Of a stretch of DNA of 64,000 nucleotides, positions 1 through 64,000 are shown in pieces. Each line of letters opens with the position of its first letter. Position 1 is the first letter of the stretch. The stretch lies in contig JAOAIJ010000036.1 of the NCBI GenBank assembly GCA_026414765.1, forward strand, positions 1 to 64,000. Direction: 5' to 3'. This stretch comes from Clostridia bacterium. Lineage in GTDB: Bacteria; Bacillota; Clostridia; Acetivibrionales; DSM-27016. The notes under the pieces are model-generated. The model searched no databases. It was not told where the DNA came from and saw only the letters and a list, made by a program, of their open reading frames with translations. Both the position numbers and the translations under genes were made by a program.

Positions 1-28
1 GGTACTAATAGGTCGAGGGCTTGACCAA
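1..28 (+). rRNA. 23S rRNA, 3' end only
   Basis: The window opens with the conserved 3' terminus of bacterial 23S rRNA (GGTACTAATAGGTCGAGGGC then TTGACC). The rest of the gene lies upstream of the window. The exact end is placed by similarity to other clostridial 23S ends and may be off by a few bases. 5S rRNA and initiator tRNA follow on the same strand. Confidence 0.88.
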
Positions 29-144
29 AACAGGTTTTATATTAGAGTAGGTCTTTTAAAGTCTTTATGAATCCTCTTCCATCATATTACTTACATTATC
101 TAGTTTTGAAGGTACAAAAAAGTACCTGAAAAAGTTAATAAAAT

Positions 145-233
145 CGTCAGAAGCGAGTAATGCAAGGAAGACGACTGCCGAGGAATGGAGTTTATGAAAT
201 ATAAATGAGTACCGGAGGACAGGAAGTCTGACG
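145..233 (+). other. Structured 23S-5S spacer segment
   Basis: The arms CGTCAGA (145-151) and TCTGACG (227-233) are perfectly complementary and enclose about 75 purine-rich bases. This could be an rRNA-precursor processing stem or a separate structured RNA. The complementarity is seen directly; the function is inferred. Confidence 0.4.
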
Positions 234-265
234 CAGCAGTACGAAGCTTATTACGATTTGAACTT

Positions 266-381
266 TCTGGTGGTTATTACGAGAAGGTCACACCCGTTCC
301 CATACCGAACACGGCAGTTAAGCTTCTCAGTGCCAATGATACTTGGGTGGAAGCGCCCCGGGAAAGTAGGTCTCTGCCAGA
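266..381 (+). rRNA. rrf: 5S rRNA
   Basis: It starts with TCTGGTGGTTATTACGAG and contains the conserved 5S core CCCGTTCCCATACCGAACAC. It ends with CTCTGCCAGA, which pairs with the 5' end to form helix I. The length of about 116 nt is normal. It lies about 240 nt after the 23S end, as expected in an rRNA operon. Confidence 0.95.
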
Positions 382-388
382 TTTATAA

Positions 389-465
<77 letters not shown>

Positions 466-467
466 TG

Positions 468-508
468 AAAGCAGCTTTCAGGAATTTACCTGAAAGCTGC
501 TTTGTTTA
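468..508 (+). terminator. Terminator of the rRNA operon
   Basis: A perfect 15-bp stem (468-482 with 489-503) with a 6-nt loop starts three bases after the tRNA CCA end and runs into a T-rich stretch. Confidence 0.9.
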
Positions 509-542
509 TTAAACGAAATTAATGATAAATAATCATCTGCGA

Positions 543-592
543 AAAAAGCAGGCTTCAAGAGTCTTAAGACTTTTGAAACCTGCTTTTTCATT
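543..592. terminator. Second, bidirectional terminator
   Basis: AAAAAGCAGG (543-552) pairs with CCTGCTTTTT (579-588) around an imperfect stem. A-run and T-run flank both sides, so it can act in either direction. It backs up the rRNA terminator. Between here and the gene at 749 I see nothing else. Confidence 0.7.
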
Positions 593-748
593 TATTTTCT
601 GTATTTTGCTACTAAGACAAGGAGTTTAAAAGTTTCTATAATTACAAAGACTAAATATATAAGTCAAACCTGGATAATGAATTGAGATATCGGTTTGAGT
701 AGGCGGAAAAAAAGAGTAACCAGTAAAAACGATTATGGAGGTAAGTAT

Positions 749-1378
749 ATGAGCCTGGTTTTAGGAAAGATTCATTACTGGCTATATAATAAAATTCAGT
801 GGTTTGAAGCCATAGAGGAGGATATTATCCTATGGGCAGGAGAAAACGGACTGCCTGTAAGAGAATGGACTGAAGAAATAAATGACAGATTTGGGCATCC
901 GACATACGGTAAACCCCTGGAGAATGAAATAGACACTTCCAATATTCATGGATGGCTCCAGCAAAAAATTCAGAGTGCCGAGCTTAGGCAGGCTGATCTG
1001 ATTACCAGAATACTGAACCATGATAAAAGTCACATGGATGAGCTTATCAAAATCTACTCCGACCAGGGGGGGAAAGCAGCCAGTGAATATGGTGTATGTG
1101 TTGATTCTGCTGAAGATATATTCCAGGCGCTAAATAATTATCTTCTGGAAGGAATGCCCTGCGACAGGGTAATGGAGGTAGTAAGCAGCAATATAAACGA
1201 AGTAGTATGGCAAAGGTCCGCATGCTTGCATAAACCATACTGGGATAGGGTGAGGGGAGATGTAAAATACTTTTATTCTCTGAGAGAAGCATGGATAAGT
1301 TCTTTTGTTGAAATGTTGAACCATGATTTCAGGTATAAGAGAAATCAGGATGGGACTTGCAGCATATTTAAGATATGA
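749..1378 (+). CDS. Unknown protein paired with hemerythrin
   Basis: The protein is 209 residues, acidic and soluble, with no signal peptide and no membrane segment. I do not recognise a named family. It is rich in aromatic and charged residues, starts with a Trp/Tyr-rich helix (IHYWLYNKIQWFEAIEEDI) and looks mostly helical. The start at 749 is chosen over an in-frame start at 695 because GGAGG (737-741) sits 7 nt upstream. A hemerythrin-domain gene begins 13 nt after the stop, so the two are probably co-translated and functionally linked, perhaps in oxygen, nitric oxide or redox handling. That role is inference from context only. Confidence 0.8.
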   Translation: MSLVLGKIHYWLYNKIQWFEAIEEDIILWAGENGLPVREWTEEINDRFGHPTYGKPLENEIDTSNIHGWLQQKIQSAELRQADLITRILNHDKSHMDELIKIYSDQGGKAASEYGVCVDSAEDIFQALNNYLLEGMPCDRVMEVVSSNINEVVWQRSACLHKPYWDRVRGDVKYFYSLREAWISSFVEMLNHDFRYKRNQDGTCSIFKI

Positions 1379-1391
1379 GGGAGATTGAGTG

Positions 1392-1952
1392 ATGAATTGT
1401 ATAGAACTTATGGTTGAAGAACACAAGAGCATCAAGAGGATGTTGGCAGTAATCCGCAGATATTGCTACAAAATACTAAAAAATGAGGCTGTTCAATTTG
1501 AGGATTTTTACAGGATAATTGATTTTGTCAGGAATTATGCAGATAAACATCATCATGGAAAAGAAGAAAATATGCTGTTCAACAGGATGATGCATGAACT
1601 CGGTTCCCCTGCGGAAAAGCTTGTGAGGCATGGAATGCTGGTTGAACATGATCTTGGAAGGCTATATATCCAGGAGCTTGAGCTGGCTGTAAGGAAAGTT
1701 ATTGATGGTGAAGATGAATCAAGGCTTGATGTGATATCGAACGCAATGTCATATACTTATTTACTGCACAGGCATATCGACAAGGAGGATAATGTGGTTT
1801 TTAAATATGCAAGCAACAACTTGTCTTCTGCCGTAATAGAGGAACTTAACCGTGAATGTGAAAAGTTTGAACAGGACAGAACTTCGACTGAAGTATGTCA
1901 GAAATACTCTGATATGGTACGTGAGCTGGAAGCTAAAGTTCTGACTAAATGA
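1392..1952 (+). CDS. Hemerythrin HHE-domain protein
   Basis: The 186-residue helical protein carries the di-iron hemerythrin pattern: an N-terminal EEH near residue 12, HHHGKEEN near residue 55, VEHD near residue 84, and HRHIDKED near residue 127. Proteins of this family bind O2 or NO at a His/Glu di-iron site, or store or repair iron. There is no signal peptide, so it is cytoplasmic. The ATG at 1392 is preferred over GTG 1389 because GAGGGAG (1377-1383) is 8 nt upstream. A terminator follows at about 2009, so with the preceding gene it forms a two-gene unit. The substrate is unknown. Confidence 0.88.
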   Translation: MNCIELMVEEHKSIKRMLAVIRRYCYKILKNEAVQFEDFYRIIDFVRNYADKHHHGKEENMLFNRMMHELGSPAEKLVRHGMLVEHDLGRLYIQELELAVRKVIDGEDESRLDVISNAMSYTYLLHRHIDKEDNVVFKYASNNLSSAVIEELNRECEKFEQDRTSTEVCQKYSDMVRELEAKVLTK

Positions 1953-2008
1953 GCCATTTAGAGTATTTTTCACACATTATATGAAATATCACTGATACTG
2001 AGTGAAAG

Positions 2009-2048
2009 AGCTGTCAAGTAGGATAAAGATTAACTGGCAGCTTTTTTT
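2009..2048 (+). terminator. Terminator after hemerythrin gene
   Basis: AGCTGTCA and TGGCAGCT form a stem with one wobble pair around an AT-rich loop, followed by a run of seven T. Confidence 0.75.
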
Positions 2049-2090
2049 ATTTGCAAATTTGTGAGATTTGTATACATTTATCAAAAAAAA

Positions 2091-2135
2091 ATAGTATACG
2101 ACTATCTGAAAAAACATTTTACTTACGTATAGTAA
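2091..2135. promoter_or_regulatory. Two short dyads upstream of accessory operon
   Basis: ATAGT-n5-ACTAT at 2091-2105 and TTACT-n7-AGTAA at 2119-2135 have centres about 29 bp apart. They lie about 50-90 bp before the first ribosome site of the accessory region. They could be operator half-sites for a dimeric regulator. No regulator gene is adjacent, so the assignment is weak. Confidence 0.3.
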
Positions 2136-2183
2136 TATGTGATCATAAATGAAAATTATTTGAAAATAATGAAGGAGGTGTAA

Positions 2184-2317
2184 ATGTTGAGAAAACGAGC
2201 GGATATTAGACTTTTATACTTTTAAAAACAAGTTTATGTCTAATTATGTCAATATCAAATCTCATGACCCTGACGCTAATAGTTATACTGTACGCTGATA
2301 TATATCTTGTAATATAA
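2184..2317 (+). pseudogene. Tiny reading frame, broken or frameshifted
   Basis: A near-perfect ribosome site (GAAGGAGGTG, 2171-2180) precedes ATG 2184, but the frame encodes only MLRKRADIRLLYF and stops at 2223-2225 within TTTTAAAAAC. The minus-one frame reads on from there as a hydrophobic stretch containing MSISNLMTLTLIVILYADIY and stops at 2317; together these would give a small basic-head, single-membrane-segment protein. The plus-one frame instead gives a 20-residue soluble tail (2236-2298). It may be a sequencing error, a decayed gene, a translated leader or a small peptide precursor. From here to 2623 I see nothing else convincing. Confidence 0.4.
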
Positions 2318-2623
2318 ACAAGCTGTAAGGAAAAGTATAGTTATCACTCAAGAATTAACTTGAAGCTTAGTTGAATAATTTGAATTTCAGTTGGAGTTGT
2401 CTCCAGAACTAAATTAATAAATACGTCAAAAATTAAAATGTATTAGTGGGGATATAAATTCGACTACTAATGTAAATATAATACAAAAATTAAAGAAAAT
2501 GTAAGCTTGGGTTTATATTACTTGTCGTCCAATCAGGCCATATATATGACATAGGAGAGAAATAACAGTATTTACTATAACGTTATAAGCTCAATTAAAG
2601 TCTCAATTGGAAGGGTGAGTTGT

Positions 2624-4549
2624 TTGCTGGATAGTTTGTCACTTACTGTTGTCTTTGCTTCAATGGTTTTTTGTTGCACAACTCTGTATTTTCTAACAAG
2701 ATTAGTAGTACAGATTTATAAAAAAGAAAGAAGATTCAAAGGGGGCGGATATAAAGGTTTTATAAAATTTTTATTTTCTCTTGTAGTGATCGGGGCTTTC
2801 TATTATTGCCTTTACCACATACCCGATATTTTACTATATAAGGAGTCATGGGCTGTCATAGAAAGAACAGGATCAAAAAGTATTATTATATCAACTTTAT
2901 CTATATTTACAGATGTAACTGTGTTTTTTCTATATTACATACTAAATGAATTCTTCGTGAAAAATGATGAACGTCCATATTTTTTGGTAGTTGTATTAAG
3001 TGTAATGAGCGGTCTGGGAAATTCTCTGATAATATTTTTTATAAATGAATCCCTTAATAGGGAAAAAAGTTATGAAACGGGTATATACATGTTTTATATA
3101 CTGGGCGTTTTGCTTTCTTCATTTGGGGCTCTTACAGTAAGGAAAAAGCTTATTAGCTTAACTACAGGCATTGTATATTCTATGAGGATAAAGCTTATTG
3201 ACAGAATACTGAAAATGTCACTTGAAAAGATTGAGAAAGTTGGCAGTGAAAAGATATACACGGTGCTAAATACAGATACGGAAGCTGTGAGTTATTTAGC
3301 CAATGTTCTCATAGGTGTAGTTACGGCCAGTATTACACTAATATGCTATTGTATTTACCTGGGTTTTTTAAACTTATACGGTCTTATTGCCTCACTTGTT
3401 GTTTTCGCTTCTGCTTCAATCGTATTTTTAGCAGTTAGTCGATCTGCAAAAAAAATGTGGGAAAAGGCAAGGGATATACAAAATACTTTTTATAGATTTA
3501 TAAATGACCTTCTAAACGGATTTAAGGAACTTTATATGCACAAGAACAGGCGAGAAGAGTTTTATATGGATATGATGAAATGTTGTGACAGTTACAGGAA
3601 AAATCGTGTTGAAGGAGAGAACAGGTTTACATCAGCTTTTGTTGTGGGAGAAACTGCTTTTCAAATAGCTACCGGTGCTGCACTTTTTATTTTTCCTATG
3701 ATTTTTGCTGAGTTGAAAGGAAATGTATTAAGGAATTATGTCTTTGTTTTTATTAGTATGGCAGGAGCTGTAAATACGATAGTGCATGGAATTCCAGGCA
3801 TTATCAATGTGCGTATAAGCTGGAAAAGGATTACTGATATTGTTGGAAGCATTTCTATGGTTGAAGTATTACCTGATGTTAACGCTAATGAAATAGATAC
3901 AGATAATCTGTTTATCAAACTGGATAATGTAAAATACAGCTATAAAAATGAAAATGGTGAAAAGTTTAGTGTAGGGCCAATAAACATGGAAATAGGCTCC
4001 AGAGAGATTGTATTTATTACAGGAGGAAACGGGAGTGGAAAATCTACACTGGCAAAGCTTATTACGGGACTGTATCGTCCAGATGAAGGCAGCATTTTTT
4101 TAAACGGGAAAAATGTAGCATCCGGAGAGCTTAGTTCGCTTTTTTCTACAGTTTTCAGCGATTATTACCTTTTTAGTAAACTTTACGGGATTAATACTGA
4201 CAAGCGGCTGCGGGAAATCAGTGAATACCTTAAGACACTACGTATCGACCAGAAAGTTGATGTTAAGGATGGAGCTTTTACCACCACAGAATTGTCTACC
4301 GGACAGAAAAAAAGGCTAGCTCTTCTTGTAAGCTACCTTGAGGACAGGCCATTCTACCTGTTTGACGAGTGGGCGGCGGATCAGGATCCCGAATTCCGGA
4401 GTTTTTTCTATAATGTTTTGATGCCTCAGCTGAAAGCTAAGGGTAAATGCGTAATAGCTATAACCCATGATGACCGCTATTTTGGCCTTGCGGACAAGCT
4501 TGTAAAAATGGAGACCGGAACTATCGTGGAAAGCTTATGCAGAATTTGA
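2624..4549 (+). CDS. SyrD/PvdE-type ABC exporter
   Basis: This half-transporter fuses six predicted membrane segments (about residues 1-420) to one ATPase domain. Walker A is GGNGSGKST near residue 467, the signature is LSTGQKKR, Walker B is YLFDEWAADQDPEF and the switch is THDDRYF. The DEWAADQDPEF plus HDDRYF pattern marks the cyclic-peptide/siderophore exporter family (SyrD, PvdE). Those proteins dimerise to move peptides or siderophores out of the cytoplasm. No peptide synthetase lies nearby, so the cargo is unknown. TTG 2624 has GGAAGGG 8 nt upstream; an outer GTG at 2615 lacks a spaced ribosome site. It heads the operon, with the next gene 36 nt later. Confidence 0.88.
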   Translation: MLDSLSLTVVFASMVFCCTTLYFLTRLVVQIYKKERRFKGGGYKGFIKFLFSLVVIGAFYYCLYHIPDILLYKESWAVIERTGSKSIIISTLSIFTDVTVFFLYYILNEFFVKNDERPYFLVVVLSVMSGLGNSLIIFFINESLNREKSYETGIYMFYILGVLLSSFGALTVRKKLISLTTGIVYSMRIKLIDRILKMSLEKIEKVGSEKIYTVLNTDTEAVSYLANVLIGVVTASITLICYCIYLGFLNLYGLIASLVVFASASIVFLAVSRSAKKMWEKARDIQNTFYRFINDLLNGFKELYMHKNRREEFYMDMMKCCDSYRKNRVEGENRFTSAFVVGETAFQIATGAALFIFPMIFAELKGNVLRNYVFVFISMAGAVNTIVHGIPGIINVRISWKRITDIVGSISMVEVLPDVNANEIDTDNLFIKLDNVKYSYKNENGEKFSVGPINMEIGSREIVFITGGNGSGKSTLAKLITGLYRPDEGSIFLNGKNVASGELSSLFSTVFSDYYLFSKLYGINTDKRLREISEYLKTLRIDQKVDVKDGAFTTTELSTGQKKRLALLVSYLEDRPFYLFDEWAADQDPEFRSFFYNVLMPQLKAKGKCVIAITHDDRYFGLADKLVKMETGTIVESLCRI

Positions 4550-4585
4550 AAAGATGAAAAATTAAAATTGTATTTGGAGGTAGCA

Positions 4586-6745
4586 ATGGAGATGAAGATA
4601 AATAATCTGCTTTTGTGTGAAATGATGCCTGAATACTGGAATAAAACAGGCAAGATGCTTCATGATATGTTTATTGAAGAAAACCCGGATGGATGGAATA
4701 TAGAGAAAGCTGTTGACAAAGCCAATGACATCTATAAGGAATACCGGAAGAATAATTGTATAAAATCCATGCTTTATCTTGAAGCATTGGAATTGCCCCA
4801 AATAGTGTGGTTTATATTTTATAATTTCCTTGCAAAGGATTGTGTAATAAAGGATGGTCGCCCGATAAGCCCTGTAGCTGGTGAACAGGATGATAGCTGG
4901 ATGAATTACTCAAGTTATTCATATATAAATATAAGAGGAACAGGAAAAAAAGTAGAATCCCTTGGAAGCTTCATTGATGCAACCCAGATACTACCTATTC
5001 TTCGTGTAGACGCACTGCATGTGGCTCCTTTTTTTGAAAGTATAATGGGAGTAATATATGCACAAAGCTCCTTTGCTATCATAGATGACAGAGTTACACA
5101 CTTAGAGCTTGAAAAAAGAGGGGTAGGCCGCTATGAACAACTAAAATACTTTATAGATTGCTGTCATCTGCTAAATAAAGCTGCCGGAGTTGACCTGGTG
5201 ACGCACAGCAGTGCTTTATCAAGGGTAGCGATTTCAAACCCTGAAACTGTAAGGTGGGTAAGGTTTTCTCCTGACTGTAAATCTTTTTATAACGGAGAAA
5301 CCCTTGATGAACAGTATAGTAAAGAAAAACAGAAGCAAATGGCTGCTCATGTACGTGAACTATGCTCATTTGTGCTTGAAAAGGAAACGGGTAATAGATA
5401 TGCGACTCTGGAAGACCCTGAAATGGACCTGGAACTCAACAGAGTATTATATTGGAAAGTTTTGTTTGTTTTAAGGTCTAACGGGTACTCTACAATACCG
5501 CCGCATACCTGGAATGGTATTGGAGCAGTGGGAATAAAAGGGTATGAATATGAGGGTAATTATCCTATATGGGATTGCCGTGATATAAATCTTGAAGACC
5601 AGCAAGAACATATGTATGGAATTCAATCCACATTTATGTTCCATTCTGACATGAAAGCCAACAGACTGCCTTATCAGGTTACCGGAGACGAAAACGACTG
5701 GAGGCCAAAACCGAATGATTGCGCAATTGATTACCTGTCGGAGTTTTTTCCCAGAATGCATAAGAACTATGGTTTCGACTTTCTTCGGGTAGATTATGTT
5801 GACCATGTATTTGATAATACCTGGACGGAAGATGGAGGGGAAACTCCTATATGTGATGGATTAACCCCATCACAGTTGTTTGAAATTGCCCGGAAGGCCA
5901 AAGAAAGTTTTCCGGCTGCCGGAATGCTGGCAGATCACTTTGAGAACGATATTGATTCTTATAGAAAAGCCGGGTTCACCCTTACCATAGGAAGAGAAGT
6001 AAAAGAGCTTATGACACCTGAAAATGTACATAAGATGTTCAAATTCAACCGTATGCTGGAAAAACAGAATAGCTATTGGGGGGAGGGTGGTACTGTAACT
6101 TACCCGATTGATACCCACGATATTGCAAACCCATTATTTCTAGGTAAGGAGCTTTGTGACAGGGAAGGTGCAGCAGGTATGCAATTGCGTCACTTTTTTT
6201 CAAGATTTGCTTCTGTCGGAGCTGCAAACAGGCCTAAATATGAGGTTGTAGGCAATCATGATATGTCATCAGGTATTTATAGAACCGTAAATAACCCGGA
6301 GGGTATGGAATGGGGAAATCATAGAGGGGTATTTGATAGCCATCATTTTGTTGAAGATGTTTACTATTCTCTTAAGCAGAGGCTTAGGACTGCCTTGGTA
6401 AATAAATTCGGTATTTCCACGGGATTTTGCTGGTGGAGAATAGACAACTCTGCTGAAGAAACTTGTTGGATAGCTATAACATGGATTGGTAAAGAGTACC
6501 GGGAAAATATAAATGCAGGGAAAATTCATATAAATATTCCTATGCCCGAATTTTGGATAAATAGTACTAAAACTTTGCTAATATCACCTCTTATAGGAAT
6601 AAAGCCTCCTTTAAAAAACTGTACAAGTCAAGAATGGAAATTATCACCCGAGAATATAGCATATGAATACAATGACAATGCTTTTAAAATAAGCTGCAGT
6701 AGTGGGACTATATGGCTAGTTGAAGTATGTTCAAAAAAAGACTGA
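4586..6745 (+). CDS. GH13-like barrel protein, copy 1
   Basis: The 719-residue cytoplasmic protein is a distant relative of the alpha-amylase superfamily. It has GVDLVTHSS near residue 201 (region I-like), GFDFLRVDYVDH near 396 (region II, with R401 and putative nucleophile D403) and GNHD near 556 (region IV, D559). Where amylases place the catalytic Glu on strand 5, this protein reads GMLADHFEND near 446, so the usual acid/base is not obvious. It could be an atypical glycosidase or transglycosidase, or a binding pseudoenzyme. ATG 4586 follows GGAGG; an upstream TTG at 4568 is rejected. The next gene is a paralogue of similar length. Confidence 0.75.
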   Translation: MEMKINNLLLCEMMPEYWNKTGKMLHDMFIEENPDGWNIEKAVDKANDIYKEYRKNNCIKSMLYLEALELPQIVWFIFYNFLAKDCVIKDGRPISPVAGEQDDSWMNYSSYSYINIRGTGKKVESLGSFIDATQILPILRVDALHVAPFFESIMGVIYAQSSFAIIDDRVTHLELEKRGVGRYEQLKYFIDCCHLLNKAAGVDLVTHSSALSRVAISNPETVRWVRFSPDCKSFYNGETLDEQYSKEKQKQMAAHVRELCSFVLEKETGNRYATLEDPEMDLELNRVLYWKVLFVLRSNGYSTIPPHTWNGIGAVGIKGYEYEGNYPIWDCRDINLEDQQEHMYGIQSTFMFHSDMKANRLPYQVTGDENDWRPKPNDCAIDYLSEFFPRMHKNYGFDFLRVDYVDHVFDNTWTEDGGETPICDGLTPSQLFEIARKAKESFPAAGMLADHFENDIDSYRKAGFTLTIGREVKELMTPENVHKMFKFNRMLEKQNSYWGEGGTVTYPIDTHDIANPLFLGKELCDREGAAGMQLRHFFSRFASVGAANRPKYEVVGNHDMSSGIYRTVNNPEGMEWGNHRGVFDSHHFVEDVYYSLKQRLRTALVNKFGISTGFCWWRIDNSAEETCWIAITWIGKEYRENINAGKIHINIPMPEFWINSTKTLLISPLIGIKPPLKNCTSQEWKLSPENIAYEYNDNAFKISCSSGTIWLVEVCSKKD

Positions 6746-6761
6746 TTATAGGGGGGAAGTA

Positions 6762-8906
6762 ATGAAATTTAAAAAACTCTTAGAAAATCGGAAGATGCCC
6801 CATTATTGGAGCAAGCTGGGATATATTTCGCTGCAAGCTTTTCTGGATTCACCGACCTGCGGCTGGACGCTGGACAAAGCTGTAAGCAAAGCTAATGAGC
6901 TGTACGCTGAGTATAAATGCAAAGGCTGTATACAGTCGTTGATATACTTGGAAGCACTCGAGCTTCCCGAAATAGTTGGAATATTATTCTTTAATCTTCT
7001 ATTTCAGGACGTAAAGTTGAAAGATGGACGTCCAGAAAGCCCTGTAGCTGACGAAGTGTCTGATAATTGGATGAATCACTCGGATTACAGCTTTTTGAAT
7101 ATAAGAGCAACGGGAAAAGAAATAGATACAACAGGGAATTTTATAGATGTGGTGCGTATTCTTCCTCTTTTAAGAGTCAGGGCATTACATGTAGCTCCAT
7201 TTTTTGAAAGTATACTTGGCATAGTATATGCACAAAACAGCTTTAGTATAGTAAGCGATGAAGTAACGCATATGGAATTTGAAAAAAGAGGAATGAGCCG
7301 ATATGACCAGGTTCGCTATTTCATTGATTGCTGCCACATTCTGGGAATTTCGGCAGGCGTGGATCTGGTAACACATACATCTGCGTTTTCCAGGGTAGCT
7401 ATGGACAAGCCCTATTTATTCCGTTGGATAAGGTTTTCGCCTGATAATAATACACTTTATAATAACGAGACTATAGAGCAGCAATATACTAGAGAAAAGC
7501 AGGAAGAGATGTCCCGGCATATAAGTGAGCTATGTGGGAGAATTCTTAATGAAGAAGGTCTGGATTCATTTGAAGATACTAATGTACCCATTGAATTAAA
7601 CAGAAAGGCTTATTTGAATGCATTAAAGCTGCTTAGGAAAAACGGATACTTTACCATGATACCTCAAACATGGAACGGAGCTGGGGCTGCGGCTTTTAAA
7701 GGATTTTACCATGAAGGTGGGTACCCGGTTTGGAATTGTTGTGACATAAATGGAAAAGATCAGACGGAGCACTCTTATGGAGCCCATGCAGCTTTTATGT
7801 TCCATTATAATATGATGCCGAATCAACTGTCCTTTCAAATAACAGGAAAATTAGGGGATTGTAAAACTGTGCCCAACGATGAAGCAGTAAGCTTTTTATC
7901 GGAATTTTTCCCAAGAATGCATCGCACCTATGGATTTGATTTCTTAAGAATAGATTATGTGGACCATATATATAGCAATCTATGGAACGAGAACGGTGAA
8001 GAAATACCAATATGTGACAGTTTGACTCCCGCACAGATTTCTGAGATATCCCAAAAAGCAAAAGAATGTTTTCCAGCGGCTGGAGTGCTTGCTGACCATG
8101 TCGGAAATGATATTTGGAGATATAGAAAAGCAGGCTTCACAATTATTCTGGGAAGTGAGGTCGGTTTACCTATATCAGCACAGAATCTACAGTGGTCTCT
8201 CAAATTTAATCCGACAATGGAGATGCAGAACGGACCATCTGGGGAAGGTGGAACAGTGCTTTACCCGATAGATACCCATGATATGGCAAACCCGTTTTTT
8301 AAAGGCAAAGAACTTCCCGAAAGAGAAGGATCGGAGGGAATTCAGCTCCGACATTTCTTTTCAAGGTTTTGCACGGCAGGAGTGGGGAACCGTCCTAAGT
8401 ATGAAGTTATAGGAAATCACGATGCTTCCTGCGGCATATACCGTGCAAATATAAAGTCGGAGAGTCTCAAATGGGGCAATCACTGGGGACTTTATAGGTC
8501 TTACCATTTCATAGAAGACGTATACGAAAGTTTGAAGGAAAGGCTGGAGAGTGCAAGAGTAGCAGTTTATGGGGTTTCAAGAGACTTTTGCTGGTGGAGG
8601 ATAGACAGTACTAAGGAAAATGTCTGCTGGATAGCTGTAACGTGGATTGGGACAGAATACAAGGCTTCAGATGAGGAAGAGGAAATAACTTTAAGCATTC
8701 AGTTGCCTGAATGCTGGAAAAGTGATGCGGTCGTAATAGAACTTAATTCTGTTATGGAACTGCTACCGCCGTGGGAACAAGATAAATCCTATGGAACGGA
8801 TTTCATATTAAGACACGGGAAACCTTCCTATAGTATAGTTAACAATTCTATAAATCTTGTCTGGACTAAAGGCACTATATGCTTATTGGAAGCATATAAA
8901 AAATAA
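6762..8906 (+). CDS. GH13-like barrel protein, copy 2
   Basis: The 714-residue paralogue of the preceding gene keeps the same landmarks: GVDLVTHTS near residue 199, GFDFLRIDYVDH near 391 (D398), GVLADHVGND near 444 and GNHD near 551. The Glu-less LADH motif is conserved in both copies, which argues for a shared, altered chemistry rather than random loss. The C-terminal 100 residues look like a beta-sandwich (domain C-like). ATG 6762 is chosen for GGGGGGAAG just upstream; the frame is open back to 6720 inside the previous gene. The tandem pair probably arose by duplication and may act as a heterodimer (inference). Confidence 0.75.
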   Translation: MKFKKLLENRKMPHYWSKLGYISLQAFLDSPTCGWTLDKAVSKANELYAEYKCKGCIQSLIYLEALELPEIVGILFFNLLFQDVKLKDGRPESPVADEVSDNWMNHSDYSFLNIRATGKEIDTTGNFIDVVRILPLLRVRALHVAPFFESILGIVYAQNSFSIVSDEVTHMEFEKRGMSRYDQVRYFIDCCHILGISAGVDLVTHTSAFSRVAMDKPYLFRWIRFSPDNNTLYNNETIEQQYTREKQEEMSRHISELCGRILNEEGLDSFEDTNVPIELNRKAYLNALKLLRKNGYFTMIPQTWNGAGAAAFKGFYHEGGYPVWNCCDINGKDQTEHSYGAHAAFMFHYNMMPNQLSFQITGKLGDCKTVPNDEAVSFLSEFFPRMHRTYGFDFLRIDYVDHIYSNLWNENGEEIPICDSLTPAQISEISQKAKECFPAAGVLADHVGNDIWRYRKAGFTIILGSEVGLPISAQNLQWSLKFNPTMEMQNGPSGEGGTVLYPIDTHDMANPFFKGKELPEREGSEGIQLRHFFSRFCTAGVGNRPKYEVIGNHDASCGIYRANIKSESLKWGNHWGLYRSYHFIEDVYESLKERLESARVAVYGVSRDFCWWRIDSTKENVCWIAVTWIGTEYKASDEEEEITLSIQLPECWKSDAVVIELNSVMELLPPWEQDKSYGTDFILRHGKPSYSIVNNSINLVWTKGTICLLEAYKK

Positions 8907-8931
8907 AACATTTAAAAAAGGGGGAAAAAAC

Positions 8932-10074
8932 ATGTCAAACAATAGTTTGTATGTAGCAACTTTAAAAAGTACATTTGAACATCTTCCGGATTCATGGGGA
9001 CTTTCCGGACTGGCGGATTTTCATTACAGTCCTACTATGAAAGATCTTTATATGGAAGATTTTCCGCAGCTGTGGGCAGATATACCTATGCGTGAAAGGT
9101 TGTGTACTATAGGGGCGAATGACTATGCAAATAAATGGAATGATGTGGAGTTTGTCAGCATAGAGGAAACAAACCTTGCGTACCTTCTTGAAAAAGTCGA
9201 TCCCAAACTGGCTGCAGGTGCTGTACTTGACGGAAAAACTGTGGGTATACCCTTGGCCGGAGGAAATCACCAACTCCTTTTCTATAATAAGGACATGGTA
9301 GCCGAACAGCCGGGAAGCTTTGAAGTACTGCTTGATACAGCCAGAAAACTAAAAAAAGACTTTAATATGGAGTATCCTATTGTAATTCCTACGGCAGCCT
9401 GTTACTTTATACTTCCTATGCTGTACGGGTACGGATCTCCTTTGTGGTCGGAGAGCCTTGCTCCGGGAAGCGGGATAGAGAAGGAATCCCTATTTGAAAC
9501 TCTGACACTTTTGAAGCAGCTTATATATGAAGAAAAAATCATGCCGGTGAAATGGGAGCAGGTGGAAAGCAGGCAAGCGTTTCAGGAAGGAAAGGCAGCA
9601 TTCTGTATAGGCGGAGATTGGGATATATCTGAGCATCTAAGTGTGCTGGGCAATAAGCTTGGGATTTCAGAGATACCTAGGCTGAAAAGGGAGTGCCTGT
9701 CTACAGGGAACGGTAATTATCTATTTCTATCGAAGTATCTGACACCAGAGGTATATGAAAATGCCGCGAGAGCCTGTGAGATTATATTAGGAAATGAAGT
9801 ACAGCAGGAGATTGTTACTAAACTCCACCGTTTCCCTGCTATTATTGATACTGAAATGAATAAATCGGACATGGGTGAGATAGACAGAATAAATGCTGCA
9901 GTTTTTTCTAAAGCAATAATATTGCCGCCTTTAAAGGAAGTATCACACATGTACCATGTCCTGGCCGATCTTCTTGAGCCTGAAGTACTTATTAAATCCT
10001 CTATCCAAGAGCTTACTGAGGATGCTATGAAAAAAATGAAGGATATTGACACTTTCATAGAAATAAAAAAATAA
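8932..10074 (+). CDS. Sugar-binding-protein fold, no signal peptide
   Basis: The 380 residues resemble family 1 extracellular solute-binding proteins (maltose-binding type): GKTVGIPLAGGNHQLLFYNK near 100-120, a FQEGKAAFCIGGDWD segment near 220, and a helical C-terminus. Such proteins normally carry a lipoprotein signal; this one begins MSNNSLYVATLKSTF and has none, and no sugar ABC permease genes are nearby. It is therefore predicted to be cytoplasmic. It might bind the glycan or sugar intermediate made by its neighbours. The start is set by AAAAGGGGG (8916-8924), 7 nt before ATG 8932. It sits 25 nt after the GH13-like pair and 16 nt before the epimerase gene. Confidence 0.75.
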   Translation: MSNNSLYVATLKSTFEHLPDSWGLSGLADFHYSPTMKDLYMEDFPQLWADIPMRERLCTIGANDYANKWNDVEFVSIEETNLAYLLEKVDPKLAAGAVLDGKTVGIPLAGGNHQLLFYNKDMVAEQPGSFEVLLDTARKLKKDFNMEYPIVIPTAACYFILPMLYGYGSPLWSESLAPGSGIEKESLFETLTLLKQLIYEEKIMPVKWEQVESRQAFQEGKAAFCIGGDWDISEHLSVLGNKLGISEIPRLKRECLSTGNGNYLFLSKYLTPEVYENAARACEIILGNEVQQEIVTKLHRFPAIIDTEMNKSDMGEIDRINAAVFSKAIILPPLKEVSHMYHVLADLLEPEVLIKSSIQELTEDAMKKMKDIDTFIEIKK

Positions 10075-10090
10075 AGGGAGATGTAGAGGC

Positions 10091-11095
10091 ATGACAACAT
10101 TGAACATTATGGTGTTGGGCGGAACAGGACTGATTTCTACGGGAATTACAAAAGCCTGCATGGAGTTAGGGCATAATGTAATACACTTCAACCGTGGAAA
10201 TAATGCCAACATATTTGAAGTTGAAACTATAAGAGGAGATAGGAATGACTGCGAAAGCCTGAAAAAAGCTGCTGAAAAAAAGCCGGATGTTGTTATAGAT
10301 ATGCTTTGTTTCAACGCAGCTCAGGCACAGACAGCAATAGACGCATTTGCTGCAAAGACCGGACAGTATATCTACTGTTCTACCTTCTGTGTATATAATC
10401 TTATAGAAGCATTAGAACCGATAAAAGAAACTTCGCCTGCCAGTTCACACACCGAATACGGTGCAAATAAATTTGCGGCTGAGATGGAATTTCTGAAGGC
10501 TGCACAAAAGGGGTTTTTTGAAACTACTATCTTTCGGCCTTCGCATATTTATGGGGAGGATTTCTTTGTAAACCAGCTTGATTTTGAAGGGGCACGTTTT
10601 CTGAAATGTTTGTATAATGGCGCGCCTGTACTGCTTGGTGACAGCGGAATTTCGACATGGCAGGCATGTCACAGGGATGATGCGGGGATAGCCTTTGCTA
10701 ATGCTGCAGGAAGGGAAAAATGCTTTGGTAAGACATACAACCTCTCATATAGAGAGATAATGTCATGGAGAACTTTCTATGAGAGAGCCGCGAAGGTTCT
10801 TGGAAGGGAAGCGGTAATGGTTACACTGCCTGCAGCGGATTTGCTGGAGGATGACAATGGGAGATTTGAATTCTATAGGGATATTACGAGATTCCACTGC
10901 GCGCTGGATACAGAGAAGGTATACAATGATATACCTGAATTTCATCAGAGGATACAATTTGAGGATGGGGTAAAAATGGCATGGGAGAGGGTGGAGAAGA
11001 AATGTGGAACTGATTTATGCAGATACAATTCGATGAACAGCCTTATCAATAAAGCAACACCTTTGATTCCCAAGCCAAAACCTTACAATGTTTAA
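10091..11095 (+). CDS. NAD-dependent epimerase/dehydratase
   Basis: The protein is a 334-residue extended short-chain dehydrogenase. The N-terminus has a Rossmann nucleotide loop (VLGGTGLISTGI, residues 8-19), and the catalytic pair Y-x3-K appears as YGANK near residue 118. The family acts on nucleotide sugars or related polyols by NAD(P)-dependent epimerisation, dehydration or reduction. The GGTGLIS form is closer to the CSP41/UDP-glucose-epimerase-like group than to GalE. AGGGAGATG upstream supports ATG 10091. The substrate is unknown; the context suggests a sugar of the operon's pathway. Confidence 0.83.
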   Translation: MTTLNIMVLGGTGLISTGITKACMELGHNVIHFNRGNNANIFEVETIRGDRNDCESLKKAAEKKPDVVIDMLCFNAAQAQTAIDAFAAKTGQYIYCSTFCVYNLIEALEPIKETSPASSHTEYGANKFAAEMEFLKAAQKGFFETTIFRPSHIYGEDFFVNQLDFEGARFLKCLYNGAPVLLGDSGISTWQACHRDDAGIAFANAAGREKCFGKTYNLSYREIMSWRTFYERAAKVLGREAVMVTLPAADLLEDDNGRFEFYRDITRFHCALDTEKVYNDIPEFHQRIQFEDGVKMAWERVEKKCGTDLCRYNSMNSLINKATPLIPKPKPYNV

Positions 11096-11114
11096 ATGAA
11101 AGCAGGTAGAAATA

Positions 11115-12284
11115 ATGAAAGAAGATTTTAATGAGGTAATAGATAGACTAAACACGAACAGTGTAAAATGGGATCTTGCAGAAAAGATATTTGGTTGTGC
11201 AGGAGTCCTTCCCATGTGGGTTGCGGACATGGATTTTTTATCTCCAAGGGAAGTAATAGACGCAATCACACAAAGAGCCAGGCATGGAATATACGGCTAT
11301 ACCGAAAGGCCGGATTCATATTACATGTCTGTGATTAACTGGATGCAGCGGCGGCATGGCTGTAGGCTCGAAAGGGAATGGCTGATTAACTGTCCGGGTG
11401 TGGTACCATCTTTGAACTCAGCAGTGAAGGCTTTTACAAAACCTGGTGATAAGGTGATAGTTCAGCCCCCTGTATATTATCCTTTTTTCTCTGCAGTGAC
11501 TAATCAGGGGTGTGAGATTGTTTACAATAATCTTATTCTGGATAACGGAAGATACATGATGGACTTTGAAGACCTTGAAGAGAAGATGGATAAGAGTGTA
11601 AAAGCTTTAATCCTGTGCAGTCCCCACAATCCTGTAGGGCGGGTATGGACGAGGCAAGAGCTTGCCAGACTTGGTGAGATTTGTCTGAGGAACAATGTAG
11701 TGATTATATCAGACGAAATTCACTGTGATATATTACTGGACTCTTATAGGCACACGCACATATTTACCTTATCTCAAGAGCTGCAAGCAAATACTGTTAC
11801 CTGTATCTCCCCAAGCAAGACTTTCAACCTGGCCGGACTATCTACATCTATGGCTATAATTCCTGATAAAAGACTGCGTGAAAAATACAGTGCAGCAATC
11901 GCTTCTACAGGCTTTTACCACAACAATATATTTGGGATAACAGCTCTGGAAACAGCTTATAATTACGGTGAAGAATGGCTGGACAAGCTTTTGACATATC
12001 TGGGGAAAAATCTAAACACTCTCGAAAAATTCTTTCAGAAAAGGATACCAGGCATAAAAGTAATAAGACCTGAGGGCACTTATCTTGTGTGGCTTGACTG
12101 CCGCAGTCTGGATATGGAACAGAAGGCTTTGGTGGACTTAATGGCAAAAAAGGCCGGTGTTGGACTTGAAGACGGCCAGGTATTCGGTCCGGGAGGTGAA
12201 GGATTTCTGAGAATAAATATCGCCTGCCCGCACTCCTTGCTTGAAGAAGGATTAACAAGAATTGAAAAAATATTTTATGAATAG
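11115..12284 (+). CDS. PatB/MalY-type PLP enzyme
   Basis: The 389-residue fold-type I aminotransferase has the PatB signature LPMWVADMDF near residue 31, CSPHNPVGR near 175, SDEIHCDI near 204 and the PLP-lysine motif SPSKTFNLAGL near 235. Family members are cysteine-S-conjugate or cystathionine beta-lyases (MalY, PatB); some act as aminotransferases. Here it lies between an epimerase and a radical SAM gene, so C-S cleavage, sulfur transfer or amination of a pathway intermediate are all possible. The ribosome site AAAGCAGG precedes ATG 11115. It is cytoplasmic. Confidence 0.87.
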   Translation: MKEDFNEVIDRLNTNSVKWDLAEKIFGCAGVLPMWVADMDFLSPREVIDAITQRARHGIYGYTERPDSYYMSVINWMQRRHGCRLEREWLINCPGVVPSLNSAVKAFTKPGDKVIVQPPVYYPFFSAVTNQGCEIVYNNLILDNGRYMMDFEDLEEKMDKSVKALILCSPHNPVGRVWTRQELARLGEICLRNNVVIISDEIHCDILLDSYRHTHIFTLSQELQANTVTCISPSKTFNLAGLSTSMAIIPDKRLREKYSAAIASTGFYHNNIFGITALETAYNYGEEWLDKLLTYLGKNLNTLEKFFQKRIPGIKVIRPEGTYLVWLDCRSLDMEQKALVDLMAKKAGVGLEDGQVFGPGGEGFLRINIACPHSLLEEGLTRIEKIFYE

Positions 12285-12300
12285 AAAGGAAGATGTAAAA

Positions 12301-13314
12301 ATGGTAAATGATAATTTTTTATTCCCTTCAACAGTACTTGTGGAGCCTACCAATATATGCAACATAAACTGTAAGATGTGTGAAGCGCGATGCTCAGTTA
12401 CAAAAAATATCGAAAAGAAGTTTCTTACACCGGAGCAATTGAATACTATACTGCGTAAACTTGATAAGTACATAATAAATGTTGTGTTCCAAGGTGATTG
12501 TGAACCTACTATGAATCCGTATTTGCCTGATTTATGTGCAGTAGCATCAAAGTATACAAAACAGGTAGGTCTGGTTTCAAATGGGACTATGCTAAAAGAC
12601 AGGTATATCAAAAATTTGGTTGACAGTGGACTTACATGGTTTGCACTATCCATAGACGACCACAGGCCGGAAAAGTATGAGGCTATACGCGTAGGTGCAA
12701 GCTTCAAAAGAGTGGTGGAAAACTTGCAAACACTTGTTAAAGTAAGAGAAAACGGAAATGGGAAGTTAAACATAGTAACCCATAAAATAGTATTCCCTGA
12801 AGATACCATAGAGGATCTGGAAGAATATATACATACTTTTTATGTTGAAAACAGGGTCAATAAGATCACATTTGCGCCATTAGTTGAAGAGGGCAGTACA
12901 ATGGTGAAAAACTGGATTGAAATGAGAAACGAACTGGAAAACCGGCTTATAAGGCAAAATATAAATATCAATTTGCGGGACTTTGCAAATTATCCTTACA
13001 GAACAATGCATAAATATTGCGGAACAAATCTGTTTTTCATAAACCATGAAGGTAATTTCAACTGTTGTGGGCTTCATACCCGCCTAAATAGAAAATTCGG
13101 GAATCTAATAACAGAAGAACTTGAGGACATAGTACAAAGGGAAAATTTTCTGGAATATCATAAGTTCTGGCTGGAAAGGGATTATAATAACAAAATCCCC
13201 ACAGTATGCAGAAACTGCTATCTTCTTAAAAGCTCATATTTTACATATTGTCTTGACGAAGGCTTGGATGCGGCAGACAGCTTTGAATCAAAGACGTCTG
13301 ATGTTGCCAGTTGA
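12301..13314 (+). CDS. Radical SAM protein with auxiliary cysteines
   Basis: The 337-residue protein has the radical SAM cluster motif C-x3-C-x2-C in TNICNINCKMCEAR near residue 18, a GDCEPTMNP segment near 65 and a C-terminal SPASM/Twitch-like region: CGTNLFFINHEGNFNCC near 241 and VCRNCYLLKSSYFTYC near 301. Such enzymes reductively cleave S-adenosylmethionine and modify peptides, sugars or cyclitols, for example by dehydrogenation, epimerisation or thioether formation. ATG 12301 follows GAAAGGAAG (12285-12293); the frame also opens at 12262 inside the previous gene. With the exporter it makes a modified natural product plausible, but no clear precursor peptide is visible. Confidence 0.85.
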   Translation: MVNDNFLFPSTVLVEPTNICNINCKMCEARCSVTKNIEKKFLTPEQLNTILRKLDKYIINVVFQGDCEPTMNPYLPDLCAVASKYTKQVGLVSNGTMLKDRYIKNLVDSGLTWFALSIDDHRPEKYEAIRVGASFKRVVENLQTLVKVRENGNGKLNIVTHKIVFPEDTIEDLEEYIHTFYVENRVNKITFAPLVEEGSTMVKNWIEMRNELENRLIRQNININLRDFANYPYRTMHKYCGTNLFFINHEGNFNCCGLHTRLNRKFGNLITEELEDIVQRENFLEYHKFWLERDYNNKIPTVCRNCYLLKSSYFTYCLDEGLDAADSFESKTSDVAS

Positions 13315-13373
13315 ATAGCTCTGAATCAGGAAGTATTCAGTTAATATTACGTTAGAAAAAGGAGATGATTCAG

Positions 13374-14873
13374 ATGGGATTTCAAAGGTCAAGCGGTATT
13401 TTACTTCATCCTACTTCACTTCCAGGTAAATATGGTATAGGGGATTTGGGTAGGGAGGCGTATGAATTTATTGATTTCCTCACTCTCTCAGGGCAAAAAC
13501 TGTGGCAGGTCCTTCCATTAGTCTCTCCGATCATTGAAGGCAGCCCATATCTTTCCATTTCTGCTTTTGCCATGAACCCGCTTTTGATAAACCCTGATAA
13601 ACTTATTGAAATTGGATTGCTTTTACCTTCAGACATTAGCAGTATACCTGACTTTGATGAATGCAGGGTTGAGCATAATAAAGTTAGGGAGTATAAAGCA
13701 CCACTTATATTCAAAGCAATTCAAAACTTAAGGAAAAGCTCTGATAAGTTGCTGGAAAAAAAGTTTGAATGTTTTTGTGAAAGACATGCTGCATGGCTTG
13801 ATAATTATGCACTGTTTCTGGCGTTAAAGGAACATAATAATTACAAGGAATGGAATGAGTGGAAAGTGCCTGTCGATCCAAAGAATCCGTCTAGTATAGC
13901 AGAGTGGAATGAAAAGCTTAAAGAATCAGTATTTTGCCATAAGGCTGCTCAGTTTTTAGTTTATTCCCAGTGGCTTGAGCTCAAGTTTTATGCAAATTTG
14001 AATGGAATTAAAATAATTGGGGATTTGCCTATATTTATAGCTTACGGCAGTTCTGACGTATGGGCAAACCCGGAATATTTCAAACTTGACGAAAAGGGCT
14101 ATCCGCTTGTTGTATCGGGAGCCCCCCCGGATATTTTCTGCTCCGACGGGCAGAAATGGGGAAGTCCGATATACAATTGGGAAGCAATAAAAGAGGACGG
14201 CTATAAGTGGTGGGTTGAGAGATCTAGAAACATTCTTGAAGTATCGGATATTTTCAGAATTGATCATTTCAGAGGTTTTGCCCAATACTGGGAAATCCCT
14301 GCGAGTGATTCAACTGCCAAAAACGGAAAGTGGGTGCCGGGACCTGGTGAAGAATTGTTTCATGCCATAGAAAAGGAACTTGGCAAACTTCCGATTATTG
14401 CAGAAGATCTCGGATACATTACCCGCGATGTCATGGAATTAAGGGAGAAACTTGGCTTTCCTGGCATGAATGTACTCCAGTTTGGTTTTAGTGAGATTAC
14501 GGAAGATACGAAGCGATTCCTTCCGCATAACCATGAAAGGAATTCTGTGGTATATACAGGAACCCACGACAATGATACAACATGGGGGGCTTACTCCTCA
14601 TTTCCTGAGAATATTAAAATCAAAGTCAGAAAATATCTTAATACATCAAACGATACCGCCGAGATATGCTGGGACTTCATACGTTCGGCTTTTTCATCAG
14701 TAGCGGATATGGCCATAATTCCAATGCAGGATATCTTATGCTTGGGCAATGAAGCAAAAATGAATTATCCGTGGAAAGCTGAGGGGAACTGGGCATGGAG
14801 ATATAAAAAAGCAATGCTCAATGAGGAAATTGCAAAAAGATTATACGGATTAACCAGGGTATATCATAGATAA
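13374..14873 (+). CDS. malQ: 4-alpha-glucanotransferase (amylomaltase)
   Basis: The 499 residues form a complete GH77 enzyme. The N-terminus SSGILLHPTSLPGKYGIGDL is diagnostic. IFRIDHFRGF carries the nucleophile Asp, IIAEDLGYIT the acid/base Glu, and YTGTHDNDTTWG the third acidic residue. It transfers alpha-1,4-glucan segments between maltodextrins in the cytoplasm. It is last in the operon, 59 nt after the radical SAM gene, followed by a terminator. ATG 13374 has GGAG 9 nt upstream; ATG 13365 is too close. Placement with two GH13-like proteins and a sugar-binding fold suggests alpha-glucan or maltodextrin handling in this pathway. Confidence 0.96.
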   Translation: MGFQRSSGILLHPTSLPGKYGIGDLGREAYEFIDFLTLSGQKLWQVLPLVSPIIEGSPYLSISAFAMNPLLINPDKLIEIGLLLPSDISSIPDFDECRVEHNKVREYKAPLIFKAIQNLRKSSDKLLEKKFECFCERHAAWLDNYALFLALKEHNNYKEWNEWKVPVDPKNPSSIAEWNEKLKESVFCHKAAQFLVYSQWLELKFYANLNGIKIIGDLPIFIAYGSSDVWANPEYFKLDEKGYPLVVSGAPPDIFCSDGQKWGSPIYNWEAIKEDGYKWWVERSRNILEVSDIFRIDHFRGFAQYWEIPASDSTAKNGKWVPGPGEELFHAIEKELGKLPIIAEDLGYITRDVMELREKLGFPGMNVLQFGFSEITEDTKRFLPHNHERNSVVYTGTHDNDTTWGAYSSFPENIKIKVRKYLNTSNDTAEICWDFIRSAFSSVADMAIIPMQDILCLGNEAKMNYPWKAEGNWAWRYKKAMLNEEIAKRLYGLTRVYHR

Positions 14874-14913
14874 ATATAAAATTAGATTGAGTTTCATTCA
14901 GTATAACGAGTAG

Positions 14914-14956
14914 AAAAGCTGTTATGTAAAAAACTTACTGACAGCTTTTGTTTTTT
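14914..14956 (+). terminator. Terminator of the accessory operon
   Basis: AAAAGCTGTTA and TGACAGCTTTT form a stem with one wobble pair, followed by a T-rich tail (GTTTTTTC). Confidence 0.8.
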
Positions 14957-14993
14957 CTTCTTAAATAAGAAAAAACGACAAAAAAAACAGTAA

Positions 14994-15022
14994 TTGACAT
15001 AAAATTATTTTCTGCTTATAAT
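14994..15022 (+). promoter_or_regulatory. Consensus sigma-A promoter
   Basis: TTGACA (14994-14999), a 17-bp spacer and TATAAT (15017-15022) match the consensus exactly. The first intact gene downstream, cheW, begins about 640 bp later, so this promoter either gives cheW a very long leader or once served the decayed sequence between them. Confidence 0.85.
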
Positions 15023-15191
15023 ATTTATAAGTAAACATTTATTCCACGTAGCAAAACGATACTATACTTTCCATTATGGGTTATTTTATCGAGGTTTGGT
15101 GATATATTCCATTCTATTCTAATCAATTGAAGGACCGGAATCCAAAGAAACCGGTAATCTAATTTACAAAAACTTATAATAATATTAAAAC

Positions 15192-15326
15192 TATCAGGCT
15201 ATTAAAGCCATATTCCGAGCATATGATTTACTATCGGGAGAACCAGCCATCTCAAGTAAAGATTTCGGATTTTCATCAGAGAAAAAGGCTTTAATAAATG
15301 TGAAGATCAATATAAAATTTATGTAA
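15192..15326 (+). pseudogene. Open frame without a start, possible remnant
   Basis: A 44-codon open stretch reads like coding sequence (AIFRAYDLLSGEPAISSKDF) but has no start codon and stop codons just upstream in the same frame. It may be the tail of a decayed gene. I do not recognise the family. Weak evidence. Confidence 0.25.
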
Positions 15327-15585
15327 ACATATTAAGTTGATGGTTTTCTTTTATGTACATAGATATTTTTGCCTTATCCAAAGTTCCGTTGATATGCTCC
15401 AAATCGTTACACAAGCAATTTCAACCAACCAGCATAATGAGTTGCTTTATTATTTTCCGAGTACAAAACATGAAAGGTATGTTCTGAATTATTAATTCTA
15501 TGAGCTTTAAATACTGTCTCATAAGCTTCTTGACGGGAAGTCTGTCTTTTCTGCCGGAATAACAGTAACTATATAGTCTTTGCAT
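15319..15585 (-). pseudogene. Decayed coding remnant, repeat copy A
   Basis: On the minus strand two frames joined by a shift read EAYETVFKAHRINNSEHTFH ... THYAGWLKLLV, then NDLEHINGTLDKAKISMYIK up to a stop at 15319. The last part is similar to a second remnant at 55119-55201 (NDLEHIHGNLNKQ), at about 69 percent DNA identity over 65 bp (15387-15450). It is probably a dead mobile-element or lineage-specific gene. The family is not recognised. The rest of 15327-15666 holds nothing else I can support. Confidence 0.45.
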
Positions 15586-15666
15586 TTTTATGAATTCAAC
15601 TAAAAGTAGGTCATAAGGGCTCAATAACCCTGAGATAGATGAAAATACAGAAAGGAGAATGAAAAA

Positions 15667-16161
15667 ATGACTGACGAAGTAACACAGGAGATTTTTGAAC
15701 CGGAAGAGGACACGCAGAAGGGTAAATTTCTGACCTTCTCCCTCGGTAAAGAGTCCTATGGAATTGAAATAAAGTTTGTTACCGAAATTATCGGGATTCA
15801 GCCAATCACGGAGGTTCCTGAGCTCCCTGAATACATAAGGGGGATTATTAATCTCAGAGGAAAGATAATTCCTTTAATGGATATCAGACTCAGGTTTAAA
15901 AAACCTTTAAGGGAATATGACGATAGAACGTGTATCGTTGTAGTTGATATTAAGGGTGTCTATATAGGCCTGATAGTTGATACTGTGTCTGAAGTACTCT
16001 CTATTGCTGATGAAGAAATTGTTCCACCGCCGGACATCAACAAGGTAGTAAATAAATATATTAAGGGAATCGGCAAAGTGGGAAATGAAGTCAAACTTGT
16101 TTTGGATTGTGTAAGGCTTCTAAATGAAAACGAAATAGAAGGTCTGGAAAATATAGCATAA
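15667..16161 (+). CDS. cheW: Chemotaxis coupling protein CheW
   Basis: The 164-residue protein is a single CheW domain. FLTFSLGKESYGIEIKFVTE, PELPEYIRGIINLRGKIIPL and IGLIVDTVSEVLSI are typical of the family. It links chemoreceptors to the CheA kinase at the inner membrane face. AAAGGAG precedes ATG 15667. The chemoreceptor gene starts 12 nt after its stop, so the pair is co-transcribed and this CheW likely serves that receptor. No cheA or cheY is in the window. Confidence 0.95.
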   Translation: MTDEVTQEIFEPEEDTQKGKFLTFSLGKESYGIEIKFVTEIIGIQPITEVPELPEYIRGIINLRGKIIPLMDIRLRFKKPLREYDDRTCIVVVDIKGVYIGLIVDTVSEVLSIADEEIVPPPDINKVVNKYIKGIGKVGNEVKLVLDCVRLLNENEIEGLENIA

Positions 16162-16173
16162 TACGGGGGAGAG

Positions 16174-17901
16174 ATGAATATGAAATGGTTCTATGATTTA
16201 AAAATAGCTGCAAAACTGGTAGCCGGTTTTGTTTTAGTAGCGTTGATAGCAGGCCTGGTAGGGGTAATAGGTGTACTAAATATTAATAAGACCGACAGCA
16301 ATTATTCTGATTTATATACTAACTTCGGAATAGCCATCGGAGATATCGGAGAGGTGTCAACCTTATATCAGCGTACCCGGGTAAATCTTAGGGATATACT
16401 TCTGGAAAATGGCAGCAGTGACAGAAAGCAGTATGTCGACAAAATTAATGAATTTAGTAAAAGCATTGATGAAAGTTTGGCTAAATTTGAAAAAAGCTTG
16501 CAGACAGATGAGGCGAAAGAAGAGTTTGCAAGATTAAGAGCATCTTTTGAAAAGTTTAGACCGATTCAAGAGAGGATAATGGAGCATGCGCTTTCAAACC
16601 GTGAAGAGCAGGGCCTTGCATTAATGAGGGGAGAAGGTTATGAGATTGCAAATGCTATTAATGATTCTATTCAGAAGCTTTTCGATCTTAAGGTTAAAGG
16701 AGGTATTGAAAGATCAGATGAGTATAGTTCACAGACAAATACAACTGTATTTACAATGATTATAGTAATATTTGCAGCTATGATTGTTGCAATAATCCTT
16801 GGAATATTTATTTCCAGAATTATAAGCAATCCGGTGAAAAAGCTTGTAGGAGCTGCTGAGAATATCGCTGAGGGTAACTTGGACATAACTGTTAATATAG
16901 ACTCGAAGGATGAAATAGGAGTATTAGGTGTGGCTTTCAGGAAAATGTCAGTCAATCTGAATGAAGTAATGACTAATATAAATTCTGCTTCAGAACAGGT
17001 AGCTTCCGGTTCAAGGCAGGTTTCGGAATCAAGCATAGCACTTTCGCAAGGTGCAACCGAGCAGGCCAGTTCGATAGAGGAACTTACTGCTTCCCTTGAA
17101 GAAATATCTTCACAGACCAGGCAGAATGCAGAAAATGCTAATCAAGCAAATTTTCTGGCAGAAAGTGCAAGAACAAATGCCATGCAGGGAAATGGACAGA
17201 TGAAGGAAATGCTTAAAGCTATGGATGAGATTAATGATGCTTCGGGAAACATCTCCAAGATAATCAAGGTAATAGACGAAATTGCATTCCAAACCAACAT
17301 TTTAGCCTTAAATGCTGCAGTAGAAGCTGCCAGGGCAGGCCAGCACGGTAAAGGTTTTGCTGTAGTTGCTGAAGAGGTAAGGAATCTTGCTGCCAGAAGC
17401 GCAAATGCTGCAAGGGAGACAACTGATATGATAGAGGGGTCTATTAAGAAGGTTGAGGGAGGAACGAAGATAGCCAACGAAACTGCAGCAGCATTAAACA
17501 GTATTGTCGAAGGCGTTACAAAGGTAGCAAACCTGGTGAGTGAAATTGCTCTTGCGTCAAATGAACAAGCAACCGGAATAGCCCAGATAAACCAAGGAAT
17601 AATGCAGGTATCCCAAGTGGTACAGACCAATTCTGCAACCTCTGAAGAAAGCGCAGCAGCCAGTGAAGAGCTTTCAAGCCAGGCGGAGCTTTTGAGAGAA
17701 CAGGTAAGCAGATTCAAGCTAAGGAAAAACTATTCAACCGCGTTTAAAAGTTTTGGGGATATAAACCCTGAAGTAATAAGGATGCTGGAGAAAATTAAGG
17801 ATAAGAGCAGAGGCGGCTACAGCCTAAACGGTACGCAATCTGAAGCTGCATCTGCAAAAGCCGCAATAAAAATTGCAGATGATGAATTTGGGAAATACTA
17901 A
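16174..17901 (+). CDS. Methyl-accepting chemotaxis protein
   Basis: The 575-residue receptor has a first membrane segment at about residues 12-34, a short extracytoplasmic four-helix-bundle sensor (about 35-185), a second membrane segment (about 190-213), a HAMP domain (to about 265) and a long cytoplasmic signalling coiled coil. The conserved hairpin tip reads [20 protein letters not shown] near 370. The sensor belongs to the 4HB_MCP type, whose ligands are usually unknown. ATG 16174 directly abuts GGGGGAGAG; ATG 16180, two codons later, has better spacing and may be the real start. A terminator follows at 17921. Confidence 0.95.
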
Positions 17902-17920
17902 AAAAGGAATATGTATTATC

Positions 17921-17949
17921 AAAAAGAGAACAGTATGTTCTCTTTTTTG
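17921..17949 (+). terminator. Terminator after chemoreceptor gene
   Basis: AAAAAGAGAACA and TGTTCTCTTTTT pair perfectly around a 3-nt loop, ending in T-rich sequence. Confidence 0.85.
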
Positions 17950-18019
17950 TATCTTAAAATAATTTCTGACCACATATTTGTAATATTTTTATGATACCGT
18001 TAATATACATATTTATAGT

Positions 18020-18041
18020 AAATTATTCAAAAGAATAATTT
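18020..18041. promoter_or_regulatory. 9-bp inverted repeat before membrane-protein gene
   Basis: AAATTATTC and GAATAATTT flank a 4-nt centre. The right arm runs into TTGACA (18040-18045), a possible -35 box, although no good -10 box is visible at normal spacing. It may be an operator for the gene at 18093. Confidence 0.3.
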
Positions 18042-18092
18042 GACAATATGTCCGAAAGATATTCTGCAAAATACCTTTTGAGGGGAATTATT

Positions 18093-19013
18093 ATGCAGCA
18101 TGATTTTGGTGGTGTATCCGGATATTACTGGCTCCTTTATGCACTAAGCGGATTGTTGCTGATATACTCGCTGACAATGTGCATCATAAAAAAGCCTGTT
18201 TCCCGAAAGCTTACTGTCGGCGTCAGGCGAATATACTATTCTGTATATTTTTTTGGTGTTGTAATCATGTTTGACTATTTAGGAGACGACAGCGTAAAGC
18301 TAATAGGGAAAAACAAGCTGGGAATATCTGAGGAACTTTGTTTTTTTCTTATTGCTTTATTTATAGGCTTTATCCTTGATATACTGGTTATTTCTGCAAT
18401 GTCATTCAAGGAGATTGCGTTTGGGAGTACCAAAATCCAGATTGCGGAAGATGATCTGGTACAGCATGTAAAAAGTCAGGTTGATTTGACAAACGATCTT
18501 ACTAAAAAGATTATTTCACATTATAATATGATTCAAAATCTGGGTAAATATGTAGATCCTTTGGTTAGCAGGATCAAAGAGGGTACAGTTGATATACTTA
18601 AGGAATACCAGGAGTTTTTGGGTGCTTATTTTTCATATCAGAAGGAACATGAGTCGGAATTGGAAGAAAGGCTATATATCGACATTATTGAACTAAATGA
18701 AACAGTAATGAAAAACGAGTATAAAACATCCAGTAAGGAGTACAAAAGGCTCAAAGAACAAATAGAGGCCAATCAAACCTACTTTTTACAGAAAGGTAAA
18801 ACCCAGTATATGTTTATTCCTTACAGAAGCGTTTTACTTGAATATAATACAATTCTAATAGTAATGCATTCAAAAAAATCCATGGTTAAGGTGGAACAGT
18901 ATATAATAATCAGTTTGCTTCAGCAGCTTGAGGAAAGATTGATTTATCAATTCCAGCAGCAAAACAGGCTGGTAAGGAAGAACAGCAGATACTATTATAA
19001 AAAAAAGAAGTAA
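18093..19013 (+). CDS. Unknown membrane protein with long coiled tail
   Basis: The 306-residue protein starts with three predicted membrane segments (about residues 9-29, 47-66 and 85-108), followed by about 200 charged, helical residues likely to form a cytoplasmic coiled coil (FKEIAFGSTKIQIAEDDLVQ onward). It ends in a very basic tail rich in Arg, Lys and Tyr. I do not recognise the family. ATG 18093 is chosen because GAGGGG lies 8 nt upstream; the frame opens earlier at 18048. A 59-residue protein is encoded 17 nt downstream, so the two may be co-expressed. It could be a signalling or scaffolding protein (inference). Confidence 0.75.
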   Translation: MQHDFGGVSGYYWLLYALSGLLLIYSLTMCIIKKPVSRKLTVGVRRIYYSVYFFGVVIMFDYLGDDSVKLIGKNKLGISEELCFFLIALFIGFILDILVISAMSFKEIAFGSTKIQIAEDDLVQHVKSQVDLTNDLTKKIISHYNMIQNLGKYVDPLVSRIKEGTVDILKEYQEFLGAYFSYQKEHESELEERLYIDIIELNETVMKNEYKTSSKEYKRLKEQIEANQTYFLQKGKTQYMFIPYRSVLLEYNTILIVMHSKKSMVKVEQYIIISLLQQLEERLIYQFQQQNRLVRKNSRYYYKKKK

Positions 19014-19030
19014 AATAAGTAGGTGATTTA

Positions 19031-19210
19031 ATGAAAATTATTACTGAAGAACAGATAAGAAGAGTAAAAACAAGATTTTTTAAAGAGGGCGGGATTCAGC
19101 CACAGTTTGTGAGTCTCCCTGAAGATTATGAGGATCGGGTTGAAACAACAAATGGTCAAAGTAAAAAAATTCTTGAAAAGATATCTGATGCCATCACCTT
19201 AAGGGTGTAA
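19031..19210 (+). CDS. Small protein, tandem paralogue 1
   Basis: The 59-residue soluble protein begins MKIITEEQIRRVKTRFFKEG. AGGTGA (19021-19026) precedes ATG 19031. It contains FKEGGIQPQFVSLPEDYEDR, and a related block (VEEGGLRPQWVKLPENADL) occurs in a second small frame 140 nt downstream. Conservation of EGG-x-x-PQ-aromatic-V-x-LPE across two neighbouring frames argues that both are real genes. The family is not recognised; size and charge would suit a helical adaptor or regulator. Confidence 0.6.
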   Translation: MKIITEEQIRRVKTRFFKEGGIQPQFVSLPEDYEDRVETTNGQSKKILEKISDAITLRV

Positions 19211-19348
19211 GGCCGGGAAGTATCAGTGCACTGTTATGAGCAGTCACTATGGAGATGATCTATACATAATAAAGATTTAGCGGCAAAAAGTTTTGTATCA
19301 CCACTGTATAATTCGATACATATTTTATAGTAAGAGAAAAGCTATAGG

Positions 19349-19522
19349 GTGATTGATATCGGTGTTTGTATAACAAGAAAAGATATTGTCAAAGCAGGTA
19401 GGAGACTGGTGGAAGAGGGCGGGCTCAGACCTCAGTGGGTCAAACTTCCGGAAAATGCAGATTTGATAGATGAGACAAATAAAAAAAGCAGCGAAGTAAT
19501 AAGAGTGCTAAAAGCCATTTAA
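19349..19522 (+). CDS. Small protein, tandem paralogue 2
   Basis: The 57-residue protein is read from GTG 19349 with only a weak ribosome site (TATAGG). It carries EEGGLRPQWVKLPENADLID, matching the block of the gene at 19031, and shares a Lys/Ser-rich C-terminal helix. The poor start signal leaves open that this copy is decaying. Function unknown. Confidence 0.5.
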   Translation: MIDIGVCITRKDIVKAGRRLVEEGGLRPQWVKLPENADLIDETNKKSSEVIRVLKAI

Positions 19523-19559
19523 ATATAGCATCATTTTCTCAGGGCTATCAAAATATATA

Positions 19560-19588
19560 TTGAAAATGCTTCCATAGATTTGTATAAT
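19560..19588 (+). promoter_or_regulatory. Promoter of ppnP
   Basis: TTGAAA (19560-19565), a 17-bp spacer and TATAAT (19583-19588) form a good sigma-A promoter about 43 bp before the ppnP start. Confidence 0.75.
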
Positions 19589-19630
19589 GATAAAATATGT
19601 ATTGGGATAATTACTTTTAGGAGGAAAGCT

Positions 19631-19945
19631 ATGGAGCGTTTTGATAATGTAAGTGTTGTTAAAAAGGCAAATGTCTATTTTGGAGGCAAGGTTACAAGCC
19701 GTACCGTAATATTTGCCGATGGGGAAAAAAAGACTTTAGGTATAATGATGCCTGGAGAGTATGAATTTGGAACGGCAGAAAAAGAAATAATGGAAATACT
19801 GGCAGGAAAGCTTGAGGTTTTGCTTCCAGGAAGTGAAGCATGGGTTGCGATTGAAGGAGGACAAAGCTTTGAAGTTCCTGCAAACTCAAAATTCAAATTG
19901 GTTGTAAATGAACTCACAGATTACTGTTGTTCGTATCTTAAATAA
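19631..19945 (+). CDS. ppnP: Pyrimidine/purine nucleoside phosphorylase
   Basis: The 104-residue single-domain cupin matches the YaiE/PpnP (DUF1255) family over its whole length. [32 protein letters not shown] and [13 protein letters not shown] are characteristic. PpnP phosphorolyses several nucleosides to base plus ribose-1-phosphate. It is cytoplasmic and likely a dimer. ATG 19631 follows AGGAGGAAAG; the frame is also open from 19580, which overlaps the promoter. It is monocistronic, with its own promoter and terminator, and its role is nucleoside salvage. Confidence 0.92.
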
Positions 19946-19965
19946 ACTTGTCCGGATAAGTGAGA

Positions 19966-19992
19966 GTTGGCTGAAAAGCCAGCTTTTTTTTG
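19966..19992 (+). terminator. Terminator after ppnP
   Basis: GTTGGCT (19966-19972) pairs with AGCCAGC (19977-19983) across a GAAA loop, followed by eight T. Confidence 0.88.
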
Positions 19993-20169
19993 TTTGGGAA
20001 AGGTTATTTCTCCGGGGTATTTGTAGTTTATGAAGTGCTTGCTGAAACTTTAGTACGGTAATGCTATGCGTTCTGGTTCAAAATACCGGATTTGTGCTTT
20101 TTCAAGCTTTCCCGAAAAAAAAACACCTAAGACCCGAAGAATTTCTACTTACTAATTAATGATATAGGT

Positions 20170-20183
20170 GCTAAAATTTTAGC
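20170..20183. promoter_or_regulatory. Perfect palindrome, candidate BlaI-type operator
   Basis: GCTAAAATTTTAGC is a 14-bp perfect palindrome 35 bp upstream of the blaI-like start. It overlaps a possible -10 (TAAAAT). Repressors of this family bind dyads over their own promoter, so autoregulation is plausible. The usual TACA/TGTA half-sites are not evident. Confidence 0.45.
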
Positions 20184-20218
20184 ATAGAGTTTATCTGTGC
20201 TGAAAGGGATGAAAAGGA

Positions 20219-20617
20219 ATGAAAGGTAATCCGGCTAAGAATTTAAGCAGAAGAGAACGCCAGATAATGGACATAGTTTTCAGAAAAAAACATGTAACGG
20301 CAGCAGAGGTTCAGGAAGAACTTCCTGATAATCCTAGCTACTCAACTGTTAGGGCATTTTTGAGGATATTGGAGGAAAAAGGGCAGGTAAAGCACAAAAC
20401 AGATGGCCAAAAATATATTTATTTTGCTTCTACTCCAAGGAAGAAAGCAGTGAAAGACGCAATTGAAGATCTTATTAAGACATTTTTTGATAATTCTGTC
20501 GAACATACAGTGGCAGCATTGCTGGATTTAAAAAAATCAAAGCTGACCGGTGAGGAGCTTGACAGAATTTCTGTATTGATAGAGAAAGCCAGAAAGGAAG
20601 ACGAGGAAAATGAGTGA
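20219..20617 (+). CDS. BlaI/MecI-family repressor
   Basis: The 132-residue winged-helix protein begins LSRRERQIMDIVFRKKHVTA near residue 8. The recognition-helix region NPSYSTVRAFLRILEEKGQV and the C-terminal dimerisation helices are typical of BlaI, MecI and CopY/PenI repressors. In the classical system the repressor is cleaved when the membrane sensor BlaR1 detects beta-lactam. Here a BlaR1-like gene overlaps its 3' end by 8 bp, which couples the two. A palindrome upstream suggests autorepression. Downstream are ten genes in tight succession, so this repressor probably controls the whole permease/DUF362 run. Confidence 0.92.
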   Translation: MKGNPAKNLSRRERQIMDIVFRKKHVTAAEVQEELPDNPSYSTVRAFLRILEEKGQVKHKTDGQKYIYFASTPRKKAVKDAIEDLIKTFFDNSVEHTVAALLDLKKSKLTGEELDRISVLIEKARKEDEENE

Positions 20618-22163
20618 GGGTAAAGTGCAGCTGTTAAACTGGCTTATCATTTTGGCAGACTCTTCCCTTAAGGGAACTATTATCATTACTGCAGCAATCT
20701 TATTAAGCAAGCTTAAAAGAGGTATTTCATCTCAGGCAAAATATCTGCTATCTGCTGTAGCTATAATTTCCTTGCTAATATTACCACTGTCGTACTATTT
20801 GAATAATCACTCAAATAGTGAATATGAATCTGTATTAAAGAATATGAAAAAAGTGCCATATACAATAAATATGGATATAGCATCGCCAAGTGAGGATAAT
20901 GGGCAGACAGCTTCAGAAGCATCCTTGGGTTCCGGTAAAACAACAGAGAAGTATGATGCCGGGCTAAAAAACAAGATTTTTTTATCTGTCTTTTATCTGT
21001 GGTTTTGTGTATTGCTTGTCCTTTTATTCAGGATTGCAGTTGGAATGCTGGGGGCACATAAAATAATAAGAGAATCAGAAATGCTGGTTGATGAAAACTT
21101 GCTGGCAATTGTTAATGAAGTCAAACTTATATTAGGTGTGAAACAAAACATAAAGATTTACTTATCCGAAAATGACTATATGCCTATTACTTTTGGGATA
21201 ATGAAACCGGTAATTCTTCTTCCGCGGAATGCACTTGATTGGGAATCAGGATTATGCAGGAGCGTTCTGATGCATGAGATAGTTCATATAAAACGCAGGG
21301 ATAACTTATTAAAGCTTGCTGCAAGACTGGTAAGCACGCTGTATTGGTTTAATCCCATTATGTGGGTGGCGCTCAAACGTTTCTATATCGACATGGAAAA
21401 AGCCTGTGATGCCTGTGTAATGCAACTTGGAGTAAAATCTACGGATTATGCCGGACATTTACTGAGTATAGCAGGCGGATATTCAGTTCCAAAGTTTTTT
21501 CCAGAGCCTTCAAGTGCTATGGGGAGTATTTCCATAACGGAATCCAGGATATTGACCATTCTAAATAAAGGTGAAAGATATATTGGAAGCAGCAAAAAGA
21601 AATTTTTCCTGTTAGCCTCAGTATTCTTATGTCTTGCAATAGTATTGTCCAGTGTCCAGATTGTATCTGCGAAATTTTCCAGAGAATCTGAAACTCTGAA
21701 CATAATAACGGACAAAAAAGGGTTTGTTTCAGTTCAGAGCTCTGACTTAAAAATCAACATAAAAAATTCATTGAAAGAACAAATACCTACACTGCTACCT
21801 GTAGGCGGTAAAAACGTAGAAATACAAAATACCTTTGGCGGGAGTATCGGGAATGATAAATATAAAAATACAGGCATTGATATCGAAAAGGGCAATGAAT
21901 GCATGCCCATCATTGCTTCAGCAGATGGGTATGTAAAAGAGATCGGAATGGACGGTACGGATGGAAACTACATAAAGCTAGAGCATAGTAACGGATTGCA
22001 TACGGTTTATGAGAATTTCATAGAAACACAGGTCAGAACAGGTGATTATGTGCAAAAAGGTGTAATCATCGCCTATACAGGAAATATAGAAAAGGTTCAC
22101 TTTGAAGTATGGTATAGCGATATGCCTTTGGATCCATTGCCGTTTTTGAAGATGGGGTATTAA
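20610..22163 (+). CDS. BlaR1-like protease with degenerate M23 sensor
   Basis: The 517-residue protein has an N-terminal M56 module: membrane segments at about residues 18-35, 46-66 and 125-147, the zinc motif HEIVH at 222-226, and another membrane segment near 332-350. Instead of the penicillin-binding sensor of BlaR1, the extracytoplasmic C-terminus (about 395-517) is an M23/LytM-like fold. Its zinc site is eroded: the first motif reads NTGIDI (His replaced by Asn, Asp kept), HL reads ENF, and HxH reads KVH. It probably binds rather than cuts peptidoglycan-like ligands (inference). It overlaps the repressor gene and is followed after 37 nt by a permease gene. Confidence 0.85.
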   Translation: MSEGKVQLLNWLIILADSSLKGTIIITAAILLSKLKRGISSQAKYLLSAVAIISLLILPLSYYLNNHSNSEYESVLKNMKKVPYTINMDIASPSEDNGQTASEASLGSGKTTEKYDAGLKNKIFLSVFYLWFCVLLVLLFRIAVGMLGAHKIIRESEMLVDENLLAIVNEVKLILGVKQNIKIYLSENDYMPITFGIMKPVILLPRNALDWESGLCRSVLMHEIVHIKRRDNLLKLAARLVSTLYWFNPIMWVALKRFYIDMEKACDACVMQLGVKSTDYAGHLLSIAGGYSVPKFFPEPSSAMGSISITESRILTILNKGERYIGSSKKKFFLLASVFLCLAIVLSSVQIVSAKFSRESETLNIITDKKGFVSVQSSDLKINIKNSLKEQIPTLLPVGGKNVEIQNTFGGSIGNDKYKNTGIDIEKGNECMPIIASADGYVKEIGMDGTDGNYIKLEHSNGLHTVYENFIETQVRTGDYVQKGVIIAYTGNIEKVHFEVWYSDMPLDPLPFLKMGY

Positions 22164-22200
22164 GAGTTGAAGTATCAAAATGTATAGCGTGAGGTGAAAT

Positions 22201-23007
22201 ATGCTGGGGCTTCTTTTAGACATTGGGAATGGTGTTTTGGTTAATATGCTGCAGGTGCTGGCAGGCTGTGTGTTGAGTGTATTAATCTACAAAATAATAA
22301 CAAAAAAGAAAATAAAAGCAAAAAATCCGGTTGCTGTTGATTTTCTGATGATCACTCTGCTTTCGGCATGTGGAATGCTTTTCCCTTTGGGTATATACGG
22401 TATTGTTCCGGTTTTTGCTGTAATGGTTCTGTCAGGAATCAATACTTATTTTACTGTTCCGCTTGTTATATCAAATTTATTATTCAACATGCTTGATCCT
22501 GTTTTAGAAAAAACCTTTGTTTGGAGGGCCTCCGGAGGCAGGATACTTCTTGCATTTGTTGCCGGAGTTCTTGCAGGTATGATAATCAGGATGCTGGATT
22601 CAAGAAATGTGAATATCATCAACCACAGGATGATGAGCAGATTAATTCCCCGTGAACAGGGTCGGACTCTCAAGTTGGGGGCTATACCTGATGTTATAGG
22701 CATAATAGGACCATTTGTTATTATAGGTGCTGTTTTGAACGGTATTTTCCACAGGTATATGTATAACGACGTTATGAATGCTTTTTATGCCAGCAGTATA
22801 GGTACAGAAATTACAGAAGTTCTTTTGAAGAATAATGCAACTATAAGCTCTACCTTTAGCCTGTCCCTTGGGATAGCAAACGTATTCATGAACTTTGCAG
22901 AAATGTCAGCTTTGTTTATACTTTTTAAGCCGCGTGGCATTTTTATATTCATTGCATATTATTCGGTTATTGCGCTTATTTGTGCCGCATCAATTTTTGT
23001 TTTTTAG
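22201..23007 (+). CDS. Short DUF318-like permease S1
   Basis: The 268-residue integral membrane protein has about seven predicted segments. It aligns by eye with S2 (24229) and S3 (27190) and with the first half of the longer permeases L1 and L2. The marker is MLFPLGIYGIVPVFAVMVLS where the L proteins have SPICMYGTVPI, so the conserved Cys is replaced. It lacks the second-half marker CGGGTIPL and GPATKLTNLG. It starts module 1 of the array and is followed after 31 nt by D1. The DUF318/COG0701 family includes the organoarsenical exporter ArsP; the substrate here is unknown. Confidence 0.75.
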   Translation: MLGLLLDIGNGVLVNMLQVLAGCVLSVLIYKIITKKKIKAKNPVAVDFLMITLLSACGMLFPLGIYGIVPVFAVMVLSGINTYFTVPLVISNLLFNMLDPVLEKTFVWRASGGRILLAFVAGVLAGMIIRMLDSRNVNIINHRMMSRLIPREQGRTLKLGAIPDVIGIIGPFVIIGAVLNGIFHRYMYNDVMNAFYASSIGTEITEVLLKNNATISSTFSLSLGIANVFMNFAEMSALFILFKPRGIFIFIAYYSVIALICAASIFVF

Positions 23008-23038
23008 CTTAGATACAAAAATAAACTGGAGGGTCAAA

Positions 23039-24133
23039 ATGAAAAACATTAAGAAAATTATTGTCTATGGTATTATTGCAGTTTTGTGTATTGCAGCCAT
23101 TGCAGGATATGCAGGACAAAAGTGGCTGAAGGGTCTTGGAGGCGGCAGCGCGGTTGTTTCTGAGGCTGGGCCAGGTGGAGATAAGAAGAAAATGTCTGAT
23201 ATAAGAGATCTAAATAACAATATACTTCCACAAATAGTTTGGGACCGGATGCAGAAAAACAATGTTATATCCGATAAAAACCCTGTTATAGGAGCAGGAG
23301 TGGGCAAGGACTTTTCTGCGACTACCAGAGAAGCCGTCAAAAATGCGGATGCTCTGGAAAAGCTCATAAAGAAGGGTAGTACTGTTTTAATCAAACCCAA
23401 TATGATAAAAAGTGCTGCACCGGAGCAAGGTGTAGAGACTGATTACCGCGTAGTACAGGAAATTGCAAATATAGCAAGGGAGTTAGGGGCATCCCGTGTA
23501 GTTGTTGCGGATGGTTCACCATGGGGCAGGAGCTTTGATGATACAAATATGTATACGAAATTAACAGGTGTAGAACTTATTGATTTCAATGACTGCAGAG
23601 AAGAGGACTGTTATAAGTTCACACCGGAAAAAAGCTTGACCGGCGGTGAATTCTATATGCCCAAAATATATATGGAGGCTGATGTGGTAATAAGTGCGGC
23701 AAAGCTGAAGACACATTTTGAGGCAGTTGTAACCCTTAGTCTGAAAAATATATTTGGTGTTCCTCCTGTTCAACTTACAGGAGCAGGTCAGGGAAGGGAC
23801 TATCTGCATAATATGGGCATTTCCAACTCTATAGTAGATCTTAACAAAATCAGAAAGCCTGATTTTGTAATTATAGACGGCATAATAGGAGGTGAAGGGA
23901 ACATGCCTTTCAGTGGCACACCGGTGGATTCCGGAGTTGTATTTGCCGGGACTGACCCTGTTGCTGCTGATACTGTAGCACTGAATTTCATGGGCTTTAC
24001 ATTGGATGAAATAGAGCATGTCAGATTGGCCGGACAGGAAGGCCTGGGTATAAATGATCTGAGTAAAATCAAGCTTGTAGGGCTGGACTTAAATAAATCA
24101 CAGATGTTCTTCAGAAGGTCCGAATCATATTAA
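23039..24133 (+). CDS. Membrane-anchored DUF362 protein D1
   Basis: The 364-residue protein has a short basic N-terminus (MKNIKK), one membrane segment at about residues 7-25, a linker and a complete DUF362 domain (about 90-360). Domain markers are VLIKPNM, TDYRVVQEIA, GASRVVVADGS, AAKLKTHFEAVV, IDGIIGGEGNMP and AGTDPVAADTVAL. The charge pattern predicts the domain lies outside the membrane. DUF362 has no settled biochemistry; ferredoxin-fused members suggest redox or Fe-S chemistry. ATG 23039 follows TGGAGGG; the open frame upstream to 22895 overlaps S1. Module 1 has no L permease after this gene, only a 95-nt gap. Confidence 0.8.
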   Translation: MKNIKKIIVYGIIAVLCIAAIAGYAGQKWLKGLGGGSAVVSEAGPGGDKKKMSDIRDLNNNILPQIVWDRMQKNNVISDKNPVIGAGVGKDFSATTREAVKNADALEKLIKKGSTVLIKPNMIKSAAPEQGVETDYRVVQEIANIARELGASRVVVADGSPWGRSFDDTNMYTKLTGVELIDFNDCREEDCYKFTPEKSLTGGEFYMPKIYMEADVVISAAKLKTHFEAVVTLSLKNIFGVPPVQLTGAGQGRDYLHNMGISNSIVDLNKIRKPDFVIIDGIIGGEGNMPFSGTPVDSGVVFAGTDPVAADTVALNFMGFTLDEIEHVRLAGQEGLGINDLSKIKLVGLDLNKSQMFFRRSESY

Positions 24134-24228
24134 TTATTCTGATAAGCGGTTTGGATCTATTGAGTGTATTTAGTATCATATAGTGTTTAATGAGTAATAT
24201 TACAGGAAATACAAGGGTAGGTGGGTAC

Positions 24229-25029
24229 ATGTTGGAGCTGGTAGCAGAAATAGGGCAGGTGTTAATCTCAAATACGGTTCAATTGGTTATGGGCTGTATT
24301 TTATCGATAATTATTAGTTATTGTTTCAGGAGCAGGCAGAATAATGAAAATACTGGCTTGCTGAGAGTTTTTCTGTATATAGCAGCAAGCTCGACGGTAG
24401 GAATCGTATTACCTCTAAATATGTATGGACTGGTTATTCCTTGTATCACGCTGCTTGCTTTGGGACAAAGATCTTATTCCGTATTTCCCATGCTGGTATC
24501 GAATGCTTTGTTTAATATGCTTGTGCCATATTCAGATGTAAGTTTTGTATGGAGAAACGGAACAAAACGGGTTATTCTCGCTTTTGCTGCGGGAGTTTTG
24601 ATAGGGTTGGCCCTAAAAACTCTGAGTGTAAAGGAAATGACGCTTTTCAGAAAGCTAAACGGTTTGGGTAGTGATAAGGAATACTCAGGGATATCTGGGA
24701 TATCCGGTTTTATTGTTGACAGCATCAGTATGGTCGGGATATACCTTATCATAGGTGTCATCATAGATACCCTATTCCGTAAATATGCATTTTTCAGTAT
24801 TCTGGGTTTTATCTTCAATAATCCTAAAACTGCCTTCATTCCACGCTTGCTTGCAGGTTATGATATTGTAAATCCGTATTTCCTGCTTGCGAAGAATATT
24901 GTTATTGTATTAATGGATTTTATCAAGATGTCAGCATTGCTGGTTATTCTAAAACCTAAGGGGTTACTGGCTTATTACGGTTATTATATTGCTATAGCCG
25001 GACTTTTGTCAGTATCTGCATTTATATAA
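24229..25029 (+). CDS. Short DUF318-like permease S2
   Basis: The 266-residue membrane protein is paralogous to S1 and S3. The N-termini align (MLELVAEIGQVLIS, MLGLLLDIGNGVLV, MFQIITDASYLVIG), which sets the start at 24229, after AGGTGGG, rather than at 24190. The first-half marker reads IVLPLNMYGLVIPCITLLAL, again without the Cys of the L type. ALFNMLVPYSDVSFVWRNG matches FNMLDPVLEKTFVWRASGG in S1. It opens module 2 and is followed 16 nt later by D2. Confidence 0.75.
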   Translation: MLELVAEIGQVLISNTVQLVMGCILSIIISYCFRSRQNNENTGLLRVFLYIAASSTVGIVLPLNMYGLVIPCITLLALGQRSYSVFPMLVSNALFNMLVPYSDVSFVWRNGTKRVILAFAAGVLIGLALKTLSVKEMTLFRKLNGLGSDKEYSGISGISGFIVDSISMVGIYLIIGVIIDTLFRKYAFFSILGFIFNNPKTAFIPRLLAGYDIVNPYFLLAKNIVIVLMDFIKMSALLVILKPKGLLAYYGYYIAIAGLLSVSAFI

Positions 25030-25045
25030 TAAGAGGAGGAACAAA

Positions 25046-26215
25046 ATGGGGAAATTAAAGAATGTTATTATTTTTGGTGTTATTATTTTGTTAGGTATTG
25101 CTGCAGTTGCAGGGTATTTCATAAAGAATAGCACAGGTAAAAGCACAAACGCTGAGACTGCAAAGGAAGTAACAATCGATGCAACCAAAGCTGCAACTAC
25201 AAGTACCGGTACAAAAGTAAGTGATGAACCAAAAGCGCCTGTAATGCTTAATGTCAGTGAAAGTATAGTCGCAAAAGGTGAATCGGAGAGAGAAAAACAT
25301 GTCAAGGAACTGCTGAATAAAGCTATGGAGAATCCTGATCCCAACCCTGTAGTAGGAATAGGGAGAGGGGAAGATCATGCAAAGGTCACCGACATGGCAA
25401 TAGAAAATGCCGGTGGACTGAAGGGAATTGTCAAAAAAGGCGATGTGGTATTGATAAAACCAAACATATGCTACAATTCAACGCCTGATTCATCAATAAT
25501 AACCGACTACAGGGTAGTTCAGCAAATTGCAGATAAAGCAAAAGAGATGGGTGCATCAAGAGTTATAGTTGCTGAAGGGAGTTTTTCCGGAAATGCTTTT
25601 GACGTGCTGGAGAATAAATACAGCACTTTAAAGGGAGTAGAGTTTCTGAACTTCAATGATTTTGATACTAAGGACTGTTATGAGCTTCAACCGTTAAAGA
25701 GTCTGGTAGGAAAAGGACTGTTCATACCTAAGGCTTATATGGATGCTGATGTGGTTATTAATGTAGCTAAGATGAAAACCCACTTTTTACCTGAGGCGGT
25801 AGTGTCATTGAGTATTAAGAATTGTATAGGAATACCTCCTGAGAGAATTTATACCGGAGCAGGCTCAAAAGATGGGCTTCACATGCTGGGAATAATGGAA
25901 ACAATAATCGATCTGAACAGAATAAGAAAGCCTGACTTATCTATAATCGAAGGTATTATCGGGGGCGAAGGCGAAGGTCCTATGTACAATACACCGGTTA
26001 ACTCCAATATAATTTTGGCAGGAAAAGATCTGGCGGCTCTCGATACTGTAGGATTGACCTTTATGGGCTTCAAGCTTGATGAAGTACCTCATGTCAAGCG
26101 TGCAGGAGAAGAGAAGCTTGGTATTACCGATATAAAGAAAATAAAGGTTGTCGGAGCTGATTTGAATTCTATTAAAATGGACTTCCAGAGTTCCTTTAAG
26201 CTGCTTAGAGAATAA
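25046..26215 (+). CDS. Membrane-anchored DUF362 protein D2
   Basis: The 389-residue paralogue of D1 and D3 has an N-terminal anchor at about residues 7-26 (basic MGKLK start, so the domain is outside), then a Thr/Ala/Lys-rich linker (about 27-75) typical of extracellular tethers. The DUF362 domain follows, with VVLIKPNICYNST, ITDYRVVQQIADKAKEMGAS, VAKMKTHFLPEAVV, IEGIIGGEGEGPMYNTPV and AGKDLAALDTVGL. AGAGGAGG precedes ATG 25046. It is the middle member of module 2, 41 nt before L1. Substrate and cofactor unknown. Confidence 0.8.
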   Translation: MGKLKNVIIFGVIILLGIAAVAGYFIKNSTGKSTNAETAKEVTIDATKAATTSTGTKVSDEPKAPVMLNVSESIVAKGESEREKHVKELLNKAMENPDPNPVVGIGRGEDHAKVTDMAIENAGGLKGIVKKGDVVLIKPNICYNSTPDSSIITDYRVVQQIADKAKEMGASRVIVAEGSFSGNAFDVLENKYSTLKGVEFLNFNDFDTKDCYELQPLKSLVGKGLFIPKAYMDADVVINVAKMKTHFLPEAVVSLSIKNCIGIPPERIYTGAGSKDGLHMLGIMETIIDLNRIRKPDLSIIEGIIGGEGEGPMYNTPVNSNIILAGKDLAALDTVGLTFMGFKLDEVPHVKRAGEEKLGITDIKKIKVVGADLNSIKMDFQSSFKLLRE

Positions 26216-26256
26216 ATTGGGAATTCTTAGGAATATTGTTTTGACAGGGGACTGAA

Positions 26257-27168
26257 ATGAATTTACCGAACCAGTTTATAATACTGTTTAATATCATAGT
26301 GCAGCAATTTAAACTCATATTTCCATATTGGATTGCCGGTGTTTTTACTGGTTCGTTGCTTTCTGTATTTGCAGCAGCAAGAATTACCAGCCTGGCAGTG
26401 AAGATCAGCGGAAACAGGTTCAGACTGACAGGTTTGATATTTGCCGCCTGTTTGGGAGTTGCATCGCCTATTTGCATGTATGGGACTGTACCTATTATTG
26501 CTTCTCTCGGGAGGAAGAATGTACCTCAGTATTTCCTTGCTGCATTTATGGTCAGTTCCATACTTCTGAATCCCAACCTGCTTATACTGAGCTTTGCCCT
26601 GGGACCGGGAATTGCGGTGTTGAGATTGTCTGTGAGTATAGCAGCCGGGGTTCTGGCAGGAATACTCGTTTATGCTTTGTACAAAAACGATAGTTTATTT
26701 AGCTTTGAAGGTTTTGAAGATAGAAAAAAGTGCAGCAGTCAATCATCTATGACCAAGACATTTTTCAGTGACTTATATAGAGGGATAGATAAGACTGCTC
26801 CGTATTTTCTTGCAGGTATTATACTCACTGCATTGTTTGACAGGTATTTTCCAAAGGATATCATCATCAGGATGTTTGACAGCAATAAAGGGCTTGGAGT
26901 GCTTCTGGCAGCTTCACTCGGCGTTCCCATATATGTTTGCGGGGGTGGTACAATACCCCTCATAAGGGCTTGTTTGCAAGCAGGTATGAGCATTGGGTCC
27001 GCTGCGGCATTTATGATTACGGGGCCTGCTACAAAGTTGACCAACCTGGGTGCTGTAAAAATTATACTCGGAAAGAAGAATTTTGCCGTGTATATTTTAT
27101 ATAACATTATTTTTGCCATAATTGTTGGACTAGGTACCGATTTTATTTTAGGATTGATAAAAAAATGA
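26257..27168 (+). CDS. DUF318-family permease L1
   Basis: The 303-residue membrane protein has about eight predicted segments in two related halves. The first-half motif is GVASPICMYGTVPIIASLG (about 66-84); the second-half motif is LGVPIYVCGGGTIPLIRACL (about 223-242), followed by AAFMITGPATKLTNLGAVKI. Both halves keep one Cys at the pore-motif position, as in COG0701 permeases such as ArsP and YraQ, where Cys residues line the path. A Cys-containing soluble loop (KKCSSQ near 160) separates the halves. It closes module 2. Transport of a metalloid, thiol-reactive or organo-metal compound is one possibility, inferred only from the family. Confidence 0.85.
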   Translation: MNLPNQFIILFNIIVQQFKLIFPYWIAGVFTGSLLSVFAAARITSLAVKISGNRFRLTGLIFAACLGVASPICMYGTVPIIASLGRKNVPQYFLAAFMVSSILLNPNLLILSFALGPGIAVLRLSVSIAAGVLAGILVYALYKNDSLFSFEGFEDRKKCSSQSSMTKTFFSDLYRGIDKTAPYFLAGIILTALFDRYFPKDIIIRMFDSNKGLGVLLAASLGVPIYVCGGGTIPLIRACLQAGMSIGSAAAFMITGPATKLTNLGAVKIILGKKNFAVYILYNIIFAIIVGLGTDFILGLIKK

Positions 27169-27189
27169 GTAGTGTGGTGGTAAGTACCC

Positions 27190-27996
27190 ATGTTTCAAAT
27201 TATTACAGATGCAAGCTATCTGGTTATAGGAATACTGGCTCAGGTTTTGATAGGATGTATTCTCGGAATACTGCTGTATGCTCCTCTTAGGAGGCTCTTT
27301 GACAAGGGGCTTGAAAAAAGGAACAGAAGGGATAAAATACTACATGCTTTAATTGCTTCTATTTCAGGTGTTTTACTCCCTCTCGGATCCTACGGAATTA
27401 TTCCAGTGGTTTTGTCTGCTTCAGCTGCCGGTGTTGGGGTAAGGTTAATTGTTTCGTTTTATATTTCAAATTCCTTGTTTAATACATTGGTGCCGTATTT
27501 TGAAAATACCTTTACATGGGGATTGGGAATAAAAAGGGCGATAATTGCTCTGTTGGCAGGTGTTTTATCTTCTTATGTCATAGGTGCTATAAAATTGACC
27601 GGCAGCAGGCTGCTTCGGCTTGAGATACCTGAGAATCTGCTTGGACAGGAGAATGGAATTAAGAGATTTGCATTTACTGGAAACAGGATTCTTTTAAGTA
27701 TTGGTGCATATGTAATTATAGGCGCTGTTGCCGAAAGTTTTTTTTATGCGTATGCTTTGGGAGATATCAGGACATGGTTTTATTCAGCGTCTGCAGGACT
27801 TGAGTTTGCCAGGTTTCTGACTAAGTATGATGTAGGGAATCATATTTTTCTTATAGCAATATACGTTTTCAACAGTCTCATGAGTCCGCTGAAGTTATCT
27901 TCATTACTCGCTTTGTGGAATATACGCGGAGTTATTCTATACTATTTATTCAGTTTTTTTATTTGTGGAGCATTGACGATTTCACTGTTTCTGTAG
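27190..27996 (+). CDS. Short DUF318-like permease S3
   Basis: The 268-residue membrane protein is the third S paralogue, with about seven predicted segments. The marker reads GVLLPLGSYGIIPVVLSASA, with no Cys at the L-type position. FNTLVPYFENTFTWGLGIKR matches the same region in S1 and S2. It opens module 3. GGTGGTAAG precedes ATG 27190, which lies 21 nt after L1. Since all three S proteins lack the second motif of L, they may act as partner subunits of L or as membrane receptors. Confidence 0.75.
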   Translation: MFQIITDASYLVIGILAQVLIGCILGILLYAPLRRLFDKGLEKRNRRDKILHALIASISGVLLPLGSYGIIPVVLSASAAGVGVRLIVSFYISNSLFNTLVPYFENTFTWGLGIKRAIIALLAGVLSSYVIGAIKLTGSRLLRLEIPENLLGQENGIKRFAFTGNRILLSIGAYVIIGAVAESFFYAYALGDIRTWFYSASAGLEFARFLTKYDVGNHIFLIAIYVFNSLMSPLKLSSLLALWNIRGVILYYLFSFFICGALTISLFL

Positions 27997-28011
27997 GATG
28001 GAGGTTTAGTG

Positions 28012-29028
28012 ATGAAGACTTTTAAAGCTTTTTTGATATATGGAATTTTACTGGTTTTGCTGGTGGTGGGGATATCAGCCGGATTTTTCTTAAAGAATAA
28101 TGAGAAAAGTGTGGAAACTGTAAATGCATTGTCCAATACTGTTGCGGATGTGGTTCAGACAGCAGACACCAGTAGGATACAATCTGATAATCCGATGGTT
28201 GGTATAGCGCAAGGGACGGACTATGACAAAGTAACAAGGGAGGCTGTTAAGAACTCGGGCCGGCTGAAAGAGATTGTAAAGAAAGGCGATGTAGTTCTGA
28301 TAAAGCCAAATCTTGGAGCAGCTGTACCAAGTGGTACAGGCAATATTACCGATTACAGGATAGTACAGGCTGTCGCAGATATTGTTAAAGAGTATGGTGC
28401 TTCCAGGGTAATAGTAGCGGAGACTTCTTACATGGGAAATGTATTCAATGTCACAGGATATGACCAATTGACAGGGGTAGAACTGGTCGATATGAATGAA
28501 TTCGGTGAAAAGGATTGTTATAAGCTCAAAGCTGAGAATAGCCTTACAGGAAAAGAATTTTACATTCCAAAGATTTATATGGATGCTGATGTTGTGATCA
28601 GTGCAGCAGTTCTAAAGACTTATTCGCTTGTGGGAGGAACTCTTAGCCTTAAAAACTCAATAGGAGTACCCCCGAACAACCTTTATGGTACCATGGGAGG
28701 TAAGCTGGCTTTCCATGGAATGGGTATAGATAATGTGATTGTTGACCTGAACAAAATAAGAAAGCCTGACTTTGCAGTAATAGACGGTATTATCGGAGGA
28801 GAAGGCTCAGGACCTGTAAATAACGACCCTGTAAACTCTAATACCGTACTTGCAGGCTCAGATCTGGTGGCTGTAGATGCAGTAGCACTTGAATTTATGG
28901 GTTTGACTCTGGGTGAGGCAGATCATATAAGGCTTGCTGCAGAGAATGGCTTGGGTGAATGTGATCTGAAGAAGATCACTGTAAAGGGCGCTGTTTTGGA
29001 CACTATAAAAATGAAATTCAAACACTGA
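28012..29028 (+). CDS. Membrane-anchored DUF362 protein D3
   Basis: The 338-residue paralogue is the shortest anchored DUF362 copy. The anchor is at about residues 8-27 with Lys before it, the linker is short, and the DUF362 domain has VVLIKPNLGAAVPSG, ITDYRIVQAVADIVKEYGAS, IDGIIGGEGSGPVNNDPV and AGSDLVAVDAVAL. The motif read as KTH in D1, D2 and D4 is KTY here (SAAVLKTYSLVG), so a possible metal or catalytic His is lost. ATG 28012 with GGATGGAGG is preferred to GTG 28009. L2 follows after 16 nt. Confidence 0.8.
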   Translation: MKTFKAFLIYGILLVLLVVGISAGFFLKNNEKSVETVNALSNTVADVVQTADTSRIQSDNPMVGIAQGTDYDKVTREAVKNSGRLKEIVKKGDVVLIKPNLGAAVPSGTGNITDYRIVQAVADIVKEYGASRVIVAETSYMGNVFNVTGYDQLTGVELVDMNEFGEKDCYKLKAENSLTGKEFYIPKIYMDADVVISAAVLKTYSLVGGTLSLKNSIGVPPNNLYGTMGGKLAFHGMGIDNVIVDLNKIRKPDFAVIDGIIGGEGSGPVNNDPVNSNTVLAGSDLVAVDAVALEFMGLTLGEADHIRLAAENGLGECDLKKITVKGAVLDTIKMKFKH

Positions 29029-29044
29029 TTTAAAGAGAGGCCGT

Positions 29045-29956
29045 ATGACTCTTCTTTATGAAATCTCCTATATTTTTTATCTTGTAGTATATCAGTTCAG
29101 GCTTATAGCTCCATATTGGTTTGCAGGAGTTATCGCAGGAGCGGTAATCTCTACCTATGCAGGTGACTTTATAGGTAAACTTGTTTTGAGTCTGAAGGGG
29201 AAAGAAAAATTCAGTCCTGTTGCTGCAGGAAGTGCTGCTTTCCTCGGAGTGGTATCGCCGCTGTGCATGTATGGTACCGTACCACTCATAGCATACTTAG
29301 GTAAAAACGGTGCTCCTCAATATTTACTTGCAACATTTATGGTGAGTTCTATTTTATTGAATCCAAATTTGTTGCTTTTGAGCTTTTCATTGGGAGTACC
29401 TATTGCTATATTGAGGCTGATATCTAGTATTATGGCAGGTATGCTGGCAGGGCTGCTGGTGAAAGTATTATTCGACCGAAAGCAGTTATTTAGTTTTGAA
29501 TGCTTTGAAGAAAAAAAGAAATGCAGTAGTGAAGAGAAGTCCTACAAGAAGTTTATAAGCAAATTAAACAAAAGTATTTTAGTAACCGCTCCATATTTTC
29601 TTGTAGGAATCATACTAACAGCTCTATTCGACAAGTATTTTCCTAAAAGCATATTCGTCAGCCTGTTCAGCGGTAATAAAGGTCTGGGTGTATTATTGTC
29701 TGCATCTTTAGGGGTACCTATATACCTTTGCGGAGGAGGTACAGTACCTCTTGTCAAAGCTTGGATGAATGCCGGTATGAGTCCGGGTTCCGCTATAGCG
29801 TTTATGATATCGGGACCGGCAACCAAGCTGACTAATCTCGGTGCGGTAAAAATCATCCTGGGGGCGCGGAATTTTACATTTTATCTGGCATATTGCATTA
29901 TTTTTGCGGTAGTTACAGGCATCATTATCGATGCTTTTTATGGAATAATCCAATAA
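29045..29956 (+). CDS. DUF318-family permease L2
   Basis: This 303-residue protein has the same length as L1 and is clearly paralogous throughout: GVVSPLCMYGTVPLIAYLG, LNPNLLLLSFSLG, LGVPIYLCGGGTVPLVKAWM and IAFMISGPATKLTNLGAVKI. Both motif Cys are kept, and the soluble loop again carries KKCSS. It closes module 3. The ribosome site AGAGAGG precedes ATG 29045. L1 and L2 could form a heterodimer or have separate substrates. Confidence 0.85.
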   Translation: MTLLYEISYIFYLVVYQFRLIAPYWFAGVIAGAVISTYAGDFIGKLVLSLKGKEKFSPVAAGSAAFLGVVSPLCMYGTVPLIAYLGKNGAPQYLLATFMVSSILLNPNLLLLSFSLGVPIAILRLISSIMAGMLAGLLVKVLFDRKQLFSFECFEEKKKCSSEEKSYKKFISKLNKSILVTAPYFLVGIILTALFDKYFPKSIFVSLFSGNKGLGVLLSASLGVPIYLCGGGTVPLVKAWMNAGMSPGSAIAFMISGPATKLTNLGAVKIILGARNFTFYLAYCIIFAVVTGIIIDAFYGIIQ

Positions 29957-29976
29957 GATTATATGGAGAGATAACT

Positions 29977-31026
29977 ATGAAGAAGTTTTTTTCTTTGATT
30001 ATTGTTCTCATTTTTACCCTTTCAGTATATAGCCAGTCTGACGCATGCACGATTTTTACCAAGCAGCAAAATGGAAGAGTCCTGGTGGGAAACAATGAGG
30101 ACTGGATGTACTCTATACCTTCTACATTTTGGATAGCTGCACCTGAAAATGATACATACGGAAGGATATGCTTTGCGAATTCTACCTATGTTCAGGGTGG
30201 TATGAATGAAAAGGGCCTGTTTTATGATGGTGCTACATGCCCTGCTTCAGAGATACCTCATTTTAAAGGAAAGCCGGAATTGGGAATGGATCTTGGGGAA
30301 ATAATCATTTCAAAATGTGCAAATGTCCGGGAAGCTGTAGAAATGATAAAAAAGTATAACATCACCAGAAGCTTCACCGATCATATTATGTTTACCGATC
30401 AATCAGGGGATTCTGTGGTGATAGAATGGATGAACAATGATCTGAAGATAATCCCCAAAAAAGGAACATATCAACTTATAACCAACTTCTGGCTTACCGA
30501 CCCAGAGCTTGGAGGATATCCATGCACCAGGTATGATAAAGCCAAAACAATGCTCGAAGATAAAGATGAGATTAATGTCGATGTGTTTGCCGGAATTTTA
30601 AAAGCCGTATTAGCGGATTGGGGAGATATGGGTACGAAATATTCAAATGTATATGATCTGAAAAAAAGAGAGGTATTTATTTATAATAAGGGGGATTTCA
30701 GCAAATACGTCAGATATAATTTGCCGGATGAACTCAAAAAGCTTAAAAAAGGAAAAAAGGTAAATTACAAACTGGACAAAGTTTTCAGAGACAATACCGA
30801 TGTACTGCTGTCGCCTGTTGAAAATGAAAGACAGAATATTCAGGTCGGACATACCGGGACACAGATTGTAAATGATGAGAAAGATTCAGTCTTAAAATCT
30901 AAGGGAGTGCCTGTAAAAAAGAATGGAGTGTTTATACTATACTTCTTAATAGCAATCATAGCAATATTGTTGCCAATAGTCGTTATTACCGTATTAAGAA
31001 AAATGAAAAATAAAGACTTAATATAA
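29977..31026 (+). CDS. Anchored Ntn hydrolase, choloylglycine-hydrolase-like
   Basis: The 349-residue precursor has a signal peptide (MKKFFSLIIVLIFTLSVYSQ), then the mature N-terminal nucleophile Cys in DACTIFTKQQNG near residue 25, and VLVGNNEDW near 36. These match linear-amide C-N hydrolases (bile-salt hydrolase and penicillin V acylase group, MEROPS C59/C45). YVQGGMNEKGLFYDG and IEWMNNDLKI fit the family. A single membrane segment near the C-terminus (about 315-338) followed by KMKNKD would hold the enzyme at the outer membrane face. ATG 29977 follows TGGAGAG. Its place in this operon suggests an extracellular amide or acyl-peptide substrate. Confidence 0.83.
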   Translation: MKKFFSLIIVLIFTLSVYSQSDACTIFTKQQNGRVLVGNNEDWMYSIPSTFWIAAPENDTYGRICFANSTYVQGGMNEKGLFYDGATCPASEIPHFKGKPELGMDLGEIIISKCANVREAVEMIKKYNITRSFTDHIMFTDQSGDSVVIEWMNNDLKIIPKKGTYQLITNFWLTDPELGGYPCTRYDKAKTMLEDKDEINVDVFAGILKAVLADWGDMGTKYSNVYDLKKREVFIYNKGDFSKYVRYNLPDELKKLKKGKKVNYKLDKVFRDNTDVLLSPVENERQNIQVGHTGTQIVNDEKDSVLKSKGVPVKKNGVFILYFLIAIIAILLPIVVITVLRKMKNKDLI

Positions 31027-31042
31027 ATGGGAGGTGTAATAA

Positions 31043-32197
31043 ATGAGTACTGTGTCTATAGTGAGATGCGATGACTATGAAGTAGAAAAAGTAAAGTCTG
31101 CCATAAAGGAATCTATAGATAAAATAGGAGGAATGTCTGCTTTTGTCAAGCCTGGTGAAACAGTTCTCTTGAAGGTGAATCTGCTTATTAAAAGAAAACC
31201 GGAAAAGGTTACCACAACTCATCCTTCCTTTGCACAGGCTTTGGCAGAGCTTGTTATCGAAGCAGGCGGCAAGCCAGTAATCGGAGATAGCCCTGGTGGA
31301 TATCACTTCTATAATAAAGGGTCTCTGGAATCGGTATATGAAACCTGCGGTATGAAAGATGCAGCTAAGAAAAGCGGTGCGGAGTTGAATTATAACACAG
31401 ATGTGATAGATGTACCTTATCCTGATGGAGTGGTAATGAAGAGTATCAAAACTATAAAGCCTGTCATCGAGGTAGATAAGATAATAAATATACCCAAAAT
31501 CAAGACTCATATGATGACAGTCTATAGCGGAGCTGTAAAAAATATGTTCGGAATAATTCCCGGGAGCTACAAAGCAGAGTATCACCTGAGATTTGATGAT
31601 ACAGGTGACTTTGCCAATCTGCTTATTGACATATGCAGTTTTTCCAAGCCTGTATTGACTGTAATGGATGCGGTGCTGGGTATGGAGGGATATGGTCCAA
31701 CCAATGGACATCCAAAGAAAGTTGGTCTGGTACTAGCCAGTAGTGACCCTTTTGCACTTGATGTAACAGCTACTGACATAATCGGTATTGAACCGGGGCA
31801 GGTACCTACAATCAGAAAGTCTGTGGAACGGAATTTGTGTACCGGCAATATTGGAGATATTGAGGTAGTCGGAGAGGAAATGAATAAAATCAGGGTTTTG
31901 GATTTTAAGAAGCCTACGGTAAAGGTTGCATTTAACTTTTACAATATCCTGCTCCCTAAGTTTATAGTAAAGCGCCTGAATAGAATTATCAAACCCACAC
32001 CGCGGTTTAATATGCAGAAATGCAAGGGTTGCGGGATGTGTGCAAAAAGCTGTCCTCCCAAGACTATAGAGATGGTTGGCGGAAAGCCGGTAGTAAAACT
32101 TGATAAATGCATAAGGTGTTTCTGTTGTCATGAGTTGTGCAATTATGATGCTGTAGATATCAAAAGGCCCTGGTTTATAAGGATGGTACTGAGGTAG
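31043..32197 (+). CDS. DUF362 protein with ferredoxin domain, D4
   Basis: The 384-residue soluble protein has no anchor. The DUF362 domain (about 1-300) shows VLLKVNLLIKRKPEKVTTTH, GGKPVIGDSPGG, IPKIKTHMMTVYSGAVKNMF and ASSDPFALDVTATD. The C-terminus carries two [4Fe-4S] motifs: CKGCGMCAKSCP near 326 and CIRCFCCHELC near 354. This is the common architecture of clostridial DUF362 ferredoxin proteins, more divergent from D1-D3 than those are from each other. It lies 16 nt after the Ntn hydrolase and ends the run; I see no clear terminator after it. It may supply electrons for the pathway from the cytoplasm (inference). Confidence 0.85.
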   Translation: MSTVSIVRCDDYEVEKVKSAIKESIDKIGGMSAFVKPGETVLLKVNLLIKRKPEKVTTTHPSFAQALAELVIEAGGKPVIGDSPGGYHFYNKGSLESVYETCGMKDAAKKSGAELNYNTDVIDVPYPDGVVMKSIKTIKPVIEVDKIINIPKIKTHMMTVYSGAVKNMFGIIPGSYKAEYHLRFDDTGDFANLLIDICSFSKPVLTVMDAVLGMEGYGPTNGHPKKVGLVLASSDPFALDVTATDIIGIEPGQVPTIRKSVERNLCTGNIGDIEVVGEEMNKIRVLDFKKPTVKVAFNFYNILLPKFIVKRLNRIIKPTPRFNMQKCKGCGMCAKSCPPKTIEMVGGKPVVKLDKCIRCFCCHELCNYDAVDIKRPWFIRMVLR

Positions 32198-32389
32198 TGT
32201 ATAATTTGCCTTATGCTCTAAATTTTCCAATATAATCAACAGGAATACCTTGGGATATACCAGGAAAAATGCGCCGGATATAAAAGTTAACTTGCAAGAT
32301 TGATTAAGTTATGTTAGGTATTCTGTGTTTATGTGATATAATCTTAAGAAGGTAAATAGTAAAAGCAAAGATGTGAAAAGGTGGATAAA

Positions 32390-33205
32390 ATGGATATTAG
32401 AGAAAAACTGAACAACTTAAAAGCAGATATAGAAAAAATGGGAAGCCTTGCTGTGGCGTTTTCTGGAGGGGTAGACAGTACATTTCTCCTGAAGGTTGCC
32501 CATGATGTATTAGGGGATAAGGCAATAGCTGTAACAGCGCGGTCTTCTACATACCCTGAAAGAGAATACAGGGAAGCAGTTGATTTTGCCGGCAAAATAG
32601 GAGTAAAGCAAATAGTAATAGTTTCAGAAGAACTTGATATTGAAGGTTTTTCTTCAAACCCTGTAAACAGGTGCTATTTTTGCAAAAAAGAATTGTTTAC
32701 AAAAGTTATTGATGTGGCAAAAGATAATGGGATCAGATATGTTGCAGACGGATCAAATATTGATGATCTCGGGGATTATAGGCCGGGAATGACTGCAACA
32801 AAGGAATTGAATGTAGTAAGCCCGCTAAAGCAGGCAGGAATGACTAAAGACGATATAAGAGCATTATCAAAAGAAATGGGATTACCTACCTGGGATAAGC
32901 AGGCTTTTGCATGTCTTTCATCAAGATTTCCGTATGGGCAGGAGATTACCCATGAGAAACTTGAAATGGTGGATAAGGCTGAGCAATTTCTGATGGATCT
33001 CGGTTTCAGGCAGCTGCGGGTCCGCCATCACGGCGATGTTGCGCGTATTGAAGTTTCTGCTGCCGAAAGGCCAAAATTCTTTGATGAAGAATTAATGGAC
33101 AGGGTATATGAAAATTTAAAAAAAATCGGATTCAAATATGTTTCGTTGGATTTGAAAGGGTACCGTACAGGAAGTATGAATGAGGTACTAAACCTGAACA
33201 AGTGA
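32390..33205 (+). CDS. larE: Sulfur transferase LarE
   Basis: The 271-residue PP-loop enzyme has AFSGGVDSTFLLK near residue 22 for ATP, NRCYFCKKELF near 85 and FACLSSRFPYG near 168. LarE adenylates the pyridinium precursor and donates sulfur, from its own Cys or an Fe-S cluster, to build the nickel-pincer nucleotide cofactor. ATG 32390 with AAAGGTGG upstream is preferred over GTG 32381. TATAAT at 32337-32342 may be its -10 box. larB and larC follow after one extra gene, so this is a cofactor operon; larA is not in the window. Confidence 0.93.
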   Translation: MDIREKLNNLKADIEKMGSLAVAFSGGVDSTFLLKVAHDVLGDKAIAVTARSSTYPEREYREAVDFAGKIGVKQIVIVSEELDIEGFSSNPVNRCYFCKKELFTKVIDVAKDNGIRYVADGSNIDDLGDYRPGMTATKELNVVSPLKQAGMTKDDIRALSKEMGLPTWDKQAFACLSSRFPYGQEITHEKLEMVDKAEQFLMDLGFRQLRVRHHGDVARIEVSAAERPKFFDEELMDRVYENLKKIGFKYVSLDLKGYRTGSMNEVLNLNK

Positions 33206-33237
33206 ATTTGAATTAATAAACTGTGTTAAAAGAAACA

Positions 33238-33277
33238 ATTTCTTTCAGGCCTGCTCTCAATAGCATCTGAAAGAAAT
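33238..33277 (+). other. Intercistronic hairpin after larE
   Basis: ATTTCTTTCAG (33238-33248) and CTGAAAGAAAT (33267-33277) form a perfect 11-bp stem with an 18-nt loop in the 118-nt gap before the DUF2520 gene. There is no T-run, so mRNA stabilisation or processing is more likely than termination. Confidence 0.55.
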
Positions 33278-33323
33278 AATATTAAGTTGCTCCTTAAAAA
33301 GGGGCAGAGGCAGGTAAACATAT

Positions 33324-34190
33324 ATGAAGGTCGGAATAGTAGGCGCGGGCAGACTTGGCTTTGCCCTGGCAATAGCTTTAGACAAAAAGGGCTTTGATAT
33401 AACCGGAGTATATAGTAAAAGTGATGAATCTGCGAAGCTCCTTTGCGATAAACTGAATACTTCGCTTCCTAATGATCTGGCATATACAGTCAGAAATTCT
33501 GATACAGTGTTTATTACGGTACCTGATGGACAGATTATCAGTGTTGCAGACGCAATATGTATGGAAAATGAAACAGGCGGTATTGCGGGAAAAACCTTTT
33601 TCCACTGCAGCGGCGCGTTGAGTTCCGATGAACTTACTGCAATAAGTAAACTTGGTGCTTATACGGCATCATTCCATCCCATACAGACCTTTGCCGACAG
33701 GGAAAACTCCTGGACCGGTCTGGACAGAATCTTTTTCGGATTTGAAGGCTGTAATGAGGCGAAGTTAATGGCAGAGACAATTGTCCTGGCGTTTAGTAGT
33801 GATATGCTGGTGATAAATAAGGAAAATAAACCTTTATACCATGCTGCTGCCTGCATAATGTCAAATTATATGGTTACTCTTTCATATATAGCAGGAAGGT
33901 TGTTTGAAAGCATTGGTATAAATGCTGAAGCAGGGGTCAGAGCATTTAGTCCCTTATTGAAGAAAACTGTTGACAACATTAGCCTGTTGGGCAGTTTTGA
34001 TGCCTTGACCGGTCCAATATCCAGAGGGGATTATAATGTAGTGGATAAACACATTGCACAAATGGAAACCGAGAATCAAAAAATGATTCCGGTATATAAA
34101 TTGCTTGGCAGAATAACTGTAGAGGCGGCACTACAAAAAGGAAGTATCGGTGAAGAGGCTTCTCAAAGGCTGCTTAAGCTATTGGAGTAA
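33324..34190 (+). CDS. Rossmann-fold DUF2520 oxidoreductase
   Basis: The 288-residue protein has an N-terminal NAD(P)-binding fold (KVGIVGAGRLGFALAIALDK, residues 2-21; TVFITVPDGQI near 66) and a helical C-terminal DUF2520 domain (YHAAACIMSNYMVTLSYIAG near 178; ALTGPISRGD near 232). The family resembles F420-dependent NADP oxidoreductases and ketopantoate reductases; its substrate is not established. GGGGCAGAGGCAGG precedes ATG 33324. Its position inside the lar cluster suggests a role linked to 2-hydroxyacid or cofactor metabolism (inference). Confidence 0.83.
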   Translation: MKVGIVGAGRLGFALAIALDKKGFDITGVYSKSDESAKLLCDKLNTSLPNDLAYTVRNSDTVFITVPDGQIISVADAICMENETGGIAGKTFFHCSGALSSDELTAISKLGAYTASFHPIQTFADRENSWTGLDRIFFGFEGCNEAKLMAETIVLAFSSDMLVINKENKPLYHAAACIMSNYMVTLSYIAGRLFESIGINAEAGVRAFSPLLKKTVDNISLLGSFDALTGPISRGDYNVVDKHIAQMETENQKMIPVYKLLGRITVEAALQKGSIGEEASQRLLKLLE

Positions 34191-34284
34191 GGTTTGTAAA
34201 TTAGTATAGTAAGGTGCTAAAACGTAGTCAGTAGGGAGAAAAGCTTGAAATAAAAAATGAGGTAAGATTTCCGGAGGTGTTGTT

Positions 34285-35031
34285 ATGGATTCCGAAAGTT
34301 TAAAAAAATTGCTTGAAAATGTTAAAAATGGCAGCATAAATATAGATGATGCTTTAACAGAGCTAAAAAAGCTTCCTTTTGAAGACCTGGGGTTTGCTAA
34401 AGTTGATCATCACCGCAAGATCAGGAATGGTTTTCCCGAGGTTATTTACTGCCAGGGAAAGACAGTAGAGCAGATAAAGGGTATAGTCAGAAAGCTTATG
34501 GAAAAAAATAATAACATAATGGGCACAAGAGCCAGCAGAGAAGTATATGAGGGTATAAAAGAGGTTACGGATGATGCAGTATATTATGAAGCAGCAAGAA
34601 TAGTTGTAGTTAAGAGAAGGGATTCTGAGTTGACTCAGAAAGTCATAGCTGTGGTATCAGCAGGAACGTCGGATATACCTGTTGCGGAAGAGGCAGCCAT
34701 AACAGCAGAGGTTATGGGGAACAGAGTTGACAGAGTGTATGACGTAGGTGTAGCGGGTATACACAGGCTGTTTGCCAATGCTGATATACTTCTGAAAGCC
34801 AATGTATTAATAGTAGTGGCAGGAATGGAAGGGGCTCTTGCAAGTGTCGTAGGTGGAATGGTGGATAAACCTGTTATAGCGGTTCCCACAAGTATCGGTT
34901 ACGGAGCAAACTTCGGCGGGCTTTCTGCGTTGTTGACGATGCTTAACAGTTGTGCAAGCGGGATAGGTGTTGTAAATATTGATAATGGATTTGGTGCAGG
35001 ATACCTGGCCAGTATGATAAATAAATTATAG
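34285..35031 (+). CDS. larB: Nickel-pincer cofactor carboxylase/hydrolase LarB
   Basis: The 248-residue protein has the LarB N-terminal segment (FAKVDHHRKIRNGFPEVIYC near 36) and a C-terminal PurE-like AIR-carboxylase fold (SAGTSDIPVAEEAAITAEVM near 127; VPTSIGYGANFGGLSALLTM near 206). LarB carboxylates nicotinic acid adenine dinucleotide and releases AMP to give the dicarboxylated pyridinium precursor. TCCGGAGGTG precedes ATG 34285. larC starts 12 nt later, so the two are translationally linked. Confidence 0.95.
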   Translation: MDSESLKKLLENVKNGSINIDDALTELKKLPFEDLGFAKVDHHRKIRNGFPEVIYCQGKTVEQIKGIVRKLMEKNNNIMGTRASREVYEGIKEVTDDAVYYEAARIVVVKRRDSELTQKVIAVVSAGTSDIPVAEEAAITAEVMGNRVDRVYDVGVAGIHRLFANADILLKANVLIVVAGMEGALASVVGGMVDKPVIAVPTSIGYGANFGGLSALLTMLNSCASGIGVVNIDNGFGAGYLASMINKL

Positions 35032-35043
35032 TGAGAGGTTTTT

Positions 35044-36357
35044 ATGAAAGTTTTATACTTTGACTGTTTTTCTGGAATCAGCGGGGATATGACACTTGGT
35101 GCCTTAATTGACCTTGGAGTTGACAAGGAATTGTTTAAAAGTGAGCTGGACAAGCTAAATCTTAGCGGATATGATATCGTTATCGGTAATAAATCCAAGA
35201 ATGGAATAATAGGTACAGATGTAGATGTAATAATAAATGAGGAATATGAGAAACTTCAAGAGAGACTGAAAAGACATGAGGAGCACCAGCATTTGCACAA
35301 ACACGGGCATCCGCATGAGCATTCTCATGAACACGGACATCATCACAAGCACGGACATAGTGAAGATAGTCACCAACATTCACACTCTGCAAGAAATCTG
35401 AAAAGTATAGAAACCATGATAGACTGGAGCGATTTAAATCAAAATGTAAAAGATTTCAGTAAGAGGGTCTTCAGGGAAATTGCAAAAGCTGAAGCTAAAG
35501 TACATAACAAAGATATAAATGAGGTCCATTTTCATGAAGTGGGCGCTATAGATTCCATAGTAGATATAGTGGGAGCAGCAATCTGCCTGGATTTGCTTGG
35601 GATACAGAGAGTGCATTCTTCACCTCTCCATGACGGGCATGGCTTTATTGAATGCCAGCATGGAATCATTCCTGTGCCTGTTCCTGCCGTAATGGAAATG
35701 CTTAAAAACAGCGATATTCCGCTTGTTTCGGAAGATGTTAATACAGAATTGGTTACACCTACGGGAATGGGTATTATCAAATGTTTGTCATCCGGCTTTG
35801 GCAACATGCCTGCAATGACTGTTGAAAAAGTCGGTTACGGTATGGGAAAACGTGAAACAGGTAGATTTAATGCATTAAGAGTTGTAATGGGAACTCTGGT
35901 TGAGAATAAAGGTTCTTCTGATGAAATAACTCTTCTGGAAACAAACATAGATGATATGACTCCGGAAGCTTTGGGCTATACTGCCGAAGCACTTCTGGAA
36001 GCCGGTGCTCTGGATGTGTTTATTACTCCGGTTTATATGAAAAAGAGCAGACCGGCAAGCATACTGTCCGTACTCGTAAACGAAGAAAAAGAAGAGAAGT
36101 TTGTGGATATTATTTTAAGAGAGACCTCCACCCTAGGCATAAGAAAAAGCTCTGTCAAAAGGTACTGCATGGACAGAGAAATGATCGAGGTAGAAACCCA
36201 GTATGGAAAAGCCAGGGTCAAAATAGCTTCCGGATATGGAATCAGAAAAGCAGCACCTGAATATGAGGATTGTAAGGAAATTGCAAAACGTACGGGATTA
36301 CCGTTAAGAGAAGTATATGAACTGGTGATGGAGAAGGCAGGAAAGCATGTTATATAA
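35044..36357 (+). CDS. larC: Nickel insertion protein LarC, single frame
   Basis: The 437-residue protein catalyses CTP-dependent nickel insertion into the pincer nucleotide. Family markers are LYFDCFSGISGDMTLGALID at the N-terminus, EVHFHEVGAIDSIVDIVG near 160 and LETNIDDMTPEALGYTAEAL near 298. A His-rich insertion at about residues 78-114 holds 18 His and probably stores or delivers Ni(II). In Lactiplantibacillus plantarum LarC needs a programmed frameshift (LarC1/LarC2); here one continuous frame encodes both parts. The gene overlaps the next one by 11 bp. Confidence 0.95.
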   Translation: MKVLYFDCFSGISGDMTLGALIDLGVDKELFKSELDKLNLSGYDIVIGNKSKNGIIGTDVDVIINEEYEKLQERLKRHEEHQHLHKHGHPHEHSHEHGHHHKHGHSEDSHQHSHSARNLKSIETMIDWSDLNQNVKDFSKRVFREIAKAEAKVHNKDINEVHFHEVGAIDSIVDIVGAAICLDLLGIQRVHSSPLHDGHGFIECQHGIIPVPVPAVMEMLKNSDIPLVSEDVNTELVTPTGMGIIKCLSSGFGNMPAMTVEKVGYGMGKRETGRFNALRVVMGTLVENKGSSDEITLLETNIDDMTPEALGYTAEALLEAGALDVFITPVYMKKSRPASILSVLVNEEKEEKFVDIILRETSTLGIRKSSVKRYCMDREMIEVETQYGKARVKIASGYGIRKAAPEYEDCKEIAKRTGLPLREVYELVMEKAGKHVI

Positions 36358-37285
36358 CAAGTTTTCGGAATATTTAAGAAAAAGGTATGGCACAAAAGTT
36401 TACAAGCTGCCTGTCAATATCCCTGTTACTTGCCCCAACAGGGATGGCAGATTGAGCAGAAAAGGATGTGTTTTCTGCGGAGAAGAGGGGGCGGGTTTTG
36501 AAAACCTGCCAAATACATTGAGCGTAAAGGCACAATTGGAGCAGAATTCTCAATATATTGGCAAGAATTATAGTGCCGGAAAATTTATTGCATACTTTCA
36601 GAATTATTCAAATACTTACCTTCCACTGGGTTTGTTCCGGGAATATATTGAACAAGCCTGTATGGAAGGTATTGTTGCCATTTATATATCAACAAGACCT
36701 GACTGTGTAAATAACAGCTATCTGGAATTCTTAAAGGATATCAGGGAGAGAAAAAGCATAGACATAGTAATTGAACTGGGTCTGCAAACTGTAAACTATC
36801 ACACTCTGAAGATGCTGAACAGGGGACATCTGCTGGCAGAATATATTGATGCTGCAATAAGAATAAACTCATATGGTATTGACTCTTGTGCGCACTATAT
36901 ACTGGACATACCGATGGATTCTGCGGATGATGTGATAGAGGGAGCCAGAATAATTTCTGCATTGGGAGTAAGGCAGGTAAAATGCCACTCTTTATACTAC
37001 TTGAAAGGGACAGAACTGGGAGATATGTACTCCAGGGGTGAGATAACCCCTCTTTCTGCGGAGGATTTCATTGAAAGGGCAATATCGTTTCTGGAATATC
37101 TTAATCCTGATATAGTTATTCAAAGGCTTATCGGACGCGCCCCGGAAGAGAGAAGCCTGTTCTGCAACTGGGGAACAAGCTGGTGGAAACTGAGGGATAT
37201 GATAGAGGAAAAAATGATAAACGAGGGACGCTATCAGGGGCGGAAATATAACTATCTAAACGGTAAACAGTGTATTTGTAATTAG
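36347..37285 (+). CDS. Radical SAM protein, YhcC/TIGR01212 type
   Basis: The 312-residue protein has the family-specific cluster motif TCPNRDGRLSRKGCVFCGEE near residue 25, then YISTRPDCV near 106, ELGLQTVNYHTLKMLNRGH near 144 and a C-terminal CNWGTSWWKLRD. E. coli YhcC-like proteins are radical SAM enzymes of uncertain substrate. ATG 36347 lies inside the end of larC (11-bp overlap), suggesting coupled translation, although the family is not known to be needed for the nickel cofactor. It ends 16 nt before a convergent gene. Confidence 0.9.
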   Translation: MLYNKFSEYLRKRYGTKVYKLPVNIPVTCPNRDGRLSRKGCVFCGEEGAGFENLPNTLSVKAQLEQNSQYIGKNYSAGKFIAYFQNYSNTYLPLGLFREYIEQACMEGIVAIYISTRPDCVNNSYLEFLKDIRERKSIDIVIELGLQTVNYHTLKMLNRGHLLAEYIDAAIRINSYGIDSCAHYILDIPMDSADDVIEGARIISALGVRQVKCHSLYYLKGTELGDMYSRGEITPLSAEDFIERAISFLEYLNPDIVIQRLIGRAPEERSLFCNWGTSWWKLRDMIEEKMINEGRYQGRKYNYLNGKQCICN

Positions 37286-37301
37286 CTTAGACTGATTCTA
37301 C

Positions 37302-37919
37302 CTATACACCTTTGAGATTTCTTAGAAACCTGTCCTGTTCATCCTTAAGATTCTGAAGATGTCTTTTTACAACATTTTTTGCGTTTAAATTTGGATAAAG
37401 TGATCTTAGTCCGTACTCGATATTGTGCTTACCATTTATTTTCCATATGACCTGTGCTATCAGGAAAATCAAAGAGTTATCTATATACAAGTCAAGCTCA
37501 AGCTCATTTTCAAGCTCAAACTTTGCTTTGGTACAGATCATCATACCATCGGAACTCATATTTCTTATAGTAGCGGTTTCTTTTTTTGAATATCCTTTTA
37601 GCCTTACATCAGCGTATAGAGATACGGGATATCTTTCTGATTTTCTTTTTTCAGCCATTTGTTCGATATTATCTACCTTAAGCTTGATTGCTGCCTGTTT
37701 CGTATTTACTTCATGGAGAGTACAGCTGATATTGTATACTTCTCCTCCGGTTTCAAAGGTCAGGACAATTGGATCACCTTCAAACAGATTGAATATTACA
37801 AATTCTTTTGTCAGCTTGATTGTTATTATGTTTTCTTCAGCTTCAAATACTACACTTTTAAATGGTGATGAACCTGAGTAATGACGTATCGATACTATTT
37901 CTCCTGCCTTAATCTTCAT
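37302..37919 (-). CDS. PilZ-domain c-di-GMP receptor, YcgR-like
   Basis: The 205-residue protein has an N-terminal YcgR-like beta-barrel (about 1-92) and a C-terminal PilZ domain with both c-di-GMP motifs: RKSER (RxxxR) near residue 92 and NMSSDG (N/DxSxxG) near 120. Such proteins bind cyclic di-GMP and modulate motility or surface behaviour. There is no signal peptide. AAGGAG lies 8 nt before the ATG on the minus strand. It stands alone between convergent YhcC and divergent guaA. Confidence 0.9.
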   Translation of the reverse strand: MKIKAGEIVSIRHYSGSSPFKSVVFEAEENIITIKLTKEFVIFNLFEGDPIVLTFETGGEVYNISCTLHEVNTKQAAIKLKVDNIEQMAEKRKSERYPVSLYADVRLKGYSKKETATIRNMSSDGMMICTKAKFELENELELDLYIDNSLIFLIAQVIWKINGKHNIEYGLRSLYPNLNAKNVVKRHLQNLKDEQDRFLRNLKGV

Positions 37920-38082
37920 AAGGGAGTCTCCTTGTATATGTTGTTATCCGCAGACTGACCAGCACAACAGATTAGTTTAATTATACACTTAATTGACCAG
38001 GATTTAAAACAGAATTATTATCAGGCTAGGTTATCCCTTCCGCTGTCATATCTTCAGAATGAAAAATTCGGGTAAAAACATT

Positions 38083-38111
38083 TTGCAATATGTAATAAAT
38101 TCTTATATAAT
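38083..38111 (+). promoter_or_regulatory. Promoter of guaA
   Basis: TTGCAA (38083-38088), a 17-bp spacer and TATAAT (38106-38111) lie about 85 bp before the guaA start. No purine riboswitch core could be recognised in the short leader. Confidence 0.75.
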
Positions 38112-38194
38112 ATATCATTATCAGCAAAAATCCGAACATTTTTTTAAAAATCCGGTTTTTTGTTAGGAAAAATACGTAGCAAGGAGTTGTTATT

Positions 38195-39730
38195 TTGAAA
38201 CACGAACTAATACTTGTCATCGATTTTGGAGCTCAATACAATCAGTTGATTGCAAGGAGGGTAAGGGAAGCAAACGTTTATTGTGAAGTAATACCCTATA
38301 CTACTTCTTTAGATAAAATCAAAGCAATGAATCCTAAGGGAATCATTTTCACAGGCGGACAGGCATCAGTCCTTGACCCTAATGCACCATTCTGTGATAA
38401 GGGCGTTTATGACCTTGGTGTACCCATTCTCGGCATATGCTACGGGATGCAGCTTATGAGCGTCATGCTCGGTGGAAATGTAGAGAGAGCAAATCAGAGA
38501 GAATATGGTAAAGTGGATATAAAACTGAGTACTGAAAGCAAACTGATGAATGGTGTTGAATGTGATACTACATGCTGGATGAGTCATACATATCATGTAA
38601 ACAGGCTACCTGAAGGATTTAAGGCTGTTGCGAACTCAGGCAATTGTCCTATTGCTGCAATGGAAAATGAAAACAGGAAATTTTACGGAGTTCAGTTCCA
38701 TCCTGAGGTTGAGCATACACCAAGGGGGAAGGATTTGCTCAGAAACTTCCTTTACAATATTTGTGAATGCTCTGGCGACTGGAAGATGTCTTCTTTCGCT
38801 GAGGAGTCAATAAAGGCAATAAAAGAAAAGGTTGGGGATAAAAAAGTGCTCTGTGCCCTTTCTGGTGGTGTGGATTCATCTGTAGCCGCGGTAATGATTC
38901 ACAAGGCTATAGGAAAACAACTGACCTGTATTTTTGTCGATCACGGTTTGTTGAGAAAGTATGAAGGGGACCAGGTAGAACAGGTATTCAAGGAACAGTT
39001 TGACATAAATATGATTAGAGTAAATGCAGAAGACAGATTTCTTTCAAGGCTTGCCGGGGTAAGTGATCCTGAAACTAAAAGAAAGATAATCGGCGAAGAA
39101 TTTATAAGAGTTTTTGAGGATGAAGCTAAAAAGATCGGAAAAGTTGACTTCCTGGTACAGGGAACGATATATCCGGATGTGATTGAAAGCGGCGCAGGAA
39201 ATGCAGCGGTAATCAAGAGTCACCATAACGTAGGGGGATTGCCAGATCATGTGGATTTCAAAGAGATTATCGAACCGCTTCGCAATCTGTTTAAAGATGA
39301 AGTGAGAAAAGTAGGTGAAGAACTCGGCATACCTGAAGAGCTAGTATGGAGACAGCCGTTTCCCGGCCCTGGATTGGCAATAAGGATAATAGGAGAGATT
39401 ACAAAAGACAAGCTGGAGATTTTGAGGGATTCGGATCATGTATTCAGAGAAGAGATTGCAAATGCAGGTCTTGCAAGAAAGATAAATCAATACTTTACTG
39501 TTCTGACCGGTATGAGAAGTGTAGGGGTAATGGGCGATGAACGTACTTATGATTATACTCTGGCTCTAAGGGCTGTTACTACTACAGACTTTATGACGGC
39601 AGACTGGGCAAGGATTCCTTATGATATCCTTGAAAAAATTTCCAACAGAATAGTTAATGAAGTAAAACATATAAATAGGATTGTGTATGACGTGACCAGC
39701 AAACCACCTGCAACGATAGAGTGGGAGTAA
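38195..39730 (+). CDS. guaA: GMP synthase (glutamine-hydrolysing)
   Basis: The full-length 511-residue enzyme has a class I glutamine amidotransferase domain with catalytic Cys in GICYGMQLM near residue 86 and HPEV near 172, an ATP-pyrophosphatase domain with [10 protein letters not shown] near 226, and the C-terminal dimerisation domain ending PPATIEWE. It converts XMP to GMP in the cytoplasm. The start is TTG 38195, 8 nt after AAGGAG. The AEC transporter gene begins 34 nt later and may be co-transcribed. Confidence 0.97.
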
Positions 39731-39764
39731 AACAGTTGACAGTTTCTTAGATGGAGTGACTTAG

Positions 39765-40754
39765 ATGCAGCCGGCGGATATAGCAGTAATAAAACAAATA
39801 ATAATACTGACACTACTGGGTTTGACAGGTTTTGCAGCAGGTAGGACAAAGTATCTGCCGGACAATTCCGGTGTTATCCTTTCAAGAGTTGTGATAAAAC
39901 TTACAGCACCACTTTTGATAATAACAAAAATGTCCGAGTATTCTTTTGGAAGCGATACTCTGAAAAACGGATTCTGGATACTTGCTTCCGGGGTTTTCTT
40001 TATACTTATTGCCGGGCTGCTGGGGTGGGGAGCCAGTCATGTTCTGAATCTGCAAAGTACTTCTTCGAATGTATATAAGATGCTTTCCATGTTTGGAAAT
40101 GTAATATTTATGGCTTATCCGCTTCTAAGCGCGATATATCCTGAAAAGGGCATAGTATATGCAATATTTTTTAATATTGCTAATGATCTTGTCTTGTGGA
40201 CACTGGGGATATTTCTCGTAAACAGGCATGTTGCTAAAAGCTGGAAGGACAATATTAAACACCTGATAAACGGGAATACAATAGCGTTCGGTATTGGCGT
40301 GCTTTTTATAGTCATCAATTTGCAGGATCTGATTCAGAAACACAGTATGGCAAAGCGCGTATATTCAATACTTTTTGATACATTCAGCCCCCTCGGGCAT
40401 ACTACTATTTACCTTTCAATGCTGTTTATAGGATTGATACTTTCGGAAATAAAAATAGGTAATATATCGGATATAGTAAAAAGGTACCCTTTGTTCGTAT
40501 TAGCGGCACTGAAGCTTCTGGTCGTTCCTTTTATAGCTATGGCTGTGCTTTATGCGGCAGGGGATATTCTAAGTCCCATGGTAAAGTCAATTATTGTCCT
40601 GCAGCTGGCAATGCCATGTGGTACGATTGTATCCGCTCTTGCTTCACAGTATAATTCTGATTACAGATTTGCAACAGAGGGTGTGTTTGTTACAACAATT
40701 CTGTCTATAGTCACTCTTCCATTAGTGGCACATCTGACTCAAATATTCGGCTAA
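39765..40754 (+). CDS. AEC-family (auxin efflux carrier-like) transporter
   Basis: The 329-residue membrane protein has about ten predicted segments. The segment LSRVVIKLTAPLLIITKMSE near residue 36 and a C-terminal half containing LQLAMPCGTIVSALASQYNS near 280 are typical of the membrane transport protein (Mem_trans) family. Bacterial members export or import organic acids or amino acids; the substrate here is unknown. It follows guaA by 34 nt and is closed by a terminator at 40814-40862. ATGGAGTGA precedes ATG 39765. Confidence 0.88.
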   Translation: MQPADIAVIKQIIILTLLGLTGFAAGRTKYLPDNSGVILSRVVIKLTAPLLIITKMSEYSFGSDTLKNGFWILASGVFFILIAGLLGWGASHVLNLQSTSSNVYKMLSMFGNVIFMAYPLLSAIYPEKGIVYAIFFNIANDLVLWTLGIFLVNRHVAKSWKDNIKHLINGNTIAFGIGVLFIVINLQDLIQKHSMAKRVYSILFDTFSPLGHTTIYLSMLFIGLILSEIKIGNISDIVKRYPLFVLAALKLLVVPFIAMAVLYAAGDILSPMVKSIIVLQLAMPCGTIVSALASQYNSDYRFATEGVFVTTILSIVTLPLVAHLTQIFG

Positions 40755-40813
40755 ATGCCGGATAATTTTATTATTAATAGTCATAAATTCATAAAAAGTA
40801 GCAATAAAATATA

Positions 40814-40863
40814 AAAAACACGAATATTAATATTGTATAAATAAATAATGTTCGTGTTTTTTG
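40814..40863 (+). terminator. Terminator after AEC gene
   Basis: AAAAAACACGAA (40814-40825) pairs with TTCGTGTTTTTT around an AT-rich loop and ends in a T-run. Confidence 0.8.
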
Positions 40864-40873
40864 CTATCTTTCA

Positions 40874-40903
40874 TTGACAAACCATGATAGAATTTGATAC
40901 TAT
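40874..40903 (+). promoter_or_regulatory. Promoter of the purine permease gene
   Basis: TTGACA (40874-40879), an 18-bp spacer and TACTAT (40898-40903) predict a transcript with a leader of roughly 230 nt before the permease start. Confidence 0.65.
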
Positions 40904-40996
40904 ATTTTATGTAAAAAGGCAGGATGGAATTAAAGAAAAAATGTATCCCAATAATCGAAAAGTCACAGAATAATTACAGCAATGTATGAAGTAAGG

Positions 40997-41069
40997 TAGC
41001 GTTTACTTTTATGGCTTGACCGGGAAGGGAAACCTGACCGTTTATAGAAAAAACTGAGTCGTTATGCTA
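40997..41069 (+). promoter_or_regulatory. Structured leader, possible riboswitch
   Basis: TAGCGT (40997-41002) can pair with ATGCTA (41064-41069), and GGCTT (41013-41017) with GAGTC (41056-41060). Inside, 41021-41040 reads as CGG, GA, AGG, a GAAA tetraloop, CCT, GA, CCG: a hairpin with a tandem G-A internal loop. The long leader and purine-permease gene suggest ligand control, but it does not match the classical purine riboswitch and I cannot assign a class. Confidence 0.45.
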
Positions 41070-41138
41070 AGAATAAAGGCAAAGTTTTTTGTACATAACA
41101 AGCAAAACCAAATAATTTTCAGGAGGGGTAAGTTTTTT

Positions 41139-42518
41139 ATGGACAAATTTTTCAAGCTCAAAGAACACGGCACCAATGTCAAAACAGAAGTTGTTGCAGG
41201 TTTGACCACATTTGTCACCATGGCGTACATAATTTTTGTTAACCCATCTATACTTTCAGCTACCGGTATGAATGCGGGAGCCGTAACAGTAGCAACAATT
41301 CTCGCAGCTGCACTGGCAACCTTTATTATGGGATTCATTGCAAATGTTCCTTATGCCTTGGCTCCAGGTATGGGTCTTAATGCATTTTTTGCATTTGCAG
41401 TATGTCTCGGGCCACTGAAGATGCCATGGCAGCAGGCTTTGGCAATAGTATTTATTTGTGGTATCATCAATATAATAATAACTGTAACGAGAATAAGGAA
41501 ATCAATAATACTGGCAATACCTGAGTCACTCCAATATGCCATAAGCGGCGGCATAGGTCTTTTTATCGCATATATTGGTTTTATGGACGGCTTTTTGCTT
41601 CAGTTTACACCGCAAGGTAAGGCTGATGCTATAGGGAATTTCGAAAAGGTAGTTCCTGCGCTTGTTAACTTTTCAAGGCCGGAATCTGTATTAACACTTA
41701 TAGGTCTTGGTATTATAGTTGTATTAATGCTTCTTAAAGTAAAAGGATCAATTCTGATAGGAGTTGTAGCAACAACATTGATAGGAATCCCTATGGGTGT
41801 TACAGATGTTTCTGTTTTTGAATCCTTTAAATTTGCAGTGCCTGATTTGTCGCCTACACTGTTAAAGCTTGATTTTGCCGGATTATTTGGTGATGCATCG
41901 CGCCTTCCTACCATATTGACTCTCATACTTGCATTCAGTCTTGCCGATACATTCGATACTATAGGAACATTCCTTGGAACAGGTAGAAAAACCGGAATAT
42001 TCGACAATAAGGATGAAGAGTCTCTCAATAAGGGAAAAGGCTTCTCCTCAAAACTTGATAAAGCTTTATTTGCAGATGCAACAGCAACTTCAGTAGGTGC
42101 TCTTCTAGGAACAAGTAATACTACAACCTATATCGAAAGTGCTTCAGGTATATCTGCAGGAGGTAGGACAGGTTTGACTTCCGTCGTTACAGGTATTGCG
42201 TTCCTGTTAATGCTGTTTATATCGCCTTTCGCTGTTATAGTTCCATGGTCTGCAACTGCTCCGGCATTAATTGTTGTGGGTATATTAATGATGGAATCCA
42301 TAGCAAAGGTAAAATGGGATGACTTTGAAGATGCTGCTTCAGCTTTCTTCACAGCTGTAATTATGCCGTTTACATATAGTATTGCAAACGGTGTTGCTGC
42401 CGGATTCTTATTCTATGTAATAGTTAAGATTGTTAAAGGAAAAGCAAAAGAAGTTCATCCGATAATGTATATAGTAACTGCATTGTTTATCCTAAATTTT
42501 GTGATAAATGCACTGTAG
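41139..42518 (+). CDS. NCS2-family purine permease (PbuG/AzgA-like)
   Basis: The 459-residue membrane protein has about twelve predicted segments. The N-terminus KTEVVAGLTTFVTMAYIIFV, the region ALAPGMGLNAFFAF near 77, and ADTFDTIGTFLGTGRKTG near 270 identify the AzgA/PbuG branch, which imports guanine, hypoxanthine or adenine with protons. ATG 41139 follows AGGAGGGG; the open frame from 41064 lies in the leader. A terminator ends the gene and the purE operon follows, so purine salvage and synthesis are adjacent. Confidence 0.93.
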   Translation: MDKFFKLKEHGTNVKTEVVAGLTTFVTMAYIIFVNPSILSATGMNAGAVTVATILAAALATFIMGFIANVPYALAPGMGLNAFFAFAVCLGPLKMPWQQALAIVFICGIINIIITVTRIRKSIILAIPESLQYAISGGIGLFIAYIGFMDGFLLQFTPQGKADAIGNFEKVVPALVNFSRPESVLTLIGLGIIVVLMLLKVKGSILIGVVATTLIGIPMGVTDVSVFESFKFAVPDLSPTLLKLDFAGLFGDASRLPTILTLILAFSLADTFDTIGTFLGTGRKTGIFDNKDEESLNKGKGFSSKLDKALFADATATSVGALLGTSNTTTYIESASGISAGGRTGLTSVVTGIAFLLMLFISPFAVIVPWSATAPALIVVGILMMESIAKVKWDDFEDAASAFFTAVIMPFTYSIANGVAAGFLFYVIVKIVKGKAKEVHPIMYIVTALFILNFVINAL

Positions 42519-42535
42519 TCTGAAAACGATTAATA

Positions 42536-42571
42536 CTGAAGTCCGACTGAAAAGCCGGGCTTCAGATTTTT
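42536..42571 (+). terminator. Terminator after purine permease gene
   Basis: CTGAAGTCCG (42536-42545) pairs with CGGGCTTCAG (42556-42565), with one wobble, followed by ATTTTT. The right arm is shared with the longer hairpin at 42558-42633, so the two structures exclude each other. Confidence 0.75.
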
Positions 42572-42633
42572 AAGCCCTAATTTCATATTTCTTAAGGATT
42601 ATCGGCGATGTCAGGGTTTAAAAATCTGAAGCC
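42558..42633 (+). promoter_or_regulatory. 21-bp hairpin competing with terminator, before purE
   Basis: Bases 42558-42578 pair with 42613-42633 over 21 consecutive positions (one G-T wobble), leaving a 34-nt loop. Its left arm overlaps the terminator's right arm. This could be an antiterminator that lets transcription run into purE, or only a long inverted repeat. Confidence 0.5.
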
Positions 42634-42703
42634 ATTTGCCAAGCACTAAATTTATAAATTCGAGTTTCACAATATATTTAAAAATTCAGGAGGAGTTGGA
42701 GTT

Positions 42704-43297
42704 ATGGATAAAAAAACTAAAAGCCCACAAAAAGCAAAGGAAAATCCTAAAATGCAAAATAACACAAAGACAATACAGGGGGCAGCAGAAAAAGAATCTG
42801 CTCTGAAAGTTGCGATAATTATGGGAAGCGATTCCGATTTCCCAACGCTGAAGAGCGGTATAAAATTACTAAAGGAATTTGGTGTCGAAGTTGAGGTCAT
42901 GGTTTGTTCTGCTCACAGAACGCCCGAAAAGGCTGCTGAATTTGCTAAAAATGCGGAAAAGAACGGAATAGGAGTTATAATAGCTGCAGCTGGAAAAGCA
43001 GCACACCTTCCGGGAGTTCTTGCTGCATTTACTCCACTGCCTGTTATAGGAATTCCGGTCAAATCTTCTACAATGGATGGACTTGACTCACTGCTATCTA
43101 TAGTGCAGATGCCAAGTGGTATTCCGGTAGCTACTGTTGCGATTGACGGCGCAGACAATGCTGCACTGTTGGCAGTTCAGATATTGTCAACTGCAAACGC
43201 CGGTTTAAGAACTAAAATGAAAGAGTATAAGAATAAACTGGCTAAAAAAGTTGAGGAAAAAAATAAAGACCTGCAGGAAAAATTGAAGGAAATCTAG
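42704..43297 (+). CDS. purE: N5-CAIR mutase PurE
   Basis: The 197-residue protein comprises a class I PurE domain (about 38-180) with IIMGSDSDFPTLKSG near 45, VCSAHRTPEKAAEFA near 71 and AAAGKAAHLPGVLAAFTPLP near 98. It interconverts N5-carboxyaminoimidazole ribonucleotide and CAIR. Two features are unusual: a charged, Lys/Gln-rich N-terminal extension of about 35 residues and a Lys-rich C-terminal helix (about 180-197). CAGGAGGAG supports ATG 42704. It opens the pur operon; purK and purC are not adjacent. Confidence 0.93.
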   Translation: MDKKTKSPQKAKENPKMQNNTKTIQGAAEKESALKVAIIMGSDSDFPTLKSGIKLLKEFGVEVEVMVCSAHRTPEKAAEFAKNAEKNGIGVIIAAAGKAAHLPGVLAAFTPLPVIGIPVKSSTMDGLDSLLSIVQMPSGIPVATVAIDGADNAALLAVQILSTANAGLRTKMKEYKNKLAKKVEEKNKDLQEKLKEI

Positions 43298-43323
43298 TTT
43301 GTGACAACCAAGCGGAGGATGAT

Positions 43324-44748
43324 ATGAGATTAGATAAATTAAGGGAAGAGTGTGGAGTATTCGGTATTTATAACAGTGATCACCATGATGTTGCAAGGCT
43401 TACTTATTACGGGCTATACGCCTTACAGCACAGGGGTCAGGAAAGTACTGGTATTGCTGTAAGTGATAAGGGTACTATATTATACCATAAGGATATGGGT
43501 CTTGTTCCTGAGGTGTTTAACGATGTAGTCATTAATCACCTGAAGGGACAGGTATCCATAGGTCATGTCCGGTATTCAACTACAGGGGCAAGTCACAGGG
43601 AAAATGCCCAACCGATAGTAATTAATTATAGAAACGGACAAATGGCTCTTGCTCACAACGGGAATCTGGTAAATGCCGCAGAACTGAGGGAAAAACTCGA
43701 GGAAAACGGTGCTATATTTCAAACAACAAATGATTCTGAAGTAATACTTAATCTTATTTCAAGATATAGAATTGCCAGTCAGAATATAGAAGAGGCTTTG
43801 CAGAAGGTAATGAAGGAATTGAGAGGTTCATACTCACTTCTCCTCTTAACTCCGAAAAGATTAATAGGAATTAGGGATCCATTGGGGATAAGACCTCTTT
43901 GCATAGGCTTGCTGGATAATTCTTATATTTTAGCTTCCGAAACATGTGCTTTGGATGCCATAGGCGCGGAATACGTAAGAGACGTAAACCCCGGTGAAAT
44001 CGTGCTTATCGGAGAAAACGGGCTGGAATCAATTCAAACAGAAGTTGCTGATAAGAGCAGTCTTTGTATTTTCGAATTTATTTATTTTGCAAGGCCGGAC
44101 AGCTATCTGGATGGAATAAGTGTTCACCAGGCAAGAGTAGAAGCCGGTAAGAGACTGGCTAAGGAACATCCTGTAGAAGCTGATCTTGTTATAGGAGCAC
44201 CTGATTCAGGGTTGACGGCGGCTATGGGATTTTCTGAGGAATCAGGCATACCCTATGGGCAGGGACTTCTAAAAAACAGGTATGTTGGAAGGACATTTAT
44301 CCAACCTGACCAGAATCAAAGAGAAATGGGTGTAAGAATTAAGTTCAATGCTATGAGAAATGCTATTGAAGGAAAAAGAGTAGTAATGATAGACGATTCT
44401 ATAGTAAGAGGTACTACTACAAAGCGCATAGTACAGATGTTGAAGAACGCAGGAGCAAAAGAGGTTCACATGAGAGTAAGTTCACCCCCGATGAAATTCC
44501 CGTGTTATTTTGGTGTGGATATTCCGTCTAAAAAGCAACTGGTAGCATCTACACACTCAATTGAAGAGATCAGGGAAATGGTTGGTGCAGACAGTCTTGG
44601 ATATTTGAGTCTGGAGGGACTGCTAAAAACTCCGGTAGATGCGAAATGCGGATTCTGTAGTGCATGCTTTAACGGGGAATATCCTATGGAAGTACCGATG
44701 GAAGGTGACAAGTTTTCCTGTAGCGGGAAAAAGATAATCGAAGGCTAA
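43324..44748 (+). CDS. purF: Amidophosphoribosyltransferase
   Basis: The 474-residue enzyme catalyses the first committed step of purine synthesis. A nine-residue propeptide precedes the catalytic Cys (EECGVFGIYN), ALQHRGQESTGIAV follows, and the phosphoribosyl site is VVMIDDSIVRGTTTKRI near 357. CYFGVDIPS and CGFCSACFNGEYP supply the Cys ligands of the [4Fe-4S] cluster seen in Bacillus-type PurF. It lies 26 nt after purE. Confidence 0.97.
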   Translation: MRLDKLREECGVFGIYNSDHHDVARLTYYGLYALQHRGQESTGIAVSDKGTILYHKDMGLVPEVFNDVVINHLKGQVSIGHVRYSTTGASHRENAQPIVINYRNGQMALAHNGNLVNAAELREKLEENGAIFQTTNDSEVILNLISRYRIASQNIEEALQKVMKELRGSYSLLLLTPKRLIGIRDPLGIRPLCIGLLDNSYILASETCALDAIGAEYVRDVNPGEIVLIGENGLESIQTEVADKSSLCIFEFIYFARPDSYLDGISVHQARVEAGKRLAKEHPVEADLVIGAPDSGLTAAMGFSEESGIPYGQGLLKNRYVGRTFIQPDQNQREMGVRIKFNAMRNAIEGKRVVMIDDSIVRGTTTKRIVQMLKNAGAKEVHMRVSSPPMKFPCYFGVDIPSKKQLVASTHSIEEIREMVGADSLGYLSLEGLLKTPVDAKCGFCSACFNGEYPMEVPMEGDKFSCSGKKIIEG

Positions 44749-44856
44749 AAAATACTTAAGTAAATTTAAACATTATTTATAAATAACGACTCGGATACTC
44801 GGGAAGGGTTAATGCCATTTCCCGATTATCTGTTGTCAATTTGTTTGGAGGTATTT

Positions 44857-45879
44857 ATGACTACATATAAAGATGCAGGTGTTGATGTAGAGGCGGGGTA
44901 TGAAGCTGTCAAGCTGATGGGTAATCATGTGAGGAAAACATTCAGACCTGAAGTAGTTACTGATATAGGCGGTTTCGGAGGATTGTTTGCACTCAATAAG
45001 GATAAGTATGAAGAGCCTATACTGGTTTCAGGTACGGATGGTGTGGGGACAAAACTTAAAATAGCGTTTCTGAGAGATAAGCATGATACGGTAGGAATAG
45101 ATTGTGTAGCAATGTGTGTGAATGACATAGTCTGTTCGGGTGCTGAACCGCTTTTCTTCCTGGATTATATTGCCTGCGGAAAGAATAAGCCGGAAAAAAT
45201 TGCGGATATAGTAAAAGGAATTGCCGACGGATGCGTTATGTCGGGCTGCTCGCTCATAGGCGGCGAGACTGCTGAAATGCCCGGTTTTTACCCTGAAGAT
45301 GAATATGATGTTGCGGGATTTGCAGTAGGTATTGTAGACAAAAAAAAGGTTATAAACGGAAAGCGTATAGTTGAAGGAGATAAGCTCATAGGGCTCGCAT
45401 CATCCGGGTTACACAGCAATGGCTATTCACTGGTAAGAAAACTCCTGAATCCCAATAAAGAAAAGATGAATGAGTATGTAGAATCACTTGGAACTACACT
45501 GGGAGAGGAACTGCTCAGACCAACGAAGCTATATGTGAAAACTATCCTTGATTTGAAGGATAAATATGAGATTAAAGGTATTTCAAATATTACAGGCGGT
45601 GGATTTATTGAAAATATTCCAAGGATGATACCCGAGGGTTTGAGAATAAAGATAAATAAAGGAACCTGGCCTGTACTTCCGATATTCGAGTTGCTTCAGA
45701 GACTTGGTGAAATAAAGGAAAGAGATATATATAACACCTTTAACATGGGAATTGGTATGGTGCTTGCTGTTAACAGCAGTATTGCCGATGATGTGGTGAA
45801 GTATCTGAACAAGGAAACAGAACAGGCTTACCTTATAGGTGAAGTGACCAAAGGTGAAGCAGGGGTGGATATATGCTGA
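44857..45879 (+). CDS. purM: AIR synthetase
   Basis: The 340-residue enzyme converts FGAM to AIR with ATP. Family motifs are [15 protein letters not shown] near 57, [20 protein letters not shown] near 86, [11 protein letters not shown] near 133 and [14 protein letters not shown] near 244. ATG 44857 follows TTGGAGG; the frame opens earlier at 44812. It overlaps purN by 7 bp, implying coupled translation. Confidence 0.97.
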
Positions 45880-46499
45880 AAATCGGGGTCCTTGTATCAG
45901 GAGGCGGAACTAATCTACAGGCAATAATAGATAAGATGAAAAGCGGGTATCTCACTGGATGTTCCATTGTTACTGTGGTAGCCAGCAAGCCTGGTGCTTT
46001 TGCATTAGAGAGAGCTGCCAGATATGATATTCCCGGTATATGCATTGCCAGGAAAAGCTTTGCTTCCATAGATGAGTATGATGCAGCTCTGGTACAGCAC
46101 TTTAAGGATTGCAATGTAGATTTGGTTGTTATGGCAGGTTTTTTGTCCATACTGGGTGAGAAATTCATAAAGTCTTATGAAAACAGGATAATAAATGTAC
46201 ATCCGGCTCTTATACCGTCATTTTGCGGTAAGGGCTACTATGGACTTGTCCCTCATCAGAAAGCCATTGAATATGGTGTGAAAGTTACAGGTGCAACGGT
46301 ACATTTTGTTGAACTGGAAGCAGATGCAGGACCGATTATACTTCAAAAAGCTGTGGCAATAAACGGGGACGATACACCTGAAACATTGCAGAAAAGGGTA
46401 ATGGAAGAAGCGGAGTGGGAAATCCTTCCTCAAGCAATTAAATTATTTGTTGAGAACAAGCTGGTTATTGAAGGTCGTAAAGTAAGAATTTTATCTTAA
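45873..46499 (+). CDS. purN: GAR formyltransferase
   Basis: The 208-residue folate-dependent enzyme has [20 protein letters not shown] at the N-terminus, AGFLSILG near 88, [18 protein letters not shown] near 105 (catalytic Asn-x-His) and [17 protein letters not shown] near 134 (catalytic Asp). It transfers a formyl group to glycinamide ribonucleotide. ATG 45873 overlaps the end of purM. Confidence 0.97.
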
Positions 46500-46531
46500 T
46501 TTTTATATCAGGTAGAATGGGAGGTTGTATT

Positions 46532-48076
46532 ATGATAAAAAGAGCATTGATAAGTGTATCAGACAAAACCGGAATAATTGAAATGGCGACAGAATTGTCA
46601 AAATACGGTGTAGAGATAATTTCTACAGGAGGTACTGCAAAAGCATTATCTGAGGCAGGAATTAAAGTTGTAAACATATCCGATGTCACAGGATTTCCGG
46701 AATGCCTGGACGGTAGGGTGAAAACACTGCATCCGAATGTGCACGGTGGCCTTCTGGCTATCAGAGACAATGAAGAGCATATGAAACAAATTAAAGAATT
46801 AGGTATTGAACCAATAGATATTGTTATAATAAATTTGTATCCTTTCAAACAAACTATACTTAAAGGACATGTTGAGCTTGAAGAGGCAATTGAAAATATT
46901 GATATAGGCGGTCCGACAATGCTGCGTGCTGCGGCAAAGAACTATCAGGATGTAGTTGTTATTGTTGATCCTGCAGATTATGAGATGGTTCTGGATGAAC
47001 TGAAGGCAGATAAGGATATATCCGTTAAAACCAAATTCAAGCTTGCTTATAAGGTGTTTGAGCACACAAGCCATTATGACACATTAATAGCAAAATACTT
47101 AAGAGACAAACTGGGTGAGGAATTCTTCCCCGAAACCTTATCGCTCACTTTTGAAAAGGTGCAGGAAATGAGATATGGCGAAAATCCGCACCAAAAGGCT
47201 GTATTCTATAAGGAAGTGGGAGCAAATATAGGATGTATAACTTCTGCAAAACAGCTTCATGGTAAGGAATTGTCTTATAACAATATAAACGATACAAATG
47301 GTGCGCTTGAACTTTTAAAAGAGTTTGACGAACCTACAGTTATAGCAGTAAAGCATGCAAACCCTTGTGGCTTGGCCAGTGCGGCAGACATTTACCAGGC
47401 ATACCTGAAAACATATGAGGCTGATCCCGTATCAATATTTGGAGGAATAATCGCTGCAAACAGGGAAATAGATGCAAAAACTGCTGAAGAAATCAATAAA
47501 ATATTTATAGAAATAGTGATAGCTCCATCCTTCTCCGAGGAAGCAACAAGGATTTTGACACAGAAAAAGAATATCAGGCTTCTTCAGTTGGATAATATAT
47601 CGGCAAAGCTCCCGGCGGGAACATATGATATGAAAAAGGTAGCAGGCGGACTTTTAGTTCAAAACTATAATAATGAGCTTGTAAATACTGATGATATAAA
47701 ATGTGTGACTGATGTAAAGCCTACTGCAGAGGAAATGGAAGATCTTATTTTTGCAATGAAGGTAGTAAAACACACTAAATCTAACGGTATAGCAATAGCT
47801 AAAAATAAGCAGTCTTTGGGTGTTGGTCCCGGGCAGACAAACAGGATAATGGCAACAAAGATAGCTATAGAATATGGTGGAGAAAGGACAAAAGGAGCGG
47901 TACTGGCCTCTGATGCATATTTCCCATTCGAAGATTGTGTAGAAGCGGCGTCAGCAGCAGGTATAAAGGCTATTATTCAACCCGGTGGTTCCATGAACGA
48001 TCAGAAATCGATAGATGCGTGCAATAAATATGGAATATCCATGGTACTCACTGGAATGAGACACTTCAAACACTAA
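46532..48076 (+). CDS. purH: AICAR transformylase/IMP cyclohydrolase
   Basis: The 514-residue bifunctional enzyme catalyses the last two steps to IMP. The N-terminal cyclohydrolase domain has [20 protein letters not shown] and [15 protein letters not shown] near 65; the transformylase domain has [15 protein letters not shown] near 265 and ends with GMRHFKH. ATG 46532 follows GGGAGG; an upstream ATG at 46517 would include the ribosome site. It is separated from purD by 115 nt with a strong hairpin. Confidence 0.97.
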
Positions 48077-48133
48077 GAAGAAAATCTGGCCCTGATTCCG
48101 AATTCATATTCCTGTTTTGGACAAAGGAATAGA

Positions 48134-48163
48134 AAACCCTATACCGGTCCCGTTATAGGGTTT
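48134..48163 (+). other. Hairpin between purH and purD
   Basis: AAACCCTATA and TATAGGGTTT form a perfect 10-bp stem with a 10-nt loop, without a T-run. Processing or partial attenuation of purD expression is possible. Confidence 0.55.
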
Positions 48164-48191
48164 ATGCTGAGGGTTGGTATGGAGGAAGATT

Positions 48192-49451
48192 ATGAAAATA
48201 CTTGTCGTTGGTAGTGGTGGACGTGAACATGCAATAATCTGGAAGATAGCGAAAAGCCCAATGGTTGAAAAAATATATTGTGCACCTGGGAATGGCGGAA
48301 TTTCGGGGTTAGCGGAATGTATTCCTTTAAACACGCTTGATATAGAAGGGGTAGTTGAATTTTCCAAAAAAAATCAGATAGACATGGTTGTTGTTGCACC
48401 GGATGATCCTTTAGTTGCCGGAATGGTTGATGCTCTTGAGGAGGCGGGTGTAAGAGCTTTCGGTCCAAGAAAAAATGCAGCTATACTTGAGGGCAGTAAA
48501 TCTTTTTCGAAAGATCTGATGAAAAAATACAATATTCCTACTGCCAGATATGAGATTTTTGATAATAGCGAGCATGCTATAGAGTATTTGCGGCATCAAA
48601 AATACCCAATAGTTGTAAAGGCTGACGGACTTGCCCTGGGTAAGGGAGTAATTATAGCACAGGGTTTCGACCAAGCTCATGAAGCAGTAAACAACATCAT
48701 GGAGGATAAAATATTCGGTACGGCAGGAAATAAGGTTGTAATAGAGGAATTCCTTGTTGGGCCTGAGGTTTCCGTACTGGCATTTACTGATGGTAAAACC
48801 GTTGTTCCCATGGTAAGTTCACAGGATCATAAAAGGGCGTTGGATAATGATCAGGGGCTAAATACTGGGGGGATGGGGACATTCTCACCAAGCAGGATTT
48901 ACACTCCGGAAATAGCGGAATATTGCATGAAAGAACTATACTTACCTACTATTGAAGCAATGAATAAAGAAAACAGAAAATTCAAAGGGGTGTTATACTT
49001 CGGGTTGATTTTAACTCAGGATGGTCCGAAGGTTCTGGAATACAATGCACGGTTTGGCGATCCCGAAACTCAGGTTGTACTACCGCGACTAAAAAATGAT
49101 CTGGTAGAAATTTTTAATGCAGTCATAGATGAAAATCTTGAGTCAGTAGATATCCAGTGGGAGAATAATGCTTCTGTTTGCGTAATAATGGCTTCTGGAG
49201 GATACCCGCAGAAATATAAAACCGGATATGGAATAAGTGGAATAGAAGAAGCCGAAAAGGATTCTGACATAGTTGTGTTTCATGCAGGTACAAAATATGA
49301 AAATGGCAAGTATCTTACTGCAGGTGGGCGTGTATTGGGAGTCACGGCATTGGCAGGCACTCTGAATGAAGCTATTGACAAAGCGTACTCGGGAGTAAGG
49401 AAAATAAACTTCAAGGATGTTCACTACAGAAAAGATATAGGAACAAAGTAG
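48192..49451 (+). CDS. purD: GAR synthetase
   Basis: The 419-residue ATP-grasp ligase makes glycinamide ribonucleotide. Markers are KILVVGSGGREHAIIWKIAK at the N-terminus, GPRKNAAILEGSKSF near 93, VVKADGLALGKGVIIA near 144, DHKRALDNDQGLNTGGMG near 212 and YNARFGDPETQVVLPRL near 284. ATG 48192 follows GGAGGAAG. It is the last gene of the pur operon; a terminator follows. Confidence 0.97.
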   Translation: MKILVVGSGGREHAIIWKIAKSPMVEKIYCAPGNGGISGLAECIPLNTLDIEGVVEFSKKNQIDMVVVAPDDPLVAGMVDALEEAGVRAFGPRKNAAILEGSKSFSKDLMKKYNIPTARYEIFDNSEHAIEYLRHQKYPIVVKADGLALGKGVIIAQGFDQAHEAVNNIMEDKIFGTAGNKVVIEEFLVGPEVSVLAFTDGKTVVPMVSSQDHKRALDNDQGLNTGGMGTFSPSRIYTPEIAEYCMKELYLPTIEAMNKENRKFKGVLYFGLILTQDGPKVLEYNARFGDPETQVVLPRLKNDLVEIFNAVIDENLESVDIQWENNASVCVIMASGGYPQKYKTGYGISGIEEAEKDSDIVVFHAGTKYENGKYLTAGGRVLGVTALAGTLNEAIDKAYSGVRKINFKDVHYRKDIGTK

Positions 49452-49457
49452 AAATCA

Positions 49458-49492
49458 GAAGAGGTTGCATATTGAAATGCAATCTCTTTTAA
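49458..49492 (+). terminator. Terminator of the pur operon
   Basis: AGAGGTTGCAT and ATGCAATCTCT form a stem, followed by TTTTAAGTTT. Confidence 0.78.
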
Positions 49493-49521
49493 GTTTAAAT
49501 ATAATTTTATATGCAGGAAAT

Positions 49522-49547
49522 AATTAATATTTGTAGAAATATTAATT
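49522..49547. promoter_or_regulatory. 11-bp dyad upstream of ROK gene
   Basis: AATTAATATTT (49522-49532) and AAATATTAATT (49537-49547) flank GTAG. The very AT-rich perfect dyad lies about 120 bp before the ROK start and could be an operator or a transcript hairpin. Confidence 0.35.
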
Positions 49548-49667
49548 TATACATAAAATGTTTCTCACAACACCCCGGCTACTAAAAATAAACTCTGCAG
49601 CAAATAATTTTTTGAGTTCTGAAACTGCATAAACCAAACAAAATACTGATAAACCGGAGATGATGAT

Positions 49668-50633
49668 ATGGGGAAAAGGATGATATGCCTGGACATAGGC
49701 GGTACTAAAGTACTGGGAGCAGTATTTGACGAGAATAATAATATTCTATACAGGATTAAGAAGAAAACAAAAGCTGATAAAGGATATGAAAAGGTAGAAG
49801 AAACCATAATAAAAGTAGTAGAAGAATTAATAAAAGAGGCTGGTATGAATATCAGCGATATATCTGCATTGGGAGCCGGTGCACCTGGTGTTATTAATGA
49901 AGATACTGGCGAGATTATCTATGCTCCCAATATTCCATGGAAAAATTATAATATAAAAAAGATTATTGAAGATAAATTTGGTGTTCCTTTCGCTATTGCC
50001 AACGATGTAAATGCGGGAACTCTTGGTGAATGGAAGTATGGTGCCGGCGTAGGTAAAAAGAATATAGTGGGTTTATTCGTTGGTACAGGTGTAGGCGGAG
50101 GACTGGTTATAAACAATAGACTATATACAGGCTCAAAGCATGCAGCTGCTGAAATAGGACATATGGTATTGAATACGGAAGGACCATACTGCAACTGTGG
50201 ACAGAGAGGATGTTTAGAGGCTTACAGCAGTAAAATAGCAATGATGCGCGAAATAAGGATACAGATTGCAAGAGGGAGTAAGACAATACTTAAGGATTTG
50301 CTTGGTGAAGAGACCGCAGTGCTAAAAAGCAAAATTCTGAAAAAAGCTATAGATGCTAAAGATGAACTGGCTGTAGAAGTTCTTGACAGAGCTGTATACT
50401 ACATGGCTGCGGCATCAGGTTCTCTGGTGAATATATTTAACCCCGACATGATTATTTTGGGCGGCGGGGTTATAGAAGCTCTAGGAGAATATATACTGCC
50501 CATATTCAAAGGATATGTAAAAAGGTTTGCTTGGCCTCAGGCATTTGAGGGCATGGAGATTGTTCAATCAAAGCTGGGTGATGATGCGGTAATGTACGGT
50601 GCACTGGCTATGGTGAACAGATTGGACAGGTAG
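49668..50633 (+). CDS. ROK-family sugar kinase, glucokinase-like
   Basis: The 321-residue kinase has the N-terminal phosphate loop CLDIGGTKVLGAVFD, the sugar-binding region ANDVNAGTLGEWKYGAG near 109, and the zinc motif GPYCNCGQRGCLEAYSS near 171, with GHMVL just before it. The family phosphorylates glucose or related hexoses with ATP. There is no N-terminal DNA-binding domain, so it is an enzyme rather than a repressor. CCGGAGATGATGAT precedes ATG 49668. It may feed glucose-6-phosphate in a cell lacking PTS glucose uptake (inference). Confidence 0.92.
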   Translation: MGKRMICLDIGGTKVLGAVFDENNNILYRIKKKTKADKGYEKVEETIIKVVEELIKEAGMNISDISALGAGAPGVINEDTGEIIYAPNIPWKNYNIKKIIEDKFGVPFAIANDVNAGTLGEWKYGAGVGKKNIVGLFVGTGVGGGLVINNRLYTGSKHAAAEIGHMVLNTEGPYCNCGQRGCLEAYSSKIAMMREIRIQIARGSKTILKDLLGEETAVLKSKILKKAIDAKDELAVEVLDRAVYYMAAASGSLVNIFNPDMIILGGGVIEALGEYILPIFKGYVKRFAWPQAFEGMEIVQSKLGDDAVMYGALAMVNRLDR

Positions 50634-50699
50634 AAATAATAACTGATAGAAAAGTTATTTATGATGTAAGTTAAAAAAATAATTGATAAGGGCTAAAAA

Positions 50700-51371
50700 T
50701 TGGAAAATTATCATATGAGCGGTGAAATAATGAAGGAAAATAATTGTGGTTTAAGAGTAGGGATTTGTGGGGGGACTTTTGATCCAATTCACAATGGACA
50801 TTTAGTGGTTGCAGAATATATAAGGCAAGAATTTGACCTTGACAGGGTTATGTTTATTCCCTCAGGTAACCCACCACACAAAGACAATACCAAAGTAACA
50901 GATGCGGAATTGCGTTTTGCTATGGTGCAGGATGCAATACAAGGAAACCCTTTTTTTGAGGTTTCTAGGATTGAGATTGATAGAAAAGGGTATACGTATA
51001 CAGTTGATACACTAAAGGCATTAAGGGAAATACATGGTAGCTCTTATCATTTGTTTTTCATAGTAGGTGCAGATGTAGTACCGGATTTGTTATCCTGGAA
51101 AAACTATACGGAAGTTTTTGCCCTGTGTGAATTCATAGCTGTACTAAGGCCTGGATACAGCTACTCAAGCTTTTCGGATGAAATCAGAAAATTAGGGGAA
51201 AAATATGGAGCTGTTATTCATACCCTTGAGGCACCACTTGTTGATATCTCCTCTACTGGTGTAAGAGAGAGGGTAAGAAGCGGCAAATCAATTAAGTATC
51301 TAGTACCTGATCCGGTTGAAAAATTTATTGCAGGCAAACAAATATATCGTGATGGAAGCAGCTATGTCTGA
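50700..51371 (+). CDS. nadD: Nicotinate-nucleotide adenylyltransferase
   Basis: The protein of 213-223 residues has the nucleotidyltransferase motif GICGGTFDPIHNGHLVVAEY, the region FIVGADVVPDLLSWKNY near 120 and the C-terminal ISSTGVRERV. It makes nicotinate adenine dinucleotide in NAD synthesis. TTG 50700 has AAGGG 7 nt upstream; ATG 50715 or ATG 50730 are alternative starts with poorer ribosome sites. The nadD-yqeK-rsfS order that follows is standard in Firmicutes. Confidence 0.95.
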   Translation: MENYHMSGEIMKENNCGLRVGICGGTFDPIHNGHLVVAEYIRQEFDLDRVMFIPSGNPPHKDNTKVTDAELRFAMVQDAIQGNPFFEVSRIEIDRKGYTYTVDTLKALREIHGSSYHLFFIVGADVVPDLLSWKNYTEVFALCEFIAVLRPGYSYSSFSDEIRKLGEKYGAVIHTLEAPLVDISSTGVRERVRSGKSIKYLVPDPVEKFIAGKQIYRDGSSYV

Positions 51372-51425
51372 CAGGTGGTAGAGCTGGCATCAACATATCT
51401 TTAAAATAGGGTGAAAAGGTAAATT

Positions 51426-52010
51426 ATGACTATCAATGAAATGAAAAGTAAGCTTCAGGTTGAATTAAGGCCAAATAGGTTCAGCCATTCGGTAAATGTA
51501 ATGAATACAGCCATAGATTTGGCAAAAAAGTATAATGTCAACACTGAAAAAGCCGCAATTGCAGGATTGCTTCACGATTGTGCCAGGGATATAAGAGGGG
51601 AAAAGGTATTTAAGCTGTGTAGCGAATATGGTATTGAAGTGAATTACATAACAAAAAAGCAACCGGAGCTTTTACATGGGCCTTTAGGTTCCAGGCTGGC
51701 CACTGTTGAGTACGGAGTTGAGGATGCTGATATAATCAGTGCAATAGATAGCCATACTACGGGCTGCAAAGATATGAGCCTGCTTTCTAAAATAGTTTTT
51801 CTTGCGGATTTTATTGAGCCTGCAAGAAACTTCCCTGGGGTAGATGAGGTAAGAAGGCTTGCTTTTGAAGATATAGATGCAGGTATGGTGTCAGCCTTTG
51901 ACAGAACCATCACATATGTTATTGAAAGGGGAGCGTTAATACATCCGGAAACTGTAGAGGCAAGAAATTTTATTGTTTACAGTTTGAGTAGACACGAGAG
52001 TAACAAATAG
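51426..52010 (+). CDS. yqeK: YqeK-type HD hydrolase (Ap4A)
   Basis: The 194-residue HD-domain protein has HSVNVMNTAIDLAKKYNV near 19, AGLLHDCARDIRGEK near 43 and IDSHTTGC near 103, with metal-binding His and Asp. The family hydrolyses diadenosine tetraphosphate symmetrically to ADP. It lies 54 nt after nadD in the conserved order. GGGTGAAAAGG precedes ATG 51426. Confidence 0.94.
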   Translation: MTINEMKSKLQVELRPNRFSHSVNVMNTAIDLAKKYNVNTEKAAIAGLLHDCARDIRGEKVFKLCSEYGIEVNYITKKQPELLHGPLGSRLATVEYGVEDADIISAIDSHTTGCKDMSLLSKIVFLADFIEPARNFPGVDEVRRLAFEDIDAGMVSAFDRTITYVIERGALIHPETVEARNFIVYSLSRHESNK

Positions 52011-52037
52011 AAAAAAGTTTTCTACTGCAAAACCGGT

Positions 52038-52066
52038 TTGAAATTTATTCTGAATAGTGGTATAAT
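52038..52066 (+). promoter_or_regulatory. Promoter of rsfS
   Basis: TTGAAA (52038-52043), a 17-bp spacer and TATAAT (52061-52066) with an upstream TGG (extended -10) form a strong sigma-A promoter in the 121-nt gap before rsfS. Confidence 0.8.
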
Positions 52067-52131
52067 TCCTCTTAGCCTAAGCTTGTTTGGGTAGTTATTT
52101 TTTACATCAGTCTTAGAGAGGATGACTAGCT

Positions 52132-52470
52132 TTGAGTTCAATGAGAAGTTTAGATAAAATAGTGGAAATCTTGGAAAGCAAAAAGGCAAAGGATATAAGT
52201 GTAATCAGTATTAAAGAAATCTCAATACTAGCAGATTATTTTGTTATCTGCAGCGGTACTTCTTCTACTCATATAAAAGCTCTTGCAGATGAGCTTGAAG
52301 AAAAAATGAAGGAAGACGGATACAGCTTTTTTCACAAAGAAGGCTATAACAGTGCCAGATGGATTCTTCTAGATTATGGCGAGGTAGTTGTGCATATATT
52401 CCATGATGAGGACAGGAGTTTTTACAATCTTGAAAGACTTTGGTCCGATGGTGTAGTAATGTATAAGTGA
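52132..52470 (+). CDS. rsfS: Ribosomal silencing factor RsfS
   Basis: The 112-residue protein has IKEISILADYFVICSGTSST near residue 24 and WILLDYGEVVVHIFHDEDR near 82, typical of RsfS/YbeB. It binds ribosomal protein uL14 and blocks subunit joining in slow growth. TTG 52132 follows AGAGAGG at a spacing of 11; ATG 52141 is an alternative. It has its own promoter and a terminator at 52492. Confidence 0.94.
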   Translation: MSSMRSLDKIVEILESKKAKDISVISIKEISILADYFVICSGTSSTHIKALADELEEKMKEDGYSFFHKEGYNSARWILLDYGEVVVHIFHDEDRSFYNLERLWSDGVVMYK

Positions 52471-52491
52471 TTGATGATAGCTGTAAGGCCC

Positions 52492-52536
52492 AATCTCATG
52501 TGGCGCTGGTGTTGCGTTATATGAGATTTTGCTTTA
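52492..52536 (+). terminator. Terminator after rsfS
   Basis: AATCTCAT (52492-52499) pairs with ATGAGATT (52521-52528) around a GC-rich imperfect inner stem, followed by TTGCTTTATTT. Confidence 0.7.
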
Positions 52537-52605
52537 TTTACCGAATAGAAAATCAACTGGCACAACAGGTTAAGCTAAAAGTGTTTTATATTAGAGGAGT
52601 TTTTT

Positions 52606-53253
52606 ATGAAATATCAAATTGATGCAATAGTATTTGACTTTGATGGTGTTATTGTTGATTCAGGGGCCGATATTGCAAATGCAGTTTGTCATACTCTTAG
52701 AGCTTTCGGCAAGCCCTTACTTACCCGGGGTGAAATCATTTCATATGTAGGGCGTGGAGCAGAACAGCTTATAAGGAGCTGCTTTAAGAATTGTAATGAA
52801 GATATGGTTAAAGAGGCTTTACCGGTTTTTAAACGTTATTATCTGGATAACTGCATTGTTGATACTAAATTATATGATAATGTTAAAGCAACATTAGAAT
52901 TCTTTAAAGATAAAAAAATGGCTGTATTTACAAACAAGCCAGAGGACTTAACTCATAAAATATTGGTGAATCTTGGCATTTCAGTGTACTTTAAAGTAGT
53001 TATCGGACCGGAGTCGGTAGGAAGAATGAAACCGGATCCTGAAGGGCTGCTGAGGATTATCGATGTTTTTGGTGTACAGCCCGGCAGAACTATTATGGTT
53101 GGGGATACATATACGGATGTGGAAGTAGGAAAAAGGGCTGGGACGCGCACCTGCGGCGTGACATATGGTCTTGGTGATACCGGTAGGCTGGAAAGGATAG
53201 GTCCGGATGTGCTGACAGATGATATAGGGAAGCTTCCTGAATTCATAGAGTAA
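52606..53253 (+). CDS. HAD hydrolase, phosphoglycolate-phosphatase-like
   Basis: The 215-residue haloacid dehalogenase phosphatase has motif I in VFDFDGVIVDSGADIANAVC, motif II in MAVFTNKPEDL near 104 and motif IV in MVGDTYTDVEVGKRAGTRT near 164. The four-helix cap places it with Gph/PpaX-type enzymes that hydrolyse 2-phosphoglycolate or pyrophosphate; the substrate is not decided by sequence. ATG 52606 follows AGAGGAG. It ends at a terminator shared with the convergent ligase gene. Confidence 0.9.
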   Translation: MKYQIDAIVFDFDGVIVDSGADIANAVCHTLRAFGKPLLTRGEIISYVGRGAEQLIRSCFKNCNEDMVKEALPVFKRYYLDNCIVDTKLYDNVKATLEFFKDKKMAVFTNKPEDLTHKILVNLGISVYFKVVIGPESVGRMKPDPEGLLRIIDVFGVQPGRTIMVGDTYTDVEVGKRAGTRTCGVTYGLGDTGRLERIGPDVLTDDIGKLPEFIE

Positions 53254-53259
53254 AAGCTA

Positions 53260-53299
53260 GAGGAAGGGAGTTGTTTCCCTTCCTCTAGTTTTTATACGT
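53260..53299. terminator. Bidirectional terminator
   Basis: CTAGAGGAAGGGA and TCCCTTCCTCTAG form a perfect 13-bp stem between the convergent HAD and acyl-CoA ligase genes, with A-rich and T-rich flanks. Confidence 0.9.
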
Positions 53300-55064
53300 A
53301 TCTTTTTATTTTCTTAGTGGTAGTCTTAATAAACTCGTTTTCGCGTATCGAAAAGTCTCTTATCCTTTTATATATCGGCATATTTTTATTGATATTTTTT
53401 ATTTCCTCCTTGATAACTCTTAAAATATCCTCCTTTGAAATATCAGGGAGTTTGAGTTTCTCTTTTATAGTGGCGAAATCAGGTACAATTTGTGCATTTA
53501 CCGTTGTGTCACCCGTATTGCCGTCATATTCTCCCCAAACGAGGGATTCCAGGACATACGAGCTTTTATTAATATAAGACTCAATTTCTTCAGGAAAAAT
53601 ATTCTTCCCGTTTTTTGTGACAATAACATTCTTCTTTCTCCCCGTAATATAGTAAAAGCCTGATTTGTCCGAATACCCAAGATCTCCTGTGCAGAACCAT
53701 TCACCCTTCAGAACCTTATCGGTGGCATCTTGATTCTCGAAATATCCAATCATAACATTATCGCCTTTTACCATAAGCTCACCAACCCCGTTTTCATCCG
53801 GAGCATCTATCTTAACTTCAACACCGGGCAAGGGAAGACCTACAGAAGAATCTTTATACGCATAATCCCTGTTGCCAATGACTAATGGAGAACATTCGGT
53901 AAGTCCATATCCCTGAAGAACGGGTATCCCCATAGATCTGAAGCATTTGGAAACGCCGGGGTCGATAGCCGCAGCACCTGTAAGGACAAGTCTAATCCTA
54001 CCTCCAAGTGTATCATGTATTTGTTTGAACAGTTTTCTTCTTAAGTCTATCCTAAGTAGTCTCAAAAGCCATGTACTAATAAAAATAGCCAGTTTCAACT
54101 TAAGCTTCAGTACCCTTTTTTTCGATACCTGATCCCAGATTTTTTTATGCATGCTTTCCAATATCAGTGGAACTGTAAGCAGAACAGTTGGTTTAATTTC
54201 TCTGAGATTTTTTGCAATATGCTTTAAACCTTCATTAAAGCTGATAGTTGCTCCGCTGTATATGAGCGCCAAAAAACCCAGACTGCACTCATATGTATGG
54301 TGAATAGGAAGTATTGATAGTGAAGAGTCGTTGCTATCTATATATACAGTAGAAAGTACTGCAATAATATCAAAGCATATGTTTTTATGTGACAACATAA
54401 CGCCTTTTGCGTAATCTGTGGTGCCTGACGTGAATAATAGCATATTCATGGCGTCACTATCTATTTTTGCATCAATAAACGATTTGTTACCTGAATCTAT
54501 TAGAATTTTGCCTCTTTCTACAAGTTGGTTGAAGGATTTAAAACTGTCAGCTGATACGTTAGTCTGTGACGGTATACCTGCATGAATAGCCGAAGCAGAT
54601 ACAGGCTCATCCTGGTGTATTCCTGTAGTATCCATACAGATGAAGTGCTTGAGGTATGGCGTAGAGCGAGAAATTCTGCACATTTCATTATGGAATTTCT
54701 CTGAATAGATTACAGCTTCTGCTTTAGACTTAATCAGAAGATTTTCTATTTCTGAGCCCGGCAGCTCTTTGTCGAGTGGGACTACTACACCTGTTCCGTT
54801 AACTATGGACAAGTAGGATACACACCACTCATAGCGGTTTTCACCGATTAAAGCTATGTGCATACCTTTTAAGCCTAAAGCTGTCAGTGCAGTTCCCAAT
54901 GCATCAACATCATTTTTAAACTCAGTATAGCTTACTGCTTTATAGATATCCTCTTTATTTTTAATGAAGAAGGCATTGGTATCTCCAAAAAGGCTCTGAC
55001 TTTGTTGAAGCATGTCTTTTAAGTCATTTATAGGCCTGACCGCATAATTCCCACGTTTTACCAT
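53292..55064 (-). CDS. Long-chain acyl-CoA ligase-like protein, copy 2
   Basis: The 590-residue AMP-forming enzyme has the ATP loop LLFTSGTTDYAKGVMLSHKN near 210, YGLTECSPLV near 385, the adenylation motif TGDLGYSDKSG near 456, RKKNVIVTKNGKNIFPEEIE and the C-terminal lysine region TTTKKIKRYV. The family activates fatty acids to acyl-AMP and then acyl-CoA. It is paralogous to the gene at 55202-56956 along its length and transcribed after it. AAGGGGTG precedes the ATG. The 137-nt gap between the pair holds a decayed coding remnant. Confidence 0.9.
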   Translation of the reverse strand: MVKRGNYAVRPINDLKDMLQQSQSLFGDTNAFFIKNKEDIYKAVSYTEFKNDVDALGTALTALGLKGMHIALIGENRYEWCVSYLSIVNGTGVVVPLDKELPGSEIENLLIKSKAEAVIYSEKFHNEMCRISRSTPYLKHFICMDTTGIHQDEPVSASAIHAGIPSQTNVSADSFKSFNQLVERGKILIDSGNKSFIDAKIDSDAMNMLLFTSGTTDYAKGVMLSHKNICFDIIAVLSTVYIDSNDSSLSILPIHHTYECSLGFLALIYSGATISFNEGLKHIAKNLREIKPTVLLTVPLILESMHKKIWDQVSKKRVLKLKLKLAIFISTWLLRLLRIDLRRKLFKQIHDTLGGRIRLVLTGAAAIDPGVSKCFRSMGIPVLQGYGLTECSPLVIGNRDYAYKDSSVGLPLPGVEVKIDAPDENGVGELMVKGDNVMIGYFENQDATDKVLKGEWFCTGDLGYSDKSGFYYITGRKKNVIVTKNGKNIFPEEIESYINKSSYVLESLVWGEYDGNTGDTTVNAQIVPDFATIKEKLKLPDISKEDILRVIKEEIKNINKNMPIYKRIRDFSIRENEFIKTTTKKIKRYV

Positions 55065-55118
55065 TTATCAAACACCCCTTAAGGAAAAAAGAATAAAGAG
55101 TAAACTTAGCTCACTTGG

Positions 55119-55201
55119 CTAAGATGTAATTTGTTTATTCAAATTTCCGTGAATATGCTCTAAGTCGTTGTATAAGAAATATGGCCTACCACCACAACGA
55201 G
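55119..55201 (-). pseudogene. Decayed coding remnant, repeat copy B
   Basis: The minus-strand frame RCGGRPYFLYNDLEHIHGNL ... KQITS-stop matches the C-terminal part of remnant A at 15319-15585 (NDLEHINGTLDK). DNA identity is about 69 percent over 65 bp by hand alignment. No start and no upstream part remain; the sequence stops at the ligase gene boundary. Confidence 0.45.
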
Positions 55202-56956
55202 TTAACTTATTTTTTCTACATAACGTTTAATTTTCTTGGTTGTAGTTTTTTCAAATTCATTTTCCCTTATTGAGAAATCCCGGATGCGTTTGTAAAGTGG
55301 CATTATTCTGTTGGCTGATTTTATCTCCAGACTGATTATTTTTAATATATCTTCATATGAAGGATTTTCAAGCTTTAACTTTTCTTTGATTGATTCGATA
55401 TATGGAACTATCTGTGCATTTACATAGGTTTCGCCTGACTCTTCATCATACCTGCCCCAAACCAGTGATTCCTGTATATAAGGACTTTTGTTGAGATAAG
55501 CTTCAACTTCCTCAGGAAAAATATTTTTTCCGTTTTTAGTCACAATGACATTTTTCTTTCTTCCTGTTATATAGAAAAATCCTGAATCATCCATATGTCC
55601 AAGGTCTCCAGTGAAAAACCAACCGTCTTTTAGTACCTTTTCTGTGGCAAGTTTGTTCTCGAAGTACCCCAACATTACATTATTCCCTTTGACGGCAAGT
55701 TCACCTATTCCATCGCTGTTTATATCAACAAGCTTAACCTCCACACCCGGTAAAGGCTGCCCTATGGAAGAATTTCTAAAGGCTTTTTCTCTGTTAACTG
55801 TTACTATTGGTGCACATTCGGTAAGTCCATAGCCCTGAAGCAAATTGATACCCATGGCTCTGAATCCCGCCAGGACTTTGGGGTCTATTGCGGCGGCACC
55901 TGATATTATCAACCTGACTCTTCCCCCGATATTATCATGAACTTGCTTAAAGAGTTTCTTACGTATATCTATACCTAAAAAATTATAAAGAATATTGCTT
56001 ATAAACAAGGCAACTTTAAGCTTAGCCTTCATTCCTTTTTTCTTTGATGCTTGTTCCCAGATCTTCTTATACATGTTTTCAAGTATCAGAGGCACTAGAA
56101 AAAGAATGGTAGGGCTTGTCTCTTTGAGATTTTTTGCTATATGCTTCAATCCTTCGTTGAATGATACTGTACATCCGTTATAAATCATGACCAGAAAACC
56201 TGCGGTACATTCATAAGTATGGTGTATAGGCAAGATTGACAGAGAAGAATCGCTGCTGCAAATAAATAATGACTCACAGACTGCCATAATATCTGCACAT
56301 ATATTCTTGTGAGAAAGCATAACGCCTTTGGCAAGATCTGTAGTACCCGATGTGAAAAGCAGAATACTCAACTTCTCAGAGTCTATTTCTGCATCAATAA
56401 AACACCTGTCTCCCGATAAAAGCAATTCCTTGCCCTTGCTTATCAATTTGCTGTATGAAAGGAATTTACCATCAGTATTCTCAAATAAATCCTTTTGGTG
56501 ATTATTTTTTGATTCTTTATAATCCATCCTGATAAAATACTTAATAGATGGGAGAGTTGCAGCTATCATTTTCATCTCCTTATCAAGCTTGTTTGAGAAA
56601 ATAACTGCTGAAGCTTCGGATCTTATTAAAAGATTTTCTATTTCTGTTAAAGGTAGTTCCTTATCAAGAGGGACAATGACACCTACGCCATTAACTGTTG
56701 AAAGATAGGTTACACACCATTCATATCTGTTTTCGCCTATAACAGCAATGTACTTCCCCTTTAGCCCCAGGCTTGTCAAAGCTGTACCCAGAGCATCAAT
56801 ATCGCTGCTGAACTGGGAGTACTTGACTCCGGTATAGTTGTTGTCATCAATTTTCAAAAGGAAAGCGTTATTATCTGGGTACAGACTCACACTTTGCTCA
56901 ACCATATCCTTAAGGTTTTTTATGGGCCTAACATTATAAAGGGGGTCAAATATCAT
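55202..56956 (-). CDS. Long-chain acyl-CoA ligase-like protein, copy 1
   Basis: The 584-residue AMP-forming ligase has LLFTSGTTDLAKGVMLSHKN near 207, YGLTECAPIV near 377, TGDLGHMDDSGFFYITGRKK near 448 and a C-terminal TTTKKIKRYVEKIS. It is the first transcribed of the tandem pair. AAGGAGTGA precedes its ATG. The copies differ mainly in the linker around residues 140-180, which may tune substrate choice. Chain-length specificity cannot be read from sequence. From 56957 to 57261 I see no gene, only AT-rich sequence that presumably holds the promoter. Confidence 0.9.
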   Translation of the reverse strand: MIFDPLYNVRPIKNLKDMVEQSVSLYPDNNAFLLKIDDNNYTGVKYSQFSSDIDALGTALTSLGLKGKYIAVIGENRYEWCVTYLSTVNGVGVIVPLDKELPLTEIENLLIRSEASAVIFSNKLDKEMKMIAATLPSIKYFIRMDYKESKNNHQKDLFENTDGKFLSYSKLISKGKELLLSGDRCFIDAEIDSEKLSILLFTSGTTDLAKGVMLSHKNICADIMAVCESLFICSSDSSLSILPIHHTYECTAGFLVMIYNGCTVSFNEGLKHIAKNLKETSPTILFLVPLILENMYKKIWEQASKKKGMKAKLKVALFISNILYNFLGIDIRKKLFKQVHDNIGGRVRLIISGAAAIDPKVLAGFRAMGINLLQGYGLTECAPIVTVNREKAFRNSSIGQPLPGVEVKLVDINSDGIGELAVKGNNVMLGYFENKLATEKVLKDGWFFTGDLGHMDDSGFFYITGRKKNVIVTKNGKNIFPEEVEAYLNKSPYIQESLVWGRYDEESGETYVNAQIVPYIESIKEKLKLENPSYEDILKIISLEIKSANRIMPLYKRIRDFSIRENEFEKTTTKKIKRYVEKIS

Positions 56957-57261
56957 AAAAATATCACTCCTTCGTGATGTTCATACTCATGAAAAGCTTA
57001 ATTTTGAATCCGCAAGAAGCATCACAATTTATTATATATTAGTTTTGTCTGATATTAAAGTACTGTTTTCTGTCGATGCATGATGCGGCTATATGAGTAG
57101 TTTCCGAGAGATAGCAGCTTTTGCATACAGTATATACACTAAGGGAAGAACCGGTATTACAGATTTAGCTGATATCCGGGCATGCTGACAGCTTGTATAT
57201 TCATTATACTATATAATATTTATGAATGGGCTAAAATTTGCCAAAAAATATATTTTATATA

Positions 57262-57298
57262 AAAAAATGCACGAGCAGTCAGTGAGCTGCTTGTGCAA
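57262..57298 (-). terminator. Terminator after dacF
   Basis: Read on the minus strand, GCACAAGCAG and CTGCTCGTGC form a stem with one mismatch, followed by a T-run (57262-57268). Confidence 0.8.
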
Positions 57299-57324
57299 TA
57301 TGATCATATAGTACTTTTCCTTCA

Positions 57325-58608
57325 TCAGCTCCTATATCTTCGCAGCCTTGAAGCTCTTGATATCTTCTTCAGAACAATTCTCAGTATTATGAATGATACT
57401 AGTGTGATTACAATTCCGATGATTATTCTTTTAAGCAGCGGGCTGCTTATAAAAGCTTTAACATCATCCCGTACCTCTGCTTTGAAACTTTTCTCTACAT
57501 TTCTGGACGCAATGATGTTAATTTTTCCGAGGGGTATGCCCTGTCGTTTGTACTCTATATATCCCATTATGTCACCTTTTTTTACAGGTGCTTTAACATC
57601 AGTCATGGTGAATTTTACGTTTTCTTCAATGTTATGCAGGTTTTCATCATTGGGCAGTAAGGCAGAAAGACTGTCTGAAGTAATCAGTTCAAGGTATCCG
57701 TCGTCCTTTGCATCAGTAACTGTAATCTTCTTAACCTGCTCATCAGCTTTTGCAAATTGCTGAATAGAAAAATTTTTGAAGCCATATTCCAGGAGCTTTT
57801 CCGAAAGACTGTATACATTTGTAGCTGAAGCTATGCTTTTTACGCCGAAAACAATTGCAACCAACTCCACGCCTTCCTTATTCTTTGCTGAAGATACAAG
57901 ATTATGGCCTGCTTTGCTGGTATATCCCGTTTTTATACCAGTTATTTCGGAAAATAAATCTGATTTATAGTAAAAAAGTTTGTTTGTAGTATATAGAGTA
58001 TCCCATTTACTGTGCTTGTTTGTAGGGGTCATGTCGTACTTGGATTTTGCTACAATCCTCTTGAAGTCCTTGTTTTTCATTGCATACAGTGAAATCTTGG
58101 CCATATCGCTTACTGTTGTATAATGGTTGTCATCATGCATACCGTTAGTATTAACATAGTGAGTGTTGACAGCACCAATTTCACCGGCTTTTTTGTTCAT
58201 CATTTCTACAAAATCCTCAGTACTGCCTGCAATGTTTTCTGCAATAATATTAGCTGTTTCATTTGCGGACTTTATAAGGAGAGCGTGTAGAAGATCTTCC
58301 AAAGTAAGCTTTTCACCTTCCATGATTCCAATATTCATTCCACCTTTACCCGGATCAATGGCTTTTTTACTTGCGGTCATGACCTGATCCAGCTTTCCGG
58401 TTTCAAGAGCAAGGATAGCTGTCATTATTTTGGTTGTACTTGCGGGATACAATTTCTGGTTGGAATCCTTTTCATAGAGAACCTGACCTGAATTAAGATC
58501 TAAAAGCATATAAGAAGGAGCGGCAATATCAAGAGTTTCCGCATGGGAAACAGGAATATTCAGGATTATGAACAGAATCATAGTAATTAATGAAAGAAAT
58601 TTTTTCAT
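57325..58608 (-). CDS. dacF: D-alanyl-D-alanine carboxypeptidase, DacF type
   Basis: The 427-residue penicillin-binding protein 5 family enzyme has a signal peptide (residues 1-23), the active-site motif STTK in YPASTTKIMTA near 57, SAN near 118 and KTG in GIKTGYTSKAGHNL near 225. A C-terminal beta domain and a membrane segment (about 390-412) with a basic tail anchor it outside the membrane. It removes the terminal D-Ala from peptidoglycan stem peptides. GGAGG precedes the ATG. It is monocistronic on the minus strand. Confidence 0.93.
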   Translation of the reverse strand: MKKFLSLITMILFIILNIPVSHAETLDIAAPSYMLLDLNSGQVLYEKDSNQKLYPASTTKIMTAILALETGKLDQVMTASKKAIDPGKGGMNIGIMEGEKLTLEDLLHALLIKSANETANIIAENIAGSTEDFVEMMNKKAGEIGAVNTHYVNTNGMHDDNHYTTVSDMAKISLYAMKNKDFKRIVAKSKYDMTPTNKHSKWDTLYTTNKLFYYKSDLFSEITGIKTGYTSKAGHNLVSSAKNKEGVELVAIVFGVKSIASATNVYSLSEKLLEYGFKNFSIQQFAKADEQVKKITVTDAKDDGYLELITSDSLSALLPNDENLHNIEENVKFTMTDVKAPVKKGDIMGYIEYKRQGIPLGKINIIASRNVEKSFKAEVRDDVKAFISSPLLKRIIIGIVITLVSFIILRIVLKKISRASRLRRYRS

Positions 58609-58845
58609 TTAAGCCTCCGGAAAAGTAAATTTGCTTTCAATTTTATCCCTTGTACAGGTGCCTCAGTTTCAGTGTAATAATTGTTTGCAATTTGGCAAAT
58701 AAAAGTATACCAGAAAAGTCACTAAAAATGTACTAATAATTTAAAATATTTTTAGTAAAAAAAAGGAAAATGTAAACTTTTATAGAAAATATTCAATGAC
58801 ATAAAATGCGATATTATAACAAAATATTACATGGGAGGTAATAAG

Positions 58846-59613
58846 ATGCAGTTGGAGTTATTTGGCAAACAAGTATATATAAGAAAAGAGATTGTGATAG
58901 CCGTATCATTTGCATTAATCATGATAATCTGCATAGCAGGTTATATACTCAAGGAAAAGGGTGGGCAGGTAGTCATAGACAGAAAAACGGAGCCGGAGGA
59001 TAGCGGAAAAACGGCAGCTGTCCATGTGAAAGATATCATAAATGGGCATAATGAGGATCCCTTACCTGCTGCTACAGAAGAAATAAAAATTTATATTCTG
59101 GGATGTGTAAAAAATGCAGGAGTTGTAACTCTTAAAAAGGGCCAAATCATTGATGATGCTATTAAAGCGGCAGGTGGAGCCACTAAGGAGGCAGATCTGG
59201 AAAATGTCAATCTTGCTTATATACTAAATGAGAATACAATGCTAAAGATATTATCAAAAAAGGAAAGACAATTTATACATAATAGTCTCAATAATACCCT
59301 GGAGCATTCCGGAAATAAATCTCCGGAAGAAGGGATGCAAGGGGTTCGAATAATTAAGGATAGGGGTGAAGCAGTAGCCGGTGATATTGCAGATGCAGAG
59401 AATTCAGTGGAACAAAAAGGTAAGATCAATATTAATACAGCCACAGTAAGTGAATTGGATACTTTACCTGGAGTGGGAGAAAAAACTGCAAATGATATTA
59501 TCGCATATAGAGAAAAAAATGGCAGGTTCAAAAAGATTGAGGATATTATGAATGTGCCACGGATAGGAGAGAGCAGGTTTAGTCAAATGAGGGAACTAAT
59601 AACGGTCGGGTAG
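58846..59613 (+). CDS. ComEA-like DNA-binding protein
   Basis: The 255-residue protein has one N-terminal membrane segment (about 14-33), an SLBB domain (IYILGCVKNAGVVTLKKGQI near 83), a linker, and a C-terminal helix-hairpin-helix pair: INTATVSELDTLPGVGEKTA near 195 and IMNVPRIGESRFSQMREL. This is the ComEA layout: an outward-facing protein that binds double-stranded DNA during uptake. comEB and comEC are not in the window. ATG 58846 follows GGGAGGT; an ATG at 58831 would contain that ribosome site. Confidence 0.9.
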   Translation: MQLELFGKQVYIRKEIVIAVSFALIMIICIAGYILKEKGGQVVIDRKTEPEDSGKTAAVHVKDIINGHNEDPLPAATEEIKIYILGCVKNAGVVTLKKGQIIDDAIKAAGGATKEADLENVNLAYILNENTMLKILSKKERQFIHNSLNNTLEHSGNKSPEEGMQGVRIIKDRGEAVAGDIADAENSVEQKGKININTATVSELDTLPGVGEKTANDIIAYREKNGRFKKIEDIMNVPRIGESRFSQMRELITVG

Positions 59614-59658
59614 AGTCTAACTACTGTACTTTATGTAGTACAATGGTTTAAAAAGTGG

Positions 59659-59664
59659 TATAAT
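59659..59664 (+). promoter_or_regulatory. Extended -10 promoter of GerMN gene
   Basis: TGGTATAAT gives an extended -10 box (hexamer 59659-59664). The -35 region is poor. GTACT (59625-59629) and AGTAC (59637-59641) form a small dyad at that position, a possible regulator site. Confidence 0.55.
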
Positions 59665-59681
59665 TAATTATCACCCTAAGA

Positions 59682-59727
59682 GAGGAGGTTTGCCGGCTTT
59701 ATGTGTTTCTGCCGGCAAATAAAAATG
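59682..59727 (+). promoter_or_regulatory. Ribosome site split from start by a hairpin
   Basis: GAGGAGG (about 59682-59688) is followed at once by a perfect 9-bp hairpin, TTTGCCGGC (59689-59697) with GCCGGCAAA (59711-59719), and then TAAAAATG with the ATG at 59725. Folding would bring the ribosome site to about 5 nt from that ATG. ATG 59701 would lie in the loop. Confidence 0.55.
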
Positions 59728-60687
59728 AAAAGATCTGTTTCCATAGTAATTGCCGTAATTTTAGTGACAGCTATATTGGCAGGCTGTGGTTCTACTTCAG
59801 TCAATAAGACAAACGGTAAGGAATCAAGCAATACTTCAACTGTGGATAAACAAAAGGATAAAGCAATTTTTACACTCTATTTTGCAAATGAAGACAACAG
59901 TGCATTACCTTCGGAGAAGCAGGAATTGGAATTAATAGATGATAACAGGATTAAAACAGCTGTTGAAGCTTTACTTAAGGGACCGAAAAACGCTGGTCTG
60001 AGGAAAACCATACCTGATGGCACGAAGCTTCTTAACTCATATTTGAAAGACGGATTAGCTGTTGTGGATTTTTCAGGGGAATATTCAAGTGCAAATGATA
60101 TTGCAGAAATCGTAGAAAGGATTTCTGTTGTCAATACTCTTACTGAGATTGAGGGGGTAAATAAAGTCAAAATCCTTGTCGAGGGAAAAGACTTGATAGG
60201 TCCCAGTGGTGAGCCTTTCGGAGAACTTGGAAGAATAGCTCTGGATGAGCAGGGAAGGCCTGTACCTGGCGAAATAAAGAAGCTGGTCCTGTATTTCGGA
60301 AACAATAATTCAGACGCCCTTATCGTTGAAGACAGGGAGGTTGCAGTAAACAAAGGGGATAGTATTGAAAAGGTAATAATTGATGAACTGATAAGGGGAT
60401 CAGAAAATAAAGAATTATCTTCCCCGATTCCAGAAGGAACAAGGCTTTTATCGGTTAATACTACTGATGGAATATGCACTGTTAACTTCTCAGGAGAGAT
60501 TATAGAAAAGCACCCGGGAGGTTCGGCGGGTGAATTGATAACACTGTATTCTGTAGTAAACTCGCTTACTGAATTGGATTGGGTAAAAAAAGTTCAATTT
60601 CTTATTGAAGGTACACAGAGAGAGGCTTTTATACACCTTGAACTGGATCATCCGTTGGAGAGGGATGAAAGCATCATACAGAAATAG
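59725..60687 (+). CDS. GerMN-domain lipoprotein
   Basis: The 320-residue lipoprotein starts MKRSVSIVIAVILVTAILAG followed by the lipobox Cys (LAGC). Two GerMN (spore germination/immunoglobulin-like) domains follow: ALLKGPKNAGLRKTIPDGTK near 79 and ELIRGSENKELSSPIPEGTR near 222, each with a VDFSGE or VNFSGE strand. Clostridial relatives are linked to sporulation, germination and cell-envelope functions. The start at 59725 gives an ideal signal peptide; an upstream ATG at 59701 adds MCFCRQIK. It is exported and membrane-tethered. Confidence 0.88.
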   Translation: MKRSVSIVIAVILVTAILAGCGSTSVNKTNGKESSNTSTVDKQKDKAIFTLYFANEDNSALPSEKQELELIDDNRIKTAVEALLKGPKNAGLRKTIPDGTKLLNSYLKDGLAVVDFSGEYSSANDIAEIVERISVVNTLTEIEGVNKVKILVEGKDLIGPSGEPFGELGRIALDEQGRPVPGEIKKLVLYFGNNNSDALIVEDREVAVNKGDSIEKVIIDELIRGSENKELSSPIPEGTRLLSVNTTDGICTVNFSGEIIEKHPGGSAGELITLYSVVNSLTELDWVKKVQFLIEGTQREAFIHLELDHPLERDESIIQK

Positions 60688-60693
60688 TTACAA

Positions 60694-60722
60694 GGCCGGT
60701 GATAAACTCACCGGCTTATTTA
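60694..60722 (+). terminator. Terminator after GerMN gene
   Basis: GCCGGTGA and TCACCGGC form a perfect 8-bp stem with a 5-nt loop, followed by TTATTTATTT. It may also serve the convergent small gene. Confidence 0.85.
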
Positions 60723-60872
60723 TTTACCCGCCATAACGGGAAGTATGAAGAATGATGAAATTATGTAGCCGATGAAAACCAGTGTACATGGAAGTATAAA
60801 CGCAAGAAAAAAGAAATTCCGCTTTCTTCTATGCCTTGTCCTTCTGAATTTTTCAACTCTTTTCACTCTCAT
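60720..60872 (-). CDS. Small basic single-span membrane protein
   Basis: The 50-residue frame begins MRVKRVEKFRRTRHRRKRNF, with about eleven Lys/Arg in the first 19 residues, then one hydrophobic span FFFLAFILPCTLVFIGYIIS, a second hydrophobic patch and the tail MAGK. AAGGAGA lies 6 nt before the ATG on the minus strand. The ribosome site and membrane-protein layout support a real gene. The family is not recognised; it could be a regulatory small protein of the envelope or divisome. Confidence 0.6.
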   Translation of the reverse strand: MRVKRVEKFRRTRHRRKRNFFFLAFILPCTLVFIGYIISSFFILPVMAGK

Positions 60873-60992
60873 GAATCTTCTCCTTGGTAATTGGTAATAT
60901 TTAACATTATACCATGTTCTGTATTCAAATATTATTACCTGGAAATATGGAAACGATTCGTATTACTGGAAAAATTAAATTATAGTTTATAA

Positions 60993-61021
60993 TTGACAAT
61001 AAATTTTTCTCTATATATAAT
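60993..61021 (+). promoter_or_regulatory. Promoter of the T-box/thrS transcript
   Basis: TTGACA (60993-60998), a 17-bp spacer and TATAAT (61016-61021) match the sigma-A consensus exactly. Confidence 0.9.
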
Positions 61022-61029
61022 TAAGAAAG

Positions 61030-61305
61030 CAAAATTAAGTAATTTGACAATGATGAGAAGAGTAAACCGTAATATTTTTTTAGAGAGAAAGCATCTTGGA
61101 TTTTATCTGGAATCCATGGCTGAAATTGCTTTTATAGAATACCGGTTGAAGACCACCTCTGAGTCAAAACGGTGATGACGTTATAATCGAATGAGTGAAG
61201 GATACTGCGGCATAAAGCATTATTCCGGATAAATAGGGTGGAACCACGTGAGTATGACTCTCGTCCCTTGCATGTTGTATATGCAAGGAACGGGAGTTTT
61301 TTATT
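61030..61305 (+). promoter_or_regulatory. Threonine T-box riboswitch
   Basis: The leader has a long stem I with the likely specifier codon ACC (61152-61154, in GAAGACCACCTCTGAG), the diagnostic T-box AGGGTGGAACCACG (61235-61248) and an intrinsic terminator (61258-61303). The acceptor-binding bases TGGA fit a tRNA-Thr ending in UCCA. Uncharged tRNA-Thr should stabilise the antiterminator and allow thrS transcription. Confidence 0.92.
61258..61303 (+). terminator. T-box terminator
   Basis: CCTTGCAT and ATGCAAGG, with flanking CTC.CG/CGGGAG pairs, form a strong stem followed by six T. The alternative fold is the antiterminator containing the T-box sequence. Confidence 0.88.
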
Positions 61306-61380
61306 AATCTGGAAAGGCCGTGGACAAACAAAGTGATAGAGCTACATTTGTTCTAATGTTTATATAAGGAGGAGACAGAA

Positions 61381-63321
61381 ATGATTAGTATTACATTGAA
61401 AGACGGCAGTTTAAAAGAGTACAACGAAGGTATCAGTATTAAGGAAATTGCTGAAAGTATCAGTGCAGGACTTGCGCGGGTTGCGCTTGCTGGTGAAGTA
61501 GACGGGATAGTCAGGGATTTGTCATTTAAGCTTGAAAAAGACTGCAAGCTGAGTTTGCTCACATTTGAAAATGACGGTGGAAAACATGCCTACAGGCATA
61601 CAACATCACATATACTGGCACAGGCAGTAAAGAGACTGTATCCTGAAGCAAAGCTTGCTATAGGCCCGTCTATTGAAAACGGTTTTTACTATGATTTTGA
61701 TCTTGATAAAACTTTCTCGCCTGAAGGGCTTGAAAAGATAGAAAAGGAAATGGATAAGATTATTAAAGAAGATCTGCCTATAGAAAGATTTACCCTTTCA
61801 AGGGAAGAAGCCATAAAATTTATGGAAGAAAAAGCAGAGCCGTACAAAGTTGAATTAATAAAAGATCTTGCCGAAGGGGAAGAAATCTCCTTCTATAAGC
61901 AGGGTGAATTTGTAGACCTCTGTGCAGGTCCCCATCTTCCTTCTACCGGAAAAGTAAAAGCTGTAAAGCTGACACAGGTTGCAGGTGCATACTGGAGGGG
62001 AAGCGAAAAGAACAAGATGCTTCAGAGAATATACGGCACATCATTTCCGAAGAGAAGTGAACTGGATGAGTACCTCGCAAAGATCGAGGAAGCAAAAAAG
62101 AGGGATCATAACAAACTTGGACGTGAACTGGAATTATTTACAACCGTGGACTATATAGGTCAGGGGTTACCTATAATTATGCCTAAAGGTGCAAAAGTCA
62201 TACAACTGTTGCAGCGCTTTGTTGAGGATGAAGAAGAACGTCGCGGCTATATGCTGACAAAAACCCCTTTTATGGCAAAAAGTGATCTGTATAAGATATC
62301 CGGGCATTGGCAGCACTATCGTGAAGGTATGTTCATAATGGGGGATGAAAATGATGAAAGCTCGGAAGTTTTTGCACTAAGGCCAATGACATGTCCGTTT
62401 CAATTCCAGGTTTATCTTGCAAGACTGAGAAGCTATAGAGAGCTGCCTATGAGATTTAATGAAACATCAACTCTTTTTAGAAATGAATCATCGGGAGAGA
62501 TGCATGGACTTATAAGAGTAAGGCAGTTTACCATTTCCGAAGGTCATATAGCATGTATGCCTGAACAGCTTGAGCAGGAATTTGCAGGTTGTGTTGATCT
62601 GGCAAATTATCTGCTTAAAACTATAGGGCTTGATGAGGATGTCTCTTACCGTTTTTCAAAATGGGATCCAAACAATAAAGAAAAATATATCGGAACAACT
62701 GAGCAGTGGGAAGAAGTACAGGACAGGATGAGACAGATTCTGGATCACCTCAGGATACCATATAAGGAAGAAGAAGGGGAAGCAGCTTTTTATGGCCCCA
62801 AACTGGATATTCAGATAAAGAATGTTCATGGCAAGGAAGATACTCTAATAACAGTTCAGATAGATTTTCAGTTGGCTGAAAAGTTCGGTATGCAGTTTAT
62901 CGATAGAGACGGACAGAAAAAGTACCCCTATGTAATTCACAGAACATCGATCGGCTGCTATGAGAGAACTCTTGCACTGCTTATAGAAAAGTATGCAGGA
63001 GCATTCCCGACCTGGCTGTCACCTGTACAGGTCAAGGTACTGCCTTTGATAGAAAAGCATCACGAGTATGCGCGTGAAATTGAGGAATTGCTTAACTCAC
63101 ACGGATTAAGGGTAGAAGTAGATATGAGAAATGAAAAAATTGGATACAAAATAAGAGAAGCACAGATGGAAAAGGTCCCTTATATGCTGGTTATAGGCGA
63201 TAAGGAGATGGAAAACAGGGCAGTAGCTGTAAGGTCAAGAAAAGAAGGGGACCTTGGTTCTATGCCTGTTAATGATTTTGTATCAAAGATAACTGAAGAT
63301 GTAAGAACAAAAGCAAAGTAA
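61381..63321 (+). CDS. thrS: Threonyl-tRNA synthetase
   Basis: The 646-residue class II synthetase has an N-terminal TGS domain (about 1-60), the editing domain with HTTSHILAQAVKRLYP near 74 and the zinc-type Cys in FVDLCAGPHLPSTG near 180, a catalytic core with LRPMTCPFQFQVY (Zn-binding Cys) near 335 and FRNESSGEMHGLIRVRQFT near 363, and an anticodon-binding C-terminus. It charges tRNA-Thr. AAGGAGGAG precedes ATG 61381. Expression is controlled by the upstream T-box. Confidence 0.98.
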   Translation: MISITLKDGSLKEYNEGISIKEIAESISAGLARVALAGEVDGIVRDLSFKLEKDCKLSLLTFENDGGKHAYRHTTSHILAQAVKRLYPEAKLAIGPSIENGFYYDFDLDKTFSPEGLEKIEKEMDKIIKEDLPIERFTLSREEAIKFMEEKAEPYKVELIKDLAEGEEISFYKQGEFVDLCAGPHLPSTGKVKAVKLTQVAGAYWRGSEKNKMLQRIYGTSFPKRSELDEYLAKIEEAKKRDHNKLGRELELFTTVDYIGQGLPIIMPKGAKVIQLLQRFVEDEEERRGYMLTKTPFMAKSDLYKISGHWQHYREGMFIMGDENDESSEVFALRPMTCPFQFQVYLARLRSYRELPMRFNETSTLFRNESSGEMHGLIRVRQFTISEGHIACMPEQLEQEFAGCVDLANYLLKTIGLDEDVSYRFSKWDPNNKEKYIGTTEQWEEVQDRMRQILDHLRIPYKEEEGEAAFYGPKLDIQIKNVHGKEDTLITVQIDFQLAEKFGMQFIDRDGQKKYPYVIHRTSIGCYERTLALLIEKYAGAFPTWLSPVQVKVLPLIEKHHEYAREIEELLNSHGLRVEVDMRNEKIGYKIREAQMEKVPYMLVIGDKEMENRAVAVRSRKEGDLGSMPVNDFVSKITEDVRTKAK

Positions 63322-63331
63322 AGTTTTCTTA

Positions 63332-63374
63332 AGACAGGGTGTCTCAAAAATAATATTGAGGCACCCTGTCTTAT
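63332..63374 (+). terminator. Terminator after thrS
   Basis: AAGACAGGGTGTCTC and GAGGCACCCTGTCTT form a stem with one mismatch or wobble, followed by a T-rich tail. Confidence 0.85.
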
Positions 63375-63448
63375 TCTTTTATCAATTTTTAGGTGTTATG
63401 AATATTGTTTTTCGTAGCTAAAACAGAAATATTAAGCTGAAGTGAAAG

Positions 63449-64000
63449 TTAATTTTCAATTCCCATTATTTTTATAAACTGATTCATATTTATATCTGTT
63501 ACCAGACCTTTATTATGCCAATGCTTCTTACAGCCACAATAATCCAGCAGTACACATTGAGCAGGTAACCCTAATTTTTTTGCTTTCCATCCGCCGGATA
63601 TCAGATTCAGAATACATGCAATACCCACAATCCCAACAGTTTCATTGGCCATATCATTATTTGAATCTTCTGAAAAAGCAGATGACTCATGGGTGATGAT
63701 AAAAACTCCAAAGCCGTTATCCTGCCCCAGTTTTGTCAATTGACTGACTTTGCATGAAGGTGTACATAAAACACACCCCAGTCCTTTGGAGCATTTCTGG
63801 GCAGGACACTGTCCTTCAGGCTTTATGCACATGCAGGAAGGGAGTAGCACAGCTTTGAACCGGGTCTTAAGAAATTCCTGGCGGTTTGTCCTATTCATAA
63901 TTTCTGCACCTATCATATTCAGATGGTATTCGACCCTACGCCTTCCACTGAATATTATGTCTTCGCGCCAATAGTGGGAAGGGCGGACATGGTTCAGGAA
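63449..64000 (-). CDS. DUF116 protein, N-terminus beyond window
   Basis: The C-terminal 183 residues of a DUF116 protein are present and the frame stays open to the window edge, so the true start lies beyond 64000. The conserved HLNMIGAEIMNRTNRQEF region is followed by a Cys-rich block (CMCIKPEGQCPAQKCSKGLG, then CVLCTPSC) that could bind a metal or Fe-S cluster, and a C-terminal Rossmann-like part (GIVGIACILNLISGG; GLPAQCVLLDYCGC). DUF116 biochemistry is not established. An internal ATG at 63916 should not be taken as the start, since the homologous part begins upstream. Confidence 0.85.
   Translation of the reverse strand, partial: FLNHVRPSHYWREDIIFSGRRRVEYHLNMIGAEIMNRTNRQEFLKTRFKAVLLPSCMCIKPEGQCPAQKCSKGLGCVLCTPSCKVSQLTKLGQDNGFGVFIITHESSAFSEDSNNDMANETVGIVGIACILNLISGGWKAKKLGLPAQCVLLDYCGCKKHWHNKGLVTDINMNQFIKIMGIEN

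Follow-up and report, generated by a model that had tools for sequence, protein, structure and literature searches.

The described systems closest to the locus reported here are the lactate racemase LarA, the BlaRI/MecRI pair, the DUF318/ArsP_1 permeases (SO_0444 and SaoE) and the Npun_F2552 family (NCBIfam NF052623). L. plantarum LarA is described as tethering NPN through Lys184 and binding nickel through His200 (PMC9283937), with Lys183 and His199 as the equivalents in LarAIp (PMC11851776). DUF362 and DUF2088 are placed in a common Pfam clan, and DUF362 has been used as an outgroup, according to a third paper (PMC11770544). Another states that larB, larC and larE occur without larA in ~15% of the genomes analysed there, and that the cofactor user in those genomes, notably in cyanobacteria, has yet to be identified and likely has a fold distinct from LarA (PMC11796402); for LarA itself, it reports that the NPN adduct raises the mass by 450 Da. 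Among titles and abstract openings (the best 12 of 5,254 for NPN, cyanobacteria and LarC, with subscription journals mostly outside the search), we found no published DUF362 function in NPN use.

The locus analysed here lies within a window, i.e., the whole 64,000-nt stretch of DNA under study, and combines elements of each system. Like BlaRI/MecRI, it has a Penicillinase_R repressor and an M56 protease with an HExxH motif, but its BlaR1 carries an M23-like domain, with no detected penicillin-binding domain, and the pair heads other genes. Two of its permeases (L1 and L2) exceed the Pfam DUF318/ArsP_1 cut-off and the model of L2 appears elevator-like; however, both fall below the cut-offs of the SO_0444 and SaoE models, and a shortened protein, S, accompanies L. 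Its DUF362 proteins (D1-D4) resemble LarA in the predicted N-domain fold of D2, the cofactor Lys and His, the second catalytic His and the H-x9-K spacing, whereas they lack a Lar_N match, the C-terminal substrate domain and the first catalytic His, and D1-D3 are membrane-anchored and paired with permeases. D4 scores 203 bits against the Npun_F2552 model but is under its 500-bit cut-off, and a dicluster ferredoxin part follows its matched stretch.

Organization of the locus

In the ORF list of the window, twelve + strand genes form one co-directional run at 20219-32197. The earlier note on this DNA, made from its letters, had called the run an operon, with coordinates that our analysis reproduced exactly or closely; its maximal gap of 95 nt was too high, as the computed gaps are, in order, -8, 37, 31, 56, 16, 41, 21, 12, 16, 17 and 16 nt (i.e., -8 to +56 nt; the 17 nt between L2 and the Ntn hydrolase become 20 nt if the latter starts at ATG 29977). 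Terminators between modules had been named as evidence against an operon, and the terminator scan placed none in the gaps of the run; a terminator-like site was found upstream, at 19962-19987. Past D4, where the earlier note stops, + strand genes continue with a larE-like sulfur insertase gene (NPN synthesis; 32381..33205), a DUF2520 gene (from 33324), a larB-like gene (34285..35031; AIRC domain, PF00731 E 2.2e-12, LarB by context), larC for the nickel insertion protein (35044..36357; PF01969 E 4.6e-154) and a radical-SAM-like gene (36347-37285, by eye). The larE candidate was assigned by eye and by its position beside larB and larC, with Pfam giving weak PP-loop and NAD-synthase domains alone. 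The D4-larE gap is 183 nt and holds an extended -10-like TGATATAAT, a by-eye reading absent from the promoter scan's list.

The run begins with a BlaI-family repressor (20219..20617, +; PF03965 93.9 bits, E 1.1e-26), which fell under the cut-off of the NCBIfam BlaI, MecI and CopY models, CopY being its top match. The window contains two perfect palindromes of 16 bp, and one of them, TGCTAAAATTTTAGCA (20169..20184), ends 34 bp before the blaI start. This candidate operator may be bound by BlaI; besides the exact match at 20169, a scan allowing up to 3 mismatches gave one other, at 20040 with 3 mismatches, and 30/100 shuffles yield at least two matches at 3 or fewer mismatches. The BlaR1-like protein (20610..22163, +) has an M56 domain (PF05569, residues 16-314, 131.7 bits) with HEIVH and a C-terminal Peptidase_M23 domain (PF01551, residues 419-509, 60.1 bits), the latter absent from the earlier note. 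These were the only Pfam domains over cut-off, with no penicillin-binding domain detected, and the protein was under the cut-offs of the NCBIfam BlaR1/MecR1 models. Its M23/SpoIIQ-like domain is apparently degenerate, reading NTGID and KVHFEV at sites where the M23 pattern, as we take it, carries His. Near the other end of the run, a CBAH/AAT-type Ntn hydrolase (29977..31026, +) exceeded the cut-offs for CBAH (29.7 bits, cut-off 20.4) and AAT (29.5 bits, cut-off 23.2) and scored 57 bits against NCBIfam C45, below the cut-off of 85. It is predicted to be secreted: as read from the sequence, a Cys follows the signal peptide and the C terminus carries a membrane anchor.

Between these genes lie the permease-type proteins, all on the + strand. 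Against the ArsP_1/DUF318 cut-off of 32.3 bits, L1 (26257..27168), L2 (29045..29956) and S3 (27190..27996) scored over it (127, 125 and 36 bits), S1 (22201..23007) below it (24 bits), and S2 (24190..25029) had no Pfam match and was assigned by identity to S1 (30%; S3, 29%). S computes as a shortened DUF318 relative without the second-half hairpin and its Cys, and the two conserved Cys positions kept in L are missing in S. Against the 300-bit NCBIfam SO_0444 Cu/Zn efflux model, L1 scored 98 and L2 118 bits; L was also under the SaoE cut-off. The nearest VIA-align matches of the L2 model include elevator-type CNT, DASS/INDY, Pho90 and ArsB (Z 10.8-13.7, a level that, as the tool warns, may reflect a common helical arrangement). 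Foldseek gave nothing for this model at E <= 0.001, and a sequence search of the PDB with L2 gave none.

DUF362 proteins and the LarA fold

D1 (23039..24133), D2 (25046..26215), D3 (28009..29028) and D4 (31043..32197), all on the + strand, exceeded the DUF362 (PF04015) cut-off of 24 with 144, 123, 135 and 199 bits. D1-D3 each have a single N-terminal membrane anchor, and D4 has no signal and carries two 4Fe-4S motifs (Fer4_10). The D2 model (pLDDT 89; core of ~290 residues) retrieved LarA-family entries in 15/15 Foldseek matches at E <= 0.001. VIA-align likewise gave 12 LarA-family entries (Z 14.4-18.2, rmsd 2.6-3.5, 209-218 residues aligned), with the next listed at Z 5.0. D2 is thus predicted to have the LarA N-domain fold. 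HHalign matched DUF362 to LarA with a probability of 84.6 (E 6.8e-6); H246 and K258 of D2 fall opposite H169 and K179 of LarA from L155. In 58 DUF362 proteins, the position of K258, which matches the NPN-tethering Lys, is kept in 58/58, that of H246, the second catalytic His, in 55/58 and that of H279 in 58/58. H279 lies beyond the stretch matched by HHalign, and only its order and spacing pair it with the nickel-ligand His. The H-x9-K spacing occurs in 51/58 DUF362 and 6/6 LarA proteins. The second catalytic His is missing in D3, where Tyr replaces the usual LKTH histidine, and in two other proteins of the 58. The first catalytic His of LarA pairs with F180 of D2, in a column without His among the 58, and DUF362 therefore does not have both catalytic histidines. 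The C-terminal substrate domain is absent in D2, the alignments covering ~210 residues of mainly the N-domain. The Lar_N profile had no match to D1-D4 at E 0.1, and PDB sequence searches with D4 and the DUF362 alignment returned mainly ferredoxin-type proteins, with no LarA among the matches listed; we thus draw the LarA link from the D2 model and HHalign rather than from the PDB search. This link of anchored DUF362 proteins to the LarA fold, together with the conserved cofactor residues, is a new observation here.

We next compared DUF362 with LarC and LarA. In one phylum sample of 159 genomes, DUF362 occurred in 127/159, namely in 93/96 LarC-positive vs 34/63 LarC-negative genomes. The link was weaker with one genome per family (48/51 with vs 19/27 without LarC, p 0.007, for 78 families, at least four families without a printed label being left out). 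Among LarA-negative genomes, one per family, LarC-DUF362 co-occurrence was not significant (p 0.15). DUF362 also tracks LarA (42/43 vs 25/35, one per family), so shared ecology may explain the LarC link; LarC-positive, LarA-negative genomes of the phylum sample had DUF362 in 29/32. LarC matches were lacking in 19/83 genomes with a strong LarA match, which makes PF01969 presence an imperfect proxy for NPN synthesis. Among DUF362 genomes from other groups, 28/50 had no LarC over the cut-off; these were mostly MAGs and include 7/8 of the Opitutaceae/Opitutae-type records tried, one not labelled as a MAG. The 58-row alignment includes DUF362 proteins from 18 of these 28 genomes; Lys and His are kept in 18/18, so these residues do not track LarC. 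Four controls had LarC without LarA: DUF362 was present in Synechococcus elongatus and Haloferax volcanii and absent, like LarA, from Corynebacterium glutamicum and Methanocaldococcus jannaschii. Bacteroides ihuae has DUF362 with LarC absent.

We also scanned larC regions (+/- 8 kb where contigs allow) in 80 of the 96 LarC-positive genomes; the 16 omitted include the window's own genome and most of those whose best LarC match was partial or split. The script counted four regions with a DUF362-type match, of which three at 27-29 bits resemble ferredoxin cross-matches, leaving 1/80 regions with a convincing DUF362 neighbour (L191); LarA was near larC in 0/80. General larC-DUF362 adjacency was therefore rejected, and the larC neighbourhood says little in the phylum sampled.

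Recurrence of the module and predicted export of its DUF362 proteins

The S-D-L-D4 core, i.e., a short permease, an anchored DUF362, a DUF318 permease and a cytoplasmic DUF362-ferredoxin protein, was also found at nine loci in eight genomes, two of these loci ending at contig ends. The repeated S-D-(L) order described in the earlier note is present in the window, and its recurrence elsewhere bears out the suggestion of a functional module. The note had also taken BlaI/BlaR1 as part of the system and had named modules without this link as evidence against that. The pair was at 0/9 other module loci (flanks being short on some contigs), i.e., at 1/10 including the window's own, so at family level this part of the claim fell. 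Regulators differ elsewhere: PadR (L058, L061), an AraC/GyrI-type gene (L060) and, at L056 and L062, what reads by eye as a two-component pair of NarL type, with nothing recognised at the remaining loci. BlaI/BlaR1-M23 may be a locally recruited switch. As for a triplication, the order does repeat, but D1 groups with copies from SKW257, SKW158 and SKW185 (support 99/97), D2 with other genomes' copies (support 93/97) and S2 also with foreign copies; D3, S1, S3 and both L copies showed no resolution. A recent segmental triplication in the source genome was therefore unsupported, and the repeats look like divergent old paralogues.

larE-larB-larC adjoin the module at 2/10 loci, the one in the window (downstream) and L064; in a Spirochaetaceae MAG the module is present with no LarC match. 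LarC was found in 47/58 genomes of the order, and we therefore rejected LarC as specific to the module. With export classes assigned by simple hydrophobicity and motif rules (an earlier rule set differed somewhat, with L040 as Tat), L or S lay within 4.5 kb of 20/26 exported non-Tat DUF362 proteins vs 0/33 Tat and 0/6 Tat-like; the six Sec-type proteins without a permease nearby are L053, L067, L073, L075, L081 and L105. This pattern is confounded by clade. TatC was over the cut-off in 2/58 order genomes, and the lack of TatC in 13/15 module genomes is thus background; Tat absence as a module-specific trait was rejected.

Candidate roles of the module

We tentatively propose, as a possible reading, an inducible operon based on S-D-L-D4, in which the D enzymes use NPN or a similar cofactor and the permeases serve them. 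The D domains would be placed outside the membrane and, with this cofactor, would act on a hydroxy-acid-like compound. L, partnered by S, might move across the membrane either the substrate or product or else the cofactor, because D is apparently Sec-exported unfolded in genomes mostly without Tat. D4 would be the partner in the cytoplasm linking this chemistry to ferredoxin, the hydrolase may free the substrate, and BlaI/BlaR1-M23 perhaps responds to a wall-derived ligand. A wider version, which we consider improbable, is that DUF362 forms an unrecognised NPN-protein branch in part of the NPN-making, LarA-less genomes, with the DUF318 pair supplying cofactor or precursor to the secreted branch in Tat-less bacteria. 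If true, the system would serve to export the cofactor of organonickel enzymes that work outside the cytoplasm. A LarA cofactor-domain fold with invariant residues in DUF362 makes the question of the missing NPN user directly testable, and permease-paired, secreted lactate racemase relatives are a testable lead on further nickel-cofactor users. If the permeases serve secreted D, the module would also represent a novel type of enzyme system in the envelope of bacteria that lack Tat.

It is quite plausible, if still short of probable, that D keeps the LarA fold but binds another nucleotide, metal or organic cofactor, or none, lar adjacency being due to chance or another reason. The many LarC-lacking DUF362 genomes of other groups, with Lys and His retained in the 18/18 aligned, the B. 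ihuae control, the single convincing neighbour in 80 larC regions and the missing first catalytic His and C-terminal domain all favour this, whereas the lar genes at two module loci, LarC/DUF362 co-occurrence in the phylum sample and the identity of the invariant Lys/His with the NPN-holding residues of LarA argue for the NPN reading. The view of the earlier note, that of a BlaR1-switched inducible envelope response that modifies and moves an envelope compound, seems unlikely to us: the pair heads a run with no terminator-like site in its gaps, BlaR1 has an M23/SpoIIQ-like domain and the hydrolase looks secreted, but the switch is missing from the other module loci (some with short flanks), where regulators vary, and BlaR1 has no detected penicillin-binding domain. 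We similarly doubt that the locus serves to expel and detoxify metal(loid)s or toxic compounds, with L (and S) exporting a soft metal or organometalloid, D binding it outside and D4 giving electrons. L does belong to DUF318, whose named relatives are SO_0444 (Cu/Zn efflux) and SaoE, both sub-cut-off here, and a SO_0444-named gene is reported to be Cd- and Cu-induced in Nitratiruptor (PMC10092412). The two conserved Cys of L and the sub-cut-off CopY match of BlaI point the same way. However, the window BlaI has no Cys and therefore no CopY-type copper site, which we take to need Cys. The D fold is also enzyme-type, and other secreted-type hydrolases lie in or beside two more modules, namely an esterase-like gene (L057, by eye) and a beta-lactamase-family protein (L061).

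Organization and recurrence of the operon

The operon at 20219-32197 comprises twelve genes on the plus strand. The earlier note had claimed this arrangement, with gaps from an 8-nt overlap to 95 nt; the overlap held, but the largest gap was 56 nt when the D1 start was taken as 23039. Pfam and NCBIfam confirmed BlaI, an M56 BlaR1-like protease, the DUF362 proteins D1-D3 (N-terminally anchored) and D4 (signal-less, with a ferredoxin part), the DUF318 permeases L1 and L2, and the Ntn hydrolase. A terminator scan revealed a terminator-like site with an 11-pair stem preceding the run, and within the gaps inside it none of the between-module terminators that had been expected to speak against an operon. 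A perfect 16-bp palindrome ending 34 bp before blaI is a candidate operator. The same strand continues past 32197 with larE, a DUF2520 gene, larB and larC, and then a radical-SAM-like gene. The 183-nt gap ahead of larE contains an extended -10-like sequence (by eye), so that a separate promoter may serve the lar genes.

The BlaR1-like protease (20610-22163) ends in an M23/SpoIIQ-like domain (60 bits in Pfam; the nearest NCBIfam model, SpoIIQ, is under cut-off). At two of the positions expected to form the metal site, where the M23 pattern has His, this domain carries Asn and Lys, and thus may sense, presumably a ligand of BlaR1, instead of cutting.

S (the short DUF318-like proteins) was searched for in 60 relatives, and D in named genomes, where it gave 75 loci. 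Together the searches led to ten different S-D loci, the window's among them. The order S-D-L-D4 was present in L056 (genome G021), L059 (a Spirochaetaceae MAG), L060, L061, L062 and L064, and D-S-D-L-D4 in L063 (genome G033), while a contig end cuts L057 and L058 after D and L; L057 also has an esterase-like gene (by eye) between S and D. The operon is real, and a member of a recurring module. Its BlaRI head, which had been proposed as part of the system, is local to the window, as none of the nine other S-D loci matched BlaI/BlaR1 models. Regulators near the module were instead PadR (L058 and L061), an AraC/GyrI-type protein (L060) or a NarL-type pair identified by eye (L056 and L062).

Related arrangements were also seen. 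L057 and L062 belong to one genome (G024), in which L040 represents a third arrangement: L with a DUF362 protein of 536 residues. In a separate group of order members (L042-L047), a DUF362 lipoprotein or TM protein adjoins an L permease, and no S gene was found beside these pairs. Three Anaerocolumna genomes (L065, L066 and L068) carry a signal-less D homologue after an AraC/GyrI-type gene, with no S or L nearby; in two of them, a divergent BlaI/BlaR1 pair lies ~6 kb (L065) or ~3 kb (L066) downstream of D. Hydrolases of other families occur in or beside the module, at L061:7710-8900 (beta-lactamase family, Pfam) and L057:1793-2713 (esterase-like, by eye), where the window has its Ntn hydrolase.

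The repeated S-D-(L) order had been read as segmental duplication. In trees, however, D1 grouped with copies from the genomes SKW257, SKW158 and SKW185 (support 99/97), D2 fell in a different set (93/97, under the star threshold) and S2 joined a seven-row set (98/98); D3, S1, S3 and the L copies had no resolved position. Because D1, D2 and S2 sit with copies from other genomes, the repeats look older than the window genome.

LarA-type fold of the D proteins

A D2 model (58 sequences, pLDDT 89) returned 15 Foldseek rows at E <= 0.001, all LarA-family (lactate racemase). The top 12 VIA-align rows were likewise LarA-family (Z 14.4-18.2; next row 5.0), and HHalign linked the alignments of the two families, DUF362 and LarA, at E 6.8e-6 (probability 84.6). 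D almost certainly has a LarA-type fold. HHalign pairs D2 H246 and K258 with LarA H169 and K179 (numbering of L155), which from sequence context are the second catalytic His and the Lys that tethers the nickel-pincer-nucleotide cofactor (NPN); for D2 H279, the match to LarA's nickel-ligand His comes solely from order and spacing. K258 and H279 are invariant among 58 DUF362 proteins, H246 is found in 55 (D3 is not one of them), and the LarA spacing H-x9-K in 51. LarA's other catalytic His, the first, aligns with D2 F180, and none of the 58 has His in that column. D3 (28009-29028) has Tyr at the position of the LKTH histidine, which 55 of the 58 keep, and so may be inactive or specialised.

LarA residue roles are taken from passages of PMC9283937, PMC11851776 and PMC12611868. 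The kinship of DUF362 with DUF2088 is not new, since a passage of PMC11770544 places both in one Pfam clan. What this analysis adds is the match of the residues, the module itself and the suggestion that the cofactor is used; the literature searched yielded no paper on these and no description of the recurring module. That D or D4 binds NPN or a close analogue is a tentative proposal; its interest is that it would connect DUF362 with the question of which proteins other than LarA use this cofactor.

Co-occurrence with cofactor synthesis

Among 159 phylum genomes, LarC (NPN synthesis; PF01969 as proxy) was found in 96; DUF362 was present in 127, and 83 had a strong LarA match (E < 1e-20). DUF362 was present in 93/96 LarC-positive versus 34/63 LarC-negative genomes (Fisher p 3e-11, kinship ignored) and, among LarA-negative genomes, in 29/32 with LarC versus 18/44 without. 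With one genome per family (78), the association was 48/51 versus 19/27 (p 0.007), comparable to that of LarC with LarA (33/51 versus 10/27, p 0.03); in LarA-negative families it was not significant (15/18 versus 10/17, p 0.15). DUF362 also accompanies LarA (42/43 versus 25/35 by family, p 0.002), and genome lifestyle may thus drive all three alike. Consistent with cofactor use, LarC is present in 14 of the 15 genomes seen to place an exported DUF362 next to L or S, G061 being the exception; 11 of the 15 lack strong LarA. Against it, LarC is common in the order anyway (47/58 genomes) and, over cut-off, is missing from 28/50 DUF362 genomes from elsewhere, 18 of which are in the alignment with Lys and His kept in their DUF362; of 80 larC regions, only 1 shows a convincing DUF362 gene nearby, and 0 a LarA.

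Genome G072 carries a COG2768-type DUF362 gene immediately upstream of larC and on its strand (L191:6635-9251). Nineteen of the 159 genomes have strong LarA matches and no LarC match, which would not be expected if all LarA proteins depended on cofactor made with LarC.

Export and the membrane proteins

When 104 DUF362 proteins were sorted by export class, 26 showed a Sec, TM or lipoprotein start. L or S lay within 4.5 kb of 20 of these 26, of 0/33 Tat and 0/6 Tat-like proteins, and of 8/39 signal-less ones, each a module D4. Because the sets share descent, this describes a pattern and does not amount to a test. Tat-type signals stand at the start of many DUF362 proteins from Verrucomicrobiota and other phyla (L078-L129), which hints at cofactor insertion before export. 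TatC is missing in 13/15 module genomes, and their order mostly lacks it too. At most, this suggests that a D exported by Sec depends on having its cofactor or substrate carried across to it, which L could do; that the permease moves the cofactor itself is unlikely.

In VIA-align, an L2 model has among its nearest rows elevator-type carriers of nucleosides, dicarboxylates, phosphate and arsenite, at Z <= 13.7, where the tool advises caution. Pfam matches of S are weak or absent (S1 24 bits, S2 none, S3 36 bits). S2 and S3 are ~30% identical to S1, and each S is 18% identical to L1. Two features of L are missing from S: the stretch holding GVPxYxCGGGTxPL and the cysteine of CMYG, a motif in the first half. 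The conservation of the module and of the residues, the fold and the N-terminal anchors come from computation; around them, we infer the identity of the D cofactor, the substrate class, the direction of transport and the role of the hydrolase, with D4 as the putative electron-transfer partner and S as a presumed partner of L.

Elsewhere in the window, two neighbouring paralogue-like genes (~725 aa) lie beside an ABC-transporter-like and a solute-binding-like protein at 4568-8906, and acyl-CoA-ligase-like genes stand in tandem on the minus strand at 53292-56956 (both by eye).
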